Shown here: positions 1 to 50,899 of the stretch, piece after piece
Layout of the letters: each line of letters starts with the position of its first letter
Position numbering within the stretch: position 1 is the first letter of the stretch
Assembly: GCA_030833315.1 (NCBI GenBank)
Contig: JAURHM010000019.1
Span: forward strand, 1 to 50,899
Direction: 5' to 3'
Length of the DNA: 50,899 nucleotides
Origin: Burkholderiales bacterium
GTDB taxonomy: Bacteria > Pseudomonadota > Gammaproteobacteria > Burkholderiales > SG8-41
Made by a program: the position numbers and the translations under genes
The notes under the pieces: model-generated
What the model was told of the DNA's origin: nothing
Databases searched by the model: none
Seen by the model: only the letters and a program-made list of their open reading frames with translations

Positions 1-1
1 C

Positions 2-148
2 GACCACGTCGACGGCCGGCGGCTTTGTTTTTCGGTGGTCGCCCATGACGGTGTTGACTGCATCACCGAAGGCACGCACGAACGCGTGGTCATCAACAAG
101 AAAAAATTCGACGCCAAAATCGCAGGCAAACACCAGCCGTTGTCCTGA
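2..148 (+). CDS. FlK-like thioesterase, C-terminal fragment (cut by window start)
   Basis: The first 48 codons are open and end in TGA at 146-148. They read as the C-terminal half of a small hotdog-fold thioesterase of the fluoroacetyl-CoA thioesterase (FlK-like) family. The recognisable part is a strand ending in Val-Val-Ala-His-Asp, then Gly-Thr-His-Glu-Arg-Val-Val-Ile and a lysine-rich tail with a closing Phe, which is how FlK-like proteins end. In that family the hotdog dimer hydrolyses acyl-CoA thioesters in the cytoplasm; the substrate cannot be told here. The start lies outside the window. Family assignment rests on a short stretch, so confidence is moderate. Confidence 0.6.
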   Translation, partial: DHVDGRRLCFSVVAHDGVDCITEGTHERVVINKKKFDAKIAGKHQPLS

Positions 149-164
149 GTTACCGGAACTGATC

Positions 165-323
165 ATGAAAAACATTGCCGCCATGCTGATCTCCGGCTGC
201 GCGCAAACGCCGGGGTTGCAGGAACGACTCGTCGAAACCTACTGGAAAGCCGTCTAACTTGAGGGCAGGCCGGTGGCTGTGCAGCCGGTGCGCGCGCGCT
301 TCGAATCCCGCTACACGAAGTAA
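165..323 (+). pseudogene. Decayed META-domain (HslJ-like) lipoprotein
   Basis: From ATG 165 the frame gives a lipoprotein-like start with lipobox Leu-Ile-Ser-Gly-Cys, then Thr-Tyr-Trp-Lys-Ala-Val, a TAA stop at 255-257, and in the same frame Leu-Glu-Gly-Arg-Pro-Val-Ala-Val-Gln-Pro before a second stop at 321-323. In META-domain (HslJ/DUF306) proteins the motif is Tyr-Trp-Lys-Leu-x-Glu-Leu-x-Gly-Arg-Pro-Val. The TAA therefore sits where a Glu codon (GAA) is expected, and everything after the first strand of the domain is missing. The fragment is about 50 codons against the family's usual 130 or more. I read it as a dead remnant; a free-standing 30-residue peptide is the less likely alternative. 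Confidence 0.55.
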
Positions 324-359
324 GACACTGAACGGCGGCCGCGGCTCATGCCATGCGGA

Positions 360-1541
360 TCATTGCGCCCGACTGAGCAGCCGCATGCCGCGCTCCAGTC
401 CTTCGAGCGTCAGCGGGAACATGCGCCCGCCCATCAGTTCGCGGGTGATGCCGATGGATTCATGATAGTTCCACACCGCCTCGGGCTGGGGATTGAGCCA
501 GATCGCATTGGCATACACATCCAGAGCACGCTGCAGCCACAGCGCCCCCGGTTCTTCGTTGCTGTGTTCGACGCTGCCGCCGGGATAGGTAATTTCGTAG
601 GGACTCATCGTCGCATCGCCAATGAAAATCACTTTGTAATCATGGGGATAGGTATGGAACACATCCCAGGTCGATACCCGCTCGGTGGCGCGCCGGCGAT
701 TGTCCTTCCACACCCGCTCATACAGGAAGTTATGGAAGTAGAAATATTCCAGATGCTTGAACTCGGTGCGCGTCGCCGAAAACAACTGTTCGCAAACGCG
801 GATGTGGTCATCCATCGAACCGCCGATATCGAAGAACAGCAACACCTTCACCGCATTGTGCCGCTCCGGCACCATTTTCAGGTCCAGCCAGCCGGCGTTT
901 TTCGCGGTGGAACGGATCGTGTCATCCATATCGAGCACTTCGGGTGCGCCGGTGCGCGCGAACTTGCGCAGCTTCCGCAAAGCCACCTTGATGTTGCGCG
1001 TGCCTAGTTCCACCTGGTCATCCAGATTCTTGAACTCACGCTGGTCCCAGACCTTCACCGCGCGGCGGTTGCGCGACTCATGCTGGCCGATGCGGATGCC
1101 TTCCGGGTTGTAACCGTAGGCGCCGAAGGGACTGGTGCCTCCCGTGCCGATCCATTTGCTGCCGCCCTGATGGCGTTCCTTCTGCTCCTCGAGACGTTTT
1201 TTCAGCGTCTCCATCAGCTTTTCCCAGCCGCCCAGCGATTCGATCAGTTTCTTTTCTTCATCACTGAGGTTTTTCTCGACCAACTTGCGCAGCCAGTCCT
1301 CGGGAATCACCGCAGCCGCAGCGTCGATGCCGACCACGCCCTTGAAGTAAGCCGCGAATACCAGATCGTAACGGTCAAAGAACTTTTCATCCTTGACCAG
1401 ACAGGTACGCGCCAGATGGTAGAACTCTTCAACGCTGCCAAAGGCGATCTGCTTCTCCAGCGCCTCGATCAGCATCAGAAATTCCTTGATCGAGACCGGC
1501 ACGCCGCCCTGGCGCAGTTTGAGGAAGAACTCAATCAGCAT
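360..1541 (-). CDS. coxE: CoxE-like VWA-domain protein
   Basis: This 393-residue protein has the layout of the CoxE family: a helical N-terminal half (starting Met-Leu-Ile-Glu-Phe-Phe-Leu-Lys-Leu-Arg) and a C-terminal von Willebrand A domain. The metal-ion-dependent adhesion site reads Asp-Ile-Gly-Gly-Ser-Met-Asp, a variant of DxSxS with Gly at the third position. CoxE-type proteins pair with a MoxR ATPase (CoxD). In CO dehydrogenase and related molybdenum hydroxylases the pair helps mature or activate the active-site cofactor in the cytoplasm. It lies 11 bases downstream of the MoxR gene on the same strand, in the order mocA-coxD-coxE. No hydroxylase structural gene is visible, so the client enzyme is probably outside the window. 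Confidence 0.85.
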   Translation of the reverse strand: MLIEFFLKLRQGGVPVSIKEFLMLIEALEKQIAFGSVEEFYHLARTCLVKDEKFFDRYDLVFAAYFKGVVGIDAAAAVIPEDWLRKLVEKNLSDEEKKLIESLGGWEKLMETLKKRLEEQKERHQGGSKWIGTGGTSPFGAYGYNPEGIRIGQHESRNRRAVKVWDQREFKNLDDQVELGTRNIKVALRKLRKFARTGAPEVLDMDDTIRSTAKNAGWLDLKMVPERHNAVKVLLFFDIGGSMDDHIRVCEQLFSATRTEFKHLEYFYFHNFLYERVWKDNRRRATERVSTWDVFHTYPHDYKVIFIGDATMSPYEITYPGGSVEHSNEEPGALWLQRALDVYANAIWLNPQPEAVWNYHESIGITRELMGGRMFPLTLEGLERGMRLLSRAQ

Positions 1542-1552
1542 GAGCGTTCAGC

Positions 1553-2398
1553 TCAGCCTTTACGCCGCGACATGAACACCAGACGCTCGAACAAATGAAC
1601 GTCCTGTTCATTTTTAATTAAAGCCCCATGCAGTGGCGGCACGATCTTGTGCGTGTCCTGGCTGTGCAGCGCTTCCGGCGGGATGTCTTCGGCCATCAAC
1701 AGCTTCAGCCAGTCGAGCAGTTCGGAAGTCGTCGGTTTTTTCTTCAGGCCCGGCACATCGCGGATTTCAAAAAAGGCATTGAGAGCCTGTGACAGCAGCT
1801 GTTTCTTGATGCCGGGAAAATGCACCTCGACGATCTGCGCCATCGTTTCCGCATCGGGGAAACGGATGTAATGGAAAAAGCAGCGGCGCAGGAAGGCGTC
1901 GGGCAATTCCTTTTCATTGTTGCTGGTGATGATCACCAGCGGCCGGTGTTTCGCCTTGATCAGCTGCTGGGTCTCGTAAACGTAGAATTCCATGCGGTCG
2001 AGTTCGCGCAGCAGGTCGTTCGGAAATTCGATGTCGGCCTTGTCCACCTCATCGATCAGTAGCACGGTCGGCTCATCTGCAGCGAAGGCTTTCCACAACA
2101 TGCCCTGCACGATGTAGTTGCCGATGTCCTTGACCCGGGGATCGCCAAGCTGCGAATCACGCAACCGCGACACCGCGTCGTATTCATAAAGGCCGTTCTG
2201 CGCCTTGGTCGTCGATTTGACATGCCACTCGTACAGCGGCCGCTTCAGCGCCTTCGCCACTTCCAGCGCGAGCATGGTCTTGCCGGTGCCTGGTTCCCCC
2301 TTGATCAGCAGCGGTCGCCCCAGCGCCAGCGCCGCATTGACCGCCATCATCAGGTCGTCAGTGGCGACGTAGTTTTCGGTACCGGTAAAACGTGACAT
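1553..2398 (-). CDS. coxD: MoxR-family AAA+ ATPase (CoxD-like)
   Basis: This is a 281-residue MoxR-type AAA+ ATPase. Walker A is Gly-Glu-Pro-Gly-Thr-Gly-Lys-Thr at residues 34-41 and Walker B is Leu-Leu-Ile-Asp-Glu-Val-Asp-Lys near residue 115. An Asn-Asn-Glu-Lys-Glu-Leu-Pro-Asp-Ala-Phe-Leu-Arg-Arg-Cys stretch fits sensor 1 and the arginine finger. An upstream in-frame ATG would add 32 residues, but I chose ATG 2396-2398 because AAAGGA lies about 8 bases before it and the protein then begins like its family. MoxR ATPases act as chaperones with VWA partners; the next gene is that partner. It follows a mocA-like gene by 31 bases, so the three are probably one operon for molybdenum-hydroxylase maturation. 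Confidence 0.88.
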   Translation of the reverse strand: MSRFTGTENYVATDDLMMAVNAALALGRPLLIKGEPGTGKTMLALEVAKALKRPLYEWHVKSTTKAQNGLYEYDAVSRLRDSQLGDPRVKDIGNYIVQGMLWKAFAADEPTVLLIDEVDKADIEFPNDLLRELDRMEFYVYETQQLIKAKHRPLVIITSNNEKELPDAFLRRCFFHYIRFPDAETMAQIVEVHFPGIKKQLLSQALNAFFEIRDVPGLKKKPTTSELLDWLKLLMAEDIPPEALHSQDTHKIVPPLHGALIKNEQDVHLFERLVFMSRRKG

Positions 2399-2429
2399 TA
2401 TTTTTCCTTTAAAAACATATGCTTGTAAA

Positions 2430-3017
2430 TCATGTCGTGCGCTGCAAATCGGTGCGCCGGTCGATGTCGAGCAATACGCCCGGATCATCGCCATCCACCA
2501 GCTTCACCATCGCCTGATTGCGCTGGACGATGGCGCGCGCGCCACTGTCACCGGTGAGCAGTTGCAACTCATGCAGAAACTTGCGGCTGAACGCCACCGG
2601 ATGGCCGCGGTCACCCTGATAGGACGGCGCCACGATGTCCGCGCCCGCCATCAGTACCTGCGCGACACGGGCAATGGTTTCGGGACGGATGCGCGGCATG
2701 TCGGCCAGCGCGACAATCCAGCCCGCGGCGTCACGCGACTGCGCGACCCCGTGCGCGAGACTGACACCCATGCCCTGCGCCGCATCGGGACACACCGTCA
2801 CCCGGCAGCCCTCCTGCTCCAGCATCTCAGCCAGCGGAAAGTCGCCGGGCCGGATCACCGCGGTGACATCGAGGCCGGCGCTGACCAGATTACGTGCGGC
2901 ATGGGCGGCAATCGCCGCGCCGTCGTCCAACGGGTGCAGCAGCTTGCCGCCGCCAAAGCGCGAACCTGCGCCGGCAGCCAGCAGTATTGCCATGGGAAGT
3001 TTTTCTGACGCAGCCAT
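2430..3017 (-). CDS. mocA: MocA-like molybdenum cofactor cytidylyltransferase / MobA-like NTP transferase
   Basis: This 195-residue nucleotidyltransferase has the MobA/MocA signature Leu-Leu-Ala-Ala-Gly-x-Gly-Ser-Arg-Phe-Gly-Gly-Gly-Lys at residues 12-25. The mid-protein Ala-Leu-Ala-Asp-Met-Pro carries the metal-binding Asp, and Gly-Asp-Ser-Gly-Ala-Arg follows. MocA transfers CMP from CTP to molybdopterin to make the cytosine dinucleotide cofactor used by xanthine dehydrogenase-family hydroxylases, including CO dehydrogenases; that role fits the neighbouring coxD/coxE genes. ATG 3015-3017 is chosen because the protein begins a few residues before the motif. The ribosome-binding site is poor, and the internal Met at residue 9 is possible. 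MobA-type GMP transfer cannot be excluded, but the context favours MocA. Confidence 0.78.
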   Translation of the reverse strand: MAASEKLPMAILLAAGAGSRFGGGKLLHPLDDGAAIAAHAARNLVSAGLDVTAVIRPGDFPLAEMLEQEGCRVTVCPDAAQGMGVSLAHGVAQSRDAAGWIVALADMPRIRPETIARVAQVLMAGADIVAPSYQGDRGHPVAFSRKFLHELQLLTGDSGARAIVQRNQAMVKLVDGDDPGVLLDIDRRTDLQRTT

Positions 3018-3032
3018 GCCCGTGATTATAAT
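3003..3032 (+). promoter_or_regulatory. Possible sigma-70 promoter for hyi
   Basis: A perfect TATAAT lies at 3027-3032, with a weak TTCTGA about 18 bases upstream. It would start transcription near 3040, about 70 bases before the isomerase start codon. It overlaps the 5' end of the divergent mocA gene. The -35 box is poor, so this is only a candidate. Confidence 0.3.
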
Positions 3033-3112
3033 GGGCAGCCCCCGGCAACCGCGTGAAAAGTCCACGTTGGGTTCGCCGGATATATCCAATAAAACAGAGG
3101 CCTGCCCCCGCC

Positions 3113-3901
3113 ATGCCCAAGCTCTGCGCCAACCTGACCATGCTGTTCAATGAAGTGCCGTTCATGGACCGCTTCGCCGCCGCTGCCAAAGCCGGCTTCA
3201 AGGGCGTCGAATACCTGTTCCCCTACGACTTCGACAAACAGGCGCTGGCCGACGCCCTGAAAAAGAACAATCTCTTGCAAGTGCTGCACAACCTGCCCGC
3301 CGGCAACTGGGCTGCGGGCGAACGCGGCATCGGCTGCCACCCGCAGCGCGTCGCCGAATTCAAGGAAGGTGTGGATCGCGCAATTGATTACGCCACTGCC
3401 TTGGGTTGCAAACAGGTCAACTGCCTCGCCGGCATCCGCCCGCCGCATGTCGACCCGATCGACGCGCGCGAGACCTTCATCCGCAACCTGCAATACGCCG
3501 CACCGCAATTCAAGGATGCCGGCATCAAGCTGCTGATCGAGCCGATCAACACCCGCGACATTCCCGGCTTTTTCCTGAACTACACCGCGCAGGCCGCCGA
3601 CATCATCAAGGCCGTCGGCTCCGACAACCTGTTCATCCAGTACGACATCTACCATGCGCAGATCATGGAAGGCGACCTCGCCCGCACCATCGAGACCCAC
3701 CTGCCGCTGATCCCGCACATGCAGCTCGCCGACAACCCCGGCCGCCACGAGCCGGGCAGCGGCGAGATCAACTACCCCTGGCTGTTCGGCCACCTCGACC
3801 GCATCGGCTACAAGGGCTGGATCGGCTGCGAATACAAACCGGCCGGCAATACCGAAGCCGGGCTGGGCTGGGTCAAGCCATACCTGCCGGGCGCCGCTTG
3901 A
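3113..3901 (+). CDS. hyi: Hydroxypyruvate isomerase-like TIM-barrel protein
   Basis: A 262-residue sugar-phosphate-isomerase-type TIM barrel close to hydroxypyruvate isomerase in length and layout. The two catalytic glutamates fall at Glu143 (Leu-Ile-Glu-Pro-Ile-Asn) and Glu240 (Gly-Cys-Glu-Tyr-Lys-Pro), and metal ligands are offered by Gln-Tyr-Asp-Ile-Tyr-His and Arg-His-Glu-Pro-Gly. Hyi interconverts hydroxypyruvate and tartronate semialdehyde in the cytoplasm. Met at 3113 is preferred over an upstream in-frame ATG because it begins with the family's Pro-Lys-Leu-Cys-Ala-Asn-Leu. A TAXI-TRAP transporter follows about 100 bases later, and a tartronate semialdehyde reductase-like gene lies further on, which supports a glyoxylate/hydroxypyruvate role. 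Other members of this superfamily act on different keto-sugars, so the exact substrate is inferred. Confidence 0.8.
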   Translation: MPKLCANLTMLFNEVPFMDRFAAAAKAGFKGVEYLFPYDFDKQALADALKKNNLLQVLHNLPAGNWAAGERGIGCHPQRVAEFKEGVDRAIDYATALGCKQVNCLAGIRPPHVDPIDARETFIRNLQYAAPQFKDAGIKLLIEPINTRDIPGFFLNYTAQAADIIKAVGSDNLFIQYDIYHAQIMEGDLARTIETHLPLIPHMQLADNPGRHEPGSGEINYPWLFGHLDRIGYKGWIGCEYKPAGNTEAGLGWVKPYLPGAA

Positions 3902-3998
3902 CGGCACCCGCAGCAGCCCACACAATCATTTGCATCCAGGTTCAAACAAGAGGCGCACAGCGCCCGGCCTGCCCGCACCACAACCAGAAGGAGGAGTC

Positions 3999-4943
3999 AT
4001 GAAAGTATCACGCATCGCATCCGCGCTCGGCCTCGCCGTCGCCGCCACCTTCGCCGCATCCGCCGGCGCGCAGCAGATCACGCTGATGACCGGCCCGCAG
4101 GGCGGCGTCTGGGTACCGCTGGGCGGCCAGCTGAAAAGCATGTGGGAGAAAGCCATCCCGGGCATGAGCGTCACTGCGATCCCCGGCGCCGGCATCGCCA
4201 ACGTGCGCGGCGTCGACGAGGGCAAGGCCCAGTCCGGCTTCGGCAACTCGAGCACGACCGTCGACGGCCTCGCCGGCGAAGCGCCGTATCCGAAGAAGGT
4301 GACCAAGGTCTGCCAGATGGCGAACCTTTATCCGCAGTACTTCCAGGTGGTCGCGCTGGCGGATGCGAAGGTCAACAGCTTCGCCGATTTCAAAGGCAAG
4401 TCGGTGGTCACACAGCCGAAGGGCAATACCGCCGAGCTGCTGACCAACATGGTGCTCGGCATGAACGGCCTGAACTACCAGGCGCTGTCGAAAATCAACT
4501 TCCAGTCCTACACCGACGCGGTCTCGATGATGAAGGACGGACACGCCCAGGTGTTCACGCTCGGGACCACCATCCCCGCCTCGTCGGTGATGGACCTCGC
4601 CAGTGCGCGCGACATCAAGCTGGTGCCGGTCGACGACAAAACCATGAACGAGCTGCGCAAGAAAAACCCCGGCTACCAGCGCCTGGCGGTCAAAGCCGGC
4701 ACCTATCCCAAGCAGACCACCGACGTGCCGATGATCGGCTACTCGGCGCACCTCATCGTCTCCTGCGACCTGCCGGAGCAGACGGTCTACACGATGACCA
4801 AGGAAGTCGCTGCCAACATGGATACCATGGCCACCGTCAACAAAGCGATGGCCGGCGTCACGCCGAAGGACATGGCCGCCGACATCGGCGTACCCTTCCA
4901 TCCGGGCGCGGCGCGGTTCTACCGCGAAGCGAAGGCGATGTAA
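3999..4943 (+). CDS. TAXI-family TRAP transporter solute-binding protein
   Basis: This 314-residue exported protein has a clean signal peptide (Met-Lys-Val-Ser-Arg then a hydrophobic stretch ending Ala-Gly-Ala at about residue 22). The mature start Gln-Gln-Ile-Thr-Leu-Met-Thr-Gly-Pro-Gln-Gly-Gly is typical of TAXI-type TRAP binding proteins. It should bind a carboxylate in the periplasm and hand it to the fused permease encoded next. The ATG at 3999 has an AAGGAGGAG ribosome-binding site immediately upstream. A perfect 10-bp hairpin follows the stop codon before the permease gene, which would favour excess binding protein over permease. The ligand is not known; neighbouring enzymes suggest a C2-C4 hydroxy- or keto-acid. 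Confidence 0.88.
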   Translation: MKVSRIASALGLAVAATFAASAGAQQITLMTGPQGGVWVPLGGQLKSMWEKAIPGMSVTAIPGAGIANVRGVDEGKAQSGFGNSSTTVDGLAGEAPYPKKVTKVCQMANLYPQYFQVVALADAKVNSFADFKGKSVVTQPKGNTAELLTNMVLGMNGLNYQALSKINFQSYTDAVSMMKDGHAQVFTLGTTIPASSVMDLASARDIKLVPVDDKTMNELRKKNPGYQRLAVKAGTYPKQTTDVPMIGYSAHLIVSCDLPEQTVYTMTKEVAANMDTMATVNKAMAGVTPKDMAADIGVPFHPGAARFYREAKAM

Positions 4944-4965
4944 GCACGCGCAACATGCAGTCACG

Positions 4966-4988
4966 ACGGGGCGGCTTTGCCGCCCCGT
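4966..4988 (+). promoter_or_regulatory. Intercistronic hairpin between binding protein and permease
   Basis: A 10-base perfect stem (4966-4975 with 4979-4988) encloses a TTT loop. There is no T-run after it, so it is not a full terminator. Such hairpins commonly stabilise the upstream mRNA or damp expression of the membrane subunit. Confidence 0.6.
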
Positions 4989-5014
4989 TCCACATCCGCC
5001 CCCGGGGGAACCGC

Positions 5015-6940
5015 ATGACCGCCGAAGAAAAAGAAACCGCCACGCCGATCAAGTCCGAAGAAAAAGCCGCCACCACGCCGCAGTCCCGCGCGCTCAAGTT
5101 CACGGTCGCCGTGATCGCGATCGTGATGTCGCTGTACCATATGTACGTCGCCGCCTTCGGCCCGCCCGAAGCCATGATCTTCCGCGGCAGCCACCTGCTG
5201 TTCGCACTGACGCTGATGTTCCTGCTCTATCCGCTGAAACCCGGCGGCGGCTGGAAATGGCGCATCGCCGACGCGGTACTGCTCCTCGGCTCCTGGGCCT
5301 TCGTGCTGCACATCTTCCTCAACTACCAGGCGATCACCAACCGCATCATCTACATCGACGAGCTGACGCAGCTCGACAAGTTCTACGCCGTGGTTGCAGT
5401 GCTGATCATCCTCGAGGCCACGCGCCGCGTGCTCGGCTGGGCGCTGCCGCTGACCGCATTGTGTTTCCTGATCTATGCCTTCTTTTTCACCAACGTCCAG
5501 GCGCCGGTGCTGATGGAGCAGCTCTACCTCTCCACCGAGGGCATCTTCGGCTCGACGCTGGGCGTGTCGGCCTCCTACGTGATGCTGTTCGTGCTGTTCG
5601 GCGCCTTCATGGAAAAAAGCGGCACCGGCCAGCTGTTCATGGATTTCGCGCTGTCGATTACCGGCCACACCGCCGGCGGCCCCGGCAAGGTGTCGGTGGT
5701 CAGTTCGAGCCTGTTCGGCACGGTGTCGGGCTCCGCGGTCGCCAACGTCATGGTCGACGGCCCGATGACCATCCCGCTGATGAAACGCACCGGCTTCCGC
5801 CCGCCCTTCGCCGCCGCGGTCGAGGCCACCGCCTCGACCGGCGGCCAGATCATGCCGCCGGTGATGGGCGCCGCCGCCTTCGTCATGGCGGAATTCCTCG
5901 CTGTGCCCTACGCCACCGTCGCGCTGTGGGCGGTGATCCCGGCGGTGATGTACTACATGTCGGTGTTCTTCGCCGTGCACTTCGAGGCCAAACGCTACGG
6001 CCTGCACGGCGTGCCTAAAAACGAGCTGCCGGCCTTCGGCCACGTTATGCTGTCGCGCGGCCACCTGTTCATCCCCATTGTCACGATCTTCATCGGCCTG
6101 ACGATGGGCTACTCGGCACCGCTGTGTGCGCTGGTCGGGGCACTGATGTGCCTGCCGATGGCACTGCTGCGCAAGTCCACCCGCGCCGGCATCAGCTGGC
6201 GCAGCGTGCTCGACGCGCTGGAGGAAGGCGCCAAGAACACGCTGGCGGTGGCGATGGCCTGTGCCTGCGCCGGCATCGTCATCGGCTGCGTCACCATCAC
6301 CGGCCTCGGCATCGTGTTCACCCAGATCGTCGTCGGCCTCGCCCAGAACATGCTGCCGCTGGCGCTGATCCTGACCGCCATCGCCGGCATCGTGCTTGGC
6401 ATGGGCATGCCGACCACCCCGGCTTACATCGTCATGGTGTCGCTGCTGGTGCCGGCGCTGATCAAGCTCGGCGCACCAACCCCGGCCGCGCACATGTTCG
6501 CCTTCTATTTCGCAATTCTGTCGGCAATCACGCCGCCGGTGGCGCTGGCGGTATTCGCCGCAGCCAGCCTCGCCAAGGCCGATCTGTGGGAAGCCGGCTG
6601 GGCGGCGGTGCGCATCGGCGCCGCGGGTTTCATCGTGCCCTTCATGTTCGTATTCGAACCGTCATTGCTGATGATCGGCCCGTGGACCGACATCCTGCAT
6701 TCCTTTTTCACCGCCAGCATCGGCGTGATCTGCCTCGCCGCCGGCATGTTCGGCTATCTGCACCGCCGGGCGCTGCTCTGGGAACGCATACTGCTGCTGA
6801 TTGCCGCCATCCTGCTGATCAAACCCGGCCTGATCACTGACCTGATCGGCTTCGGACTGCTTGCCGTCGTGCTGGTCAGCCAGTTCGCACTGCGCCGGAA
6901 CGAGCCGCATCACGAGGTCAAGGTGCTGCAGGCGGACTGA
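5015..6940 (+). CDS. TRAP transporter fused permease (TAXI type)
   Basis: This 641-residue polytopic membrane protein fuses the small (DctQ-like) and large (DctM-like) TRAP permease subunits, as is usual for TAXI systems. After a charged cytoplasmic N-terminus of about 30 residues there is a small helical block. The long transport domain then shows Gly-Gly-Gln-Ile-Met-Pro-Pro-Val-Met-Gly and Leu-Gly-Met-Gly-Met-Pro-Thr-Thr-Pro-Ala-Tyr, both hallmarks of the DctM fold. The C-terminal extra helices resemble the DUF3394 tail of this family. It would drive ion-coupled uptake of the ligand of the upstream binding protein. ATG 5015 is chosen for its GGGGGAA site and fit to the family start; longer in-frame upstream sequence overlaps the preceding gene and is not credible. 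Confidence 0.9.
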   Translation: MTAEEKETATPIKSEEKAATTPQSRALKFTVAVIAIVMSLYHMYVAAFGPPEAMIFRGSHLLFALTLMFLLYPLKPGGGWKWRIADAVLLLGSWAFVLHIFLNYQAITNRIIYIDELTQLDKFYAVVAVLIILEATRRVLGWALPLTALCFLIYAFFFTNVQAPVLMEQLYLSTEGIFGSTLGVSASYVMLFVLFGAFMEKSGTGQLFMDFALSITGHTAGGPGKVSVVSSSLFGTVSGSAVANVMVDGPMTIPLMKRTGFRPPFAAAVEATASTGGQIMPPVMGAAAFVMAEFLAVPYATVALWAVIPAVMYYMSVFFAVHFEAKRYGLHGVPKNELPAFGHVMLSRGHLFIPIVTIFIGLTMGYSAPLCALVGALMCLPMALLRKSTRAGISWRSVLDALEEGAKNTLAVAMACACAGIVIGCVTITGLGIVFTQIVVGLAQNMLPLALILTAIAGIVLGMGMPTTPAYIVMVSLLVPALIKLGAPTPAAHMFAFYFAILSAITPPVALAVFAAASLAKADLWEAGWAAVRIGAAGFIVPFMFVFEPSLLMIGPWTDILHSFFTASIGVICLAAGMFGYLHRRALLWERILLLIAAILLIKPGLITDLIGFGLLAVVLVSQFALRRNEPHHEVKVLQAD

Positions 6941-6967
6941 CGCATATAATCATCTCAAGCCTTACCC

Positions 6968-6998
6968 GGCGGCCGCCCACAGCGGCCGCCGCCTTTTT
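6968..6998 (+). terminator. Intrinsic terminator after TRAP permease
   Basis: A 9-bp perfect GC stem (6968-6976 with 6982-6990) and a 5-base loop are followed by five T residues at 6994-6998. It would end transcription of the hyi-TRAP unit and separates it from the reductase gene 23 bases downstream, which may rely on readthrough or its own promoter. Confidence 0.8.
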
Positions 6999-7021
6999 AA
7001 ACACGCAACAGAGGACACATC

Positions 7022-7897
7022 ATGAACATCGGCTTCGTCGGACTCGGCATCATGGGCAAACCCATGGCCCTCAACCTGATCAAGGGCGGCCACAAGCTGT
7101 TCCTTAATTCCCGCAGCGGCGTGGCAAAGGAACTCACCGACGCCGGCGGCACCGCCTGCGCCAGCCCGAAAGAAGTCGCGCAGAAAGCCGACATCATCAT
7201 CACCATGGTGCCGGACACCCCGGACGTGGAAAAAGTGCTGTTTGGCGCCAACGGCATCGCCGAAGGGCTCAGCAAAGGCAAAATCGTCGTCGATATGAGC
7301 TCGATCTCGCCCATCGAAACCAAATGCATGGCCAAGCGCATCAACGACCTCGGCTGTGACTACGTCGACGCCCCGGTCTCCGGCGGTGAAGTCGGCGCGA
7401 AAAATGCGGCGCTCACCATCATGGTCGGCGCACCACAAGCCGCCTTCGATCGTGTCAAACCGATCTTCGAACTGATGGGCAAGAACATCACCCTCGTCGG
7501 CGGCAACGGCGACGGCCAGACTTGCAAGGTTTGCAACCAGATCATCGTCGCGCTCAACATCGAAGCGGTCGGCGAAGCGCTGGTGTTTGCATCGAAAGCC
7601 GGCGCCGACCCCGCTAAAGTTCGTCAAGCCCTGATGGGTGGTTTCGCCGCTTCACGTATCCTCGAAGTCCACGGCGAACGCATGATCAAACGTACCTTCG
7701 ACCCCGGCTTCCGCATCGAACTGCACCAGAAGGATCTGAACCTCGCACTGCAAGGGGCAAAAGCGATGGGGGTCTCGCTGCCGAATACAGCAACGGCACA
7801 GGAACTGTTCAACTCCTGCAGCGCCAATGGTGGCGCGAAATCAGACCACTCCGCGCTGGTCAAGGCGCTGGAAAGGATGGCGAATCATGAGGTCTGA
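7022..7897 (+). CDS. glxR: 2-hydroxy-3-oxopropionate (tartronate semialdehyde) reductase-like dehydrogenase
   Basis: This 291-residue beta-hydroxyacid dehydrogenase has the NAD(P)-binding motif Gly-Leu-Gly-Ile-Met-Gly at residues 7-12. The substrate motif Asp-Ala-Pro-Val-Ser-Gly-Gly is at 116-122, and the catalytic Lys169 lies in Cys-Lys-Val-Cys-Asn-Gln. These fit the GlxR/GarR group, which reduces tartronate semialdehyde to glycerate in the cytoplasm. A GAGG ribosome-binding site precedes ATG 7022. With the isomerase-like gene and the TRAP transporter upstream it suggests assimilation of glyoxylate-, hydroxypyruvate- or tartronate-type compounds; no glyoxylate carboligase is present in the window. 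3-Hydroxyisobutyrate dehydrogenase is the main alternative within the family. Confidence 0.82.
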   Translation: MNIGFVGLGIMGKPMALNLIKGGHKLFLNSRSGVAKELTDAGGTACASPKEVAQKADIIITMVPDTPDVEKVLFGANGIAEGLSKGKIVVDMSSISPIETKCMAKRINDLGCDYVDAPVSGGEVGAKNAALTIMVGAPQAAFDRVKPIFELMGKNITLVGGNGDGQTCKVCNQIIVALNIEAVGEALVFASKAGADPAKVRQALMGGFAASRILEVHGERMIKRTFDPGFRIELHQKDLNLALQGAKAMGVSLPNTATAQELFNSCSANGGAKSDHSALVKALERMANHEV

Positions 7898-8064
7898 AAA
7901 ATAAGTCAGCGTCTTTAGAAACCATTGGAACCCCAATGCCAACTAACCAATTCAGTGCACAGTTGAGAATCAAAATGGCGCAAGAATAGTAACCAGCCAC
8001 CGTCCTTCTCAATGCGAAATTGCGGTTACCATCTACTGTATCAACGCCAAAGAAGGAGCACCCC

Positions 8065-8397
8065 ATGCCCGCCTGGCTCATCCCCGCACTGAAAGCCGTA
8101 CTGCCGCATGTCGGCACCATCGTCTCCGTCGCCGCACCCGCATTTACCAAAAAGAAGACCGATGCCGCGGATACCCAGGCCGCCCTGCTGCAGCAACAGA
8201 TTGCGGAACTTCAGATAGCCGCAACTCAAAACGCCAAACTGATCCGCGAACTGGCGGAACAGTTACAGACCATGGTAACCGCGCTCGAAAAGGCCGCCGC
8301 GATAGCCGAAGCTCGGCACCGGCGCACCACGCTGCTGAACGGCGTCGCCATCGTCTCGTCCGTGGTCGCGCTGGGCAGCGTGCTGGCGGCAGGCTGA
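8065..8397 (+). CDS. Small coiled-coil protein with C-terminal membrane anchor, unknown function
   Basis: The 110-residue product is not recognised. It has an apolar N-terminal segment (residues 1-27), then a long helix with a heptad-like pattern rich in Ala, Gln, Leu and Glu (about residues 34-85) that should form a coiled coil. A basic Arg-His-Arg-Arg turn is followed by a single C-terminal hydrophobic helix ending Val-Leu-Ala-Ala-Gly. An AAGGAG site sits about 9 bases before ATG 8065, which supports translation. It stands alone between glxR and a convergent aminotransferase gene; the 167 bases before it hold only a short hairpin near 7921-7936 and nothing else I recognise. Confidence 0.6.
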   Translation: MPAWLIPALKAVLPHVGTIVSVAAPAFTKKKTDAADTQAALLQQQIAELQIAATQNAKLIRELAEQLQTMVTALEKAAAIAEARHRRTTLLNGVAIVSSVVALGSVLAAG

Positions 8398-8438
8398 GCC
8401 TGCAGTCGTCATAGCGCATAAAATACAAATGATTATCA

Positions 8439-9767
8439 TCAATTAGAGGAAATCACCGCGTCCAGCGCCCGCTCGAGCCTGTCGACGATCTCGTCGATCT
8501 GCGCCTCGCTGACGATGAACGGCGGCGCAAGCAGCACATGGTCACCGCACCGGCCGTCCGCCGCGCCGCCCATCGGATAACAAAGCATGCCTTCGGCCAT
8601 TGCCGCTGCCTTCAGCTTCGCGTGCAGCTTCAGCGCAGGATCGAAGGGTTCCCGGGTCGCGCGGTCAGCGACCAATTCGACGCCCCAGAACAATCCGCGG
8701 CCGCGGATGTTGCCGACATGCGGATGCGCCGCAAACCGCTGCCGCAATGCCTGATTGAAATACGCACCACGCGCACGCACCTGCGCCAGCAGGTCGCGGT
8801 CGCGGATCGCCTGCTGCACCGCCAGCGCGCCAGCGCAGGCCGCGGCGTGACCGATGTAGGTATGAGAATGGGCGAAAGCGCCACTGCCTGAACGCACGGC
8901 GTCGATCACCCGGCCCGAACACAGTGTCGCGCCAACCGGCTGGTAACCCGCGCCCAGCCCCTTGGCGATGCATGCAATGTCGGGCACGACGCCCTCCTGC
9001 TCGCAGGCCCACAGGGTGCCGGTGCGGCCCATGCCGCACATCACCTCGTCGAGGATCAGCAGGATGCCGTGACGGTCGCAGATGTCGCGGATCAGGCGGA
9101 AATAATCGGGCGGCGGCGTGGTTGCTCCCAGCGTCGCACCGGATACCGTTTCGGCGATGAAGGCAAATACCCGCTGCGGCCCGGCGTGCTCGACCGCGGC
9201 CTCGAACTCGGCGGCGAGGCGCCGCGCATAGCCCTCCTCGGTCTCGTCGTTGCCACGCTCGCGGTAGTCATAACACGGCGAAACATGTAGCACCGGCGCC
9301 AGCAGCGGCTCGAAACCGCGGCGGTTGGATTCGCGGCCGCCCGCTGACAGCGCGCCGAGCGTACTGCCGTGGTAGCTCTGTCGGCGCGCGATCAGGATGT
9401 CGCGGCCCGCCTGCCCGGACTCGACCGCGTACTGACGCGCGAACTTGATCGCCGCCTCCACCGCCTCCGAGCCGCCGCAGCAGAAATAGACATGCTCCAG
9501 TCCCTGCGGCGCATGCGCGACCAGGTCCTCGGCCAGTGCCTCGGCAGGCGCAGTGGTGAAAAACGAACTGTGCGCGTAGGGCAGCGCATCGAGCTGTGCC
9601 TTGATCGCCGCGATGACTTCGCGGTCGCTGTGACCAAGGCAGGACACCGCAGCGCCGCTGGAGGCATCGATGTAGCGCCTGCCGGTGCTGTCGATGAGGT
9701 ACGGGCCGTCGCCGGCGACGGCCCGCGGATAGGTATGGGTCAGGCTGCGATGGATGATGCGCGACAT
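8439..9767 (-). CDS. Class III PLP-dependent aminotransferase
   Basis: A 442-residue fold-type I aminotransferase of class III. The Cys-Gly-Gly-Ser-Glu-Ala-Val-Glu motif lies near residue 97. The PLP-ring Asp240 is in Leu-Ile-Leu-Asp-Glu-Val-Met, and the Schiff-base Lys269 is in Cys-Ile-Ala-Lys-Gly-Leu-Gly-Ala-Gly-Tyr-Gln-Pro. Such enzymes usually move an omega-amino group from a diamine, beta-amino acid or similar amine to pyruvate or another keto acid. ATG 9765-9767 has a GGGGAG site; a longer in-frame start 87 bases upstream lacks one. It is monocistronic on the minus strand between plus-strand small genes. The specific amine cannot be read from sequence. Confidence 0.85.
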   Translation of the reverse strand: MSRIIHRSLTHTYPRAVAGDGPYLIDSTGRRYIDASSGAAVSCLGHSDREVIAAIKAQLDALPYAHSSFFTTAPAEALAEDLVAHAPQGLEHVYFCCGGSEAVEAAIKFARQYAVESGQAGRDILIARRQSYHGSTLGALSAGGRESNRRGFEPLLAPVLHVSPCYDYRERGNDETEEGYARRLAAEFEAAVEHAGPQRVFAFIAETVSGATLGATTPPPDYFRLIRDICDRHGILLILDEVMCGMGRTGTLWACEQEGVVPDIACIAKGLGAGYQPVGATLCSGRVIDAVRSGSGAFAHSHTYIGHAAACAGALAVQQAIRDRDLLAQVRARGAYFNQALRQRFAAHPHVGNIRGRGLFWGVELVADRATREPFDPALKLHAKLKAAAMAEGMLCYPMGGAADGRCGDHVLLAPPFIVSEAQIDEIVDRLERALDAVISSN

Positions 9768-9937
9768 GTGTCTCCCCGGAACTCGTGACAGTATATCGGA
9801 TAGACTGCGCCGATCCGGACTGACGAATTTGTCACACTCCAGGACCCGCCACACCCAAGCCCGTGACTTTCCTCCTGTTTCACACCCCCTGATTGCACTA
9901 GCCTGTTCGCATCACCACACATCCGTGGAGGTGCACC

Positions 9938-10333
9938 ATGCCCGACAATGTCGCACTGCTGCAGATAATCCATCGCTGGATCGACACCGCCAGCCGCTGC
10001 ATGACATCGCCGATGTCGATGCCGGCGTGCAAGCCGTTCCTGGAATACGTGCTCTATGCCAGCGCAGGTATCGCCACGGTGCTGCTGCTGTGGACTGGCT
10101 GGAAAATGGTCGATTACATTGTGCTGCAGTTGGCAACGCAGGCATGCATCGCCGGGCAGACCGCCGCCCCTTGGCACTCGATCACCTTGCACACCGAGGT
10201 GCGCGATGCCAAAGGCAACCTGCTCGCCGGGGGCGATTTCAAGTCGATCCCGCTGCCGCCACAGAAATTCCTCGAGCTGACCGGCATGCGCGCGTTGCCC
10301 GCAAACTGGCAGGCGCGGTTCTATAAGCCCTGA
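9938..10333 (+). CDS. Hypothetical single-span membrane protein
   Basis: The 131-residue product is not recognised. It has a soluble N-terminus of about 33 residues, one strong transmembrane helix (about residues 38-65, rich in Leu, Val and Ile with a Trp pair), and a C-terminal domain of about 60 residues. That domain contains Thr-Glu-Val-Arg-Asp-Ala-Lys-Gly-Asn-Leu-Leu-Ala-Gly-Gly, which resembles a small beta-hairpin. A GGAGG site precedes the ATG. The gene lies divergent from the aminotransferase and about 100 bases before psiE on the same strand. Confidence 0.55.
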   Translation: MPDNVALLQIIHRWIDTASRCMTSPMSMPACKPFLEYVLYASAGIATVLLLWTGWKMVDYIVLQLATQACIAGQTAAPWHSITLHTEVRDAKGNLLAGGDFKSIPLPPQKFLELTGMRALPANWQARFYKP

Positions 10334-10430
10334 AAATACATATAAAACAAATATTTATGAACAGTGCGGCCACAAAGTGCCGTTCTGAGCGGTAAACTGG
10401 CAGCATCAGCGTTCAGGGGAGGACAAGACA

Positions 10431-10874
10431 ATGAACAACTGGCTGGAACGCGCCGATGCGCGCACCAACTCCGCGGCCCGCGCCACCGGCAACCTGCTGG
10501 TCGACAGTTTCCACAACCTCGCACTGTTCGCCATCGGCGGCACCATCGTCTGGTCGGCAGTGCATGCCTTCGTCGTCATGACCGATAAAGGCGCGGCTTC
10601 GATCGAAGACATCCTGCTGCTGTTCATCTACCTCGAACTCGGTGCAATGGTCGGCATCTACTTCAAGACCAACCACATGCCGGTGCGTTTCCTGATTTAT
10701 GTCGCGATGACCGCACTGACGCGGATGATGATTTCCGACATCCAGGCCCACCACAGCCCGGAAATGAAAATCCTCTACATCCCCGGTGCGATTCTGGTAC
10801 TGGCGCTGGCGACACTGGTGATCCGCTACGGCTCGGCGAAGTTTCCGTCCGAGAAATCCTCGAACTCGCCGTGA
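10431..10874 (+). CDS. psiE: PsiE-family phosphate-starvation-inducible membrane protein
   Basis: This 147-residue inner-membrane protein has four hydrophobic helices, an amphipathic N-terminus, and the conserved Ile-Tyr-Phe-Lys-Thr-Asn-His-Met-Pro-Val-Arg-Phe motif with Ala-Leu-Thr-Arg-Met-Met-Ile after it, which identifies the PsiE family. Its molecular function is not established; the E. coli homologue is induced by phosphate starvation. A GGGGAGGA site precedes the ATG. I did not find a convincing Pho box in the AT-rich 97 bases upstream. Confidence 0.8.
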   Translation: MNNWLERADARTNSAARATGNLLVDSFHNLALFAIGGTIVWSAVHAFVVMTDKGAASIEDILLLFIYLELGAMVGIYFKTNHMPVRFLIYVAMTALTRMMISDIQAHHSPEMKILYIPGAILVLALATLVIRYGSAKFPSEKSSNSP

Positions 10875-10923
10875 TGGCCGGCATCACCCTTGACTGCGCG
10901 GGGCGCCGCTGGCGACCTTGCTA

Positions 10924-11115
10924 CTAAACGGAAGCATCAGCCAGCTTCACGCAATTCCGCCCCGAGGCCTTGGCGAGATAAAGCATTCCGTCAGCGCTGC
11001 GCACAGCCACATCCTCATCGGCATCATCTGCATTGACTGCCGCAACACCGATGCTGATGGTGACGCGCCCGAAACCTGCGTCCGGCAGGGATTCAACGGA
11101 CAGCCTCAGCTTCTC
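10924..11115 (-). pseudogene. C-terminal remnant of a GGDEF (diguanylate cyclase) gene, cut by IS21 element
   Basis: The last 63 codons of a GGDEF domain are intact and end at TAG 10924-10926: Val-Thr-Ile-Ser-Ile-Gly-Val-Ala, then Ala-Asp-Gly-Met-Leu-Tyr-Leu-Ala-Lys-Ala-Ser-Gly-Arg-Asn. These are the closing strands and final helix of diguanylate cyclases. The coding frame stops exactly at the end of the insertion sequence (11115/11116). The catalytic Gly-Gly-Asp/Glu-Glu-Phe part is missing and is not found on the far side of the element, so the insertion was accompanied or followed by a deletion. The remnant cannot be active. Confidence 0.82.
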
Positions 11116-11221
11116 TGTTGATTTCCACCCAAAACTGAGCCACTTTTGGGGTTAGTTTTCACTGAAATTTGAGCCACGCATGGACACTACTCTGCTCAAA
11201 ACATGAGCAGGGGTTGCAGGA

Positions 11222-12745
11222 GTGATCAACGTGGCGATATTGAGTTCGATAAGGCGATGGCATTTCCGGGACGGGGTATCGATCCGGGAGATCGGGCGGC
11301 GCACGGGACTGTCGCGCAACACCATCAAGAAGTATCTCTCCAATGCGGTGGTAGAGCCGCTCTATCCGAAGCGACGCAACCCGAGCAAGCTGGATGCGTA
11401 TGCAGCCAAGCTGGTGGGCTGGCTCAAGACGGAGGCAAACAAGGGGCGCAAGCAGCGGCGCAGCCTCAAGCAAATCCATGCGGACCTGGTGCAGTTGGGG
11501 TTTACCGGATCCTATGGCCGGGTGGCAGCATTTGCCCGGGGCTGGCGCCAGGCGCAGCAGGAGGCCTTGCAAACGGTGGGCCGCGGCACGTTCGTGCCGC
11601 TGCTGTTTGGTCCGGGTGAGGCCTTCCAGTTTGACTGGAGCGAGGACTGGGCGGTGATTGGCCGGGTGCGCACCAAGTTGCAGGTCGCACAGTTCAAGTT
11701 GAGCCACAGCCGTGCGTTTGTGCTGCTGGCTTATCCGTTGCAAACCCACGAGATGCTGTTTGATGCGCACAACCGCGCCTTTGCGGTGTTCGGTGGCGTG
11801 CCGCGCCGTGGCATCTACGACAATATGAAAACAGCTGTTGACTGGGTCGGTTCTGGCAAGGCGCGGGAGGTCAACGTACGGTTTGCCGCCATGGTGAGCC
11901 ACTACCTGTTTGAGGCCGAGTTCTGCAACCCGGCTGCGGGCTGGGAAAAGGGTCAGATCGAGAAGAACGTGCGCGATTCGCGGCACCGGATGTGGCATAC
12001 GGTGCCCGCGTTTGAGACCCTGGATGCGCTCAATGCATGGCTGCAGGCGCGCTGCGTGGCGTTCTGGTCTGAACTCCGGCATCCGGAGCGGCCCGACAAA
12101 ACCATTGCCGAAGTCTGGGAAGAGGAACGCGCGCACCTGATGCCGCTACCGCGGCCCTTTGATGGGTTCGTGGAGTATGCCAAGCGGGTGTCGCCGACCT
12201 GCCTCGTCCATGTCGAACGCAATCGCTACAGCGTGCCGGCGTCCTATGCCAACCGTCCGGTCAGTGTGCGGGTCTACGCCGACCGGCTGGTGGTAGCCGC
12301 CGAAGGCCAGATCATTGCCGAGCATGTGCGGATCATTGAGCGCAGCCACCACGCGGGGCGCACCGTCTATGACTGGCGGCACTACCTGAGTGTATTGCAG
12401 CGCAAGCCTGGGGCGCTCCGCAACGGCGCGCCCTTCGCGGAATTGCCGGAGGGGTTTCGGCGGCTGCAGGCGATTCTGACCAAGCGGGTCGGCGGTGATC
12501 GGGAAATGGTTGAGATCCTGGGGTTGGTGCTGCATCACGATGAGCAGGCGGTACTGGCGGCCGTGGAACTGGCGCTTGAATCAGGGGCGCCCTCCAAGCA
12601 GCACGTGCTGAACTTGCTGGGCCGTTTGGTGGAAGTGGCGCCACCGGCGCCCGTCAATGCACCGCAGGCGCTCAGGCTGGCTGTGGAACCGGAGGCCAAC
12701 GTGGATCGTTACGATCAATTGAGAGGAAATCGACATGCAGCATGA
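11222..12745 (+). CDS. istA: IS21-family transposase IstA
   Basis: This 507-residue transposase has an N-terminal helix-turn-helix (about residues 16-40, Ser-Ile-Arg-Glu-Ile-Gly...Ser-Arg-Asn-Thr-Ile-Lys-Lys-Tyr). The catalytic triad of an integrase core is Asp138 in Phe-Gln-Phe-Asp-Trp-Ser, Asp200 in Ile-Tyr-Asp-Asn-Met-Lys-Thr-Ala, and Glu247 in Gly-Gln-Ile-Glu-Lys-Asn-Val. The C-terminal beta-rich Mu-type domain carries Val-Glu-Arg-Asn-Arg-Tyr-Ser-Val-Pro. It cuts and joins the element ends. The start is GTG 11222 or GTG 11231; the second is better spaced from AGGAG at 11216-11220. No damage is seen. Confidence 0.93.
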
Positions 12746-13511
12746 AGCGATGGTCACGAACCTGAAGTCACTCAAGCTCTTTGGAATGGCGCAGGCAGTA
12801 GACGAGTTGGCGCAGCAAGGTGCGCCGGCCTATCAAGCGGCGCAGAATGTGCTGGGCGATCTGCTCAAAGCGGAGATGGCTGAGCGCGAGGTCCGATCAG
12901 TGGCCTACCAGATGAAGGCCGCCCGGTTCCCAACTTACCGGGATCTGGCCGGATTCGACTTCAGCCAGAGCCCGGTCAACGAAGCGCTGGTTCGCCAGTT
13001 GCACCGTTGTGAGTTCCTTGAGCAGGCCTACAACATTGTGCTAGTGGGTGGCCCGGGAACGGGCAAGACACACCTTGCCACCGCGCTGGGTGTGCAGGCG
13101 ATTGGACACCATCGCCAGCGGGTTCGCTTCTTCCCGACCATCGAACTGGTCAATGCGTTGGAGCAGGAGCAAGCCTGTGGGCGCCAAGGCCACATCGCGA
13201 TGCGATTGATGCATGCTGATCTGGTGATTCTGGACGAGCTGGGCTATCTGCCGTTCAGTCAGGCGGGAGGCGCCTTGCTGTTCCATCTGATCAGCAAGCT
13301 CTACGAGCGGACCAGTCTGGTGATTACGACTAACCTGAACTTCGCCGAGTGGACGAGCGTATTTGGTGACCCGAAGATGACCACGGCGCTGCTCGACCGG
13401 CTCACTCACCACTGCCATATCCTTGAAACCGGAAACGAGAGTTACCGCTTCAAGAACAGCTCAACACAACCCCGAAAGGAACCCCGAGCCCGAAAGATAT
13501 CCACAACCTGA
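12735..13511 (+). CDS. istB: IS21-family helper ATPase IstB
   Basis: A 258-residue DnaA/DnaC-like AAA+ ATPase. Walker A is Gly-Gly-Pro-Gly-Thr-Gly-Lys-Thr at residues 105-112, and Walker B is Leu-Val-Ile-Leu-Asp-Glu-Leu-Gly-Tyr. The arginine finger region [11 protein letters not shown] is typical of IstB. It assists IstA by choosing and remodelling target DNA. The ATG overlaps the istA end by 11 bases and has GAGAGGAA before it, which indicates translational coupling. It is full length for the family. Confidence 0.94.
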
Positions 13512-13629
13512 GGCATAATAAACATTGAAAAGGGGTGGCTCAAAATTCAATGAAAAACCCGGCTCAGAATTAGGTGGAAATCAACAGTCACCCGTCGGAG
13601 CGAGGGTGGCGGTTCGCTGCATCTTGGCT

Positions 13630-13732
13630 ATCAGCGGCACAGCTGCACGCACTGAAAGTTAAGAAGACTAAGCGTATGAGAAGTGGGCGCAATCGAGCAT
13701 TGAAATTGTGCTCATTGCTAAGTGCCGCTGAT
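13630..13732. repeat. Inverted repeat in non-coding flank of IS21 element
   Basis: ATCAGCGGCAC at 13630-13640 is repeated inverted at 13722-13732. The stretch 13587-13864 is AT-richer than its neighbours and holds no gene I can recognise. The repeat may be a relic of another mobile element's ends. Confidence 0.4.
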
Positions 13733-13864
13733 CAGGGCTTGATGACGAATTTAGCAGATAAAACAGGGTTTTAGTCAAATATTATTGACCGGCGTAAAAA
13801 ACTGGTAAAGACCCAGTGATAGAAAATGCCAATTTGTCAGGACTGGAAGGGATCAGGAAAGTCC

Positions 13865-14135
13865 ATGGGAGTGCGCTTAAAACCCGGGCAGGCTGTGGTC
13901 AAGTTGCGGGGGATCGAGGTCAAGTTATCCCAAGGGAAGTGCTGACGGCCTGCCGCGAGGCTGGCGTGACGGACCTACTACCGCTGGCGGCGGGAATATG
14001 GTGGCATGAAGGTTGATCAGGCCCGACGCCTGAAGTAGCTGGAGAAGGAGAACGCCCGGCTCAAGCGGTTAGTGGGCGAACTGCATGTGGAGAAGGCGTT
14101 GCTGACGGACGTGGCCAAGGGAAATTGGCATCAAG
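13865..14135 (+). pseudogene. Decayed IS3-family orfA transposase
   Basis: Reading through damage from ATG 13865 gives Val-Val-Lys-Leu-Arg-x-Ile-Glu-Val-Lys-Leu-Ser-Gln-Gly-Lys, then Leu-Thr-Ala-Cys-Arg-Glu-Ala-Gly-Val-Thr. Next come Tyr-Tyr-Arg-Trp-Arg-Arg-Glu-Tyr-Gly-Gly-Met-Lys-Val-Asp-Gln-Ala-Arg-Arg-Leu-Lys, a TAG in place of a Glu codon, and Leu-Glu-Lys-Glu-Asn-Ala-Arg-Leu-Lys-Arg-Leu-Val. This is the helix-turn-helix and leucine-zipper OrfA of IS3-family (IS407-like) elements. At least two frameshifts (after Gly-Lys near 13939 and near 13970) and one nonsense codon kill it. No orfB follows; the homology runs out at about 14135, where a regulator fragment begins. Confidence 0.8.
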
Positions 14136-14182
14136 AATTTACCGCCGTCAGTATCACCTGAAGAGCTACATGCTGATGTCGG

Positions 14183-14415
14183 GAACACCGGGTGATCTGC
14201 TACCTGCTGCACGAAACGCCCTTCGAGGGGGGGCGAGTGAAGTGGCGGTCAGCTTGCCGGTGTGCAAAGGGCTGATTGACTTGCGCCTCAACCTGACGCA
14301 GGAGCATTTTTCGCGCATCCTGCACGAACTCGCCGCTGCCACCCTGATCAGGGCCGACGGGCTGCAGGTTCTTATCCGCGATATCGGCCACCCGCGGCTG
14401 ATGGTTACCGGCTGA
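14183..14415 (+). pseudogene. Truncated and frameshifted Crp/Fnr-family regulator (DNA-binding end)
   Basis: The downstream frame reads Leu-Pro-Val-Cys-Lys-Gly-Leu-Ile-Asp-Leu-Arg-Leu-Asn-Leu-Thr-Gln-Glu-His-Phe-Ser-Arg-Ile-Leu-His-Glu-Leu, the winged helix-turn-helix of Crp/Fnr regulators, and ends at TGA 14413-14415. Just upstream, in a different frame, is Glu-His-Arg-Val-Ile-Cys-Tyr-Leu-Leu-His-Glu, the end of the dimerisation helix. The frame changes at the run of seven G at 14227-14233. The effector-binding half is absent and is replaced by the IS3 remnant. The normal Ser of the recognition region (Ser-Arg-Leu-Asn-Leu) has become Asp-Leu. It is not a working regulator. Confidence 0.78.
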
Positions 14416-14444
14416 GGTCTGTTTACGCCGGCTTCAGCGCCGGG

Positions 14445-17400
14445 TCAGTGGATGATGGTGGCCGGTTTCTCGGCCGGTCGAGGTCCGTGGTGTCCCTTGT
14501 GCCAGCGGTTTTCAAACATGACATACAGCGTCGGCAGCACGATCAGCGTCAGGATTGTCGCAGAGATCAGGCCGCCGATGACTACCACGGCGAGCGGTTT
14601 CTGGGTTTCGGAGCCGATGTCGTGAGAGAGCGCCATGGGCATCAGGCCCATCATCGCCAGCAGGCCCGTCATCAGTACGGTGCGCAGGCGGATCAGCGAG
14701 CCGACAATGACAGCCTCCTCAGGCGGAGCGCCGGCATTTTTCAGCTGGTTGAAGTAGGACACCATGACCACACCGTTCAGCACCGCCTGACCGAACAGTG
14801 CGATGAAGCCGATGGCTGCAGACACCGAAAGCGGGATTCCGGTCAGCAGCAGCGCGAGGATGCCGCCGATCATCGCGAACGGGATGTTAAGGATGATCAG
14901 CAGGGCACTGCGAAACGAGCCGAAGGCGTCAAACAGCAGCAGGAAGATGAACAGGATCGAGATCGGCACGATGACCGAGAGGCGTTTCATCGCGCGCTCC
15001 TGGTTTTCGAATTCACCTGACCATGACATCGTATAGCCGGGCTGCAGTTTTACCGATTTGGCGATACTTGCTTTCATGTCTGCGACAACCGAGCCCATGT
15101 CGCGATCCTCGATGAATACGCCGATTGCCATGACACGCCCGCCGCTTTCCCGGCTGATGTTCATGCTGCCGCCGATGGTCTTGAAGGTCGCGACCTGGGA
15201 CAGGGGGATGAATACGCCCGATGAGGTAGTCAGCAGGATATCGCGCAACTGCGTCAACGAGCGCTGGTTCGGCGGCACGCGGACAACAACACCGAACTTG
15301 CGTTCGCCCTCCCAGATCGCCGTGGCTTCACGGCCGCCGAGTGCGGTTTCGATCACGTCCTGAATGTCGACAATATTGAGGCCGTAACGCGCCGCCTGCG
15401 CACGGTCGATTTCCACCAGTTCCTGCGGCAGTTCGCCTTGACGGTCGATCATGGCGCGGGAGACGCCCCTTACGCCGGAAATAGCGGCGAGAACTTCGCC
15501 CGATGTGGCGCGCAGTACGGCGAGGTCATCGCCAAAGACCTTGATGACGATCTGTCCGTCAATCTGCGAGATCGATTCCAGGATGTTGTCGCGAATCGGC
15601 TGAGAGAAGCTGGCCTGTACGCCGGGCAGCTTGTCCAGTTCCGCTTCCATTTCGCGGATGATGTCCTGTTTGGTGACTTTTCGCTTCCATTCCGATTCCG
15701 GTTTGATGTCGATCAGGAACTCCGCCATGCTGATCAGCTTCGGATCGGTGCCGTCCTCAGGGCGTCCTGCCTTGTAGACGATGGAGTTGATTTCGGGAAT
15801 GTGCGCGATGGCCGCACGGATTTTCGCCATTTCCGTGCGGGCTTCGCTCACCGAAACGCTGGCGTGCAGCGGCACATTGATCCAGATCGAACCCTCGTTC
15901 AGTTCCGGCAGGAATTCGGTGCCGAGACGGGGTACCAGCGCGATGCTGATGGCCAGTGCGGCGCAGGCCCCGGTCACCACCTTGCGCCGGTGCGCCAGTG
16001 CCCAGCGCAGCGCCGGCTCGTAAACCGATTTGCACCGGTGCACCAGCCAGTTCTCGTGTTCCGGCAGATTCTTGCGCAGCAGCAGCCAGCACAGCAGCGG
16101 CACCAGCGTCAGTGAAATAATCAGCGAAACGACCAGCGCCGATGTGACGGAGTAGGCCATCGGCGCGAAAATACGTCCCTCGTGGCGCTGCAGGGTGAAG
16201 ATCGGGATGTGCGCGGCGATGATGATCAGCATCGAGAACAGCGTCGGCCGTCCGACTTCAACGACGGCTTCGAGTATGGCGTTCATCCGTTCGCGCAGGC
16301 GCATTTCACCCCGGTGTTCCGACAGTTTGCGAAACACGTTCTCGACCACAATGACTGCGCCATCGACGATGATGCCGAAGTCCATGGCCCCGAGAGACAG
16401 CAGGTTGGCGGGGATGCCGAGCAGCGTCAGCCCAAGGAATGTACCGAGAAGCGACAGCGGGATGATCAAGGCCACGATCATGGCCGCGCGCAGGTTGCCG
16501 AGGAACAGCAGAAGCACCAGCGTCACCAGCATCGCGCCTTCGACGAGGTTGGTGAACACCGTTTTCAGCGTTTTGCTGAGCAGCCAGGTCCGGTCATAGA
16601 AGGGCACGATTTCGACGCCCTTCGGAAGAACTGACGCATTGAGTTGTGCCACCCGGGCCTTCACCGCCGCAAGCACCTCGGCCGGATTTTCACCCTTACG
16701 CATCAGTACCACGCCGGAAACAATGTCGTCGTCGTCGTCCTGGCCGATAACGCCCTGACGCGGTACCGAACCGACCGACAGTTCGGCGATGTGACGGACC
16801 AGCACCGGTGAGCCGTTGCGTTCGGCGACGACGATGTCAAGAATCTCGTCGGCGGAACGCAGCAGCCCGATGCCGCGGATCAGGAACTGTTGCTGCCCCT
16901 GTTCCACGTAACCGCCGCCGGCGTTGGAGCTGCCGCGCTCCAGCGCTGAAAACAGCTGCTGCAGGCTGATCTTGTAATACTTCAGTTTTGCCAGATCGGG
17001 GTTGACTTCATACTGCTTGATGAATCCACCGAAGCTGACGATGTCGGCCACACCTGGCAGCAGCTTCAGCTGCCGGCTGACTGTCCAGTCCTGGATGGTG
17101 CGTAGTTCCTGGGCGTCAAGGTTGGCGCTCTTGACCCGGTAGCGGTAAATCTCGCCGACGGCCGTCGACAGCGGTGCCAGTTGGGGCTGCGCGCCTGGCG
17201 GAATCGTCGCCTCGCGCAGGCGTTCCAGCACCTGCTGCCGTGCGAAATAGGGATTGGCCTTGTCGTCAAAAGTCAGGATCACGAAGGAAAGGCCGAACTG
17301 GGTGTGCGAGAACATGCGGATCATGTTCGGCATGCCGGCCAGTGACACTTCGATCGGGTAGGTCACCTGCTTTTCCACTTCCTCGGCTGCGCGGCCGGGG

Positions 17401-17558
17401 AACAGCGTGATCACCTGCACCTGGGTATCGGTGACATCGGGCAGGGCCTCGACGGGCAGCGCTTTGAAGGCCGCGATGCCGGCGCCGATGAACAGCACAG
17501 TGCCGAGCACGATGAACAGCGGTTGGTGCAGGGCAAACGAGACGATACGCTTGATCAT
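14445..17558 (-). CDS. czcA: CzcA-type heavy-metal efflux RND pump
   Basis: A 1037-residue RND inner-membrane antiporter of the heavy-metal efflux group, with 12 predicted transmembrane helices and two large periplasmic loops. The transmembrane-4 motif reads Asp-Phe-Gly-Ile-Ile-Val-Asp-Gly-Ala-Val-Ile-Val-Val-Glu-Asn (near residue 400), the Asp/Asp/Glu pattern of divalent-cation CzcA/CnrA-type pumps rather than Cu(I)/Ag(I) pumps. It should export Zn, Co, Cd or Ni from periplasm or cytoplasm through the CzcCBA complex, driven by protons. It lies 12 bases after czcB as the last gene of the operon. An unusual acidic run of five Asp occurs near residue 277. Ion specificity within the divalent set is inferred. 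Confidence 0.92.
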   Translation of the reverse strand: MIKRIVSFALHQPLFIVLGTVLFIGAGIAAFKALPVEALPDVTDTQVQVITLFPGRAAEEVEKQVTYPIEVSLAGMPNMIRMFSHTQFGLSFVILTFDDKANPYFARQQVLERLREATIPPGAQPQLAPLSTAVGEIYRYRVKSANLDAQELRTIQDWTVSRQLKLLPGVADIVSFGGFIKQYEVNPDLAKLKYYKISLQQLFSALERGSSNAGGGYVEQGQQQFLIRGIGLLRSADEILDIVVAERNGSPVLVRHIAELSVGSVPRQGVIGQDDDDDIVSGVVLMRKGENPAEVLAAVKARVAQLNASVLPKGVEIVPFYDRTWLLSKTLKTVFTNLVEGAMLVTLVLLLFLGNLRAAMIVALIIPLSLLGTFLGLTLLGIPANLLSLGAMDFGIIVDGAVIVVENVFRKLSEHRGEMRLRERMNAILEAVVEVGRPTLFSMLIIIAAHIPIFTLQRHEGRIFAPMAYSVTSALVVSLIISLTLVPLLCWLLLRKNLPEHENWLVHRCKSVYEPALRWALAHRRKVVTGACAALAISIALVPRLGTEFLPELNEGSIWINVPLHASVSVSEARTEMAKIRAAIAHIPEINSIVYKAGRPEDGTDPKLISMAEFLIDIKPESEWKRKVTKQDIIREMEAELDKLPGVQASFSQPIRDNILESISQIDGQIVIKVFGDDLAVLRATSGEVLAAISGVRGVSRAMIDRQGELPQELVEIDRAQAARYGLNIVDIQDVIETALGGREATAIWEGERKFGVVVRVPPNQRSLTQLRDILLTTSSGVFIPLSQVATFKTIGGSMNISRESGGRVMAIGVFIEDRDMGSVVADMKASIAKSVKLQPGYTMSWSGEFENQERAMKRLSVIVPISILFIFLLLFDAFGSFRSALLIILNIPFAMIGGILALLLTGIPLSVSAAIGFIALFGQAVLNGVVMVSYFNQLKNAGAPPEEAVIVGSLIRLRTVLMTGLLAMMGLMPMALSHDIGSETQKPLAVVVIGGLISATILTLIVLPTLYVMFENRWHKGHHGPRPAEKPATIIH

Positions 17559-17570
17559 GGCGGTTACCGG

Positions 17571-18704
17571 TTACTTCTGTACGCGGCGGGGTTGCATGAC
17601 CTGCTGGAGCATCAGCGTGCCTTCGGTAACGACCTTTTCGCCGGCATTCAGTCCGGAGAGGATCTCGACCAGATTGTTGCGCACGTCGCCGGTCTTGACC
17701 TCGCGGCGCTGGTAGCTGCCGTTGGATTCATCGATGAACAGAAAATACTTTTCATTCTGGAAAAACACCGACTTGGTCGGAACCAGCAGCTCTTTCTCGC
17801 CGTCGGCATCGACCTCCGCGGTCACGAACATTTCCGCCTTGAGTTTATTGTCTTTGTTTTCAATGCGGGCACGGACCTTGAGTGCGCGCGTGCCGGGGTC
17901 GAGAAAATCCGAGATGGCTTCGACTTTGGCCGTGAAACTCTGGTCGCGGAAGGCGGGCGTGCGTACGCTAATGGATTTGCCTGGTCGCAGATGAATCAGG
18001 TTGCGCTCGCTGGCATCAAATTGAGCCCAGAGCGTTGCCGGGTCTGAGATGACGAACAGCGGCGGGCTGTTGGCAACCATCTGGTCCGGACGCAATTCCT
18101 GTCCGGGATTGATGTTGCGTTCGACCACGGTTCCGGCAATCGGGCTGGTCAGCGTGTAAGACTGGTCAACGCTGTCCTTGGCGGCGCCGTACATGGCGAG
18201 CCGTTTGCGGGCGCGTTCGTATTCTGCACGGGTGCGGGTGGCGTCGGCTTCTGCGCTCTGCAGATCCTTGCGCGGCGCGACGCCGTGTTGCTCCAGTTCG
18301 CGGACGCGCTGCAGGTTTTTCTCGGCCAGCGCAAAGTCGCTTTCCGCGCGCCGTGCATCCGATTGCGCCTGTCCGAATTCCGGGGATGCGATGAAGGCCA
18401 GCGCCTGTCCGGCGGTGATTTTCTGACCGGGCTGGACCAGAATCTTTTCAACGCGTCCGGCAAACGGCGTGTAGACGCGGACCGTGCGCTCCTCGTTCCA
18501 GGTGAGGCGGCCGTTCAGTGTTGCCAGTGGAACCGCCTGCATTTCAACGGTGATGGAATTGAGGCTGCTCAGCTGGCTGCTTTTTTCCGGGAACGTGATG
18601 CGCTGGTTCTCGACTTTCGGATCGGAAGAGGGCGCTTCTTGTACGGTCTGGCCGCAAGCGGTCAGCAGGATTGCGGACAGTACGCTGGCAAAAAGTGTTT
18701 TCAT
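17571..18704 (-). CDS. czcB: CzcB-type periplasmic adaptor (membrane fusion) lipoprotein
   Basis: A 377-residue adaptor with a lipoprotein signal (lipobox Leu-Leu-Thr-Ala-Cys at residue 17). It then shows a barrel-sandwich half-motif Val-Tyr-Thr-Pro-Phe-Ala-Gly-Arg-Val-Glu-Lys-Ile, an alpha-helical hairpin (about residues 110-190), the second half Leu-Thr-Ser-Pro-Ile-Ala-Gly-Thr-Val, and C-terminal beta-barrel domains. It joins the CzcA pump to the outer-membrane channel. It stands between czcC and czcA with 12-base gaps on both sides. No extra His-rich metal-binding tail is present, unlike the Cupriavidus CzcB. Confidence 0.9.
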   Translation of the reverse strand: MKTLFASVLSAILLTACGQTVQEAPSSDPKVENQRITFPEKSSQLSSLNSITVEMQAVPLATLNGRLTWNEERTVRVYTPFAGRVEKILVQPGQKITAGQALAFIASPEFGQAQSDARRAESDFALAEKNLQRVRELEQHGVAPRKDLQSAEADATRTRAEYERARKRLAMYGAAKDSVDQSYTLTSPIAGTVVERNINPGQELRPDQMVANSPPLFVISDPATLWAQFDASERNLIHLRPGKSISVRTPAFRDQSFTAKVEAISDFLDPGTRALKVRARIENKDNKLKAEMFVTAEVDADGEKELLVPTKSVFFQNEKYFLFIDESNGSYQRREVKTGDVRNNLVEILSGLNAGEKVVTEGTLMLQQVMQPRRVQK

Positions 18705-18716
18705 GTTGATTCTGGG

Positions 18717-20123
18717 TCAGTCTGAAGTGATGGCTGTAGCACTGCGTTTGGCGGCGAGCGCTTTGGCGTAGTCCGCCTGTGCGGAAACCGATTCGATGCG
18801 TACGGCGTAGAACTGCCGCCGCGAATCAAGCAGATCCATGATGCCGATGGCACCGCGCTCATAGGCGAATTCGGCGCCCTTTGCGGCCTTCTCGGCGGCG
18901 GGCAGCAGGACGGTGGTCAGGCGGGCGGTCCGTTCGGCGGCCGCCGCGAGATCGTTGTCCGCGCGGCGGATCTCGCCCATTGCGAGGGCGCGCACCCGAT
19001 CGACATTTTCCCGGGCGCTTTCCAGTTCGATCTCGGCGCGGCGGATTTCGCCGGTATAGAGGTTGCGGGTGAACAGCGGCACCGACAGCGAGACGCCGTA
19101 GCTGTTGTTCGCCGTGTCGCCCGGAAACCGTTCGTACATGACTCCGGCGGTGACATCGCGGGTCAGCAGCGAGCGGGCCAGGTCGCGGTTTTTTTCGGCA
19201 GCTTTGACACGTTCCTTTGCGGCACGGATGTCGGCGCGGCGCTCCAGCACGCGCTCGGTATCGGCGTCGCCGACCGCGGCATTGCTGTTGGCTGTCGGCC
19301 AGTTGTCGGCGGCGATGATCCCCCCTGCGTCCTGCTCGGCGCCGATCAGGTATGCAAGGCCAAACTGGTTGCGCTGAAGGTCTGCTTTGGCGCTGCGTGC
19401 ATCATTGCGCGCCCGCAGGGCGTCGACACGGATACGGGAAAGATCGGTGGCGGCGATGTCACCGGCGGAAAAGCGGCGCTCAGCGGCCGTGACCGATTTT
19501 TCAAAAAGCTCAGCGGTGGTTTCGGCGATTTTCAGGCGCTCCTGCGCCAGCAGCAAGTCGTAATAGGCGAAATAAAGTCCCTGCCGCTGCTGGCGCAGGA
19601 TGTCGCTTTCGTCATGGCGTGCGGCGACGGCGCTGAATTGTGCGGCTTCGGTGCGCAGGCCGCGTTTGTTGCCGCGCTCGAAAATCTGGGAGATGCCGAT
19701 TACCGTGTCCATCCGTTTCTGCGACAGCGGGCCGGTGCCGATGCCGACGCTGGGGCTGATGCGCGAACTGCCGATTGACAACTCCGGGTTCGGGGCGGCG
19801 GACGCGCTCAGCACATCAGCCTCCGAGCTTTCGACAGCCCGCCGGGCGAACTGGATTTCGCGGTTGCGGTCGAGGAAAAGTTTTTCGGCGTGTTCCAGTG
19901 TCAGTGTTTCAGCGGCACGCGCCGGTGTCAGAGCAGCGGCAAGGGTGAATGCAATGATTGCCAGTGCGAACCCAAAATGATTGTTTGCCACATGAATCCG
20001 CAGCGTGGCCGGGGAGAGCGGTGTTTTTGATCCGGAGGTGTCGTTGCGGGATTCAGTGCGGCGATGGTGGAACTGGTAACCGTCTGATGCGAACATTGTT
20101 TCGGAGTCGTTCAAGTCGTTCAT
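18717..20123 (-). CDS. czcC: CzcC-type TolC-family outer-membrane channel
   Basis: A TolC-family outer-membrane efflux protein, 468 residues from the first ATG. The signal-like stretch Phe-Gly-Phe-Ala-Leu-Ala-Ile-Ile-Ala ending Pro-Ala-Arg-Ala-Ala lies unusually deep, near residues 49-70, so the true start may be the GTG near 19992 or another internal codon; none has a strong ribosome-binding site. Two repeated helical-barrel halves follow, each with the Asn-Pro-Glu / Asp-Leu-Ser-Arg patterns of the family. It should form the exit duct of the CzcCBA pump. It is first in the czcCBA operon, downstream of a region with a long inverted repeat. Confidence 0.85.
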   Translation of the reverse strand: MNDLNDSETMFASDGYQFHHRRTESRNDTSGSKTPLSPATLRIHVANNHFGFALAIIAFTLAAALTPARAAETLTLEHAEKLFLDRNREIQFARRAVESSEADVLSASAAPNPELSIGSSRISPSVGIGTGPLSQKRMDTVIGISQIFERGNKRGLRTEAAQFSAVAARHDESDILRQQRQGLYFAYYDLLLAQERLKIAETTAELFEKSVTAAERRFSAGDIAATDLSRIRVDALRARNDARSAKADLQRNQFGLAYLIGAEQDAGGIIAADNWPTANSNAAVGDADTERVLERRADIRAAKERVKAAEKNRDLARSLLTRDVTAGVMYERFPGDTANNSYGVSLSVPLFTRNLYTGEIRRAEIELESARENVDRVRALAMGEIRRADNDLAAAAERTARLTTVLLPAAEKAAKGAEFAYERGAIGIMDLLDSRRQFYAVRIESVSAQADYAKALAAKRSATAITSD

Positions 20124-20155
20124 TTTCTGTAATTAATCATCAGGCTTGCACCGTC

Positions 20156-20234
20156 GCCACCGTTAATGCTTGCCGGATGTCACATCAGGGTGGTGGCGCT
20201 GCTGTCGATCCAAAAATTGTGTATTAACGGTGGC
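20156..20234. promoter_or_regulatory. Spaced 12-bp inverted repeat upstream of czcCBA
   Basis: GCCACCGTTAAT at 20156-20167 recurs exactly inverted (ATTAACGGTGGC) at 20223-20234. Both copies lie in the 477-base divergent region between czcC and the plus-strand gene at 20601. The placement suits paired operator sites for a metal-responsive regulator. No regulator gene is adjacent. Confidence 0.45.
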
Positions 20235-20339
20235 ATGCGGGTTTGCTGTGATCGTTTTTTAATAAGGGCGTCACCGGCAAGTGTCTGAAAAGTGAGCTGT
20301 GATTGGCGTCAATGTTCAAGTCGCAAAAATTCGGGTTCC

Positions 20340-20362
20340 GGATGCTGGAGCGTCCGGCATCC
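20340..20362 (+). promoter_or_regulatory. Stem-loop in the czc divergent region
   Basis: GGATGCTGGA (20340-20349) pairs with TCCGGCATCC (20353-20362) over ten pairs including one wobble, with a three-base loop. It lies about 240 bases before the start codon at 20601 and may sit in its leader. No T-run follows on the plus strand. The remainder of 20235-20600 shows an AT-rich patch near 20395-20430 and nothing else I can name. Confidence 0.4.
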
Positions 20363-20600
20363 TGAAGGGGGGGGTGTGAATATTGCGTGAAGTTAAAAAT
20401 CGGTTAAAATACAAATGGTTACGATAATTCCTTGCGGCGATGTGCAGTCTGCCGCCGGCTTTTACCCTGACCTCACTACGGGCACCCTGCGAGGCGTCAT
20501 GCAAAGGGCTCAGGTTTTTGCGAAAAAGGCCGATAACACCGTTGATGCCTGCCATATGGCCACAACCGGCTGTCGGGGGTTAACAACAATGGGGAAGCAC

Positions 20601-21380
20601 ATGTTCAAAAGAATCGCAGTATTGCTGGCCGCCTTGCTGGCGCTGGTTCCGGCGGCCGCCAATGCGGCACCCGACGAGATCGTGGTGTTCACGGATGAGT
20701 TCGAGAAACCCGGCGAAGTCGGCTATGAGCTGCACGTGAATTACGCCCGGCGCGCGCGTGGCACGCCGGATTATCCGGGTGAGCAGCCGCCGCACCATGT
20801 CGTTCGCGTGATGCCGGAAATTGTCTGGGGCCTTTCCAAGAAGTGGAACCTGGGGCTGCATTTCCCGATGTCGATTGATCGCAGCGGCAAGCTGAAAGCC
20901 GACGGCGTCAAGGTGCGCATGCACTATCTCGACGTCAATGAGTATGCCGAGGGCAAAAACTTCTTCTACGGCGCCAATTACGAAATCGCCTATTACGACG
21001 AGCGCATCACCGAATCGAAATACAACGGTGAAATCCGCGGCATCATCGGCACTCGCCAGGGCGACTGGCGTTTCACCGTGAACCCGATCCTGACGCAGTC
21101 ACTGAGCAGGAATCCGGGTGGCCGCTATGTCGATTTCGAAATTTTCGGCCAGGCCATGCGTGAACTGGCCGGTGATGTGGCGGTTGGCATCGAGCACTAC
21201 TCCTCGCCGGGCCGCGTCCGCGACCTGACTTGGGGCAAGCAGTCCGAGCAGATCACCTATCTGGTGACCGAGTTCAAAACGCGCAACCATTTCGACCTGC
21301 ACCTCGGCGTCGGTCACGGCTGGACGGCCGGCACCGATGACAAGCTGGTATTCAAGGCGCTGGTTGGAATTCCGTTTTGA
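20601..21380 (+). CDS. Exported, probably outer-membrane beta-barrel protein next to czc operon
   Basis: The 259-residue product is not a family I can name. It has a standard signal peptide (Met-Phe-Lys-Arg then a hydrophobic core, cleavage after Ala-Asn-Ala near residue 22). The mature part is rich in alternating aromatic strands such as Gly-Tyr-Glu-Leu-His-Val-Asn-Tyr, Trp-Asn-Leu-Gly-Leu-His-Phe and Phe-Phe-Tyr-Gly-Ala-Asn-Tyr-Glu-Ile-Ala-Tyr-Tyr, ending in a terminal Phe. This is the look of an 8-12-stranded outer-membrane barrel. The start at 20601 is preferred because GGGGAAG lies 6 bases upstream and the signal then begins at once; longer in-frame starts lack that. It is transcribed divergently from czcCBA, which suggests a metal-related role. 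Confidence 0.65.
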   Translation: MFKRIAVLLAALLALVPAAANAAPDEIVVFTDEFEKPGEVGYELHVNYARRARGTPDYPGEQPPHHVVRVMPEIVWGLSKKWNLGLHFPMSIDRSGKLKADGVKVRMHYLDVNEYAEGKNFFYGANYEIAYYDERITESKYNGEIRGIIGTRQGDWRFTVNPILTQSLSRNPGGRYVDFEIFGQAMRELAGDVAVGIEHYSSPGRVRDLTWGKQSEQITYLVTEFKTRNHFDLHLGVGHGWTAGTDDKLVFKALVGIPF

Positions 21381-21406
21381 TTTGAGCGCGGTACTGAAAT
21401 ACCTGG

Positions 21407-21435
21407 CGGCGGGCTGACGGCCCGCCGTTTTTTTT
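21407..21435 (+). terminator. Intrinsic terminator
   Basis: An 8-bp GC stem (21407-21414 with 21420-21427), a 5-base loop and eight T residues end the plus-strand gene 20601-21380. The convergent prs-like gene ends six bases later. Confidence 0.85.
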
Positions 21436-21440
21436 GGGCA

Positions 21441-22343
21441 TCAGCCGGCGAGCTGCATGGCGACAGCTGCCGCTACCACGGCGTTGATATCTATCGCTGC
21501 AGTTTTCTGGGGAATCGTGTTGGTGGTGACTACGCGTGCAGCGCCGGCTGCGAGCAGTGCTTCATGTGCATCGCCGGCGAACACTGCATGCACGCCGATA
21601 CAAACCGGCGCCGGCAGTCCCTGCGCCAGCGCATGCTTTGCGGCGGCGATCATGGTGCGCCCGGTGGAAATGATGTCATCGACCAGCACCGGCGTGCGCC
21701 CGCGCAACACCTGTGGATCGGGGATGCTGACCGAAACATCACGGTCGCCGCGGCGTATTTTTTCCAGCACCACATGCGGCGCACCGGCTTCGCGCGCGAC
21801 CGCCGATACCCATTGCTCGCTCTCGGCATCGGGCCCGATCAGCACCGGCGACGGGATGTTGGTCTTGATCCAGGCGGCTAGCAGTGGCGCGGCGGGGACT
21901 ACCGTGCTTGGCACGGAATAGATGTCGTCCAGCGAATGCCAGCGGTGTAGATGCGGATCCACGGTCACCAGCCAGTCGATGTGCGGCGACAACAGGCGCG
22001 CGAACAGAGCCGAGGTCACGGCTTCACCGTCGTTGAAGCGTTTGTCCTGGCGCATGTAACCGAGATACGGCGTGACCATTCCTACCGCGGCAGCGCCGAG
22101 TTCTTTCGCAGTCGCCGCGGCAAACAGCAGGGGCATTGCCTGGGCATCGGGATTGTGCAGGCTGCAGGCCAGCACGACCTTGCATCCCTTTACCGGTGTG
22201 ACAAAGCGCAGATAGGTTTCGCCGTCCGGAAAGCGCCGCACCGCGAGTTCGCCGGTGGCCGCATGCAGTTCGCGCGCCAGCGCCGCGGCCAGCGCTTCAT
22301 TGCCGGGCAGCGCAAATACAAGGACTCCCGATGCGTTGCTCAT
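21441..22343 (-). CDS. prs: Ribose-phosphate pyrophosphokinase (PRPP synthetase)
   Basis: A 300-residue PRPP synthetase-family protein. It has Arg-Arg-Phe-Pro-Asp-Gly-Glu-Thr near residues 36-43 and the ATP-contacting Tyr-Met-Arg-Gln-Asp-Lys-Arg at 96-102. Asp-Pro-His-Leu-His is at 129-133, and the PRPP loop Val-Asp-Asp-Ile-Ile-Ser-Thr-Gly-Arg-Thr is at 221-230. The family makes PRPP from ribose 5-phosphate and ATP in the cytoplasm. It is somewhat shorter than the housekeeping enzyme (about 315 residues) and may be a second copy. Its ATG overlaps the stop of the upstream phosphorylase gene by four bases, so the two are translated together and probably work in one nucleoside/nucleotide salvage route. 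Confidence 0.85.
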   Translation of the reverse strand: MSNASGVLVFALPGNEALAAALARELHAATGELAVRRFPDGETYLRFVTPVKGCKVVLACSLHNPDAQAMPLLFAAATAKELGAAAVGMVTPYLGYMRQDKRFNDGEAVTSALFARLLSPHIDWLVTVDPHLHRWHSLDDIYSVPSTVVPAAPLLAAWIKTNIPSPVLIGPDAESEQWVSAVAREAGAPHVVLEKIRRGDRDVSVSIPDPQVLRGRTPVLVDDIISTGRTMIAAAKHALAQGLPAPVCIGVHAVFAGDAHEALLAAGAARVVTTNTIPQKTAAIDINAVVAAAVAMQLAG

Positions 22344-23869
22344 TGCCCGTTGGCGATGGCGACGATAGGAGGCTGGCCGTAGAGGTAGGCTAGCGCATAG
22401 GCGAGTTCGCCGGGTGTTTCCGCATGCAGCGTGAACAGCGGCTGACCGCGCTCAACACTCGTGCCTACTGGGGTGTGCAGATAAAGTCCCGCCGCTGCTG
22501 ACTGCGGCGCCCCGGCCAGTTTGGCCACACGCGCGAGGCGCCGGTTGTCGATGCTGAGCACCGGTCCGCTGGAGGGGGCAGCGACGACATGGGTATGCGC
22601 CGCCTGCGGCGGTACCCGCATGCCGCCCTGGGCCTCGCAGATCGCCTCGAATTTGCGCCAGGCCCGGCCATCATCGATCACGCTGCGCGCCTTGATGATC
22701 GCGGCTTCCGGCGTGATGTTGCCGGCCATTTCGAATATGCGCCCCGCGAGCGCGACCGCACGTTCGCGCAGGTCCTGCGGCGCATCCGCCTCGTTGCGCA
22801 GCACGGATAGCACATCGCGCGCTTCCAGTGCCGGTCCGACGCCGCGGCCCACGGGCTGGCTGCCGTCGGAAACCAGGATGCTGATCTTGAGGCCGACGGT
22901 CTGTCCGATTTTCACCATCGCCGCTTCCAGCGACCGGGCGGTGTCGAGGCTGCGGATTTTCGCGGTCGGGCCGACCGGCATGTCGATCACCACATGGGTG
23001 GCGCCGGCGGCGGCTTTTTTCGACAGGATGGAGGCGATCATCTGTCCCTCGCTGTCGAGATCCAGCGGCCGCTCGACGCGGATCAGGATGTCGTCGGCGG
23101 GACTCAGCTGCACCGCGCCGCCCCAGACGATGCAGCCGCCGACCTGTTCGACGACGCGGCGCATCGCTTTGACGTCGAGCGCCACCGGCGCCAGCGTTTC
23201 CATTGCGTCAGCGGTGCCGGCCGGCGAGGTGATCGCGCGCGAGGAGGTTTTCGGCATGGTCAGTCCGGCGGCCGCGACAATGGCCACGACGATCGGCGTG
23301 GTGCGGTTGCCGGGCAGTCCGCCGACCGAGTGTTTGTCGACGATCAGCGGCCGGTCCCAGGACAGGCGCTCGCCGACGGCGATCATCGCGCGCGTCAGTG
23401 CGCCGGTCTCGGCGGTGTTGAGCCGGTCGCCGGCGCAGGCAGTGATGAAGGCCGACAGCTCGATGTCGGTGTATTTGCGTGCTGCGATGTCCCTGATAAC
23501 GGCATGCATTGCCGCTTCATCGAGGCGCTGGCCGTAGACTTTGGCGCGCACATGGCGCATCGACTCCAGCGGTTCGGGGTGGGACAACGTGACCACATCG
23601 TCTTCTTTGGCATCGAGCAGCTTCCAGGCGATTTCGGAGAGGCCGATTTCGTGTGTGCCGAGCAGCTCGCCGGTGACGATATTGAGCGTGGTCAGCACGC
23701 TGCGGCCGTGCAGGCTGACCAGCACGCGCGAATGCGATTCAAACCCCTCGGAGCGGCAGATCGCGCAGTCGCTGCGCATGAACACCACCGGCTCGTAATA
23801 GGTGTCGATGCCGAGGCGGCGTACCTGCAGCACGTTGATGGCGCGGTCGTGGGATTGATTGTTGCTCAT
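22340..23869 (-). CDS. deoA: Thymidine/AMP phosphorylase-family enzyme (long form)
   Basis: This 509-residue pyrimidine-nucleoside-phosphorylase-fold protein carries Lys-His-Ser-Val-Gly-Gly-Leu-Pro-Gly-Asn-Arg, then Thr-Ser-Ser-Arg-Ala-Ile-Thr-Ser-Pro-Ala-Gly-Thr-Ala-Asp, the signature of the family. An N-terminal extension of about 80-90 residues makes it as long as archaeal AMP phosphorylase (about 500) rather than E. coli thymidine phosphorylase (440). The reaction is phosphorolysis of a nucleoside or nucleotide to a base and a (deoxy)ribose phosphate. Coupling to a PRPP synthetase gene by a four-base overlap suggests recycling of the ribose product, but thymidine versus AMP as substrate cannot be settled by reading. 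It lies 67 bases after cusA on the same strand. Confidence 0.8.
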   Translation of the reverse strand: MSNNQSHDRAINVLQVRRLGIDTYYEPVVFMRSDCAICRSEGFESHSRVLVSLHGRSVLTTLNIVTGELLGTHEIGLSEIAWKLLDAKEDDVVTLSHPEPLESMRHVRAKVYGQRLDEAAMHAVIRDIAARKYTDIELSAFITACAGDRLNTAETGALTRAMIAVGERLSWDRPLIVDKHSVGGLPGNRTTPIVVAIVAAAGLTMPKTSSRAITSPAGTADAMETLAPVALDVKAMRRVVEQVGGCIVWGGAVQLSPADDILIRVERPLDLDSEGQMIASILSKKAAAGATHVVIDMPVGPTAKIRSLDTARSLEAAMVKIGQTVGLKISILVSDGSQPVGRGVGPALEARDVLSVLRNEADAPQDLRERAVALAGRIFEMAGNITPEAAIIKARSVIDDGRAWRKFEAICEAQGGMRVPPQAAHTHVVAAPSSGPVLSIDNRRLARVAKLAGAPQSAAAGLYLHTPVGTSVERGQPLFTLHAETPGELAYALAYLYGQPPIVAIANGQ

Positions 23870-23936
23870 GTGCCGCTATTTTAAGACCTCGCCGCAGTCC
23901 GTGCTGCGGGTTTTCCGGAAAGTTAAATAAAAACAG

Positions 23937-26900
23937 TTATTTACTGACGACCTTGCGGGCGAGGCCCCACTGCTTCACCAGCGCGTAAATTGCCGGGATT
24001 ACCGCCAGTGTCAGCACCGTCGATGAAATCATGCCGCCGACCATCGGTGCGGCGATGCGGCTCATGACTTCGGAGCCGGTGCCGCTGCCCCACAGGATGG
24101 GCAGCAGGCCGGCCATGATGGCGACCACGGTCATCATTTTCGGCCGTACGCGTTCCACAGCGCCTTCCATCACTGCCGCATAAAGATCAGCCGTACCCGG
24201 TTGGCGTCCGGCCTCGCGGCAGCGCGCTTGCGCGGCATCCCATGCATGATCCAGGTAGATCAGCATCACCACGCCGGTTTCCGCGGCGACGCCAGCCAGC
24301 GCGATGAAGCCGACGGCAACCGCGACCGACAGGTTGTAACCGAGCAGCCACATCAGCCAAACGCCGCCGACCAGCGCGAAGGGCACCGACAGCATCACGA
24401 TCAGCGTTTCGGTCAGACGTTTGAAGTTGAGGTACAGCAGCAGGAATATGCTCAGCAGCGTCACCGGAATCACCACTTTCATTTTATGGATCGCGCGTTC
24501 CATGTATTCGAACTGGCCGCTCCACGTCGCGTAATAACCTGGCGGGAATTTGACCTGCTCGTTGACTGCCTTGCGTGCATCGGCGACATAGCCACCGATA
24601 TCGCGGTCGCGGATGTCGACAAAAATGTATGCCGAGAGCAGCGCGTTTTCGGTGCGGATGCCCGGCGCGCCTTTGTTGATCGACACTTTCGCCAGTTGTC
24701 CCAGCGGAATCATCGCACCGCCCATGGTCGCCACCAGCACTTCACGCGCAATCTGCTGCGGATCGCCGCGCAGTTCACGCGGATAACGCACGGTCACGCC
24801 GAAACGTTCGCGGCCTTCGACCATGGTGGTGACCATCTCGCCGCCCAATGCGGCAGCAATGGTGTCGAGCACATCGCCCACCGCGAGACCATAACGCGCC
24901 AGTTGCGTGCGGTCCGGTTCGATGTCGAGGTAAAAGCCGCCGGTGATGCGTTCGGCGAAAGCTGACGTCGTGCCCGGCACTGCCTTGACCACAGCTTCGA
25001 TTTCACGCGCCAGCCGTTCCATTTCATTCAGGTCCTTGCCGAAGACCTTGATACCGATGGGCGTGCGGATGCCCGTCGACAGCATGTCGATGCGCGCCTT
25101 GATCGGCATGGTCCAGGAATTGGCGACGCCGGGAAACTGCAGTGCCTGGTCCAGTTCCGCTATCAGCTTGTCGGTGGTCATGCCCGGACGCCATTCGGAT
25201 TCCGGCTTGAGGTTGATGATGGTCTCGAACATTTCCGTCGGCGCCGGGTCGGTTGCGGTGTTGGCGCGCCCGGCCTTGCCGTAGACCGAAGCGACTTCGG
25301 GGAAACTCCTGATGATGCGGTTCTGCGTCTGCAGCAGTTCCGCCGCTTTGGTGATCGACATGCCCGGCAGCGAAGTCGGCATGTAGAACAGCGTGCCCTC
25401 GTTGAGCGTTGGCATGAACTCGGAGCCCAGTCGCGAGGCGGGGTACAGTGAAACCGCCATCACGATGAGTGCAATCAAGATCGTGAGTTTCTTGAAACGC
25501 ATCACCGCAGCGATCACCGGACGGTAAATCCAGATCAGGAAACGGTTCACCGGATTTTTTTCTTCGGGCAGGATTTTGCCGCGGATGAACAGCAGCATCA
25601 GCACCGGCACCAGGGTCACCGACAGCATCGCTGCACCGGCCATCGCGAAGGTCTTGGTATAGGCCAGCGGCGAGAACAGCCGGCCTTCCTGGGATTCCAG
25701 CGTAAACACCGGCAGGAAGGATACGGTGATGATCAGCAGCGAGAAAAACAGTGCGGGGCCGACTTCGCGGCAGGCGTCCATCATCGCCGCAGCACGTTCG
25801 CTGTTCGAGTGATTCGCCGGCAGGCGTTCGAGATGTTTGTGCGCGTTTTCAATCATCACAATCGCCGCGTCAATCATCGCACCGATGGCAATGGCGATGC
25901 CGCCCAGGCTCATCAGGTTGGAGTTCATACCCAGCTGGCGCATCGCGATGAAGGCGATCAATACGCCCACCGGCAGCATGAGGATGGCGACCAGCGCGCT
26001 GCGCACATGGAGCAGAAAGACGATGCATACCAGTGCGACAATGACCGATTCCTCGATCAGCGTGCGCTTCAGGGTATCAATGGCACGGTGGATCAGTTCG
26101 GAACGGTCGTAGACCGCTTCGATATGCACGCCTTCCGGCAGGCCGCTGGAAATCTCGGCGATTTTTTCCTTGATGTTGTGGATCACTTCCAGCGCGTTCT
26201 GGCCGTAACGCGCCATCACGATGCCCGATACCACTTCGCCCTCGCCGTTGAGTTCGGTCAGGCCGCGGCGTTCGTCCGGTGCCAGTTCGACGCGGCCAAC
26301 GTCACGGATCAGCACCGGCGTGCCTTTTTCGCTTTTGACGACGAGGTTTTCAATGTCGGTGGCGCCGCGCAGGTAACCCTTGCCACGTACCATGTATTCG
26401 GTCTCGGCCATCTCGACCACGCGGCCGCCGACGTCGCGGTTGGAATCTCGAATCACCTGCGCCACTTTCATCAGCGGTACGCCGTATGAAAGCAGCTTTA
26501 CCGGATCGACCGTGACCTGATAGGTCTGCACAAAGCCGCCAATGGAGGCGACCTCGGCGACACCCTGCGCCTTGGTCAACTGGTAACGCACGAACCAGTC
26601 CTGGATGGTACGCAGTTCGGCCAGCGTCTTGTCTTTGGCCAGCAATGCATATTGATAGACCCAGCCCACACCCGTGGCGTCCGGCCCGAGTTGCGGCGTG
26701 ACGCCCCGCGGCATGCGGCCGGCGGCGAAGTTCAGATATTCCAGTACCCGCGAACGCGCCCAGTAGATGTCGGTGCCATCTTCGAAAATGATGTAGACGA
26801 AAGACGCGCCGAAGAAGGAAAAGCCGCGCACGACTTTTGATTTCGGAACCGACAGCATCGCCGTGGTCAGCGGATACGTCACCTGGTCTTCGACGACCTG

Positions 26901-27074
26901 CGGCGCCTGGCCCGGATATTCCGTATAAACAATGACCTGCACGTCGGACAGGTCGGGCAGGGCATCAATCGGTGTGCGCAATACGGCAAACACGCCCCAC
27001 AGCACGATGAGCAGCGTGCCCAGCAGCACCAGAAAACGGTTGCGTCCGGACCAGTCGATGATAGCGGCAAGCAT
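23937..27074 (-). CDS. cusA: CusA-type copper/silver efflux RND pump
   Basis: This 1045-residue heavy-metal RND pump has the transmembrane-4 motif Ala-Ile-Gly-Ala-Met-Ile-Asp-Ala-Ala-Ile-Val-Met-Ile-Glu-Asn, the Cu(I)/Ag(I) signature. The three methionines that bind the metal in E. coli CusA have counterparts here in Phe-Tyr-Met-Pro-Thr-Ser-Leu-Pro-Gly-Met, Pro-Thr-Glu-Met-Phe-Glu-Thr, and Arg-Ile-Asp-Met-Leu-Ser-Thr-Gly-Ile. It sends monovalent copper or silver from the periplasm to the CusC channel using the proton gradient. An AAGGACAAGG site precedes the ATG; cusB ends 10 bases upstream. It closes the copper operon, with the deoA-like gene after it. Confidence 0.93.
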   Translation of the reverse strand: MLAAIIDWSGRNRFLVLLGTLLIVLWGVFAVLRTPIDALPDLSDVQVIVYTEYPGQAPQVVEDQVTYPLTTAMLSVPKSKVVRGFSFFGASFVYIIFEDGTDIYWARSRVLEYLNFAAGRMPRGVTPQLGPDATGVGWVYQYALLAKDKTLAELRTIQDWFVRYQLTKAQGVAEVASIGGFVQTYQVTVDPVKLLSYGVPLMKVAQVIRDSNRDVGGRVVEMAETEYMVRGKGYLRGATDIENLVVKSEKGTPVLIRDVGRVELAPDERRGLTELNGEGEVVSGIVMARYGQNALEVIHNIKEKIAEISSGLPEGVHIEAVYDRSELIHRAIDTLKRTLIEESVIVALVCIVFLLHVRSALVAILMLPVGVLIAFIAMRQLGMNSNLMSLGGIAIAIGAMIDAAIVMIENAHKHLERLPANHSNSERAAAMMDACREVGPALFFSLLIITVSFLPVFTLESQEGRLFSPLAYTKTFAMAGAAMLSVTLVPVLMLLFIRGKILPEEKNPVNRFLIWIYRPVIAAVMRFKKLTILIALIVMAVSLYPASRLGSEFMPTLNEGTLFYMPTSLPGMSITKAAELLQTQNRIIRSFPEVASVYGKAGRANTATDPAPTEMFETIINLKPESEWRPGMTTDKLIAELDQALQFPGVANSWTMPIKARIDMLSTGIRTPIGIKVFGKDLNEMERLAREIEAVVKAVPGTTSAFAERITGGFYLDIEPDRTQLARYGLAVGDVLDTIAAALGGEMVTTMVEGRERFGVTVRYPRELRGDPQQIAREVLVATMGGAMIPLGQLAKVSINKGAPGIRTENALLSAYIFVDIRDRDIGGYVADARKAVNEQVKFPPGYYATWSGQFEYMERAIHKMKVVIPVTLLSIFLLLYLNFKRLTETLIVMLSVPFALVGGVWLMWLLGYNLSVAVAVGFIALAGVAAETGVVMLIYLDHAWDAAQARCREAGRQPGTADLYAAVMEGAVERVRPKMMTVVAIMAGLLPILWGSGTGSEVMSRIAAPMVGGMISSTVLTLAVIPAIYALVKQWGLARKVVSK

Positions 27075-27084
27075 GACCTTGTCC

Positions 27085-28674
27085 TTAATGTCCGGCGTGC
27101 GGGTTCGCGGCAGCGGGAGGCGGCGCTTTGCCGGCTGCCAGCGGTTTCACGCCGGTGATCACCCATTCCCCTTGCTGGCGCTCGACGAAGTCAATCGTTA
27201 CGCGGGCTTTCGGCGGCAGGTCCTTCAACAGCGCTGAATTCGCCACCTTGAATTCCATGATCATCGCCGGCCATTTCAGGCTGGCGACCGGACCGTGATT
27301 CAGCATCACGGTGCCGGTCTTGGCATCAACATCGTCAACCGTGGCTTCCGCCTGATGTACGGCGCCGCCGGGTTTGGTCGTCTGCGATGCCGGCGTCATG
27401 CCACTGAGTGCGGCCTTCAGATTGCTTTCGGCATCGATCAGGAAGTTGGCGGCGACGACGACGAGTTCGCCGTCCTTCACGCCGCTGATGACTTCAACAT
27501 GCTGGTCGCTGCGTGCACCGGTTTTGACCTCACGCGGTTCATATCTGCCTTCGCCGCTCTGCACCAGTACGATGCGCCGCGTGCCGCTGTCGATCACTGC
27601 GGAGTTCGGTACGGTGAGCACGGCAGCCTTCGCCCCTACCGGCAGTTCGACTTCGGCAAACATGCCGGGCTTCAACAGATTGCCGGGATTGGTCAGTTCG
27701 ATACGCACCGCCACAGTACGTGTTTCAGCGCTCAGTGTCGGATAGACATAGGTCAGTGCACCGCTGAAGGTTTTGCCGGGATAGGCGTTGATGCGGATCT
27801 GCGCTTTGGCACCCGCTTTGACGAGGCCGATATCCTGCTCGAACACATCTGCAATGACCCAGATCGAAGACAGGTCGGCGATCTGGTACAGCGATTCGCC
27901 GGGCATGAAACGCATGCCTTGCAGCGCTTTTTTCTCGGTGACGATGCCGCTGACCGGTGAGCGGAAGGTCAGCGTGTGTTTGGTTTCTCCCGATGCCGCC
28001 AGCGCCTTGATCTGGTCTTCGGAAATGTCCCAGTTTTTAAGGCGCGTCAGGCTGGCTTCGGCGAGGCGTTTCATCGCGTCTTGGGATTCACTGCCGGCAT
28101 TGTTCATCGCTTGCACGCCCTGCATCGCGACGGCATATTCGCGCTGAGCCGACACCAGTTCCGGGCTGTAGAACTCGAACAGCGACTGCCCCTTGCCGAT
28201 GGCCTGGCCGGTAGCGTTGACGTGCAGGCGCTCCACATAACCTTCGAACTTCGGTGCAATGGCGTAGGTGCGTCGTTCATCCGGTTCTATGCGGCCCGCG
28301 GCCCGCACCGTGCGGTCCAGCATGCGCGGTTTTGCGGCTTCGGTACGAACGCCGAGGCGCTGCACTTTTTCCGTACTGATGGTGATCTGAGTGCTGGAGC
28401 CGGACGAACTGGAACTGCCACCTGTTTCTTCGCCTTCATAGACGGCGATGTAGTCCATGCCCATCGGGTCTTTTTTCGGCACCGGCGAGGTGTCGGGCAA
28501 ACCCATCGGGTTGCGGTAATACAGCAGTTTGCGCCCGTCTTTGGCGCCGCCAGCGCTGTTTGTTGCGGCTGCAGGCGATTCGCTGCCGGCGTTGTGCCGG
28601 CCGAGCCAGTATCCCGCGCCTGCGGTCGCCGTGGCGATGACAGCAACGGCGATAATCCCCGTGAGCGGTTTCAT
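27085..28674 (-). CDS. cusB: CusB-type adaptor with heavy-metal-binding domain and fused CusF domain
   Basis: This 529-residue periplasmic adaptor starts with an N-terminal membrane anchor or signal (residues 4-26). Next is a heavy-metal-binding domain with Tyr-Tyr-Arg-Asn-Pro-Met-Gly and Lys-Lys-Asp-Pro-Met-Gly-Met-Asp-Tyr (about residues 51-75), a Ser-rich linker, then the barrel-sandwich, helical hairpin and beta-barrel of CusB. A C-terminal CusF-like domain carries His-Gly-Pro-Val-Ala-Ser-Leu-Lys-Trp-Pro-Ala-Met-Ile-Met, keeping the Trp and two Met ligands of CusF, and the protein ends Asn-Pro-His-Ala-Gly-His. It links pump and channel and should pass Cu(I)/Ag(I) on. The gene overlaps cusC by four bases. 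The length (E. coli CusB is about 407) is explained by the fusion. Confidence 0.92.
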   Translation of the reverse strand: MKPLTGIIAVAVIATATAGAGYWLGRHNAGSESPAAATNSAGGAKDGRKLLYYRNPMGLPDTSPVPKKDPMGMDYIAVYEGEETGGSSSSSGSSTQITISTEKVQRLGVRTEAAKPRMLDRTVRAAGRIEPDERRTYAIAPKFEGYVERLHVNATGQAIGKGQSLFEFYSPELVSAQREYAVAMQGVQAMNNAGSESQDAMKRLAEASLTRLKNWDISEDQIKALAASGETKHTLTFRSPVSGIVTEKKALQGMRFMPGESLYQIADLSSIWVIADVFEQDIGLVKAGAKAQIRINAYPGKTFSGALTYVYPTLSAETRTVAVRIELTNPGNLLKPGMFAEVELPVGAKAAVLTVPNSAVIDSGTRRIVLVQSGEGRYEPREVKTGARSDQHVEVISGVKDGELVVVAANFLIDAESNLKAALSGMTPASQTTKPGGAVHQAEATVDDVDAKTGTVMLNHGPVASLKWPAMIMEFKVANSALLKDLPPKARVTIDFVERQQGEWVITGVKPLAAGKAPPPAAANPHAGH

Positions 28675-29948
28675 AAGTCTTCCCCTATCAGTCGTTCGAC
28701 TTCGGCGAGGCGCACCTGCTGCTCGGAGCGCGCCTTGATGATGTCCTGTCGGGCAATGCGGATCTGGCGCTGCGCATCGAGCAGCGTCGCGAAGTCGACC
28801 TTGCCCGATTCATAACCGGCAAGCGCGGCTTTGAAAGTGAGTTCGGCCTGCGGCAGCAGGCTGCCCTGCGCCAGGGTCTCCATGCGTCGCGAGGCATCGA
28901 TGGCTGCGAGTTGTGATGAGAGTTCGGCGAGCAACTGGTTGGCGGTGGCATCCTTGCGCGCACGGGCGACGTCAATCATCTTGTCGGCTTCGCGTTCCTG
29001 ACTGCGCCGGCTGCCCTGTTGCAGGGGGATGTTCAGTTCGAGCATCAGTTCCCACTCGTTGACGCGATTGCGCGTCTGGATCGGCGACACGCCAACGGTG
29101 AAATCCGGGTAGCGGTTGCGGTAGGCGAGGTCGCGGTTTTTTTCCGCGGCGCGCATGCGCGCATCAGCCGCAAAAATCTGCGGATTTTTTTCCCGCGCGC
29201 GCATTTCCAGCGCTTCATGATCGAGGCGGGCCGGCGACGGCAGCGGACGCAGGCGTTCGGGATGCGCCAGAGGCGCATGCGCCGGACGCGCCAGCAGGGC
29301 ATTGAGGTTGGCGCGGGCCTGGTGACTCTCGGTTTCCATCTGGATCAGTTCACCGAGCATCGCCGTGCGTTCGACCTGCACGCGGATGGCATCCTGCTGC
29401 GGCACCAGGCCGCCGGCATAACGTGCCTGGGTGATGCCTTCGATGCGGCCGATCAGATCAAGCACTTCGCGGGCCAGTCCGATCAGCCGCGTCACCGCGT
29501 AATACTGCGCATAGGTGGTCTTGATGCGCGCCGCCTGATCCGTCCACGAACCGCTTGCGCGCCCCTGGGCGGCGGCCGCTTCGGCTTCCGCCGCCTCGCG
29601 TTTGAGGTCGCGCTTGCCCCAGAACGGCAACGCCTGCATCAGCGTGTATTTGGTACTGCCGACGCGGCCGGGCAGGATGCTGGTGCCGCCGTCCATGCCG
29701 AAGTTGGTGATGTTCTGAAGTTCGGTGCGCAGCACCGGGTCGGGCAGTGCACCCGCAGGACCGACACGCTCGCTGGCCGCTTCCGCCTCGTAACGCATGG
29801 CAGCATATTCGGGGTTTCTTTCGCGGGCATAGGCGAGCAGGCTCTGCACGTCCGCGCCCGGCAGCGTTTCCTGCGCCTGCACCGTGAAGCAGCAAAAGGC
29901 CATTACGGCAGCAGTCAGCCAACACCGGAATTTCGTGAATGGTTTCAT
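28671..29948 (-). CDS. cusC: CusC-like TolC-family outer-membrane protein
   Basis: A 425-residue TolC-family protein with a cleavable signal (hydrophobic core, cleavage after Val-Gln-Ala near residue 25). Its paired helical repeats include Asn-Pro-Glu-Tyr-Ala, Gln-Ala-Leu-Pro-Phe-Trp-Gly-Lys-Arg and a second-half Asn-Arg-Tyr-Pro-Asp-Phe-Thr-Val-Gly. There is no lipobox cysteine, unlike E. coli CusC. It should form the outer-membrane exit for CusBA. An AAGGAGAG site precedes the ATG, and its stop overlaps the cusB start by four bases. The 124 bases between it and cusF hold no gene I can see. Confidence 0.88.
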   Translation of the reverse strand: MKPFTKFRCWLTAAVMAFCCFTVQAQETLPGADVQSLLAYARERNPEYAAMRYEAEAASERVGPAGALPDPVLRTELQNITNFGMDGGTSILPGRVGSTKYTLMQALPFWGKRDLKREAAEAEAAAAQGRASGSWTDQAARIKTTYAQYYAVTRLIGLAREVLDLIGRIEGITQARYAGGLVPQQDAIRVQVERTAMLGELIQMETESHQARANLNALLARPAHAPLAHPERLRPLPSPARLDHEALEMRAREKNPQIFAADARMRAAEKNRDLAYRNRYPDFTVGVSPIQTRNRVNEWELMLELNIPLQQGSRRSQEREADKMIDVARARKDATANQLLAELSSQLAAIDASRRMETLAQGSLLPQAELTFKAALAGYESGKVDFATLLDAQRQIRIARQDIIKARSEQQVRLAEVERLIGEDL

Positions 29949-30072
29949 GGCAGACTCTCCTTGTTCAAGGCCGGTTTCAGCGGACCATGAGTTCGATCCA
30001 CACGGCGACCGATTCGCCCCATCTTGCAGGGGGCGTCACCGGAATGCGCTGACATGACGGGTTGCGTCGGGG

Positions 30073-30417
30073 TTATTTGACATTTTCGATGCGGGTGACG
30101 ATATAGGCGCCGCCGGATTGCTCAGCGGCGAATTTCACCTTGTCGCCGGTTTTGGCGCGGTCAAGCAATGCCGGATCCTTGACCTGGAACACCATGGTCA
30201 TTGGCGGCATGTTGAGATTGGTGATCGGACCGTGGCGGATGGTGATTTTCTGTGCGTCGCGATCGACTTTTCGGATTTCGCCATCGCTCAGTGCGGACGC
30301 GGCAGCGGGTGCGGCCTGATGTGAGGCATGTGACGAGTGGTCGGCAGCATTTTGCTGGGCCAATGCAGGCGCTGTCATTGCAGAGGTAATCATTACCAGT
30401 GTCAGTGCGTATTTCAT
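30073..30417 (-). CDS. cusF: CusF-like periplasmic copper/silver chaperone
   Basis: A 114-residue exported protein: signal peptide to Ala-Leu-Ala at residue 20, a His-rich linker (Asp-His-Ser-Ser-His-Ala-Ser-His), and a CusF OB-fold domain. The metal site reads His62-Gly-Pro-Ile-Thr-Asn-Leu-Asn-Met70-Pro-Pro-Met73-Thr-Met75. E. coli CusF uses one His, two Met and a Trp that caps Cu(I); here the Trp position is Met, whereas the domain fused to CusB keeps Trp. It should carry Cu(I)/Ag(I) to CusB. AAGGAG precedes the ATG; the DUF411 gene ends 23 bases upstream. Confidence 0.88.
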   Translation of the reverse strand: MKYALTLVMITSAMTAPALAQQNAADHSSHASHQAAPAAASALSDGEIRKVDRDAQKITIRHGPITNLNMPPMTMVFQVKDPALLDRAKTGDKVKFAAEQSGGAYIVTRIENVK

Positions 30418-30440
30418 CGTGGTCTCCTTGAATTGGATAA

Positions 30441-30887
30441 TCAGCGCCCGTAGCGGGCATAAACGGAATGACGGCCGCTCTTGCCCACCAGCAGCACGTC
30501 GTATGGTTGGGGCTTGGCGGATTCCATGCCGGGTGATCCCTGCGGCATTCCCGGCACGGCAAGTCCGGTGGCCACCGGTTTTTCAGCCATCAGGCGTTTG
30601 ATTTCACGTGCCGGCACATGGCCTTCGATGGCATAACCGCCGATCTCCGCGGTGTGGCAGCCGCCCAGCGCTTCGGGAATGCCCAGCCGCTTGCGCGTGG
30701 CTGCTGTGTCTTCGACTGCGACGGTCTTCACACGGAAGCCGTTGGCGCGCAGATGGTCCATCCACGCGCCGCAGCAGCCTCAAGTCGGGTTCAGGTATAC
30801 CGTCGCTAGCGTAGGCTCCGCCGCCATGGCGGTGCCTGATAGCATCATCGCGGCTATTGCCGTCAGGAATTTGCGTCGGTCATTCAT
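30441..30887 (-). CDS. DUF411 exported metal-binding protein with in-frame TGA at a motif cysteine (candidate selenoprotein)
   Basis: Read through one TGA (30780-30782), this is a full-length DUF411 protein of 148 residues. It starts with a twin-arginine-like signal (Arg-Arg-Lys-Phe-Leu, hydrophobic core, Ala-Met-Ala-Ala), then Val-Tyr-Leu-Asn-Pro-Thr-TGA-Gly-Cys-Cys-Gly. DUF411 proteins normally have Cys-Gly-Cys-Cys there, so TGA occupies residue 36 exactly in place of the first Cys. The rest is intact, including Gly-Gly-Cys77-His and the family end. The SD (AAAGGTGA) overlaps the stop of the cupredoxin gene, which indicates coupling. A strong stem-loop follows the TGA at SECIS-like spacing. 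DUF411 proteins occur in copper/silver loci and presumably bind the metal in the periplasm. The alternative is a nonsense mutation, leaving at most a 106-residue internal start at 30761 without a signal. Confidence 0.75.
30744..30770 (-). promoter_or_regulatory. SECIS-like stem-loop downstream of the in-frame TGA
   Basis: On the mRNA strand the 27 bases form a 12-pair stem (6 GC pairs, two G-U wobbles, 4 pairs) with a GAC loop. 21 bases lie between the TGA and the loop. Bacterial SECIS elements need a hairpin with an apical loop about 16-37 bases after UGA and a G among the first loop bases; this one fits. The wobble pairs exist only in the minus-strand RNA. It also encodes conserved residues, so chance formation is possible. 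Confidence 0.5.
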
Positions 30888-30891
30888 GTCA

Positions 30892-31392
30892 TCACCTTTG
30901 CGTTACGTTGATCTTGCCGACCATGCCGGCTTCGAAATGACCCGGCAGCAGGCAGCCGAAGTGGAACTCACCACCTTTACTGAACTGCCAGACGATAGTT
31001 TCAGTTTTTCCGGGTGACACATGCGCCATATAGGGTTCGTCATGTTCCATGTTCGGGAATTTTTTCATCAGTTCGGCATGTTCCTTCAGTTCGGGCAGGG
31101 TGCCCAGCACGAATTCGTGCATGGCCTTGCCGGAATTGGTGACAATGAACTTTACGGTTTCGCCCTGTTTGATGGCCAGTGTCGCCGGTGTGAAACGCAT
31201 TTTGTCGCTCATGTCGACTTTGATTGTTCGCCCGACTTTTTTCGGATCACCGGCTTTGCCGAATGATTTTTCTTCGCTGATTTGCGCGGCTGGGTTCGCG
31301 GTTTTTTTCCCGTGTGTGTCGCCATGTGCCAACACCGGGGTTGTGGCCAGAGTCGCAGTCATGCAGACTGCGGTGAATAATGTTGGATGCAT
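30892..31392 (-). CDS. Cupredoxin (plastocyanin/azurin-like copper protein)
   Basis: This 166-residue exported blue-copper-type protein has a signal peptide ending Val-Leu-Ala near residue 22 and a His-containing linker. The cupredoxin domain has type-1 copper ligands His92 (Ala-Met-His-Glu-Phe), Cys147, His152 and Met157 (Phe-Gly-Cys-Leu-Leu-Pro-Gly-His-Phe-Glu-Ala-Gly-Met). It probably carries electrons or copper in the periplasm, with the multicopper oxidase encoded just upstream as a likely partner. ATG 31390-31392 has a GAGG site and begins the signal; a longer in-frame start adds a basic, non-signal stretch and overlaps the oxidase gene. Its stop is part of the ribosome-binding site of the DUF411 gene. 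Confidence 0.86.
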   Translation of the reverse strand: MHPTLFTAVCMTATLATTPVLAHGDTHGKKTANPAAQISEEKSFGKAGDPKKVGRTIKVDMSDKMRFTPATLAIKQGETVKFIVTNSGKAMHEFVLGTLPELKEHAELMKKFPNMEHDEPYMAHVSPGKTETIVWQFSKGGEFHFGCLLPGHFEAGMVGKINVTQR

Positions 31393-31432
31393 AATGACCT
31401 CAATAAAGTTTAATATAATCAAATACTTGTAG

Positions 31433-32809
31433 TTAGTGTTTGTGTCCGGCTGCCGGTTTGTGAGCTTGCAATAACTGTTCGTGCGCGCCCGTCGCTGCAG
31501 GTGCCGCGCGGTTAGCCGCCGGCGCTGTGCCGGTCCACTCGTGTGCGACCGTGCCCGGAGGATGTTTGAACCAGCCCGGATCCTTGTAATCATTGCGCGC
31601 GAGACCGTCGCGCACCTTGACCACGGTGAACATGCCGCCCATTTCCAGCGGACCGAATGGCCCGCGGCCGGTCATCATCGGCAGCGTGTTGTCGGGCAGC
31701 GGCATTTCCATTTCTCCCATGTCCGCCATTCCGCGTTCACCCATGACCATGTAGTCCGGCACCAGCTTCATGATTTTTTCGGCGACGCCACGGTGATCAA
31801 CGCCGATCATCGTCGGCACGCCGTGGCCCATGGCATTCATCGTGTGGTGCGACTTGTGGCAATGGATGGCCCAGTCGCCCGGCGCTTCCGCAGTGAACTC
31901 GAAGGCGCGCATCTGGCCGACAGCAACGTCGACCGTCACTTCCGGCCAGCGCGCGGATTTCGGTACCCACCCGCCGTCGGTGCAGGTGACTTCAAAGTCG
32001 TAACCGTGCATGTGTACCGGATGATTGGTCATCGTCAGGTTGCCGAAGCGGATCCTTACCTTGTCGTTGGTGCGCACCACGAACGGATCAATCCCGGGGA
32101 AAGCCCTTGAGTTCCAGCACCACAGGTTGAAATCGAGCATGGTGTTGACGTTCGGAGTCGCCGCTCCCGGTTTGATGTCGAAAGCGTTGAGCAGGAACAC
32201 AAAGTCACGGTCGACTTTCATGAAGTTCGGGTTCTTCGGGTGCACCACAAAAAATCCCATCATGCCCATCGCCATCTGCGTCATTTCGTCAGCATGCGGG
32301 TGATACATGAAGGTGCCGGATTTCTTCATTTCGAATTCATAGACGAAGGTCTTACCGACCGGAATCTGAGGCTGCGTCAGCCCGCCAACGCCGTCCATGC
32401 CGTTGGGCAGCAGGATGCCGTGCCAGTGGATGGTGGTGTGTTCCGGCAGCTTGTTGGTGACGAAGATCCGCACCTTGTCGCCTTCGACGCATTCGATGGT
32501 CGGGCCCGGCGACTGGCCGTTGTAACCCCACAGATTGGCGGTCATACCGGGCGCGATCTGACGGCGCACCGGTTCAGCGATCAGGTGAAATTCCTTCCAG
32601 CCGTTGTTCATGCGCCAGGGCAGGGTCCAGCCGTTCAGTGTCACGACCGGGTTGTAAGGGCGACCGCTGGCCGGCATCAATGGCGGCTGCGTGTCGGGTT
32701 TTGATTGCATCGGCGCTTCGGGTACTGCGCCTTGCGCGGCGCGGCTGACCGTCGCGGCGCCAAGCAGTGCGGCGCCGGAGGCGCGTAGGAAATTGCGTCG
32801 GTTATTCAT
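31433..32809 (-). CDS. Multicopper oxidase, Tat-exported
   Basis: A 458-residue multicopper oxidase with a twin-arginine signal (Arg-Arg-Asn-Phe-Leu-Arg at residues 4-9). The copper motifs are complete: His-Trp-His-Gly at 128-131, His170-Pro-His172, His263-Pro-Val-His-Met-His268, and His316-Cys-His-x3-His322-x4-Met327 with the type-1 Cys317. The family oxidises Cu(I) or other small substrates in the periplasm and reduces oxygen to water. There is no long Met-rich insert like that of CueO. The C-terminus after residue 425 is an Ala-rich tail ending His-Lys-Pro-Ala-Ala-Gly-His-Lys-His, possibly metal-binding. It sits in the copper operon 15 bases after the TolC-like gene. Confidence 0.9.
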   Translation of the reverse strand: MNNRRNFLRASGAALLGAATVSRAAQGAVPEAPMQSKPDTQPPLMPASGRPYNPVVTLNGWTLPWRMNNGWKEFHLIAEPVRRQIAPGMTANLWGYNGQSPGPTIECVEGDKVRIFVTNKLPEHTTIHWHGILLPNGMDGVGGLTQPQIPVGKTFVYEFEMKKSGTFMYHPHADEMTQMAMGMMGFFVVHPKNPNFMKVDRDFVFLLNAFDIKPGAATPNVNTMLDFNLWCWNSRAFPGIDPFVVRTNDKVRIRFGNLTMTNHPVHMHGYDFEVTCTDGGWVPKSARWPEVTVDVAVGQMRAFEFTAEAPGDWAIHCHKSHHTMNAMGHGVPTMIGVDHRGVAEKIMKLVPDYMVMGERGMADMGEMEMPLPDNTLPMMTGRGPFGPLEMGGMFTVVKVRDGLARNDYKDPGWFKHPPGTVAHEWTGTAPAANRAAPAATGAHEQLLQAHKPAAGHKH

Positions 32810-32824
32810 GTCTTGATCCGTTCC

Positions 32825-34237
32825 TTAGTGGCCGGCTTCCGCGGCGGGCGCGGCGGCGCGCAGGCTGCCGCCCGTTGCCGAAATGGCACCCGGCGACTTG
32901 CCGTTGATCGTGAACTGAAGGCTGGTGTCGGCAAGCCAGAAGTCGCGTTGCGCTTCGATGGCGTTGATGACCGCGCCGACCTGCTGGCGGGATTCCGCGA
33001 GCAGTTCAAATACGCTCATCAGCATGCCGTTGTAGCGCAGCAGCGTTTCTTCGCTGATGCGTGTGCGCAACGGTACTATTTCGTCGCGGTAGTGTCTGGC
33101 CAGGTCGTAGCTGCTGCGCCATGCGCCGTAGGCTTCTCGCACTTCCGAGCGGGCGCGTATGGCGAGGTCTGCCGCGTGGTTGACCGCCTGCCGGTGGGTG
33201 TTTTCCGCCCGAGCCAGTTTTGCCGAGCCGGAATCGAAGATCGGCAGCCGCAGTTCGATTTCGTAACCGGTTTTGCGCGGTTGGCCGCTTTCGCTGTTGC
33301 GGATGTATTTTGCTTCGAGCACGCTGAAATACCCGGTGGCCTTGGTCAGTCCCAGCGAGTTGGCGATGTTTTCGGCATGACGTGCCGCTTCCTGCACATC
33401 AAGCCGCTGCTGCATGGCTTGTCTTTCGATGTCGGCCATGTCGCGCAGCGATGGCGGAAGATCGGGCAGGCGCTCCGGCAGATTGAATGCAATGTCGTTA
33501 CCCCACAGCCCGAGAAGCCGGATCAGCCGCTCGCGTTCAGCCAGCGCCCCCTGGCGGGCGCGTGCCAGTTGTGCGGCGGCATCGGCATAAAACGCCTGTT
33601 CCCGCGCCTGATCGAGTTTGCTGAAATTGCCGGCCTTGACCATGCGCCTTGCCAGTTCGGATGCTGCCTCGGCGGCGCTTTTGACCTGTTCGGCATAGGC
33701 CGCTGATTGTTGTGCAGCGACTGCGCTGATCCATGCGCGACGGGTGTCAGCAGCGACCTGCAGAATGCTGGCTGCCATGCGGCTCTGTGCGAGTTCGAAA
33801 CGCTCGCGTTCCAGTTGCGTTCGGAGCGGCATCGTCAGTAAACCCAGCAAGTCGAAAATGAAGGCGCGTTCATATTCGATATCATCCGCGCGATGCGTAC
33901 GGCCAAACGAGAAGCCCGGATTGCGCAGGCGTCCGGCCTGCACGAGGTCGGATTCGGCGATGCCCAGTTCGGCGTATGCGGACTGCAGTCCGCGGTTGTT
34001 GAGCAGTGCAATCTGTACCGCGTTGTCGGCGGTCAGCGGTTGCGCCAGCAGGGCACGTACCTGATCGCCAGCTCGCGTGGCGTCATCTTTATTTTTGATC
34101 CATGGCGCCTGCTGTGTGATTCCGCGTTTGCTGAGGGCGTCATTAACCTGACGCGTGCCGCCGTCTTCGGAAAAGGTGGCGCAGCCGCCAAGCAGGAATA
34201 CGACGAAGGCGGCCATGAAAGATTGGGCGTTATTCAT
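32825..34237 (-). CDS. TolC-family outer-membrane lipoprotein of the copper locus
   Basis: A 470-residue TolC-family protein with a lipobox Leu-Leu-Gly-Gly-Cys at residue 19 and two helical-barrel repeats (for example Asn-Asn-Arg-Gly-Leu-Gln-Ser-Ala-Tyr-Ala-Glu-Leu-Gly-Ile and Ala-Asn-Ser-Leu-Gly-Leu-Thr). It is a second TolC-like channel in the same operon as CusC and has no dedicated pump next to it; it may serve copper export or be paired with the multicopper oxidase, as in similar loci. Its start overlaps the stop of the upstream small gene by four bases. The C-terminal tail is Ala-rich and ends Glu-Ala-Gly-His. Confidence 0.83.
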   Translation of the reverse strand: MNNAQSFMAAFVVFLLGGCATFSEDGGTRQVNDALSKRGITQQAPWIKNKDDATRAGDQVRALLAQPLTADNAVQIALLNNRGLQSAYAELGIAESDLVQAGRLRNPGFSFGRTHRADDIEYERAFIFDLLGLLTMPLRTQLERERFELAQSRMAASILQVAADTRRAWISAVAAQQSAAYAEQVKSAAEAASELARRMVKAGNFSKLDQAREQAFYADAAAQLARARQGALAERERLIRLLGLWGNDIAFNLPERLPDLPPSLRDMADIERQAMQQRLDVQEAARHAENIANSLGLTKATGYFSVLEAKYIRNSESGQPRKTGYEIELRLPIFDSGSAKLARAENTHRQAVNHAADLAIRARSEVREAYGAWRSSYDLARHYRDEIVPLRTRISEETLLRYNGMLMSVFELLAESRQQVGAVINAIEAQRDFWLADTSLQFTINGKSPGAISATGGSLRAAAPAAEAGH

Positions 34238-34530
34238 TTTGCCACCCCCGGCTTAGTCGACGGTGCCGGTTTGACGCCATGTCCGGCATGAGCGCCGCCG
34301 AACATGCCCAAGTGGCCGCCTGCGCGGGCGACTTCGTCGTTGATTTCTCGCCAGGGCGCGAGCGCATCATCACGCAAGGGCTGATAGCCGGTAAAAGCCG
34401 AGACATAGGCTGGCGCCGGTACCTTGGCCTGCGGATCCGCCGGCCCGGCAAGGACGGATTGTTGCGCCCACGCTGGCGGCAACCAGAATGCCGCACAGGC
34501 GCAGCACAGGACTGCGAGTTTCAACTGCAT
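34234..34530 (-). CDS. Small exported His/Gly-rich protein of copper loci
   Basis: The product has 98 residues: a signal peptide (Met-Gln-Leu-Lys then a hydrophobic core to Ala-Trp-Ala), a middle part with Phe-Thr-Gly-Tyr-Gln-Pro-Leu and Trp-Arg-Glu-Ile-Asn-Asp-Glu-Val, and a tail Gly-Gly-His-Leu-Gly-Met-Phe-Gly-Gly-Ala-His-Ala-Gly-His-Gly. Small proteins of this shape recur beside TolC-type genes in copper and silver clusters; their function is not known to me. The tail could bind copper. ATG 34528-34530 is preferred for its GGGGAT site; two longer in-frame starts give no better signal. It overlaps the next gene by four bases. Confidence 0.68.
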   Translation of the reverse strand: MQLKLAVLCCACAAFWLPPAWAQQSVLAGPADPQAKVPAPAYVSAFTGYQPLRDDALAPWREINDEVARAGGHLGMFGGAHAGHGVKPAPSTKPGVAK

Positions 34531-34612
34531 ATTGATCCCCATTGCATCAAGCGGGCAAAAAAGCACCCAAGGTGGCGCAATCGCGTGATGCGCCATTACA
34601 GACTACAGGGGA

Positions 34613-34993
34613 TCAGGCCCGGGGCGGGCGCTGGGGTAGATCGGGAATGAACAGCGTGTTGAGGTGTGATATTCGCGCCGTGATGACGCGCGGGGTTTCC
34701 GGTTCCAGAGGCAGTATTAACGATGCGGCGCCGGTAAACACTTGGTGACAGCAGGAGTGGCCATCAAATTTATTGCCGTTGCCGCTGTTCCCTTGCTGAT
34801 GATCACTACAGGGCAAGGACAAGTGTTCGCTGGAGTCGGTCTTGGCCTGTTGGTGGGCGTGACTGTCATGCGAATGCGCAATGGCTGGCGCATGCCCGTC
34901 GGTGCAGGGCATGAGCGGCGCGAACGCTGCCACCGCCTGAAGGGGCATGGTCAGCATCAGTAGCAATACAGCGAATTGGCGCAGCAGTTGCAT
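34613..34993 (-). CDS. Small exported Cys/His-rich protein, unknown
   Basis: A 126-residue protein with a signal peptide (residues 1-22), a Pro-Cys-Thr-Asp-Gly-His motif, a His-rich stretch (His-Ser-His-Asp-Ser-His-Ala-His), then Pro-Cys-Ser-Asp-His and His-Ser-Cys-Cys-His, and a Pro-rich C-terminus. The spacing of Cys and His resembles small exported metal-binding proteins of copper loci (DUF2946-like), but I cannot assign the family firmly. The ribosome-binding site is weak. It lies 82 bases before the gene above and 50 bases after the methyltransferase fusion gene on the same strand, so it probably belongs to the copper operon. Confidence 0.6.
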   Translation of the reverse strand: MQLLRQFAVLLLMLTMPLQAVAAFAPLMPCTDGHAPAIAHSHDSHAHQQAKTDSSEHLSLPCSDHQQGNSGNGNKFDGHSCCHQVFTGAASLILPLEPETPRVITARISHLNTLFIPDLPQRPPRA

Positions 34994-35043
34994 GCTTCAA
35001 AGTGTATGCGTATTCCCCGGGGTCTGCAACGCAGCCGGCCGGT

Positions 35044-36246
35044 TTATGGCCGGGGTTGGAACACCAGGAAATACTGATTGGGCAGAAATGCGTGTTCTTC
35101 GCCCAGCACATATCCGGCCCGCTGCAATTCGGCCTTGACCTGTTCCGGCGCAATGCGTGCGGCTTTTGGCGGACCTTCGGGCGAATCCAGGAGGAAATCA
35201 ATCACCGCGAGGCGGCCGCCGGGTTTCAGCGATTTCTGCAACTGGTGGAAATACTGCTCGCGGTTGTCGATGTGGTGATAGACATCGACGAGGATTACCA
35301 GATCGGCCTGCTCCGGCAGCATCGGGCTGCCCGGTTTGGCCTGCACTGCGCGGAGATTGTTGAGACCGGCGCGTTTTGCGCGGTCGGTCAGGTACTTGAC
35401 CATGTCGGGTTCGGTATCGAGTCCGTAGACCCTGCCCTTCGGCACCATGTGCGCGAGCCGAACTGAAAAATAACCCGTGCCTGAGCCGATGTCGGCAACT
35501 ACGGCATCCGGTTTCAGTTTCAGCGCCTGGATTACCTCGTGCGGCTTTTGCCAGGCATCACGTTTCGGGTTGTCGAATACTTTGGCCCACTGCTCTGCGC
35601 CGCTGAAACTGTGGTCATGGGTGTGCGGCGTCTGCGAAGCGGCAATGGCCGGTTTCCCGGTTTGCGCCGTGCGTTGCATTGCGCCGCGCGGGCCGTCCGG
35701 GCCCATCGCCATGCGGGCATTCATGCCGCGGTGAAAGGCCGTCGGGCCTTCCTGCACCAGTTCCGTGACTTCATTGGCGTGTGCCTGCAGGGCAGCCGCC
35801 ACTTTGGCGTCGCCGGTGGTGCGGGTGACGATGACGCCCTTGTCAGTCATCTCCACCGCGGACTTGATCTTGTCGGCGTTGTCGAAAATCACCGGCAGCG
35901 TGGTGCTGAACAGGTTGAATTCCCTGCCGTCCTTGAGCCGGCCCGACATGCTGGCGACATGCGCCTTGATGGCTTGTGCCACGGCCGGATCGTCAGACTC
36001 GGTGACGGTTCTGATGCCATCAGGCAGATGGGTCACGCTACGCTTGATTCTGGTGTTGGTATGCACGAGGTCCATCACCAGTCCCATGTCCGCGGCAGAG
36101 CCGGCGTCCTGCTGGGTCAGCATACCCACCGGACCTCTCATCATGCCGCCGCCCATGCCGTGGTGCATGCCGTAGGGCTGCGCAAAAGCTGAAAAGTTGG
36201 CGGTTGCCAGCAGCGTGGCGATGATGATCGGAACGGCGCATTTCAT
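35044..36246 (-). CDS. Exported fusion: Met/His-rich domain plus class I SAM-dependent methyltransferase
   Basis: The 400-residue protein begins with a clear signal peptide (residues 1-23, cleavage near Ala-Phe-Ala) and a Met/His-rich segment (Met27-His-His-Gly-Met-Gly-Gly-Gly-Met-Met). A domain of about 130 residues that I cannot name follows, then a Met/Gln-rich linker with His-Thr-His-Asp-His. The C-terminal part is a class I methyltransferase fold with motif I Ala-Asp-Ile-Gly-Ser-Gly-Thr-Gly at 251-258 and an acidic Asp-Thr-Glu-Pro at the end of strand 2. GGGAGAAC precedes the ATG. Export of an S-adenosylmethionine enzyme is odd because the periplasm is not known to hold that cofactor. 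It heads the intact part of the copper operon. Confidence 0.8.
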   Translation of the reverse strand: MKCAVPIIIATLLATANFSAFAQPYGMHHGMGGGMMRGPVGMLTQQDAGSAADMGLVMDLVHTNTRIKRSVTHLPDGIRTVTESDDPAVAQAIKAHVASMSGRLKDGREFNLFSTTLPVIFDNADKIKSAVEMTDKGVIVTRTTGDAKVAAALQAHANEVTELVQEGPTAFHRGMNARMAMGPDGPRGAMQRTAQTGKPAIAASQTPHTHDHSFSGAEQWAKVFDNPKRDAWQKPHEVIQALKLKPDAVVADIGSGTGYFSVRLAHMVPKGRVYGLDTEPDMVKYLTDRAKRAGLNNLRAVQAKPGSPMLPEQADLVILVDVYHHIDNREQYFHQLQKSLKPGGRLAVIDFLLDSPEGPPKAARIAPEQVKAELQRAGYVLGEEHAFLPNQYFLVFQPRP

Positions 36247-36290
36247 GGTGTTCTCCCGGCGTTATCGGCTGCGTTAGATGCAATTGGAAC

Positions 36291-36310
36291 GGGGCGGATT
36301 GTACCGCCCC
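36291..36310. promoter_or_regulatory. Hairpin between small copper-locus gene and methyltransferase fusion gene
   Basis: GGGGCGG (36291-36297) pairs with CCGCCCC (36304-36310) around a six-base loop. There is no T-run on either side, so it is more likely an attenuating or mRNA-protecting hairpin than a terminator. Confidence 0.45.
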
Positions 36311-36327
36311 ATATTACGACTGCCGGA

Positions 36328-36528
36328 TCAGTTGGTTTGCGTGCCCGGCGCCGCGTTCGGGCCAGTGCCGTGACCCTGATGATTGCAGTGCTCCGGCATT
36401 GTGATGCCTTTTTCCGTTGTGCGCTTCTGCATCTCGGCGTGGTTGGCCTGCGCGATCTGCTGGCGCTCTTCCGGCGACTGGACGTTGCGCATCCTGTCGC
36501 GCATCGCAGTACGCTCATCCGGGGTCAT
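36328..36528 (-). pseudogene. Small copper-locus protein gene, probably 5'-truncated
   Basis: The frame gives Leu-Met-Thr-Pro-Asp-Glu-Arg-Thr-Ala-Met-Arg-Asp-Arg-Met, a helical Gln/Glu/Arg-rich stretch, Gln-Lys-Arg-Thr-Thr-Glu-Lys-Gly-Ile-Thr-Met-Pro-Glu and a His/Gly tail. This matches the C-terminal part of small exported proteins found in metal loci, which normally begin with a signal peptide. Here the only Met, at 36528, falls inside the conserved Leu-Met-Thr-Pro motif and has no ribosome-binding site. The frame stays open upstream to about 36650 without a start, running into antisense of a kinase fragment. I infer that the 5' end was lost in a rearrangement; a 66-residue cytoplasmic product is possible. 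Confidence 0.55.
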
Positions 36529-36559
36529 CAGTTGCTGGCCCGCTTGCGGGGTGTTGCCC

Positions 36560-36962
36560 TGGGCTTTCGCGCCGTCGCAGCCCTGACCGCCGATCTGCGC
36601 GAGACCGGCGGCATGGTCACGATCGAGGGGCGGGCCGCGGGCCGCAGTTGCTCAAACGCTGCCTCGCCAATCTGCTGGAAAACGCCATCAAGTACGGCAC
36701 CAGCGCAAAAGTGGTTGTTGAGGACCATGCCGACCGCTTGCAGATCAGCATTCTTGATCAGGGCCCGGGTTTGCCGGTTTACCAACTGAGCCGGGTGTTC
36801 GAACCTTTTTACCGGGTTGAGGGTTCACGCAACCGCGATACGGGCGGCACCGGACTCGGGCTGGCGATTGCGAAGAACGTGGCTGAACTGCATGGCGGTC
36901 GTATTGAGCTGCGTAATCGGCCGGAGGGCGCTTTGGCTGTGATTCTGGTCCTGCCCTGTTGA
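36560..36962 (+). pseudogene. Truncated sensor histidine kinase (ATPase domain only)
   Basis: From about 36650 to TGA 36960-36962 the frame reads Pro-Gln-Leu-Leu-Lys-Arg-Cys-Leu-Ala-Asn-Leu-Leu-Glu-Asn-Ala-Ile-Lys-Tyr-Gly (N box). Asp-Gln-Gly-Pro-Gly-Leu, a Phe-Glu-Pro-Phe-Tyr-Arg F box, and Gly-Gly-Thr-Gly-Leu-Gly-Leu-Ala-Ile (G2 box) follow. Just upstream, in another frame, lies Leu-Thr-Ala-Asp-Leu-Arg-Glu-Thr-Gly-Gly-Met-Val-Thr-Ile-Glu-Gly, so a frameshift falls near 36635-36650. The sensor, membrane helices and phospho-accepting His are gone, and no response regulator adjoins. Homology stops near 36560, where the oppositely directed truncated copper gene begins. Confidence 0.8.
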
Positions 36963-37003
36963 AGATTCCGGGTCGACCTGCCGGCTTCCGCCCCGAGTTG
37001 TTG

Positions 37004-37327
37004 CTAGCGGGCCCCGAATTTCCTGATCATGGATTCGCGCTCCTGATAGTGCTTCTGTCGCAGAGTTCGAAGTTCGCGATCAAACTTGTCTTCAAGATTG
37101 CGCAGTTCGGCGAGATGACGGTCTTCAAGTTTACGCAGATCCGCTTTCTCCTCAGGCTTCAGAATGAGGTCGCGGCGGCTGTATGAAATACCTCCCCAGT
37201 TGCCTACGTCGCTGCTGGCTTCTGCGGGTGGTGCCGGCGGGGTTTTGGACTGTTGTGACGATGCGTCGGTGGAGGTGGCTGTCAGCGTGACCAGGCATGC
37301 GAGCATCGCGACTGTTCCATTTCTCAT
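37004..37327 (-). CDS. Small exported helical protein at the end of the molybdo-enzyme operon
   Basis: This 107-residue product is not recognised. It has a signal peptide (cleavage near Thr-Asp-Ala at residue 22), a Pro-rich linker, Trp-Gly-Gly-Ile-Ser-Tyr, and then a long, highly charged helix (about residues 55-105, Glu-Glu-Lys-Ala-Asp-Leu-Arg-Lys-Leu...) likely to form a coiled coil. AAGGAGTG precedes the ATG. It follows the NrfD-like gene by 57 bases on the same strand and is probably co-transcribed. Confidence 0.6.
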   Translation of the reverse strand: MRNGTVAMLACLVTLTATSTDASSQQSKTPPAPPAEASSDVGNWGGISYSRRDLILKPEEKADLRKLEDRHLAELRNLEDKFDRELRTLRQKHYQERESMIRKFGAR

Positions 37328-37384
37328 TAATCACTCCTTGGATTTCCGGGTGGGCCGGCGCCCACCCCGCATGTTCTATCGGAT

Positions 37385-38575
37385 TCAGTGCGCGTCTGCC
37401 GGTGCACGATGGTCGGCGAGGTTGAACAGCCAGTTGCCCGCGCCGTACAGCATGAATACGATGCCGAAGCCCGCCGGGATCAACAGCCATTCCGTGAAGG
37501 ACGGGTTGTATTCCACGTAACCTGCCCAATAACCTTTAAACAGCGGTACTTCCTGCCCCATGATCAGCAGGTGCAGGCGTGCGGCAAAAATGCCGACCAT
37601 GAACAGCAGTGCCGAGATCATCTGGATTGTCACGTTGGCGCGCCGTTCCCGGCTGCTCATCAATGCCAGCGGGATGATGAAGCCTACCCAGACCTCGATA
37701 TGGAACATGACGGATCCTAGAGACCTCCAGTGTGCTTCCATACCCTCGAAATTGCTCCACAGGCCGGTGACGATCTGACCGAAGCGGGTCACCACAACGG
37801 CCAGCAGTGTGACGAAGAAAAGCCGCGGCAGTACGTCGTCGAACAGCTTGCGGACATTTTCCGGCGTGCCATTGACCCGGCGCACCAGGCTGGTGAAAAA
37901 GACGATGAATGCGACCGCCGTCATGAATCCGGTCAGGATGAAATACATCGGCATTACGGGGCTGTACCACGCCGGACGCATCGCCATCATGCCGAATGCA
38001 AGGCCAAGAGTACCGGAGGCGAAGATGCAGATCACGAAGGACCCGACTGAGATCAGATGCGTGCGTTTGCTGTGCCATTCGCCGGTATGCAGCAGGTAGA
38101 ACTTGATGCAAAGCAGGGCCAGGTCAATCGAATAGAAATTACCCATCCACCACATCGGCGACTTGTACTGCGCGGATATCGGTATCGCCCAGAGCAGCCT
38201 GAACGGGTTGCCCAATTCCAGTGCCAGCAGGGTGAAGCCGGCGACCAGCGTGATGATCGACAGCCAGATGCAGCGTTTTGCTACCGGGTAGAAAGTCTTC
38301 AGGCCGAAAACCGTGTCCAGTGAAGAGATGATTGACAGACCCGACGAGGCAAGCAGGAAAAACATGTAAAAGGCGATCGGCGCACCCCACGGAAAATCGC
38401 TGGAGGTGTTGTAAGCCGCATGGCCCTTTGTAAACAGCATGAACAGAACGATGGACAGGCTGACGCCGGCAACAACTGCGCCGCCGATCATCATCAGGGC
38501 TGACATGCCGTCGGGTTTGGAATGCAGGTCAAACAGCGGCCGGCCGTCGGGGGTTCGCAGGGCAAGAATGTTCAT
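37385..38575 (-). CDS. NrfD/PsrC-family membrane subunit of a molybdopterin oxidoreductase
   Basis: This 396-residue integral membrane protein has about nine or ten hydrophobic helices and belongs to the NrfD/PsrC polysulfide-reductase family. Recognisable parts are Tyr-Met-Phe-Phe-Leu-Leu-Ala-Ser-Ser-Gly in the second helix, Trp-Ala-Ile-Pro-Ile-Ser...Ser-Pro-Met-Trp-Trp-Met-Gly, and Glu-Val-Trp-Val-Gly-Phe-Ile-Ile-Pro near the fourth-last helix. It should anchor the complex and exchange electrons with the quinone pool. GGGAG precedes the ATG; it lies 12 bases after the iron-sulfur subunit gene. Confidence 0.87.
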   Translation of the reverse strand: MNILALRTPDGRPLFDLHSKPDGMSALMMIGGAVVAGVSLSIVLFMLFTKGHAAYNTSSDFPWGAPIAFYMFFLLASSGLSIISSLDTVFGLKTFYPVAKRCIWLSIITLVAGFTLLALELGNPFRLLWAIPISAQYKSPMWWMGNFYSIDLALLCIKFYLLHTGEWHSKRTHLISVGSFVICIFASGTLGLAFGMMAMRPAWYSPVMPMYFILTGFMTAVAFIVFFTSLVRRVNGTPENVRKLFDDVLPRLFFVTLLAVVVTRFGQIVTGLWSNFEGMEAHWRSLGSVMFHIEVWVGFIIPLALMSSRERRANVTIQMISALLFMVGIFAARLHLLIMGQEVPLFKGYWAGYVEYNPSFTEWLLIPAGFGIVFMLYGAGNWLFNLADHRAPADAH

Positions 38576-38587
38576 GATGGTTCTCCC

Positions 38588-39349
38588 TTAGACTTTTCTC
38601 GTGCGGGTCGACCGCGTTTCCGGAATGGATGCCGCTTCGCCAGCCAGGTAATAGACCTGCGGGCGGTTGCCCGTGTGGTCCTGCAAGCGGACGCCGCATT
38701 TTTCGGCGATCAGTTGCCTGACGTAGCTTTTCGGATTGTCGAGGTCGCCGAAGTAACGCGCAGTGGGTGCGCAGGTGACCACGCAGGCCGGTGTGAACTC
38801 CCGTGTTTTGGGATCGTTCGGATCGAGATCCGGGGTTCCCTGGGGCGCTTTGCTGACACGGTGGTAGCAGAACGTGCATTTGGAGACCACGTTCCTGGGT
38901 TGTATCCCGACGCCGTGCTTCGGGTCATTCATGTGTTCGGGCATGGCCCACGGCGGATCCCAGACCTTGCCGTCCTTGCTTGGCCACACCTCGCGCACGT
39001 CCGGTAGCGTCTTCTGTTTCTCCTCGGCGTAGAACCTCACGCCATAGGGGCAGGCGATCATGCAGTATTTGCAACCGATGCAGAGATCCCAGTTGATCAG
39101 GACGAAACCGTCCTTGTCCTTGTAGGTCGCCTTGGTCGGGCAGACATCCACGCATGACGCATTCTCGCAATGCATGCACGGTCTCGGCAGCCAGGTCAGC
39201 TTGCCGCTGGGATATTCCCCCTCGTTGTAGAACAGGACATCCTGCCAGTTCTCCCCGGGCAGTCTTGAGTTCTCCATCGAGCAGGCTGTGGTGCAGGCCT
39301 GACAGCCAGTGCACTTTTCCAGATCAATTACCATTCCCCATCGGGCCAT
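38588..39349 (-). CDS. Four-cluster 4Fe-4S electron-transfer subunit (DmsB/PsrB type)
   Basis: A 253-residue ferredoxin subunit with four Cys clusters in the DmsB/PsrB order. They are Cys-Thr-Gly-Cys-Gln-Ala-Cys near residue 15, Cys-Met-His-Cys-Glu-Asn-Ala-Ser-Cys-Val-Asp-Val-Cys-Pro near 58, Cys-Ile-Gly-Cys-Lys-Tyr-Cys-Met-Ile-Ala-Cys-Pro near 90, and a split Cys-Thr-Phe-Cys ... Cys-Val-Val-Thr-Cys pair. It has no signal peptide and should travel with the Tat-exported catalytic subunit. It carries electrons between the NrfD subunit and the molybdenum site. AGGAG precedes the ATG; it is 39 bases after the catalytic gene. Confidence 0.92.
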   Translation of the reverse strand: MARWGMVIDLEKCTGCQACTTACSMENSRLPGENWQDVLFYNEGEYPSGKLTWLPRPCMHCENASCVDVCPTKATYKDKDGFVLINWDLCIGCKYCMIACPYGVRFYAEEKQKTLPDVREVWPSKDGKVWDPPWAMPEHMNDPKHGVGIQPRNVVSKCTFCYHRVSKAPQGTPDLDPNDPKTREFTPACVVTCAPTARYFGDLDNPKSYVRQLIAEKCGVRLQDHTGNRPQVYYLAGEAASIPETRSTRTRKV

Positions 39350-39388
39350 GGCTATTCTCCTTTTTCCATTCGGTGCATATGTTGCGGA

Positions 39389-41878
39389 TTAAGCTTTTTC
39401 AACCTTTACCGTTACCGTGTGTACCGCTGCAGCGTTCGAGATCGGTTCGGAAACGTTCGGAATGATTTCGTTGGTATTGCCTTCCATGCGTCCCTTGGCC
39501 CAGCGACCATGGGCCCAGTGGCCGAAACCGAAGGGCAACGTGACGGTATCCGGGCGGCAGGCCGGAAACAGGTGTGCCCGCGCATAAATCGTACCGAGAT
39601 CGTTATGGATCTTTACCCGGTCACCGTTGCGGATGCCGCGTTTTGCTGCGGTCTCCGGATGGATTTCCAGGAACAGTTCGTTACGGCCGCCGGAGGTTGG
39701 TTGGTACAGTGAAATGGCGACCGGGAGGTTTGCAGTCCGTCCTTCGCCATGCATCGGGGTTTTTGTGGCGATGAAGTGCAGGTCGCCGCCACCGGTGTAC
39801 TTCGCCTTGATCCATTGCGGAAAACCGACTTTCTCCTTTGGGATGCCCAGCGCGTTGGCGATGAACTCGTCGTAATGCTCCAGATAACTCGACTTCAGTT
39901 CGAACTTGCCCGACTCGGTCTTCAACAGTTTCTTTTTGACGTCCTCGGCGCTCATCGGCTTGCGATAGTCTTCACCGTCCCACTCGTAGAATTCCCCGGC
40001 GATTTGACGGTAGAGGTAAGGTTTCTTGTACCAGACGCCTTTTTCAACCCATTTTTCGTAACTGTCGACGCCATTCGATCCGGGATTGGCCTCAAAGCCC
40101 TTGGCAATGGCTTTGAGTACGTTCTCCACGTTGCCGACTTTCTGGTAATACTCGCTGGTCGGTCCCTTGATGCGCTTGCCGATCTCGATCAGGGTGTCAC
40201 CGAAGTGTTTGGTGTCATAAAGCGGTTGCACCGCAGGCACCCGGATGTTGGTCAATGGCCAACCTTCGAACGGATATGTCGGCGTGTCCTGAAAGCGTTC
40301 CAGGAAGGTGTGGTCGGGAAGCACGAGGTCGGAAAATACCGAGGTTTCGCTCGGGAACGGCGATGTCTCGATGACGAACACTTTTTTCAGCGCTTCCTCC
40401 CATTCTTTAGAGTTGGGCGCGCTGTAAATCGGATTCGTGATGTAAAACATGATCGTGTCGAGCGTGTACGGCTTGCCTTCGATAATGCTCTTGGCGATGC
40501 CCTGGATGTTGTTCGAGGCCAGAGGCAGCTCTTTGCTTTTTACACGGTCGATCCGCGGCATTTTCCTTGCGGCGGCTTCCTTGGCAGCATCATCGACGAA
40601 GTCATCCGAGCTTACTGGCAGCTTGGCGTAAGGCACGCCCATCTGGTTGGCGAGACCGCCGACTGCATACATGGCGCCGACCAAGGCGTTCAGCACATGC
40701 ACGGCCATGCCGCTGTACAAGCCGTTGGTATGCAGTGTCACGCCCCGTTCGAAGATCGCCATCGCCGGGCGAGTCGAGCCGAATTCCCGGGCAATTCTGG
40801 TGATGTCGCGCTCGGAAACTGTGGTGATTTCGGCCGCCCATTTCGGCGTCCGGTCTTTCAGTTCCGCGTTCCACCACTCAATCAGGCCAAGAGTCCATTT
40901 TTCCTTGAACGATTTCGGATCCAGTTCTTCGCCGGTCTTGAACAGATTGATGCTGTCGACGAAGTCACCGACGAATTTCCGGTCCCACAACCCTTCTGTA
41001 AGAATTACGTGGGCGATGGCCAGTGCCAGTGCACCGTCGGTGCCGGGCTTGACCAGCATCAGGTGGTCTGCGGCTGCGCCGGTTGGGGTCACCCGCACAT
41101 CAGCAACCGCAACTTTTGTTTTTGGGGCCTTGGTTCGGATATGCCCCCACACCTGCATGTTGTTGTTGTAGGGGCGGTACGCTTCCAGGAATGCGGCACC
41201 AAAAATCAGCAGGTAATTGGTGTTCTTGTAGTCGTACGAGTTGTAGCTGTAGTTGCCGTCGATTGCGGATTTGGCTTTTTTGCTGGTGTCGGCGCACATC
41301 GACGAATGGCCCAGCGTGGAATTCGGCGTGCCATAGAGCTTGCCGAAGTTGCCGAGCAGTCCGACGTCGGTGCTACCCCAGCCGCGGCCGTTAACGATCG
41401 CAAAGCGGTGTTGTTCCCCCTTGTCTCGCAGGCCGTTCAGGCGCGTGGCGACGGTGTTGAGCGCCTCCTCCCAGCTGATGGCCTGCCACTTTGGGTCCTC
41501 GTTGCGGCCTTTGTTGGGATTTGTTCGTTTCATCGGACCCTTGAAACGGTCCGGGTCGTAAAGAATGTAGGCGCCAAGATGGCCCTTGGGGCACAGTTTG
41601 CCGTTTGAAATCGGGTGATCCGGCGAACCGTAGATCGCGTGGACCTTGCCGTTGGTGACATAGACGTCAATGCCACAGCGTGCAGGGCACTGGTGGCAAA
41701 CGTTTTTGGTGATCTTGGTTTCAGGAACCGGACCGTCCGGACGACTTCCCAGTCCCGTCGCATCGGTACTCAGAGTGGAAACCACCGCGCCGCCTCCAAT
41801 TGCGGCAGAACCTGCAACACCTGCCGCAGCCGAGGTTTTAAGAAATCCCCGCCGGTTCATCTGTTCAAAGTCACCCAC
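39389..41878 (-). CDS. Molybdopterin oxidoreductase catalytic subunit (DMSO-reductase family), Tat-exported
   Basis: An 829-residue catalytic subunit of the DMSO-reductase family. The twin-arginine signal reads Asn-Arg-Arg-Gly-Phe-Leu-Lys at residues 8-14. A 4Fe-4S site is formed by Cys61, Cys64, Cys68 and Cys96, and the probable molybdenum ligand is Cys195 in His-Ser-Ser-Met-Cys-Ala-Asp. The C-terminal dinucleotide-binding domain carries Asn-Gly-Asp-Arg-Val-Lys-Ile-His-Asn. Start GTG 41876-41878 has a perfect AGGAGG eight bases upstream. The Cys ligand and NrfD partner fit the polysulfide/thiosulfate/tetrathionate/sulfite/arsenate group, but the substrate cannot be assigned from the motifs. 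An FNR-type site upstream of the operon argues for a reductase used without oxygen. Confidence 0.9.
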   Translation of the reverse strand: MGDFEQMNRRGFLKTSAAAGVAGSAAIGGGAVVSTLSTDATGLGSRPDGPVPETKITKNVCHQCPARCGIDVYVTNGKVHAIYGSPDHPISNGKLCPKGHLGAYILYDPDRFKGPMKRTNPNKGRNEDPKWQAISWEEALNTVATRLNGLRDKGEQHRFAIVNGRGWGSTDVGLLGNFGKLYGTPNSTLGHSSMCADTSKKAKSAIDGNYSYNSYDYKNTNYLLIFGAAFLEAYRPYNNNMQVWGHIRTKAPKTKVAVADVRVTPTGAAADHLMLVKPGTDGALALAIAHVILTEGLWDRKFVGDFVDSINLFKTGEELDPKSFKEKWTLGLIEWWNAELKDRTPKWAAEITTVSERDITRIAREFGSTRPAMAIFERGVTLHTNGLYSGMAVHVLNALVGAMYAVGGLANQMGVPYAKLPVSSDDFVDDAAKEAAARKMPRIDRVKSKELPLASNNIQGIAKSIIEGKPYTLDTIMFYITNPIYSAPNSKEWEEALKKVFVIETSPFPSETSVFSDLVLPDHTFLERFQDTPTYPFEGWPLTNIRVPAVQPLYDTKHFGDTLIEIGKRIKGPTSEYYQKVGNVENVLKAIAKGFEANPGSNGVDSYEKWVEKGVWYKKPYLYRQIAGEFYEWDGEDYRKPMSAEDVKKKLLKTESGKFELKSSYLEHYDEFIANALGIPKEKVGFPQWIKAKYTGGGDLHFIATKTPMHGEGRTANLPVAISLYQPTSGGRNELFLEIHPETAAKRGIRNGDRVKIHNDLGTIYARAHLFPACRPDTVTLPFGFGHWAHGRWAKGRMEGNTNEIIPNVSEPISNAAAVHTVTVKVEKA

Positions 41879-41899
41879 GATCAGTACCTCCTGTGCAAT

Positions 41900-43096
41900 T
41901 CAAGCAACCGCGTTGCCTGAGGGTTCGTTCGCAACTACGCGTCGTACAAACAGCGCTTCCGTTTTGCGGCAAACCGGGCATGTTTCACCCGGAGCGCCGG
42001 AGAATTCATCGTCACATTTCACGCACACCTTTACCGGATGGCGGGTGAGCTCCTGTTCGATGTCCTGCGGCAATGTGCCGCGCAGCGCTGTGAAACGGAT
42101 GGCCTGTTGCGGGCAATCGCGCTCACACTGACGGCAGCTGACGCACAGCAGCGCATTGAAGCGGATGCCGGCGGCGCCGTTGTCACCGTATTTCACCAGC
42201 GCACCGGTCGGACATACCGCCGCGCAAATGCCGTGGTTCTCGCACTGATTGTTCTCGATGGATACGGCCGGTAACGGCAAGGTCGCCGGGGAACCGGGAT
42301 AACGGCTGCGGATGCTCAGCAGTGCGGTCATGCGCCGGATCTGTTCTGCTGGAATCAACCGGCCCACTGTGCCCAGCGGGGGTAAGGCTGTATCCACCGA
42401 TGCCCCGTGTGTATTCAAGGCGCCGACTGCCAGACCAGCGGCCTCCGAAAATCCAAGGCTGAAAAGCCCGCGGCGCGAAATCAACGTTTCCTCAACCGCC
42501 GCCGGAATGGCATCAGGCATTTTCACCAGCCGCAAGGGATGGCGTTCGATTCTCGGTTGCAATTGCAAGGGTATTCCCGCGTCCGCAAACATGCGGCCGG
42601 CATCGGCAACAACATTTGTGGCACTGCAGGCCGAGTCGCCACCGGATCGGCAACTGGAGCACCAGCCACGATCCAGCGCGACGATTGGCGCATCACCGAT
42701 TTGATCCTGGAGCTTCAGCAACCATCCCGTTGAAATCGCGCCCAGACACGGCACGCGAATTGTGACCTCAGGGCTGTGTGGGCGGGGTACCTTGCTGCAG
42801 TCAATGAACACCGGTTCACCGCTTCGCACGTTCTTGGCGACAGGCGCTGGAAAATGCTTTCTCTGGAGGGCGTCGGTAGGGCAGGCTGCAGCGCAACGGG
42901 CGCAGTCCGTGCATTGCGCAGTCACCGATGGGATGCCACCGTTGAATTCCAGTGCATCCGTCGGACACGCTTTAGCGCACTGGCAGCAACCTTGGGCGGA
43001 GAGAGGTAGGCAGGCCGCGCTTTGCCACAACAAGGACGATCCGGCGATTTCCTGCCGGCTGACCACCTTGCTGAGACGTTGCGCCATGTGGTTCAC
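41900..43096 (-). CDS. Polyferredoxin with four 4Fe-4S motifs and C-terminal zinc-ribbon-like end
   Basis: The 398-residue protein has two N-terminal ferredoxin motifs (Cys-Cys-Gln-Cys-Ala-Lys-Ala-Cys-Pro and Cys-Thr-Asp-Cys-Ala-Arg-Cys-Ala-Ala-Ala-Cys-Pro). A middle domain with Trp-Cys-Ser-Ser-Cys and an internal Ser-Arg-Arg-Gly-Leu-Phe segment follows, then two more motifs (Cys-Glu-Asn-His-Gly-Ile-Cys-Ala-Ala-Val-Cys-Pro; Cys-Val-Ser-Cys-Arg-Gln-Cys-Glu-Arg-Asp-Cys-Pro), and a C-terminal Cys-Val-Lys-Cys ... Cys-Pro-Val-Cys pair like a zinc ribbon. No signal peptide is seen. Start GTG 43094-43096 is chosen for AGGAG eight bases upstream. It is first in the molybdo-enzyme operon, 21 bases before the catalytic gene, and could act in assembly or electron supply. 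Confidence 0.83.
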   Translation of the reverse strand: MNHMAQRLSKVVSRQEIAGSSLLWQSAACLPLSAQGCCQCAKACPTDALEFNGGIPSVTAQCTDCARCAAACPTDALQRKHFPAPVAKNVRSGEPVFIDCSKVPRPHSPEVTIRVPCLGAISTGWLLKLQDQIGDAPIVALDRGWCSSCRSGGDSACSATNVVADAGRMFADAGIPLQLQPRIERHPLRLVKMPDAIPAAVEETLISRRGLFSLGFSEAAGLAVGALNTHGASVDTALPPLGTVGRLIPAEQIRRMTALLSIRSRYPGSPATLPLPAVSIENNQCENHGICAAVCPTGALVKYGDNGAAGIRFNALLCVSCRQCERDCPQQAIRFTALRGTLPQDIEQELTRHPVKVCVKCDDEFSGAPGETCPVCRKTEALFVRRVVANEPSGNAVA

Positions 43097-43138
43097 GACA
43101 TTCGCTCCTCTTGGAACTTCGCTTACCAGACATGCACC

Positions 43139-43179
43139 ATGCTAGGCGTGTGCAAGGGTGCTGATTTGATATGGATCAA
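43139..43179 (-). promoter_or_regulatory. FNR-type box and class II promoter for the molybdo-enzyme operon
   Basis: TTGATATGGATCAA at 43166-43179 matches the FNR/Anr consensus TTGAT-N4-ATCAA perfectly. On the minus strand a TAGCAT -10 candidate (43139-43144) has its centre 31 bases from the box centre, close to the class II arrangement (box at -41.5). The start codon at 43096 follows. Anaerobic activation is inferred. The plus-strand gene near 43236 could share the site. Confidence 0.75.
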
Positions 43180-43235
43180 TAATGCAATGATTGCTGCTCA
43201 CCAGATTGAATCGGAGGGCGGTGGCGACTGTTGTG

Positions 43236-43631
43236 ATGGAGTTTCTCAAGCCCGCGGCGCGGGTGGCCGATCTAGTTGCGCACCACGCCGGTATCGGCAT
43301 GGCGCGAGGTGCGGTTGCGCTGCTGTTTGCATGGGTCGTATTGTTGCTTGCCGGCACTTTGAAGCTCGAAATGCTGACCGGAACCTATACGCAGATTGAA
43401 CTTCCGCTTTCGAGTGCTGCCGCATGGCATGAGAGGTTGAATCAGCTCGTGCCCTTCGATGCCGCCAAGGGTGAAGAAGGCGTATCGATACAGGGCGTGG
43501 CGCTGATTGTGTTGCTGGTGAGCATCGTCTGGGCCGCATGGCGCGCTCTGGAAAACATTCAGGACGGCGCGAACCGCTGGACCTGGGCCAGCCTCGCGCT
43601 GATCGCGGCGACGCTGAGGCTGCCGCGCTGA
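43236..43631 (+). CDS. Hypothetical two-span membrane protein
   Basis: From ATG 43236 the product has 131 residues and is not recognised. It has an amphipathic N-terminus, a transmembrane helix rich in Leu, Val and Trp (about residues 24-44), a periplasmic-type stretch of about 45 residues with Leu-Glu-Met-Leu-Thr-Gly-Thr-Tyr, and a second helix (about 87-105) ending in a basic tail. The start is uncertain: GGAGG at 43213-43217 is too close to GTG 43221 and rather far from ATG 43236. It is divergent from the molybdo-enzyme operon and lies beside the FNR-type box. Confidence 0.55.
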   Translation: MEFLKPAARVADLVAHHAGIGMARGAVALLFAWVVLLLAGTLKLEMLTGTYTQIELPLSSAAAWHERLNQLVPFDAAKGEEGVSIQGVALIVLLVSIVWAAWRALENIQDGANRWTWASLALIAATLRLPR

Positions 43632-43714
43632 GGTCAAGGTTCTCGTGGGTGCAGAGCTGCGTTATCCTCGGGCTCGACCTTACCGGTAGCAACCGGCATG
43701 TGATTAAAAAATAG

Positions 43715-43720
43715 TATAAT
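43715..43720 (+). promoter_or_regulatory. Candidate -10 box upstream of Bug protein gene
   Basis: A perfect TATAAT in an AT-rich tract (43703-43741) lies 38 bases before the start codon at 43758. No good -35 hexamer is seen at the usual distance, so an activator may be needed or the match may be fortuitous. Confidence 0.35.
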
Positions 43721-43757
43721 AATCAAGTATTTAATATTATTGCAGAGGAGCTTCACC

Positions 43758-44714
43758 ATGAAATCACTGATCGCCGGCATCGTCGGCGCGACCCTGGCAT
43801 TCGGCGGCACTGCCTTCGCCCAGGAAAAATACCCCAACAAGCCGATCCGCATGATCGTCGGTTACGCCCCCGGCGGCGGCAGCGACATCATGGGCCGGCT
43901 GATTGCGCCGCAGATCACCGAGGCGCTGGGCCAGCAGGTCATCGTCGAGAACCGCGCCGGCCAGGCGCAGAACATCGCTGCTGAATACATCATCCGCCAG
44001 CCGGCCGACGGCTATACGCTGTTCCTCAGTTCGGCGGCGCTGGGTGTTAACGCCACGCTCTATCCCAAGCTGAACTACGATCCGGTCAAGGATTTCATTC
44101 CGGTCGCGGTGTTTTCATCGAGCGCGAACCTGCTGATGACGCACCCGTCTGTGCCGGTGAAAAACGTCAAGGAATTCCTGGCGCTGGTGAAAAAAAGCTC
44201 CAGCAAGATGAACTACTCCTCGTCTGGCAGTGGCAGCACCCAGCATCTGTCGGGTGAAATGCTCAAGCTGATGGTCAAGGGCGAGTTCACGCACATTCCG
44301 TACAAGGGCACCGGCCCGTCGATGATCGCACTGGCCAGCGGCGAAGTGGAGTTCTCTTTCAGCAACATCCCCGGCGCGCAGCCCGTGCTCAACCGTGTGC
44401 GCGTGCTCGGTATCACCAGTGAAAAGCGCTCCGCGCTGATGCCGGAAGTGCCGACGATGATCGAAGCCGGCCTGCCGGGTTTTGTCACGCAGACCTGGTA
44501 CGGCATCCTCGTGCCGCGCGGCACGCCGCAGCCCATCGTAGACACCCTGAACCGGGTGGTGGTCAATGCGGTGAAACGCGAAGACTTCCGCAGCAAGCTG
44601 GCGCAGATGGGCGCCGACCCGATTGCCGAATCGCCGGAGTATTTCCGCAAGATGCTGGCGGAGGAGATTGAGCGTTGGGGTAAGGTGGTCAGGGCTTCGG
44701 GGATCAAACCCTGA
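43758..44714 (+). CDS. Bug-family (TctC-like) periplasmic solute-binding protein
   Basis: This 318-residue exported protein has a signal peptide to Ala-Phe-Ala near residue 21. The mature start Tyr-Pro-Asn-Lys-Pro-Ile-Arg-Met-Ile-Val-Gly-Tyr-Ala-Pro-Gly-Gly-Gly-Ser-Asp is the Bug/TctC hallmark. Ala-Asp-Gly-Tyr-Thr-Leu and the Pro-Tyr-Lys-Gly-Thr-Gly-Pro ligand loop follow. It should bind a small carboxylate in the periplasm. No TctA/TctB membrane genes are nearby, which is common for this expanded betaproteobacterial family. GAGGAG precedes the ATG. It converges on the sauT-like gene, and a shared terminator lies between them. Confidence 0.88.
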   Translation: MKSLIAGIVGATLAFGGTAFAQEKYPNKPIRMIVGYAPGGGSDIMGRLIAPQITEALGQQVIVENRAGQAQNIAAEYIIRQPADGYTLFLSSAALGVNATLYPKLNYDPVKDFIPVAVFSSSANLLMTHPSVPVKNVKEFLALVKKSSSKMNYSSSGSGSTQHLSGEMLKLMVKGEFTHIPYKGTGPSMIALASGEVEFSFSNIPGAQPVLNRVRVLGITSEKRSALMPEVPTMIEAGLPGFVTQTWYGILVPRGTPQPIVDTLNRVVVNAVKREDFRSKLAQMGADPIAESPEYFRKMLAEEIERWGKVVRASGIKP

Positions 44715-44730
44715 TTTAAAAGAACGAAGA

Positions 44731-44757
44731 AAACGGCGCTGATGAGCGCCGTTTTTT
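44731..44757. terminator. Bidirectional intrinsic terminator
   Basis: A perfect 10-bp stem (44731-44740 with 44745-44754) with a GATG loop has T-runs on both strands: six T at 44752-44757, and A residues at 44728-44733 on the other side. It serves the Bug gene on the plus strand. The sauT-like stop codon (44756-44758) abuts it on the minus strand. Confidence 0.85.
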
Positions 44758-46267
44758 ATGGGGTTTCCAGCAACTTCAATCGCTGAACCTTGCCTGAAGG
44801 GCCCTTGGGCAGTTCACTCACAAACTTGATCACCTTCGGCGTCTTGTAGGGGCCAAGTTCCTGTCTGGAAAATGCCGTCAGCGTTTCCATCGAACATTCC
44901 ATGCCCGGTTTCAGAATCACGCAGGCCATGATTTCCTGACCGTAGTTGGCGTCAGGGATGCCGACTGCGGCGGCCTCGAGCACGGCGGGGTGTTTCAGCA
45001 ACGCTTCGTCGATCTCGCGAGGGGCGATGTTTTCGCCGCCCTTGATGATCAGTTCCTTGATGCGACCGGTGACGAATACAAAGCCGTCTTCATCCATGTA
45101 ACCGAGATCGCCGCTGTGCAACCAGCCATCGGGTTCCAGCGTTTTTGCGGTGTTCTCCGGGTCCTTGTAATAGCCGGTCATCACGTTGTCGCCGCGGAGC
45201 ATCAGTTCACCGGGTGTGCCGCGCGGTTGTTCCTTGCCGGTGACCGGATCGATGACCTTGGCTTCATTGCCCCAGGCGGTGCCGGGGCTGCCGATTTTGC
45301 GTTTTGCCGGGTCGTAGGGATTGGTGAAGCAGGGCGCATTGGTTTCTGTCATGCCGAAGGTTTCGATGATGCCGATACTGAACTTGTCTTCGAACGCGCG
45401 GTGCAGCTCCGGGGGCAAAGGCGCCGAGGCGGAGCGGCAGAATTTCACGCGCGAGACGTCGAGCCCTTTTTCCTTGGGTGTCGGCGTGTTCATCAGATAG
45501 GCGATGATGGTCGGTACAACATTGATCCAGGTGCACTGGTGCTTCGCAACCAGTTCCCAGTAGTTGCTGACGCCGAAGCGCTGCGGCATCACCACGCTGC
45601 CGCCGTGCACCAGCGGTGCGACCGTTGTCACGATCTGGCCGTTGATGTGGTACAGCGGCATGGCGCACAGCACGCGGTCATTGTTGGTCAGTTCATGCGC
45701 GCTGCTGGTGAATTCGCCGCCGGCGCAGACGCTGCGGTTGGATAACACGCAGCCTTTCGGTTTGCCGGTGGTGCCCGAGGTGTACATCAGCAGCGCGTCG
45801 TCGGTTTCACGGACGTCGGGCAGCGGCGTGTCGGGCAGGTGGGCGTGTTCAAACAGCGTGGTGGCGTCGGGATCGATGGCAATGATGGTGATGCCGTGGT
45901 CGACGCCCTCCAGTGCTGTTTCCAGCCGGCCGGCGAATTCTTCACTGGTGAAAATGATGCGGGTATCGGAGTGTTGCAGGACGTAGGTCAGCTGTGACGG
46001 CTGTGCCAGCAGGTTCAGCGGCGCAACCATGAAGCCGCCGTACATCACGCCGATCAGCAGTCGTGCGGTCTGATAGCTGTTGTGCAGCATCAGCGCGACC
46101 TTGTCGCCTTTTTTGAGGCCGGCACCTATCAGGAAATGGGTCAGATCCCGGGAGTTGCGCTGCAATTGCGCGAAAGTCATCGTCGCGCCGGTCTCCGGCG
46201 CGATCAGCCAGGTGGCATCGGGCTGTTCGGCGGCGCGGCGGTCGACGTAATCGCGGATGGTACGCAT
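44756..46267 (-). CDS. AMP-forming acyl-CoA ligase, SauT-like
   Basis: A 503-residue adenylate-forming ligase. It has the P-loop motif Met-Tyr-Thr-Ser-Gly-Thr-Thr-Gly-Lys-Pro-Lys-Gly near residues 161-172, the A5 region Glu-Thr-Phe-Gly-Met-Thr-Glu-Thr, the hinge Trp-Leu-His-Ser-Gly-Asp-Leu-Gly-Tyr...Thr-Gly-Arg-Ile-Lys-Glu-Leu-Ile, and the catalytic Lys near the end in Gly-Pro-Ser-Gly-Lys-Val. It activates a carboxylic acid to its CoA thioester in the cytoplasm. Partnership with an acylating aldehyde dehydrogenase 21 bases upstream parallels the sauS-sauT pair of Cupriavidus, where the acid is sulfoacetate. That substrate is inferred from gene order only; the usual SauU exporter/importer gene is absent. 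Confidence 0.8.
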   Translation of the reverse strand: MRTIRDYVDRRAAEQPDATWLIAPETGATMTFAQLQRNSRDLTHFLIGAGLKKGDKVALMLHNSYQTARLLIGVMYGGFMVAPLNLLAQPSQLTYVLQHSDTRIIFTSEEFAGRLETALEGVDHGITIIAIDPDATTLFEHAHLPDTPLPDVRETDDALLMYTSGTTGKPKGCVLSNRSVCAGGEFTSSAHELTNNDRVLCAMPLYHINGQIVTTVAPLVHGGSVVMPQRFGVSNYWELVAKHQCTWINVVPTIIAYLMNTPTPKEKGLDVSRVKFCRSASAPLPPELHRAFEDKFSIGIIETFGMTETNAPCFTNPYDPAKRKIGSPGTAWGNEAKVIDPVTGKEQPRGTPGELMLRGDNVMTGYYKDPENTAKTLEPDGWLHSGDLGYMDEDGFVFVTGRIKELIIKGGENIAPREIDEALLKHPAVLEAAAVGIPDANYGQEIMACVILKPGMECSMETLTAFSRQELGPYKTPKVIKFVSELPKGPSGKVQRLKLLETP

Positions 46268-46288
46268 GACGTTTCGGCGCTCAGTGTT

Positions 46289-47716
46289 TCAGGCGCTGTA
46301 TTTTTTGCGGTAGCTGCCGAAGATCTCGTCCACCGACGGTTCGCGCGGCGGGATGGTGCGCACGATACGCGTGGTGTTCATGAAGTGCCGGTAATTCAAG
46401 TTCTCCGAGAAGCTGTTGCCACCCCAGGTGCCGCAGCCCATGGTCAGCGAGAACGGCAGGCCGTTGTCGAAGTTGCCGCCGTTGGCGATGGCATGGGCCT
46501 GGTTGACGATGACCCGGCACACTGTCATTTCCATCCCAAGTCTTTGAATATTTTCATTATCTTTTGTATGGATGCCGCAGGAGTGGCCGTCGCCCTGATA
46601 GTCGTAGATGGCGCGTAGCGTGGCAAAGGCGTGGTCGAAATCGCGCGCCTTGTACAGCGCCATCACCGGCGACAGCTTTTCGCCGGAGAAGGGCGCGGCA
46701 GGTCCGGTGCCGGTTTCTTCCACCATCAGGCATTTGGCCTTGACCAGTTCGGATCGCGTCAGGCCGGCGATGCCGCAGATTTTTTCCACGGATTGCGCGG
46801 TGACCGCGGAAGAGAGCTTGCCGCTGGGGAACATGGTCTCCTGCAGCGCAGCCTTTTCACCGGCGCTGAGAAGTGCGCCGCCAACGTTGGTCAGCGCGGC
46901 GATCATCCGGTCGTACACCGCGGCGTGGATGATCAGGCTGTTTTCGGAAGAGCAACTCGTCGCGTTGTCGAAAATCTTCGAACGCATGATTTTCTTAGCG
47001 GCGTCATCCAGATCGGCGGAGTCATCAACGATCACCGCGACATTGCCGGCGCCGACGCCCAGAGCCGGTGTGCCGCTGGAGTAGCCCGCGCGGACATTGG
47101 CCTGCGAACCGGTGACGACAACCAGATCGCACTGTTTCATCAGTTCCTGGCTCAGTTCCTTGGTCACCGGATGCGGCAGGGTCAGCACCAGGTCTTTCGG
47201 TGCGCCGATGCGGTCGAACTCGGCGTAGATGTATTCAATCAGCTGCGCCGAGGTCGAATAACCTTTCGGCGACGGCGACAGGATCACCGCATTGCCGCAC
47301 TTCAGTGCATTGATGATGTTGTTGGCGGGTGTGGCGCCGGGATTGGTGGAGGGTACGACGGCGGCGACAACACCGACCGGGCGGGCGATTTCGGTCAGAC
47401 CCAGCTCCGGGATTTCGTTGAGCACGCCGGTGGATCTTGCGCCCTGCAGGTCGCGCATCAGGCCCAGCGTTTTGCGGTGGTTCTTGTTGATCTTGTCGGC
47501 GACGGTGCCGAGCCCGGTGTCACGCACGGCGATTTCGGCAAGCGTGCGGTTGCGAGCCGGTTCCATTATCGCCCAGCCTGCAGCGGTGACCAGTTCGTCG
47601 AGCTGCACCTGCGAATAGTTTGCGATCGCGGCCTGCGCCTTGCGGGCGCGCGCAACGAGAGCGGCGACAGTCTGCGCGGCGGGTGATGGCGCGGATTGCG
47701 GTTTTGTTTCAGCCAT
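46289..47716 (-). CDS. CoA-acylating aldehyde dehydrogenase, SauS-like (sulfoacetaldehyde dehydrogenase family)
   Basis: A 475-residue CoA-acylating aldehyde dehydrogenase. Pro-Ser-Thr-Asn-Pro-Gly-Ala-Thr-Pro near residue 122 and the nucleotide-site stretch Gly-Val-Gly-Ala-Gly-Asn-Val-Ala-Val lie before the catalytic Cys255 in Asn-Ala-Thr-Ser-Cys-Ser-Ser-Glu. A C-terminal Gly-Asn-Phe-Asp-Asn-Gly-Leu-Pro-Phe-Ser-Leu-Thr-Met-Gly-Cys-Gly-Thr-Trp-Gly-Gly-Asn-class motif closes the family pattern. Length and order with the adjoining ligase resemble SauS, which turns sulfoacetyl-CoA into sulfoacetaldehyde. Acetaldehyde or another short aldehyde is the alternative. It is first in a two-gene minus-strand unit and divergent from the homospermidine synthase gene. 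Confidence 0.82.
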   Translation of the reverse strand: MAETKPQSAPSPAAQTVAALVARARKAQAAIANYSQVQLDELVTAAGWAIMEPARNRTLAEIAVRDTGLGTVADKINKNHRKTLGLMRDLQGARSTGVLNEIPELGLTEIARPVGVVAAVVPSTNPGATPANNIINALKCGNAVILSPSPKGYSTSAQLIEYIYAEFDRIGAPKDLVLTLPHPVTKELSQELMKQCDLVVVTGSQANVRAGYSSGTPALGVGAGNVAVIVDDSADLDDAAKKIMRSKIFDNATSCSSENSLIIHAAVYDRMIAALTNVGGALLSAGEKAALQETMFPSGKLSSAVTAQSVEKICGIAGLTRSELVKAKCLMVEETGTGPAAPFSGEKLSPVMALYKARDFDHAFATLRAIYDYQGDGHSCGIHTKDNENIQRLGMEMTVCRVIVNQAHAIANGGNFDNGLPFSLTMGCGTWGGNSFSENLNYRHFMNTTRIVRTIPPREPSVDEIFGSYRKKYSA

Positions 47717-47880
47717 GGCGGTTCCCGGGGTTGCGCCGGTCTGCGCGGGTTTGCAGCCGGCGTCGTGTTGATTTGATGGACATTATAGCCAGCGCAGACG
47801 CACGGCCGGTTTTGCTGTTCGCGCAGGACAAAAATTGCTAGACTCGCGCTTCCCGAAAAACGACAACACCAGTTTATGAA

Positions 47881-49296
47881 ATGGCAGATCAAAAATATTT
47901 CAAATTCCCGGGAAAAATCGTTTTCGTCGGTTTCGGCTCTGTCGCGCAGGGTGTCCTGCCGCTGTTGCTGCGTCACATCGACATGCCGAAGGAACGCATT
48001 TCCATCATCACCGGCCATGACCGCGGCCGCGCCGAGGCGGGCAGCTTCGGCATCCGTTTCGAGGTAAATCCCCTTACCCGGGCGAATTACCGGGCGATTC
48101 TCGGCCCGCGTCTGGAGCGCGGCGATTTCCTGGTCAACCTGTCCGTCGATGTCGCCAGTTCGGCGCTGATTGAGTTCTGCTGTGAAAAAGGCGTGCTGTA
48201 CACGGACTCGTGCATCGAGCCCTGGGCAGGCGGCTATACCGACCAGTTGGTGTCGGTTTCGGCGCGCTCCAACTACGGCCAGCGCGAGGAAGTGCTGGCA
48301 CTGCGCAGGAAATTCCCGAAAGGCCCAACGATCCTTCCGACACACGGCGCCAATCCCGGTCTGATCTCGCACTGGGTCAAGCAGGGCATGCTTAATCTGG
48401 CGCAGGACATCCTCGGCCGCGGCGAGATGCCGCAGTCGAAGGCGGAGTGGGCGCAGCTGGCAATGGACCTCGGCATCAATTCGATTCATTGCTCGGAGCG
48501 AGATACCCAGGTCGCCAGCGTGCGCAAGCGCCCGGGCGAGTTCGTCAACACCTGGTCGGTCGACGGATTCATCGGCGAAGGCTCGCAGCCCTGTGAACTC
48601 GGCTGGGGTTCGCACGAGAAGCATTTCCCGCCGGAGGGATGCCACCATGATTACGGCTGCAAGGCGGCAATCTATCTCAACCGCCCGGGCGCGTCGGTCA
48701 AGGTGCGCACCTGGACGCCGATGGCGGGCGCTTTCCACGGCTTCCTGATCACCCACGGCGAGGCGATCTCGATTTCGGATTACTACACGGTGAAGCATGG
48801 CGATCGGGTTGCCTACCGTCCGACCTGTCACTATTCCTACCATCCCTGCGACGATACCGTGCTTTCGGTACACGAACTGGCAGGCCGCAACTGGGAGGCC
48901 CAGGAGCAGCGCCGCGTGCTGCGCGACGAGGTGGTATCCGGTGTTGATGAACTGGGTGCGCTGCTGCTCGGCCACAAAAAGGGCGCTTACTGGTTCGGCT
49001 CGCAACTGTCGATCGAGGAGGCCCGCCAGCTGGCGCCGTACAACAACGCGACCAGCCTGCAGGTGGCCGCCGGTGTTCTCGGTGGCATCGTCTGGGCTAT
49101 GGAAAACCCGGAGGCCGGCATCATCGATCCGGACGACATGGATCACCGCCGCGTGCTTGAGGTGGCAAATCCCTATCTGGGCCGGGTGGTCGGTGTTTAT
49201 TCCGACTGGACGCCGCTGCAGGGCCGAAACCACCCCTTCCCCGAGGATGTCGACGCTTCGGATCCCTGGCAGTTCAAGAATATCCGCGTGACCTGA
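47881..49296 (+). CDS. hss: Homospermidine synthase
   Basis: This 471-residue protein matches bacterial homospermidine synthase in length and motifs. The N-terminal NAD-binding segment Phe-Val-Gly-Phe-Gly-Ser-Val-Ala-Gln-Gly lies near residues 15-24, followed by Tyr-Thr-Asp-Ser-Cys-Ile-Glu-Pro-Trp. Thr-His-Gly-Ala-Asn-Pro-Gly-Leu-Ile-Ser-His and Tyr-His-Pro-Cys-Asp-Asp-Thr are further conserved blocks. The enzyme joins two putrescine units (or spermidine and putrescine) into homospermidine with NAD as a catalytic hydride carrier, in the cytoplasm. The start has no obvious ribosome-binding site; an ATG five bases earlier is in another frame. It is a single-gene unit divergent from the sauS-like gene. 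Confidence 0.9.
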   Translation: MADQKYFKFPGKIVFVGFGSVAQGVLPLLLRHIDMPKERISIITGHDRGRAEAGSFGIRFEVNPLTRANYRAILGPRLERGDFLVNLSVDVASSALIEFCCEKGVLYTDSCIEPWAGGYTDQLVSVSARSNYGQREEVLALRRKFPKGPTILPTHGANPGLISHWVKQGMLNLAQDILGRGEMPQSKAEWAQLAMDLGINSIHCSERDTQVASVRKRPGEFVNTWSVDGFIGEGSQPCELGWGSHEKHFPPEGCHHDYGCKAAIYLNRPGASVKVRTWTPMAGAFHGFLITHGEAISISDYYTVKHGDRVAYRPTCHYSYHPCDDTVLSVHELAGRNWEAQEQRRVLRDEVVSGVDELGALLLGHKKGAYWFGSQLSIEEARQLAPYNNATSLQVAAGVLGGIVWAMENPEAGIIDPDDMDHRRVLEVANPYLGRVVGVYSDWTPLQGRNHPFPEDVDASDPWQFKNIRVT

Positions 49297-49307
49297 GTGT
49301 TACCGAA

Positions 49308-49346
49308 ATCCCGCTTGCCCCGAGCCTGGCGCAGGGGCAACGGGAT
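49308..49346. terminator. Hairpin between convergent hss and Bug genes
   Basis: ATCCCG plus TTGCCCC (49308-49321, one bulged C) pair with GGGGCAA plus CGGGAT (49334-49346) around a 12-base loop. It lies between two convergent stop codons and is probably a shared terminator, although no T-run follows. Confidence 0.55.
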
Positions 49347-49355
49347 GTTCCGGAT

Positions 49356-50324
49356 TCAGTTCAGCGTGATCTTGGCGTCGGCGACGATCTTCCTGTACTT
49401 GGCGATTTCGTTTTTGATCAGTTCACCCAACTGATCCGGCGTGCCGCCGACGGGATCAACACCCAGTTCAGCCATGCGGCCTTTCATTTCCGCGGTTTTG
49501 ACGATGGCGGAAATTTCGGTGTGCAGTTTGGCGACGATGTCGTTCGGCGTACCGCGCGGCATCAGGATCGCCCACCACTGGCTGACTTCAAAGCCGGACA
49601 TGCCGGATTCATCAAAGGTCGGCACGTCGGGAAAGGCGGATGAACGTTTTGCCGAGGTCATACCGACGGCGCGGATACGGTTGTTCTTAATATTCGGTGC
49701 GGCGACAGGCAGCGCGAGAAATCCGCTGGGCGAGTGACCGCCGAGAAGATCCGTCATTTGCGGACCGCCGCCTTTGTAAGGCACGTGGATGATATTGATG
49801 CCGGTGAGCAGGCGCATCCATTCGCCGGCCATGTGCTGGGCGCTGCCGGAACCGATCGAGGAGTAGCTGATCGAACCCGGCTGTTTTTTCGCAAGCGCGA
49901 CATAGTCATTGACGTTTTTCACCGGTAGCGAAGGATGCGCAACCAGCACCAGCGGTGAAATGCCGACCTGGGTGACCGGCGTGAAGTCGCGGACCGGGTC
50001 GTAGCTCATTTTCGGATACAGCGCGACGTTGAGTGCCGCTTCGCCGGAGGTGCTCATCAGGATGGTGTAGCCGTCCGCCGGGCTGCGCGCCGCGACTTCG
50101 GCGCCGACCATGCCGGAAGCGCCGCCGCGGTTGTCGATGATGACCTGCTGCCCCAGTTTGTCGCCGAGCAATTTGGCGATCGGGCGGCCGAGGATGTCGG
50201 TGCCGCCGCCGGGCGGGTAGGGAATAATCATGCGTATGGGTTTCGCGGGATAAGGCGCCTGTGCCGATGCGAAACCGGCAACCGTAAACAGCAGCAACAG
50301 CGATGCGAGAATGCGTGAAAGCAT
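49356..50324 (-). CDS. Bug-family (TctC-like) periplasmic solute-binding protein
   Basis: A 322-residue exported Bug protein with a signal peptide to Ala-Ser-Ala near residue 21. Tyr-Pro-Ala-Lys-Pro-Ile-Arg-Met-Ile-Ile-Pro-Tyr-Pro-Pro-Gly-Gly-Gly-Thr-Asp follows, then Ala-Asp-Gly-Tyr-Thr-Ile and Val-Pro-Tyr-Lys-Gly-Gly-Gly-Pro. It is the second orphan Bug protein in this end of the window and differs from the one at 43758 in the ligand loop, so the ligands probably differ. GGAGGGG precedes the ATG. The gene is divergent from the methyltransferase gene at 50516. Confidence 0.88.
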   Translation of the reverse strand: MLSRILASLLLLFTVAGFASAQAPYPAKPIRMIIPYPPGGGTDILGRPIAKLLGDKLGQQVIIDNRGGASGMVGAEVAARSPADGYTILMSTSGEAALNVALYPKMSYDPVRDFTPVTQVGISPLVLVAHPSLPVKNVNDYVALAKKQPGSISYSSIGSGSAQHMAGEWMRLLTGINIIHVPYKGGGPQMTDLLGGHSPSGFLALPVAAPNIKNNRIRAVGMTSAKRSSAFPDVPTFDESGMSGFEVSQWWAILMPRGTPNDIVAKLHTEISAIVKTAEMKGRMAELGVDPVGGTPDQLGELIKNEIAKYRKIVADAKITLN

Positions 50325-50482
50325 GTTTCCCCTCCGTGTCGGCTTGTGGATGCCCCGGTACTGCGATGCGGCGGTTGTTGTTATTGTGATCCGCTCAATG
50401 TGATCCGGCGCTGCGCACAGACTAGTAGAGTTCCCGCTGCCTAGGCAAGCGCGGTGATGCTGCCGGATGTATTTGATTAAAA

Positions 50483-50495
50483 TGTAAATTTTACA
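50483..50495. promoter_or_regulatory. Palindromic operator candidate
   Basis: TGTAAA-T-TTTACA is a perfect 13-base palindrome. It lies in the 191-base divergent region between the Bug gene (start 50324) and the methyltransferase gene, 21 bases before the latter's ATG. The position and TGT/ACA ends suit a repressor site; the cognate regulator is unknown. Confidence 0.4.
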
Positions 50496-50515
50496 ATCTT
50501 CGGGTTACGCGATTG

Positions 50516-50899
50516 ATGACCGGACATTCTGCGATGACTACACCGTCGGCCTGGGTGCGACGCTGGGCGCTGCTGGTGAGCAAGGGCGGCAGGGTGCTGG
50601 ATGTGGCCTGTGGCGGCGGACGCCATGCGCGGTTTTTTGCCGGGCTCGGTCATCCCGTCGATGCGGTGGACCGCGATCCGGAGGCTGTTGCCGCGCTGGC
50701 AGGTGTTCAGGGAGTCACTGCACTTTGCGCGGATCTTGAAGGCGGGCCGTGGCCTTATGCCGGGCGTTTTTATGCCGCGGTGATTGTGACCAATTATCTG
50801 CACCGTCCGCTGTTTCCGCAGCTGCTGGCGGCACTGGCGCCGGGTGGTGTGCTGATTTACGAAACCTTCGGCCTGGGCAACGAGGTTTACGGGCGGCCC
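50516..50899 (+). CDS. Class I SAM-dependent methyltransferase, N-terminal part (cut by window end)
   Basis: The 128 visible codons stay open to the window edge. After a short N-terminus they show motif I Val-Leu-Asp-Val-Ala-Cys-Gly-Gly-Gly-Arg-His-Ala, the acidic end of strand 2 in Ala-Val-Asp-Arg-Asp, and strand 4/5 elements Ala-Val-Ile-Val-Thr-Asn-Tyr-Leu and Ala-Pro-Gly-Gly-Val-Leu-Ile-Tyr-Glu-Thr-Phe. This is a small soluble methyltransferase of the TehB/UbiE-like type; the substrate is not evident. A second ATG six codons in is an alternative start. Confidence 0.82.
   Translation, partial: MTGHSAMTTPSAWVRRWALLVSKGGRVLDVACGGGRHARFFAGLGHPVDAVDRDPEAVAALAGVQGVTALCADLEGGPWPYAGRFYAAVIVTNYLHRPLFPQLLAALAPGGVLIYETFGLGNEVYGRP

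Follow-up and report, generated by a model that had tools for sequence, protein, structure and literature searches.

The window analysed here, a stretch of 50,899 nucleotides from a Burkholderiales bacterium, holds a gene of the DUF411 family, copG, whose reading frame is interrupted by one TGA. Is this codon the mark of a broken gene, an error in the assembly, or a site of selenocysteine (Sec) insertion? The original prediction proposed a candidate selenoprotein and kept a nonsense mutation as a serious alternative. We examined the gene, its homologs in other genomes, the Sec genes that accompany them, and the RNA downstream of the codon. Together these support the candidate, and on the sequence evidence the window gene very probably encodes a selenoprotein form of CopG.

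The copG gene and its product

Direct reading of the frame (30887-30441, minus strand) puts the ATG at 30887 and the stop codon, itself a TGA, at 30443-30441. The sole in-frame TGA is codon 36 (30782-30780, minus strand), which replaces the first Cys of the Cys-Gly-Cys-Cys motif (Thr-TGA-Gly-Cys-Cys-Gly), and a ribosome-binding site, AAAGG, lies at 30895..30899 on the same strand. The coordinates, codon and ribosome-binding site that had been predicted are thus confirmed, as is the intactness of the gene apart from this one codon. The predicted Sec-containing coding sequence (30441..30887, minus strand) specifies 148 residues with Sec at 36; read with codon 36 as U, the product runs from MNDRRKFL through NPT-U-GCCGAW at the codon to YARYGR. 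An open reading frame of the standard kind begins at this locus only after the TGA. The cupredoxin gene upstream also stops on TGA (30894-30892), four bases before the copG ATG, so TGA is still a stop in the host genome, and genome-wide reassignment of the codon was ruled out on this ground.

With Cys put at the TGA, the product matches PF04214 (DUF411) at 89 bits against a cut-off of 27, the model spanning residues 75-121 only, with the Sec motif outside it. A sequence search of the PDB gave a single distinct match, CopG (6WIS, also 6WJE), with an E value of 6e-31. These entries are titled copper resistance protein CopG and presumably come from Pseudomonas aeruginosa. An AlphaFold model with Cys at 36 has a pLDDT of 89.5, and the five best matches to it in a structure search are all CopG; for 6WIS_A the TM score is 0.91 by target length and 0.77 by query length, with an rmsd of 1.5. 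The two proteins have 46% identity over 124 columns and share the CxCC region and a C-terminal GMPxGSPGM, but the first motif position is Cys in 6WIS/6WJE and Sec in the window protein. The DUF411 assignment of the original prediction therefore holds; the solved CopG structure, like the spread of the TGA form described below, is an addition to it.

Conservation of the TGA codon and the Sec genes

One stop in an otherwise open frame has the look of a recent lesion, and the window gene could then be a fresh pseudogene or make a truncated product of 35 residues. Decay is indeed known in the copG family: one DUF411 copy (L185, G032:C243) has lost the motif, contains an in-frame TAA and is frame-shifted, and so is truly degenerate. 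Against a nonsense mutation stands the state of the other homologs. Among the window's genome and its relatives, 71 of 149 genomes have a copG homolog, and 70 of the 82 homolog places were read; the 12 left out are four full matches without stops (G077, G098, G105 and G144) and eight fragments or weak matches. In the 69 homologs that align over codon 36 (all those read save L185) the codon is TGA in 45, TGC in 19 and TGT in 5, with no other codon found. Frame damage elsewhere in the gene had been named as a sign that would speak for a lesion, but 17 of 18 homologs from the same genus keep the TGA without such damage, and the other one (L023) has TGC. A sample of the Acidobacteriota, the phylum of one record titled Acidobacteria, gave a match in 32 of 297 genomes; the 30 loci read comprise 12 with TGA, 16 with TGC and 2 with TGT. 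Neither TAA nor TAG occurs at codon 36 in the 99 loci from these two protein searches that align over it.

The sequence beyond the TGA is also under selection as protein. Downstream of the codon, dN/dS is 0.17 (mean dN 0.095, dS 0.56; 66 pairs among 12 of the 17 same-genus TGA sequences), which is not expected of a truncated gene; upstream of it, over 25 codons, the same 12 sequences give a dN of 0.39 and a dS of 1.18. Purifying selection downstream and the restriction of the codon to TGA, TGC or TGT lead us to reject a nonsense mutation, against which the full Sec machinery of the host genome (see below) counts as well; it retains a vanishingly small probability.

Other TGA-containing members of the family had been called for, and besides those just described a scan of named species genomes with a pattern for the TGA motif gave at least 118 loci. 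The matches listed divide into 93 DUF411 genes and 25 that arose by chance, and a wide score gap separates the former (at least 41 bits) from the latter (at most 18). By record title the TGA-CopG loci, at least 93 in number, include 28 from Pseudomonadota, 21 from Acidobacteriota, 10 from Gemmatimonadota and 9 from Myxococcota; among the matches listed, nine further phyla are named in titles, and five loci have no phylum name. One record counted as Actinomycetota (L144, G205, titled Acidimicrobiia) falls within the Acidobacteriota sample and clusters with Acidobacteriota on the tree, which brings the spread to about 12 phyla, and other records may be misbinned. Two metagenome-assembled genomes have Bordetella parapertussis as their title yet fall with the window's family; the record titles of such genomes are unreliable. 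The matches listed also include TGA-CopG genes of the isolates Helicobacter brantae, H. cholecystus and Parendozoicomonas callyspongiae. A sequencing or assembly error that turned TGC into TGA would have to recur in all these separate assemblies of many species, isolates included, so that base-calling error is effectively excluded and is the least probable of the explanations considered. It is of note that one contig (G050:C120) carries both a TGA and a Cys DUF411 gene (L166 and L201), about 9.5 kb apart.

The absence of Sec insertion genes had been put forward as grounds for abandoning the selenoprotein reading. In fact the host genome (3.1 Mb, 98% complete) has the full set: on one contig selA (571 bits) is immediately followed by selB (423 bits), and a tRNA-Sec with anticodon TCA (75.9 bits) comes about 1.6 kb beyond selB; selD (414 bits; G000:C51:34571-35500, L206) is on another. 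The selD gene has an in-frame TGA of its own, in GGGUGCK, and so is the Sec form of SelD. This genome thus has a second gene with an in-frame TGA, here at the position of a catalytic Cys, but SelD is a selenophosphate synthetase and a selenoprotein already known.

Does the TGA form go with the Sec genes in other organisms? For the window's relatives, selB exceeds its cut-off in 41 of 43 genomes with a TGA-CopG gene vs 7 of the 22 Cys-only genomes read (Fisher p 8e-8), a contrast that is mixed with kinship in that all 43 TGA genomes belong to one family and 20 of the 22 Cys-only genomes lie outside it. Completeness is 84% and 80% for the two TGA genomes without selB over the cut-off, and tRNA-Sec is present in one of them and selA in the other. 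In the Acidobacteriota selB is present in 12 of 12 TGA genomes vs 12 of 18 Cys genomes (one-sided p 0.03). Because the sequences are related, the p-values given here and below overstate independence. From the pattern scan, 68 of the 93 listed loci were tested for selB (25 with betaproteobacterial titles, many of them repeating the relatives' genomes, were omitted), and 59 of the 68 TGA-CopG genomes have it (42 of 50 and 17 of 18); nine of the 12 Acidobacteriota TGA genomes are also among the 68. Five of the nine genomes without selB have a tRNA-Sec over the cut-off (51.8 to 75.6 bits), two have selA over the cut-off, and one has a selA fragment below it. At the thresholds used selB, tRNA-Sec and selA are all absent from one genome, a Gemmatimonadota record titled as a chromosome (G187, locus L111); this exception may reflect an incomplete assembly or a divergent Sec system. 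In 14 control genomes the tRNA-Sec cut-off was reached in five, and so is not fully specific, and selB was found in two. Genomes with chance pattern matches have selB in 11 of 25 cases.

A further possibility is that a suppressor tRNA, or near-cognate decoding, places Cys, Trp or some other residue at the UGA. Cysteine tRNAs reading UGA occur in some bacteria, and with aligned residues that are always Cys or UGA, insertion of Cys would keep the motif too. However, the host has a tRNA-Sec with the matching anticodon and a Sec-type selD, the TGA form tracks selB across genomes, and the neighboring cupredoxin gene stops on TGA. The RNA behind the codon, considered next, also speaks against this explanation, to which we assign a very low probability.

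RNA constraint behind the codon and Sec/Cys exchange

Folding, covariation and published criteria together point to a SECIS-like hairpin at 30744..30770 (minus strand), with a 12-bp stem and a 3-nt apical loop, GAC, at 30758-30756. The loop starts 21 nt after the UGA, outer pairs reach about 30734-30779, and the segment has a folding energy of -28.7 kcal/mol over 51 nt. A recent survey of prokaryotic selenoproteins gives as criteria for a bacterial SECIS element (bSECIS) a loop of 3-9 nt, a stem of 4-16 bp, a G in the first two loop bases, a distance of 16-37 nt from the UGA and a minimum free energy of at most -7.5 kcal/mol (PMC13188914), and the window hairpin has all of these properties. 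The same properties are nonetheless shared by 93 of 117 TGA genes and by 25 of 42 Cys genes, and when TGA genes are shuffled synonymously 385 of 585 shuffles still have them; the criteria hardly discriminate between the three, and we give them little weight. An Rfam scan of the window at gathering scores gave no match.

More telling are comparisons that allow for the protein. Relative to synonymous shuffles, the folding z averages -1.50 in TGA genes (n = 117) and -0.51 in Cys genes (n = 42); it is -2.10 in the window's family (n = 40) and -1.19 elsewhere (n = 74), and for a sample of TGA genes it averages near zero in windows further downstream. In Acidobacteriota three non-redundant TGA genes (z -0.26 to -1.2) are not distinct in folding from 18 Cys genes. 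Synonymous differences are also unevenly spread: in the 12 same-genus TGA sequences, at codons with conserved amino acids, they amount to 0.0 at +1..+4, 0.09 at +5..+14 and 0.15 at +15..+24 after the TGA, and then to 0.28-0.54. Such suppression of synonymous change right behind the TGA indicates a constraint on the bases besides that on the protein.

Covariation in the stem was scored in 63 dereplicated TGA sequences. The score is 0.187 vs 0.121 +/- 0.008 for shuffled sequences, a value reached by 0 of 500 shuffles, and when the stem is slid along the alignment the score is at most 0.136. The number of cells paired and the number of cells changed on both sides also exceed those of all shuffles. 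The tool's own note names the numbers of changed pairs and of pair types as the measures least prone to false positives; these are no better than in shuffles (301 and 125 of 500 shuffles, respectively, reach them), and RNAalifold returned an empty consensus structure for the 63-sequence TGA alignment. No covariation measure rises above shuffles in the 42 Cys sequences (score 0.100 vs 0.107). In the clearest pair, one partner is the synonymous third base of a His (or Tyr) codon; the other is the opening base of the codon two places upstream, which is mostly Val or Ile/Met. In the 114 of 117 TGA genes usable here the pair is G-C in 50, A-T in 41, G-T wobble in 16 and A-C in 7 (odds ratio 18, p 9e-11), and after dereplication 47 of 60 are concordant (p 1e-4; 60 of 63 usable). 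Cys genes lack this association: 26 of 40 are concordant, with an odds ratio of 1.8 and p 0.46 (40 of 42 usable). There is thus an RNA-level constraint at the place of a SECIS element beyond that imposed by the protein, with three of the five covariation measures in favor and two neutral. This constraint, and the absence of the covariation from Cys genes, count against read-through by a tRNA other than tRNA-Sec.

Sec and Cys have changed places repeatedly in the evolution of the family. A tree of 155 proteins (113 Sec and 42 Cys) requires at least 13 Sec/Cys changes, of which five are forced by well-supported branches; this tree was built on a short alignment, with a bootstrap that had not converged and many forks left undecided. 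The window's clade has 42 Sec proteins and a single Cys one. This is L023, from a sibling species (G003), which has TGC at the Sec codon, is nested among TGA sequences and retains the hairpin sequence nearly unchanged; here Cys has apparently replaced Sec again, and recently. Since a sibling has plain Cys, Sec is not indispensable. A loss of the Sec system in G003 was considered and set aside: matches to selB and selA are absent from the assembly, which is 74% complete, yet its tRNA-Sec scores 75.9 bits.

Copper and silver genes and the possible role of Sec

The gene had been placed in a copper/silver operon, and its neighbors bear this out. All are on the minus strand. Directly upstream is a cupredoxin or plastocyanin-type copper protein (30892..31593, PF00127; an open reading frame whose true start is probably internal), and beyond it are a multicopper oxidase (31433..32809; PF07732, PF07731) and an outer-membrane efflux protein (32825..34237, PF02321). 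Directly downstream is a CusF-like periplasmic metal-binding protein (30073..30417, PF11604), followed by a CusC-like outer-membrane efflux protein (28671..29948, PF02321), a CusB-like membrane-fusion protein whose single chain ends in a CusF domain (27085..28674; PF16576, PF11604) and a CusA-like RND efflux pump (23937..27074, PF00873). Elsewhere in the window, at 37385-43096, a molybdopterin oxidoreductase with a Tat signal, 4Fe-4S proteins and NrfD seemingly make up a membrane redox module next to the copper genes, and an IS21-type transposase pair (istA/istB-like) is found at 11222-13511.

Is this setting general? In TGA loci of at least 3 kb, many of them short, CusF is a neighbor in 19 of 101, a cupredoxin in 17 of 101 and a multicopper oxidase in 17 of 101. 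By Pfam, just one of 20 open reading frames flanking distant Sec-CopG loci is a copper protein (a multicopper oxidase, at L165), and the rest are unrelated or unknown. A copper operon is thus not common to most of the distant Sec forms sampled. In Helicobacter brantae (L075, ~426) and H. cholecystus (L117, ~6975) the TGA-CopG gene adjoins purM, and both genomes have selB; these genes are AT-rich, with the motif unchanged. A link between copG and selD in Helicobacter was discarded, as the neighbor is of AIR-synthase type by Pfam and purM by NCBIfam. The twin-arginine-like signal that had been noted is present in the window gene, but among 42 loci examined, 41 from the window's family and one from another, just 21 (the window gene included) have the RRxF pattern upstream of codon 36.

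What might Sec do in this protein? According to a published account, CopG-like proteins have a cluster site made up of CxCC and two Met, for which a tetranuclear copper cluster is described; they have a part in copper resistance in the absence of oxygen and are proposed to oxidize Cu(I) and to deliver copper to CueO and similar proteins (PMC7558416). In an alignment of 25 sequences, positions 36, 38 and 39, Cys77, Met114 and Met121 are invariant, for position 36 partly by construction because Sec was entered as Cys. As far as sequence can tell, this pattern fits the cluster site, and the Met residues are putative ligands.

Our proposal is that SelB and tRNA-Sec would decode the UGA at codon 36 as Sec, assisted by the hairpin directly behind the codon. 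The product would have the thioredoxin-like fold of CopG, in which the CxCC motif carries the four-copper cluster, so that U36-G-C-C39 may be at once a UxxC, the common redox motif of selenoproteins, and part of the cluster-binding site. The protein would be exported, here probably by the Tat route, and would act in the periplasm beside the multicopper oxidase, cupredoxin, CusF and CusCBA-type proteins, where it may bind Cu(I) or Ag(I), shift the oxidation state of copper, or both, before oxidation by the multicopper oxidase or export. A selenolate is softer and more acidic than a thiolate; in place of the thiolate it might bind Cu(I) or Ag(I) more tightly and resist irreversible oxidation. 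We regard a direct role of Sec-CopG in copper or silver handling as fairly probable, and on balance favor the view that Sec takes part in it as ligand, redox residue or both.

The main rival concerns function and not decoding: Sec could serve thiol/disulfide redox chemistry of the UxxC kind, or protection against peroxide, without binding copper or silver. U-G-C-C does put Sec first in a CxxC-type motif on a thioredoxin-like fold, the near absence of copper proteins around the distant Sec-CopG genes sampled agrees with such a role, and most uncharacterized selenoproteins are likely to be redox proteins according to PMC13188914. The same source describes UxxC selenoproteins of thioredoxin fold (Trx, Grx, DsbG-like and UGC-type TlpA), which resemble the window protein in having Sec N-terminal in a CxxC-like motif and a thioredoxin-like fold but lack the third thiol of UGCC. 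With Cys at 36 the window protein scores 14-17 bits against glutaredoxin-like NCBIfam models, far under their cut-offs, and no model in the NCBIfam scan reached its cut-off. Against a pure redox role stand the invariance of Cys38, Cys39, Cys77, Met114 and Met121 in the 25 sequences, as a cluster site of CxCC and two Met would require (PMC7558416), and the position of the window gene inside the copper cluster. It is a real possibility, though the less probable one, and we prefer a role of Sec-CopG in copper or silver handling.

The original prediction knew of no described Sec-containing DUF411 protein, and our searches agree. DUF411, PF04214 and CopG are all absent from Table 1 of the 2026 catalogue, which covers 119 families and subfamilies of selenoproteins in prokaryotes (PMC13188914), and searches of open-access article text gave no mention of a selenocysteine DUF411 or CopG protein; another paper or database entry could exist. 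The metal-handling selenoproteins given in that table's source (CopZ-family (2Fe-2S) proteins, the SO_0444 Cu/Zn efflux transporter, an E1-E2 cation ATPase, MerT-like proteins and SaoC) likewise have Sec at or near a Cys motif but belong to other families, none of them CopG/DUF411 (PMC13188914). Since Sec in metal-handling proteins is already known, Sec-CopG is not a categorically new system.

Sec-CopG does add a family to the bacterial selenoproteome, with record titles from about 12 phyla among the matches listed, and ordinary gene finding would either truncate its genes or place their starts internally. Sec and Cys have replaced each other repeatedly at a single codon, and the benefit of selenium in metal handling can thus be studied by comparing naturally occurring forms. 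If the proposed role is true, the protein would be a natural case of a selenolate acting as ligand to a biological copper cluster, in a family whose Cys homolog has a crystal structure. More tentatively, at somewhat less than even chances, Sec-CopG may be a widespread uncatalogued family in which Sec is a natural ligand of a periplasmic multinuclear Cu(I)/Ag(I) cluster, and through which selenium supply would be linked to defense against copper and silver in many environmental bacteria.
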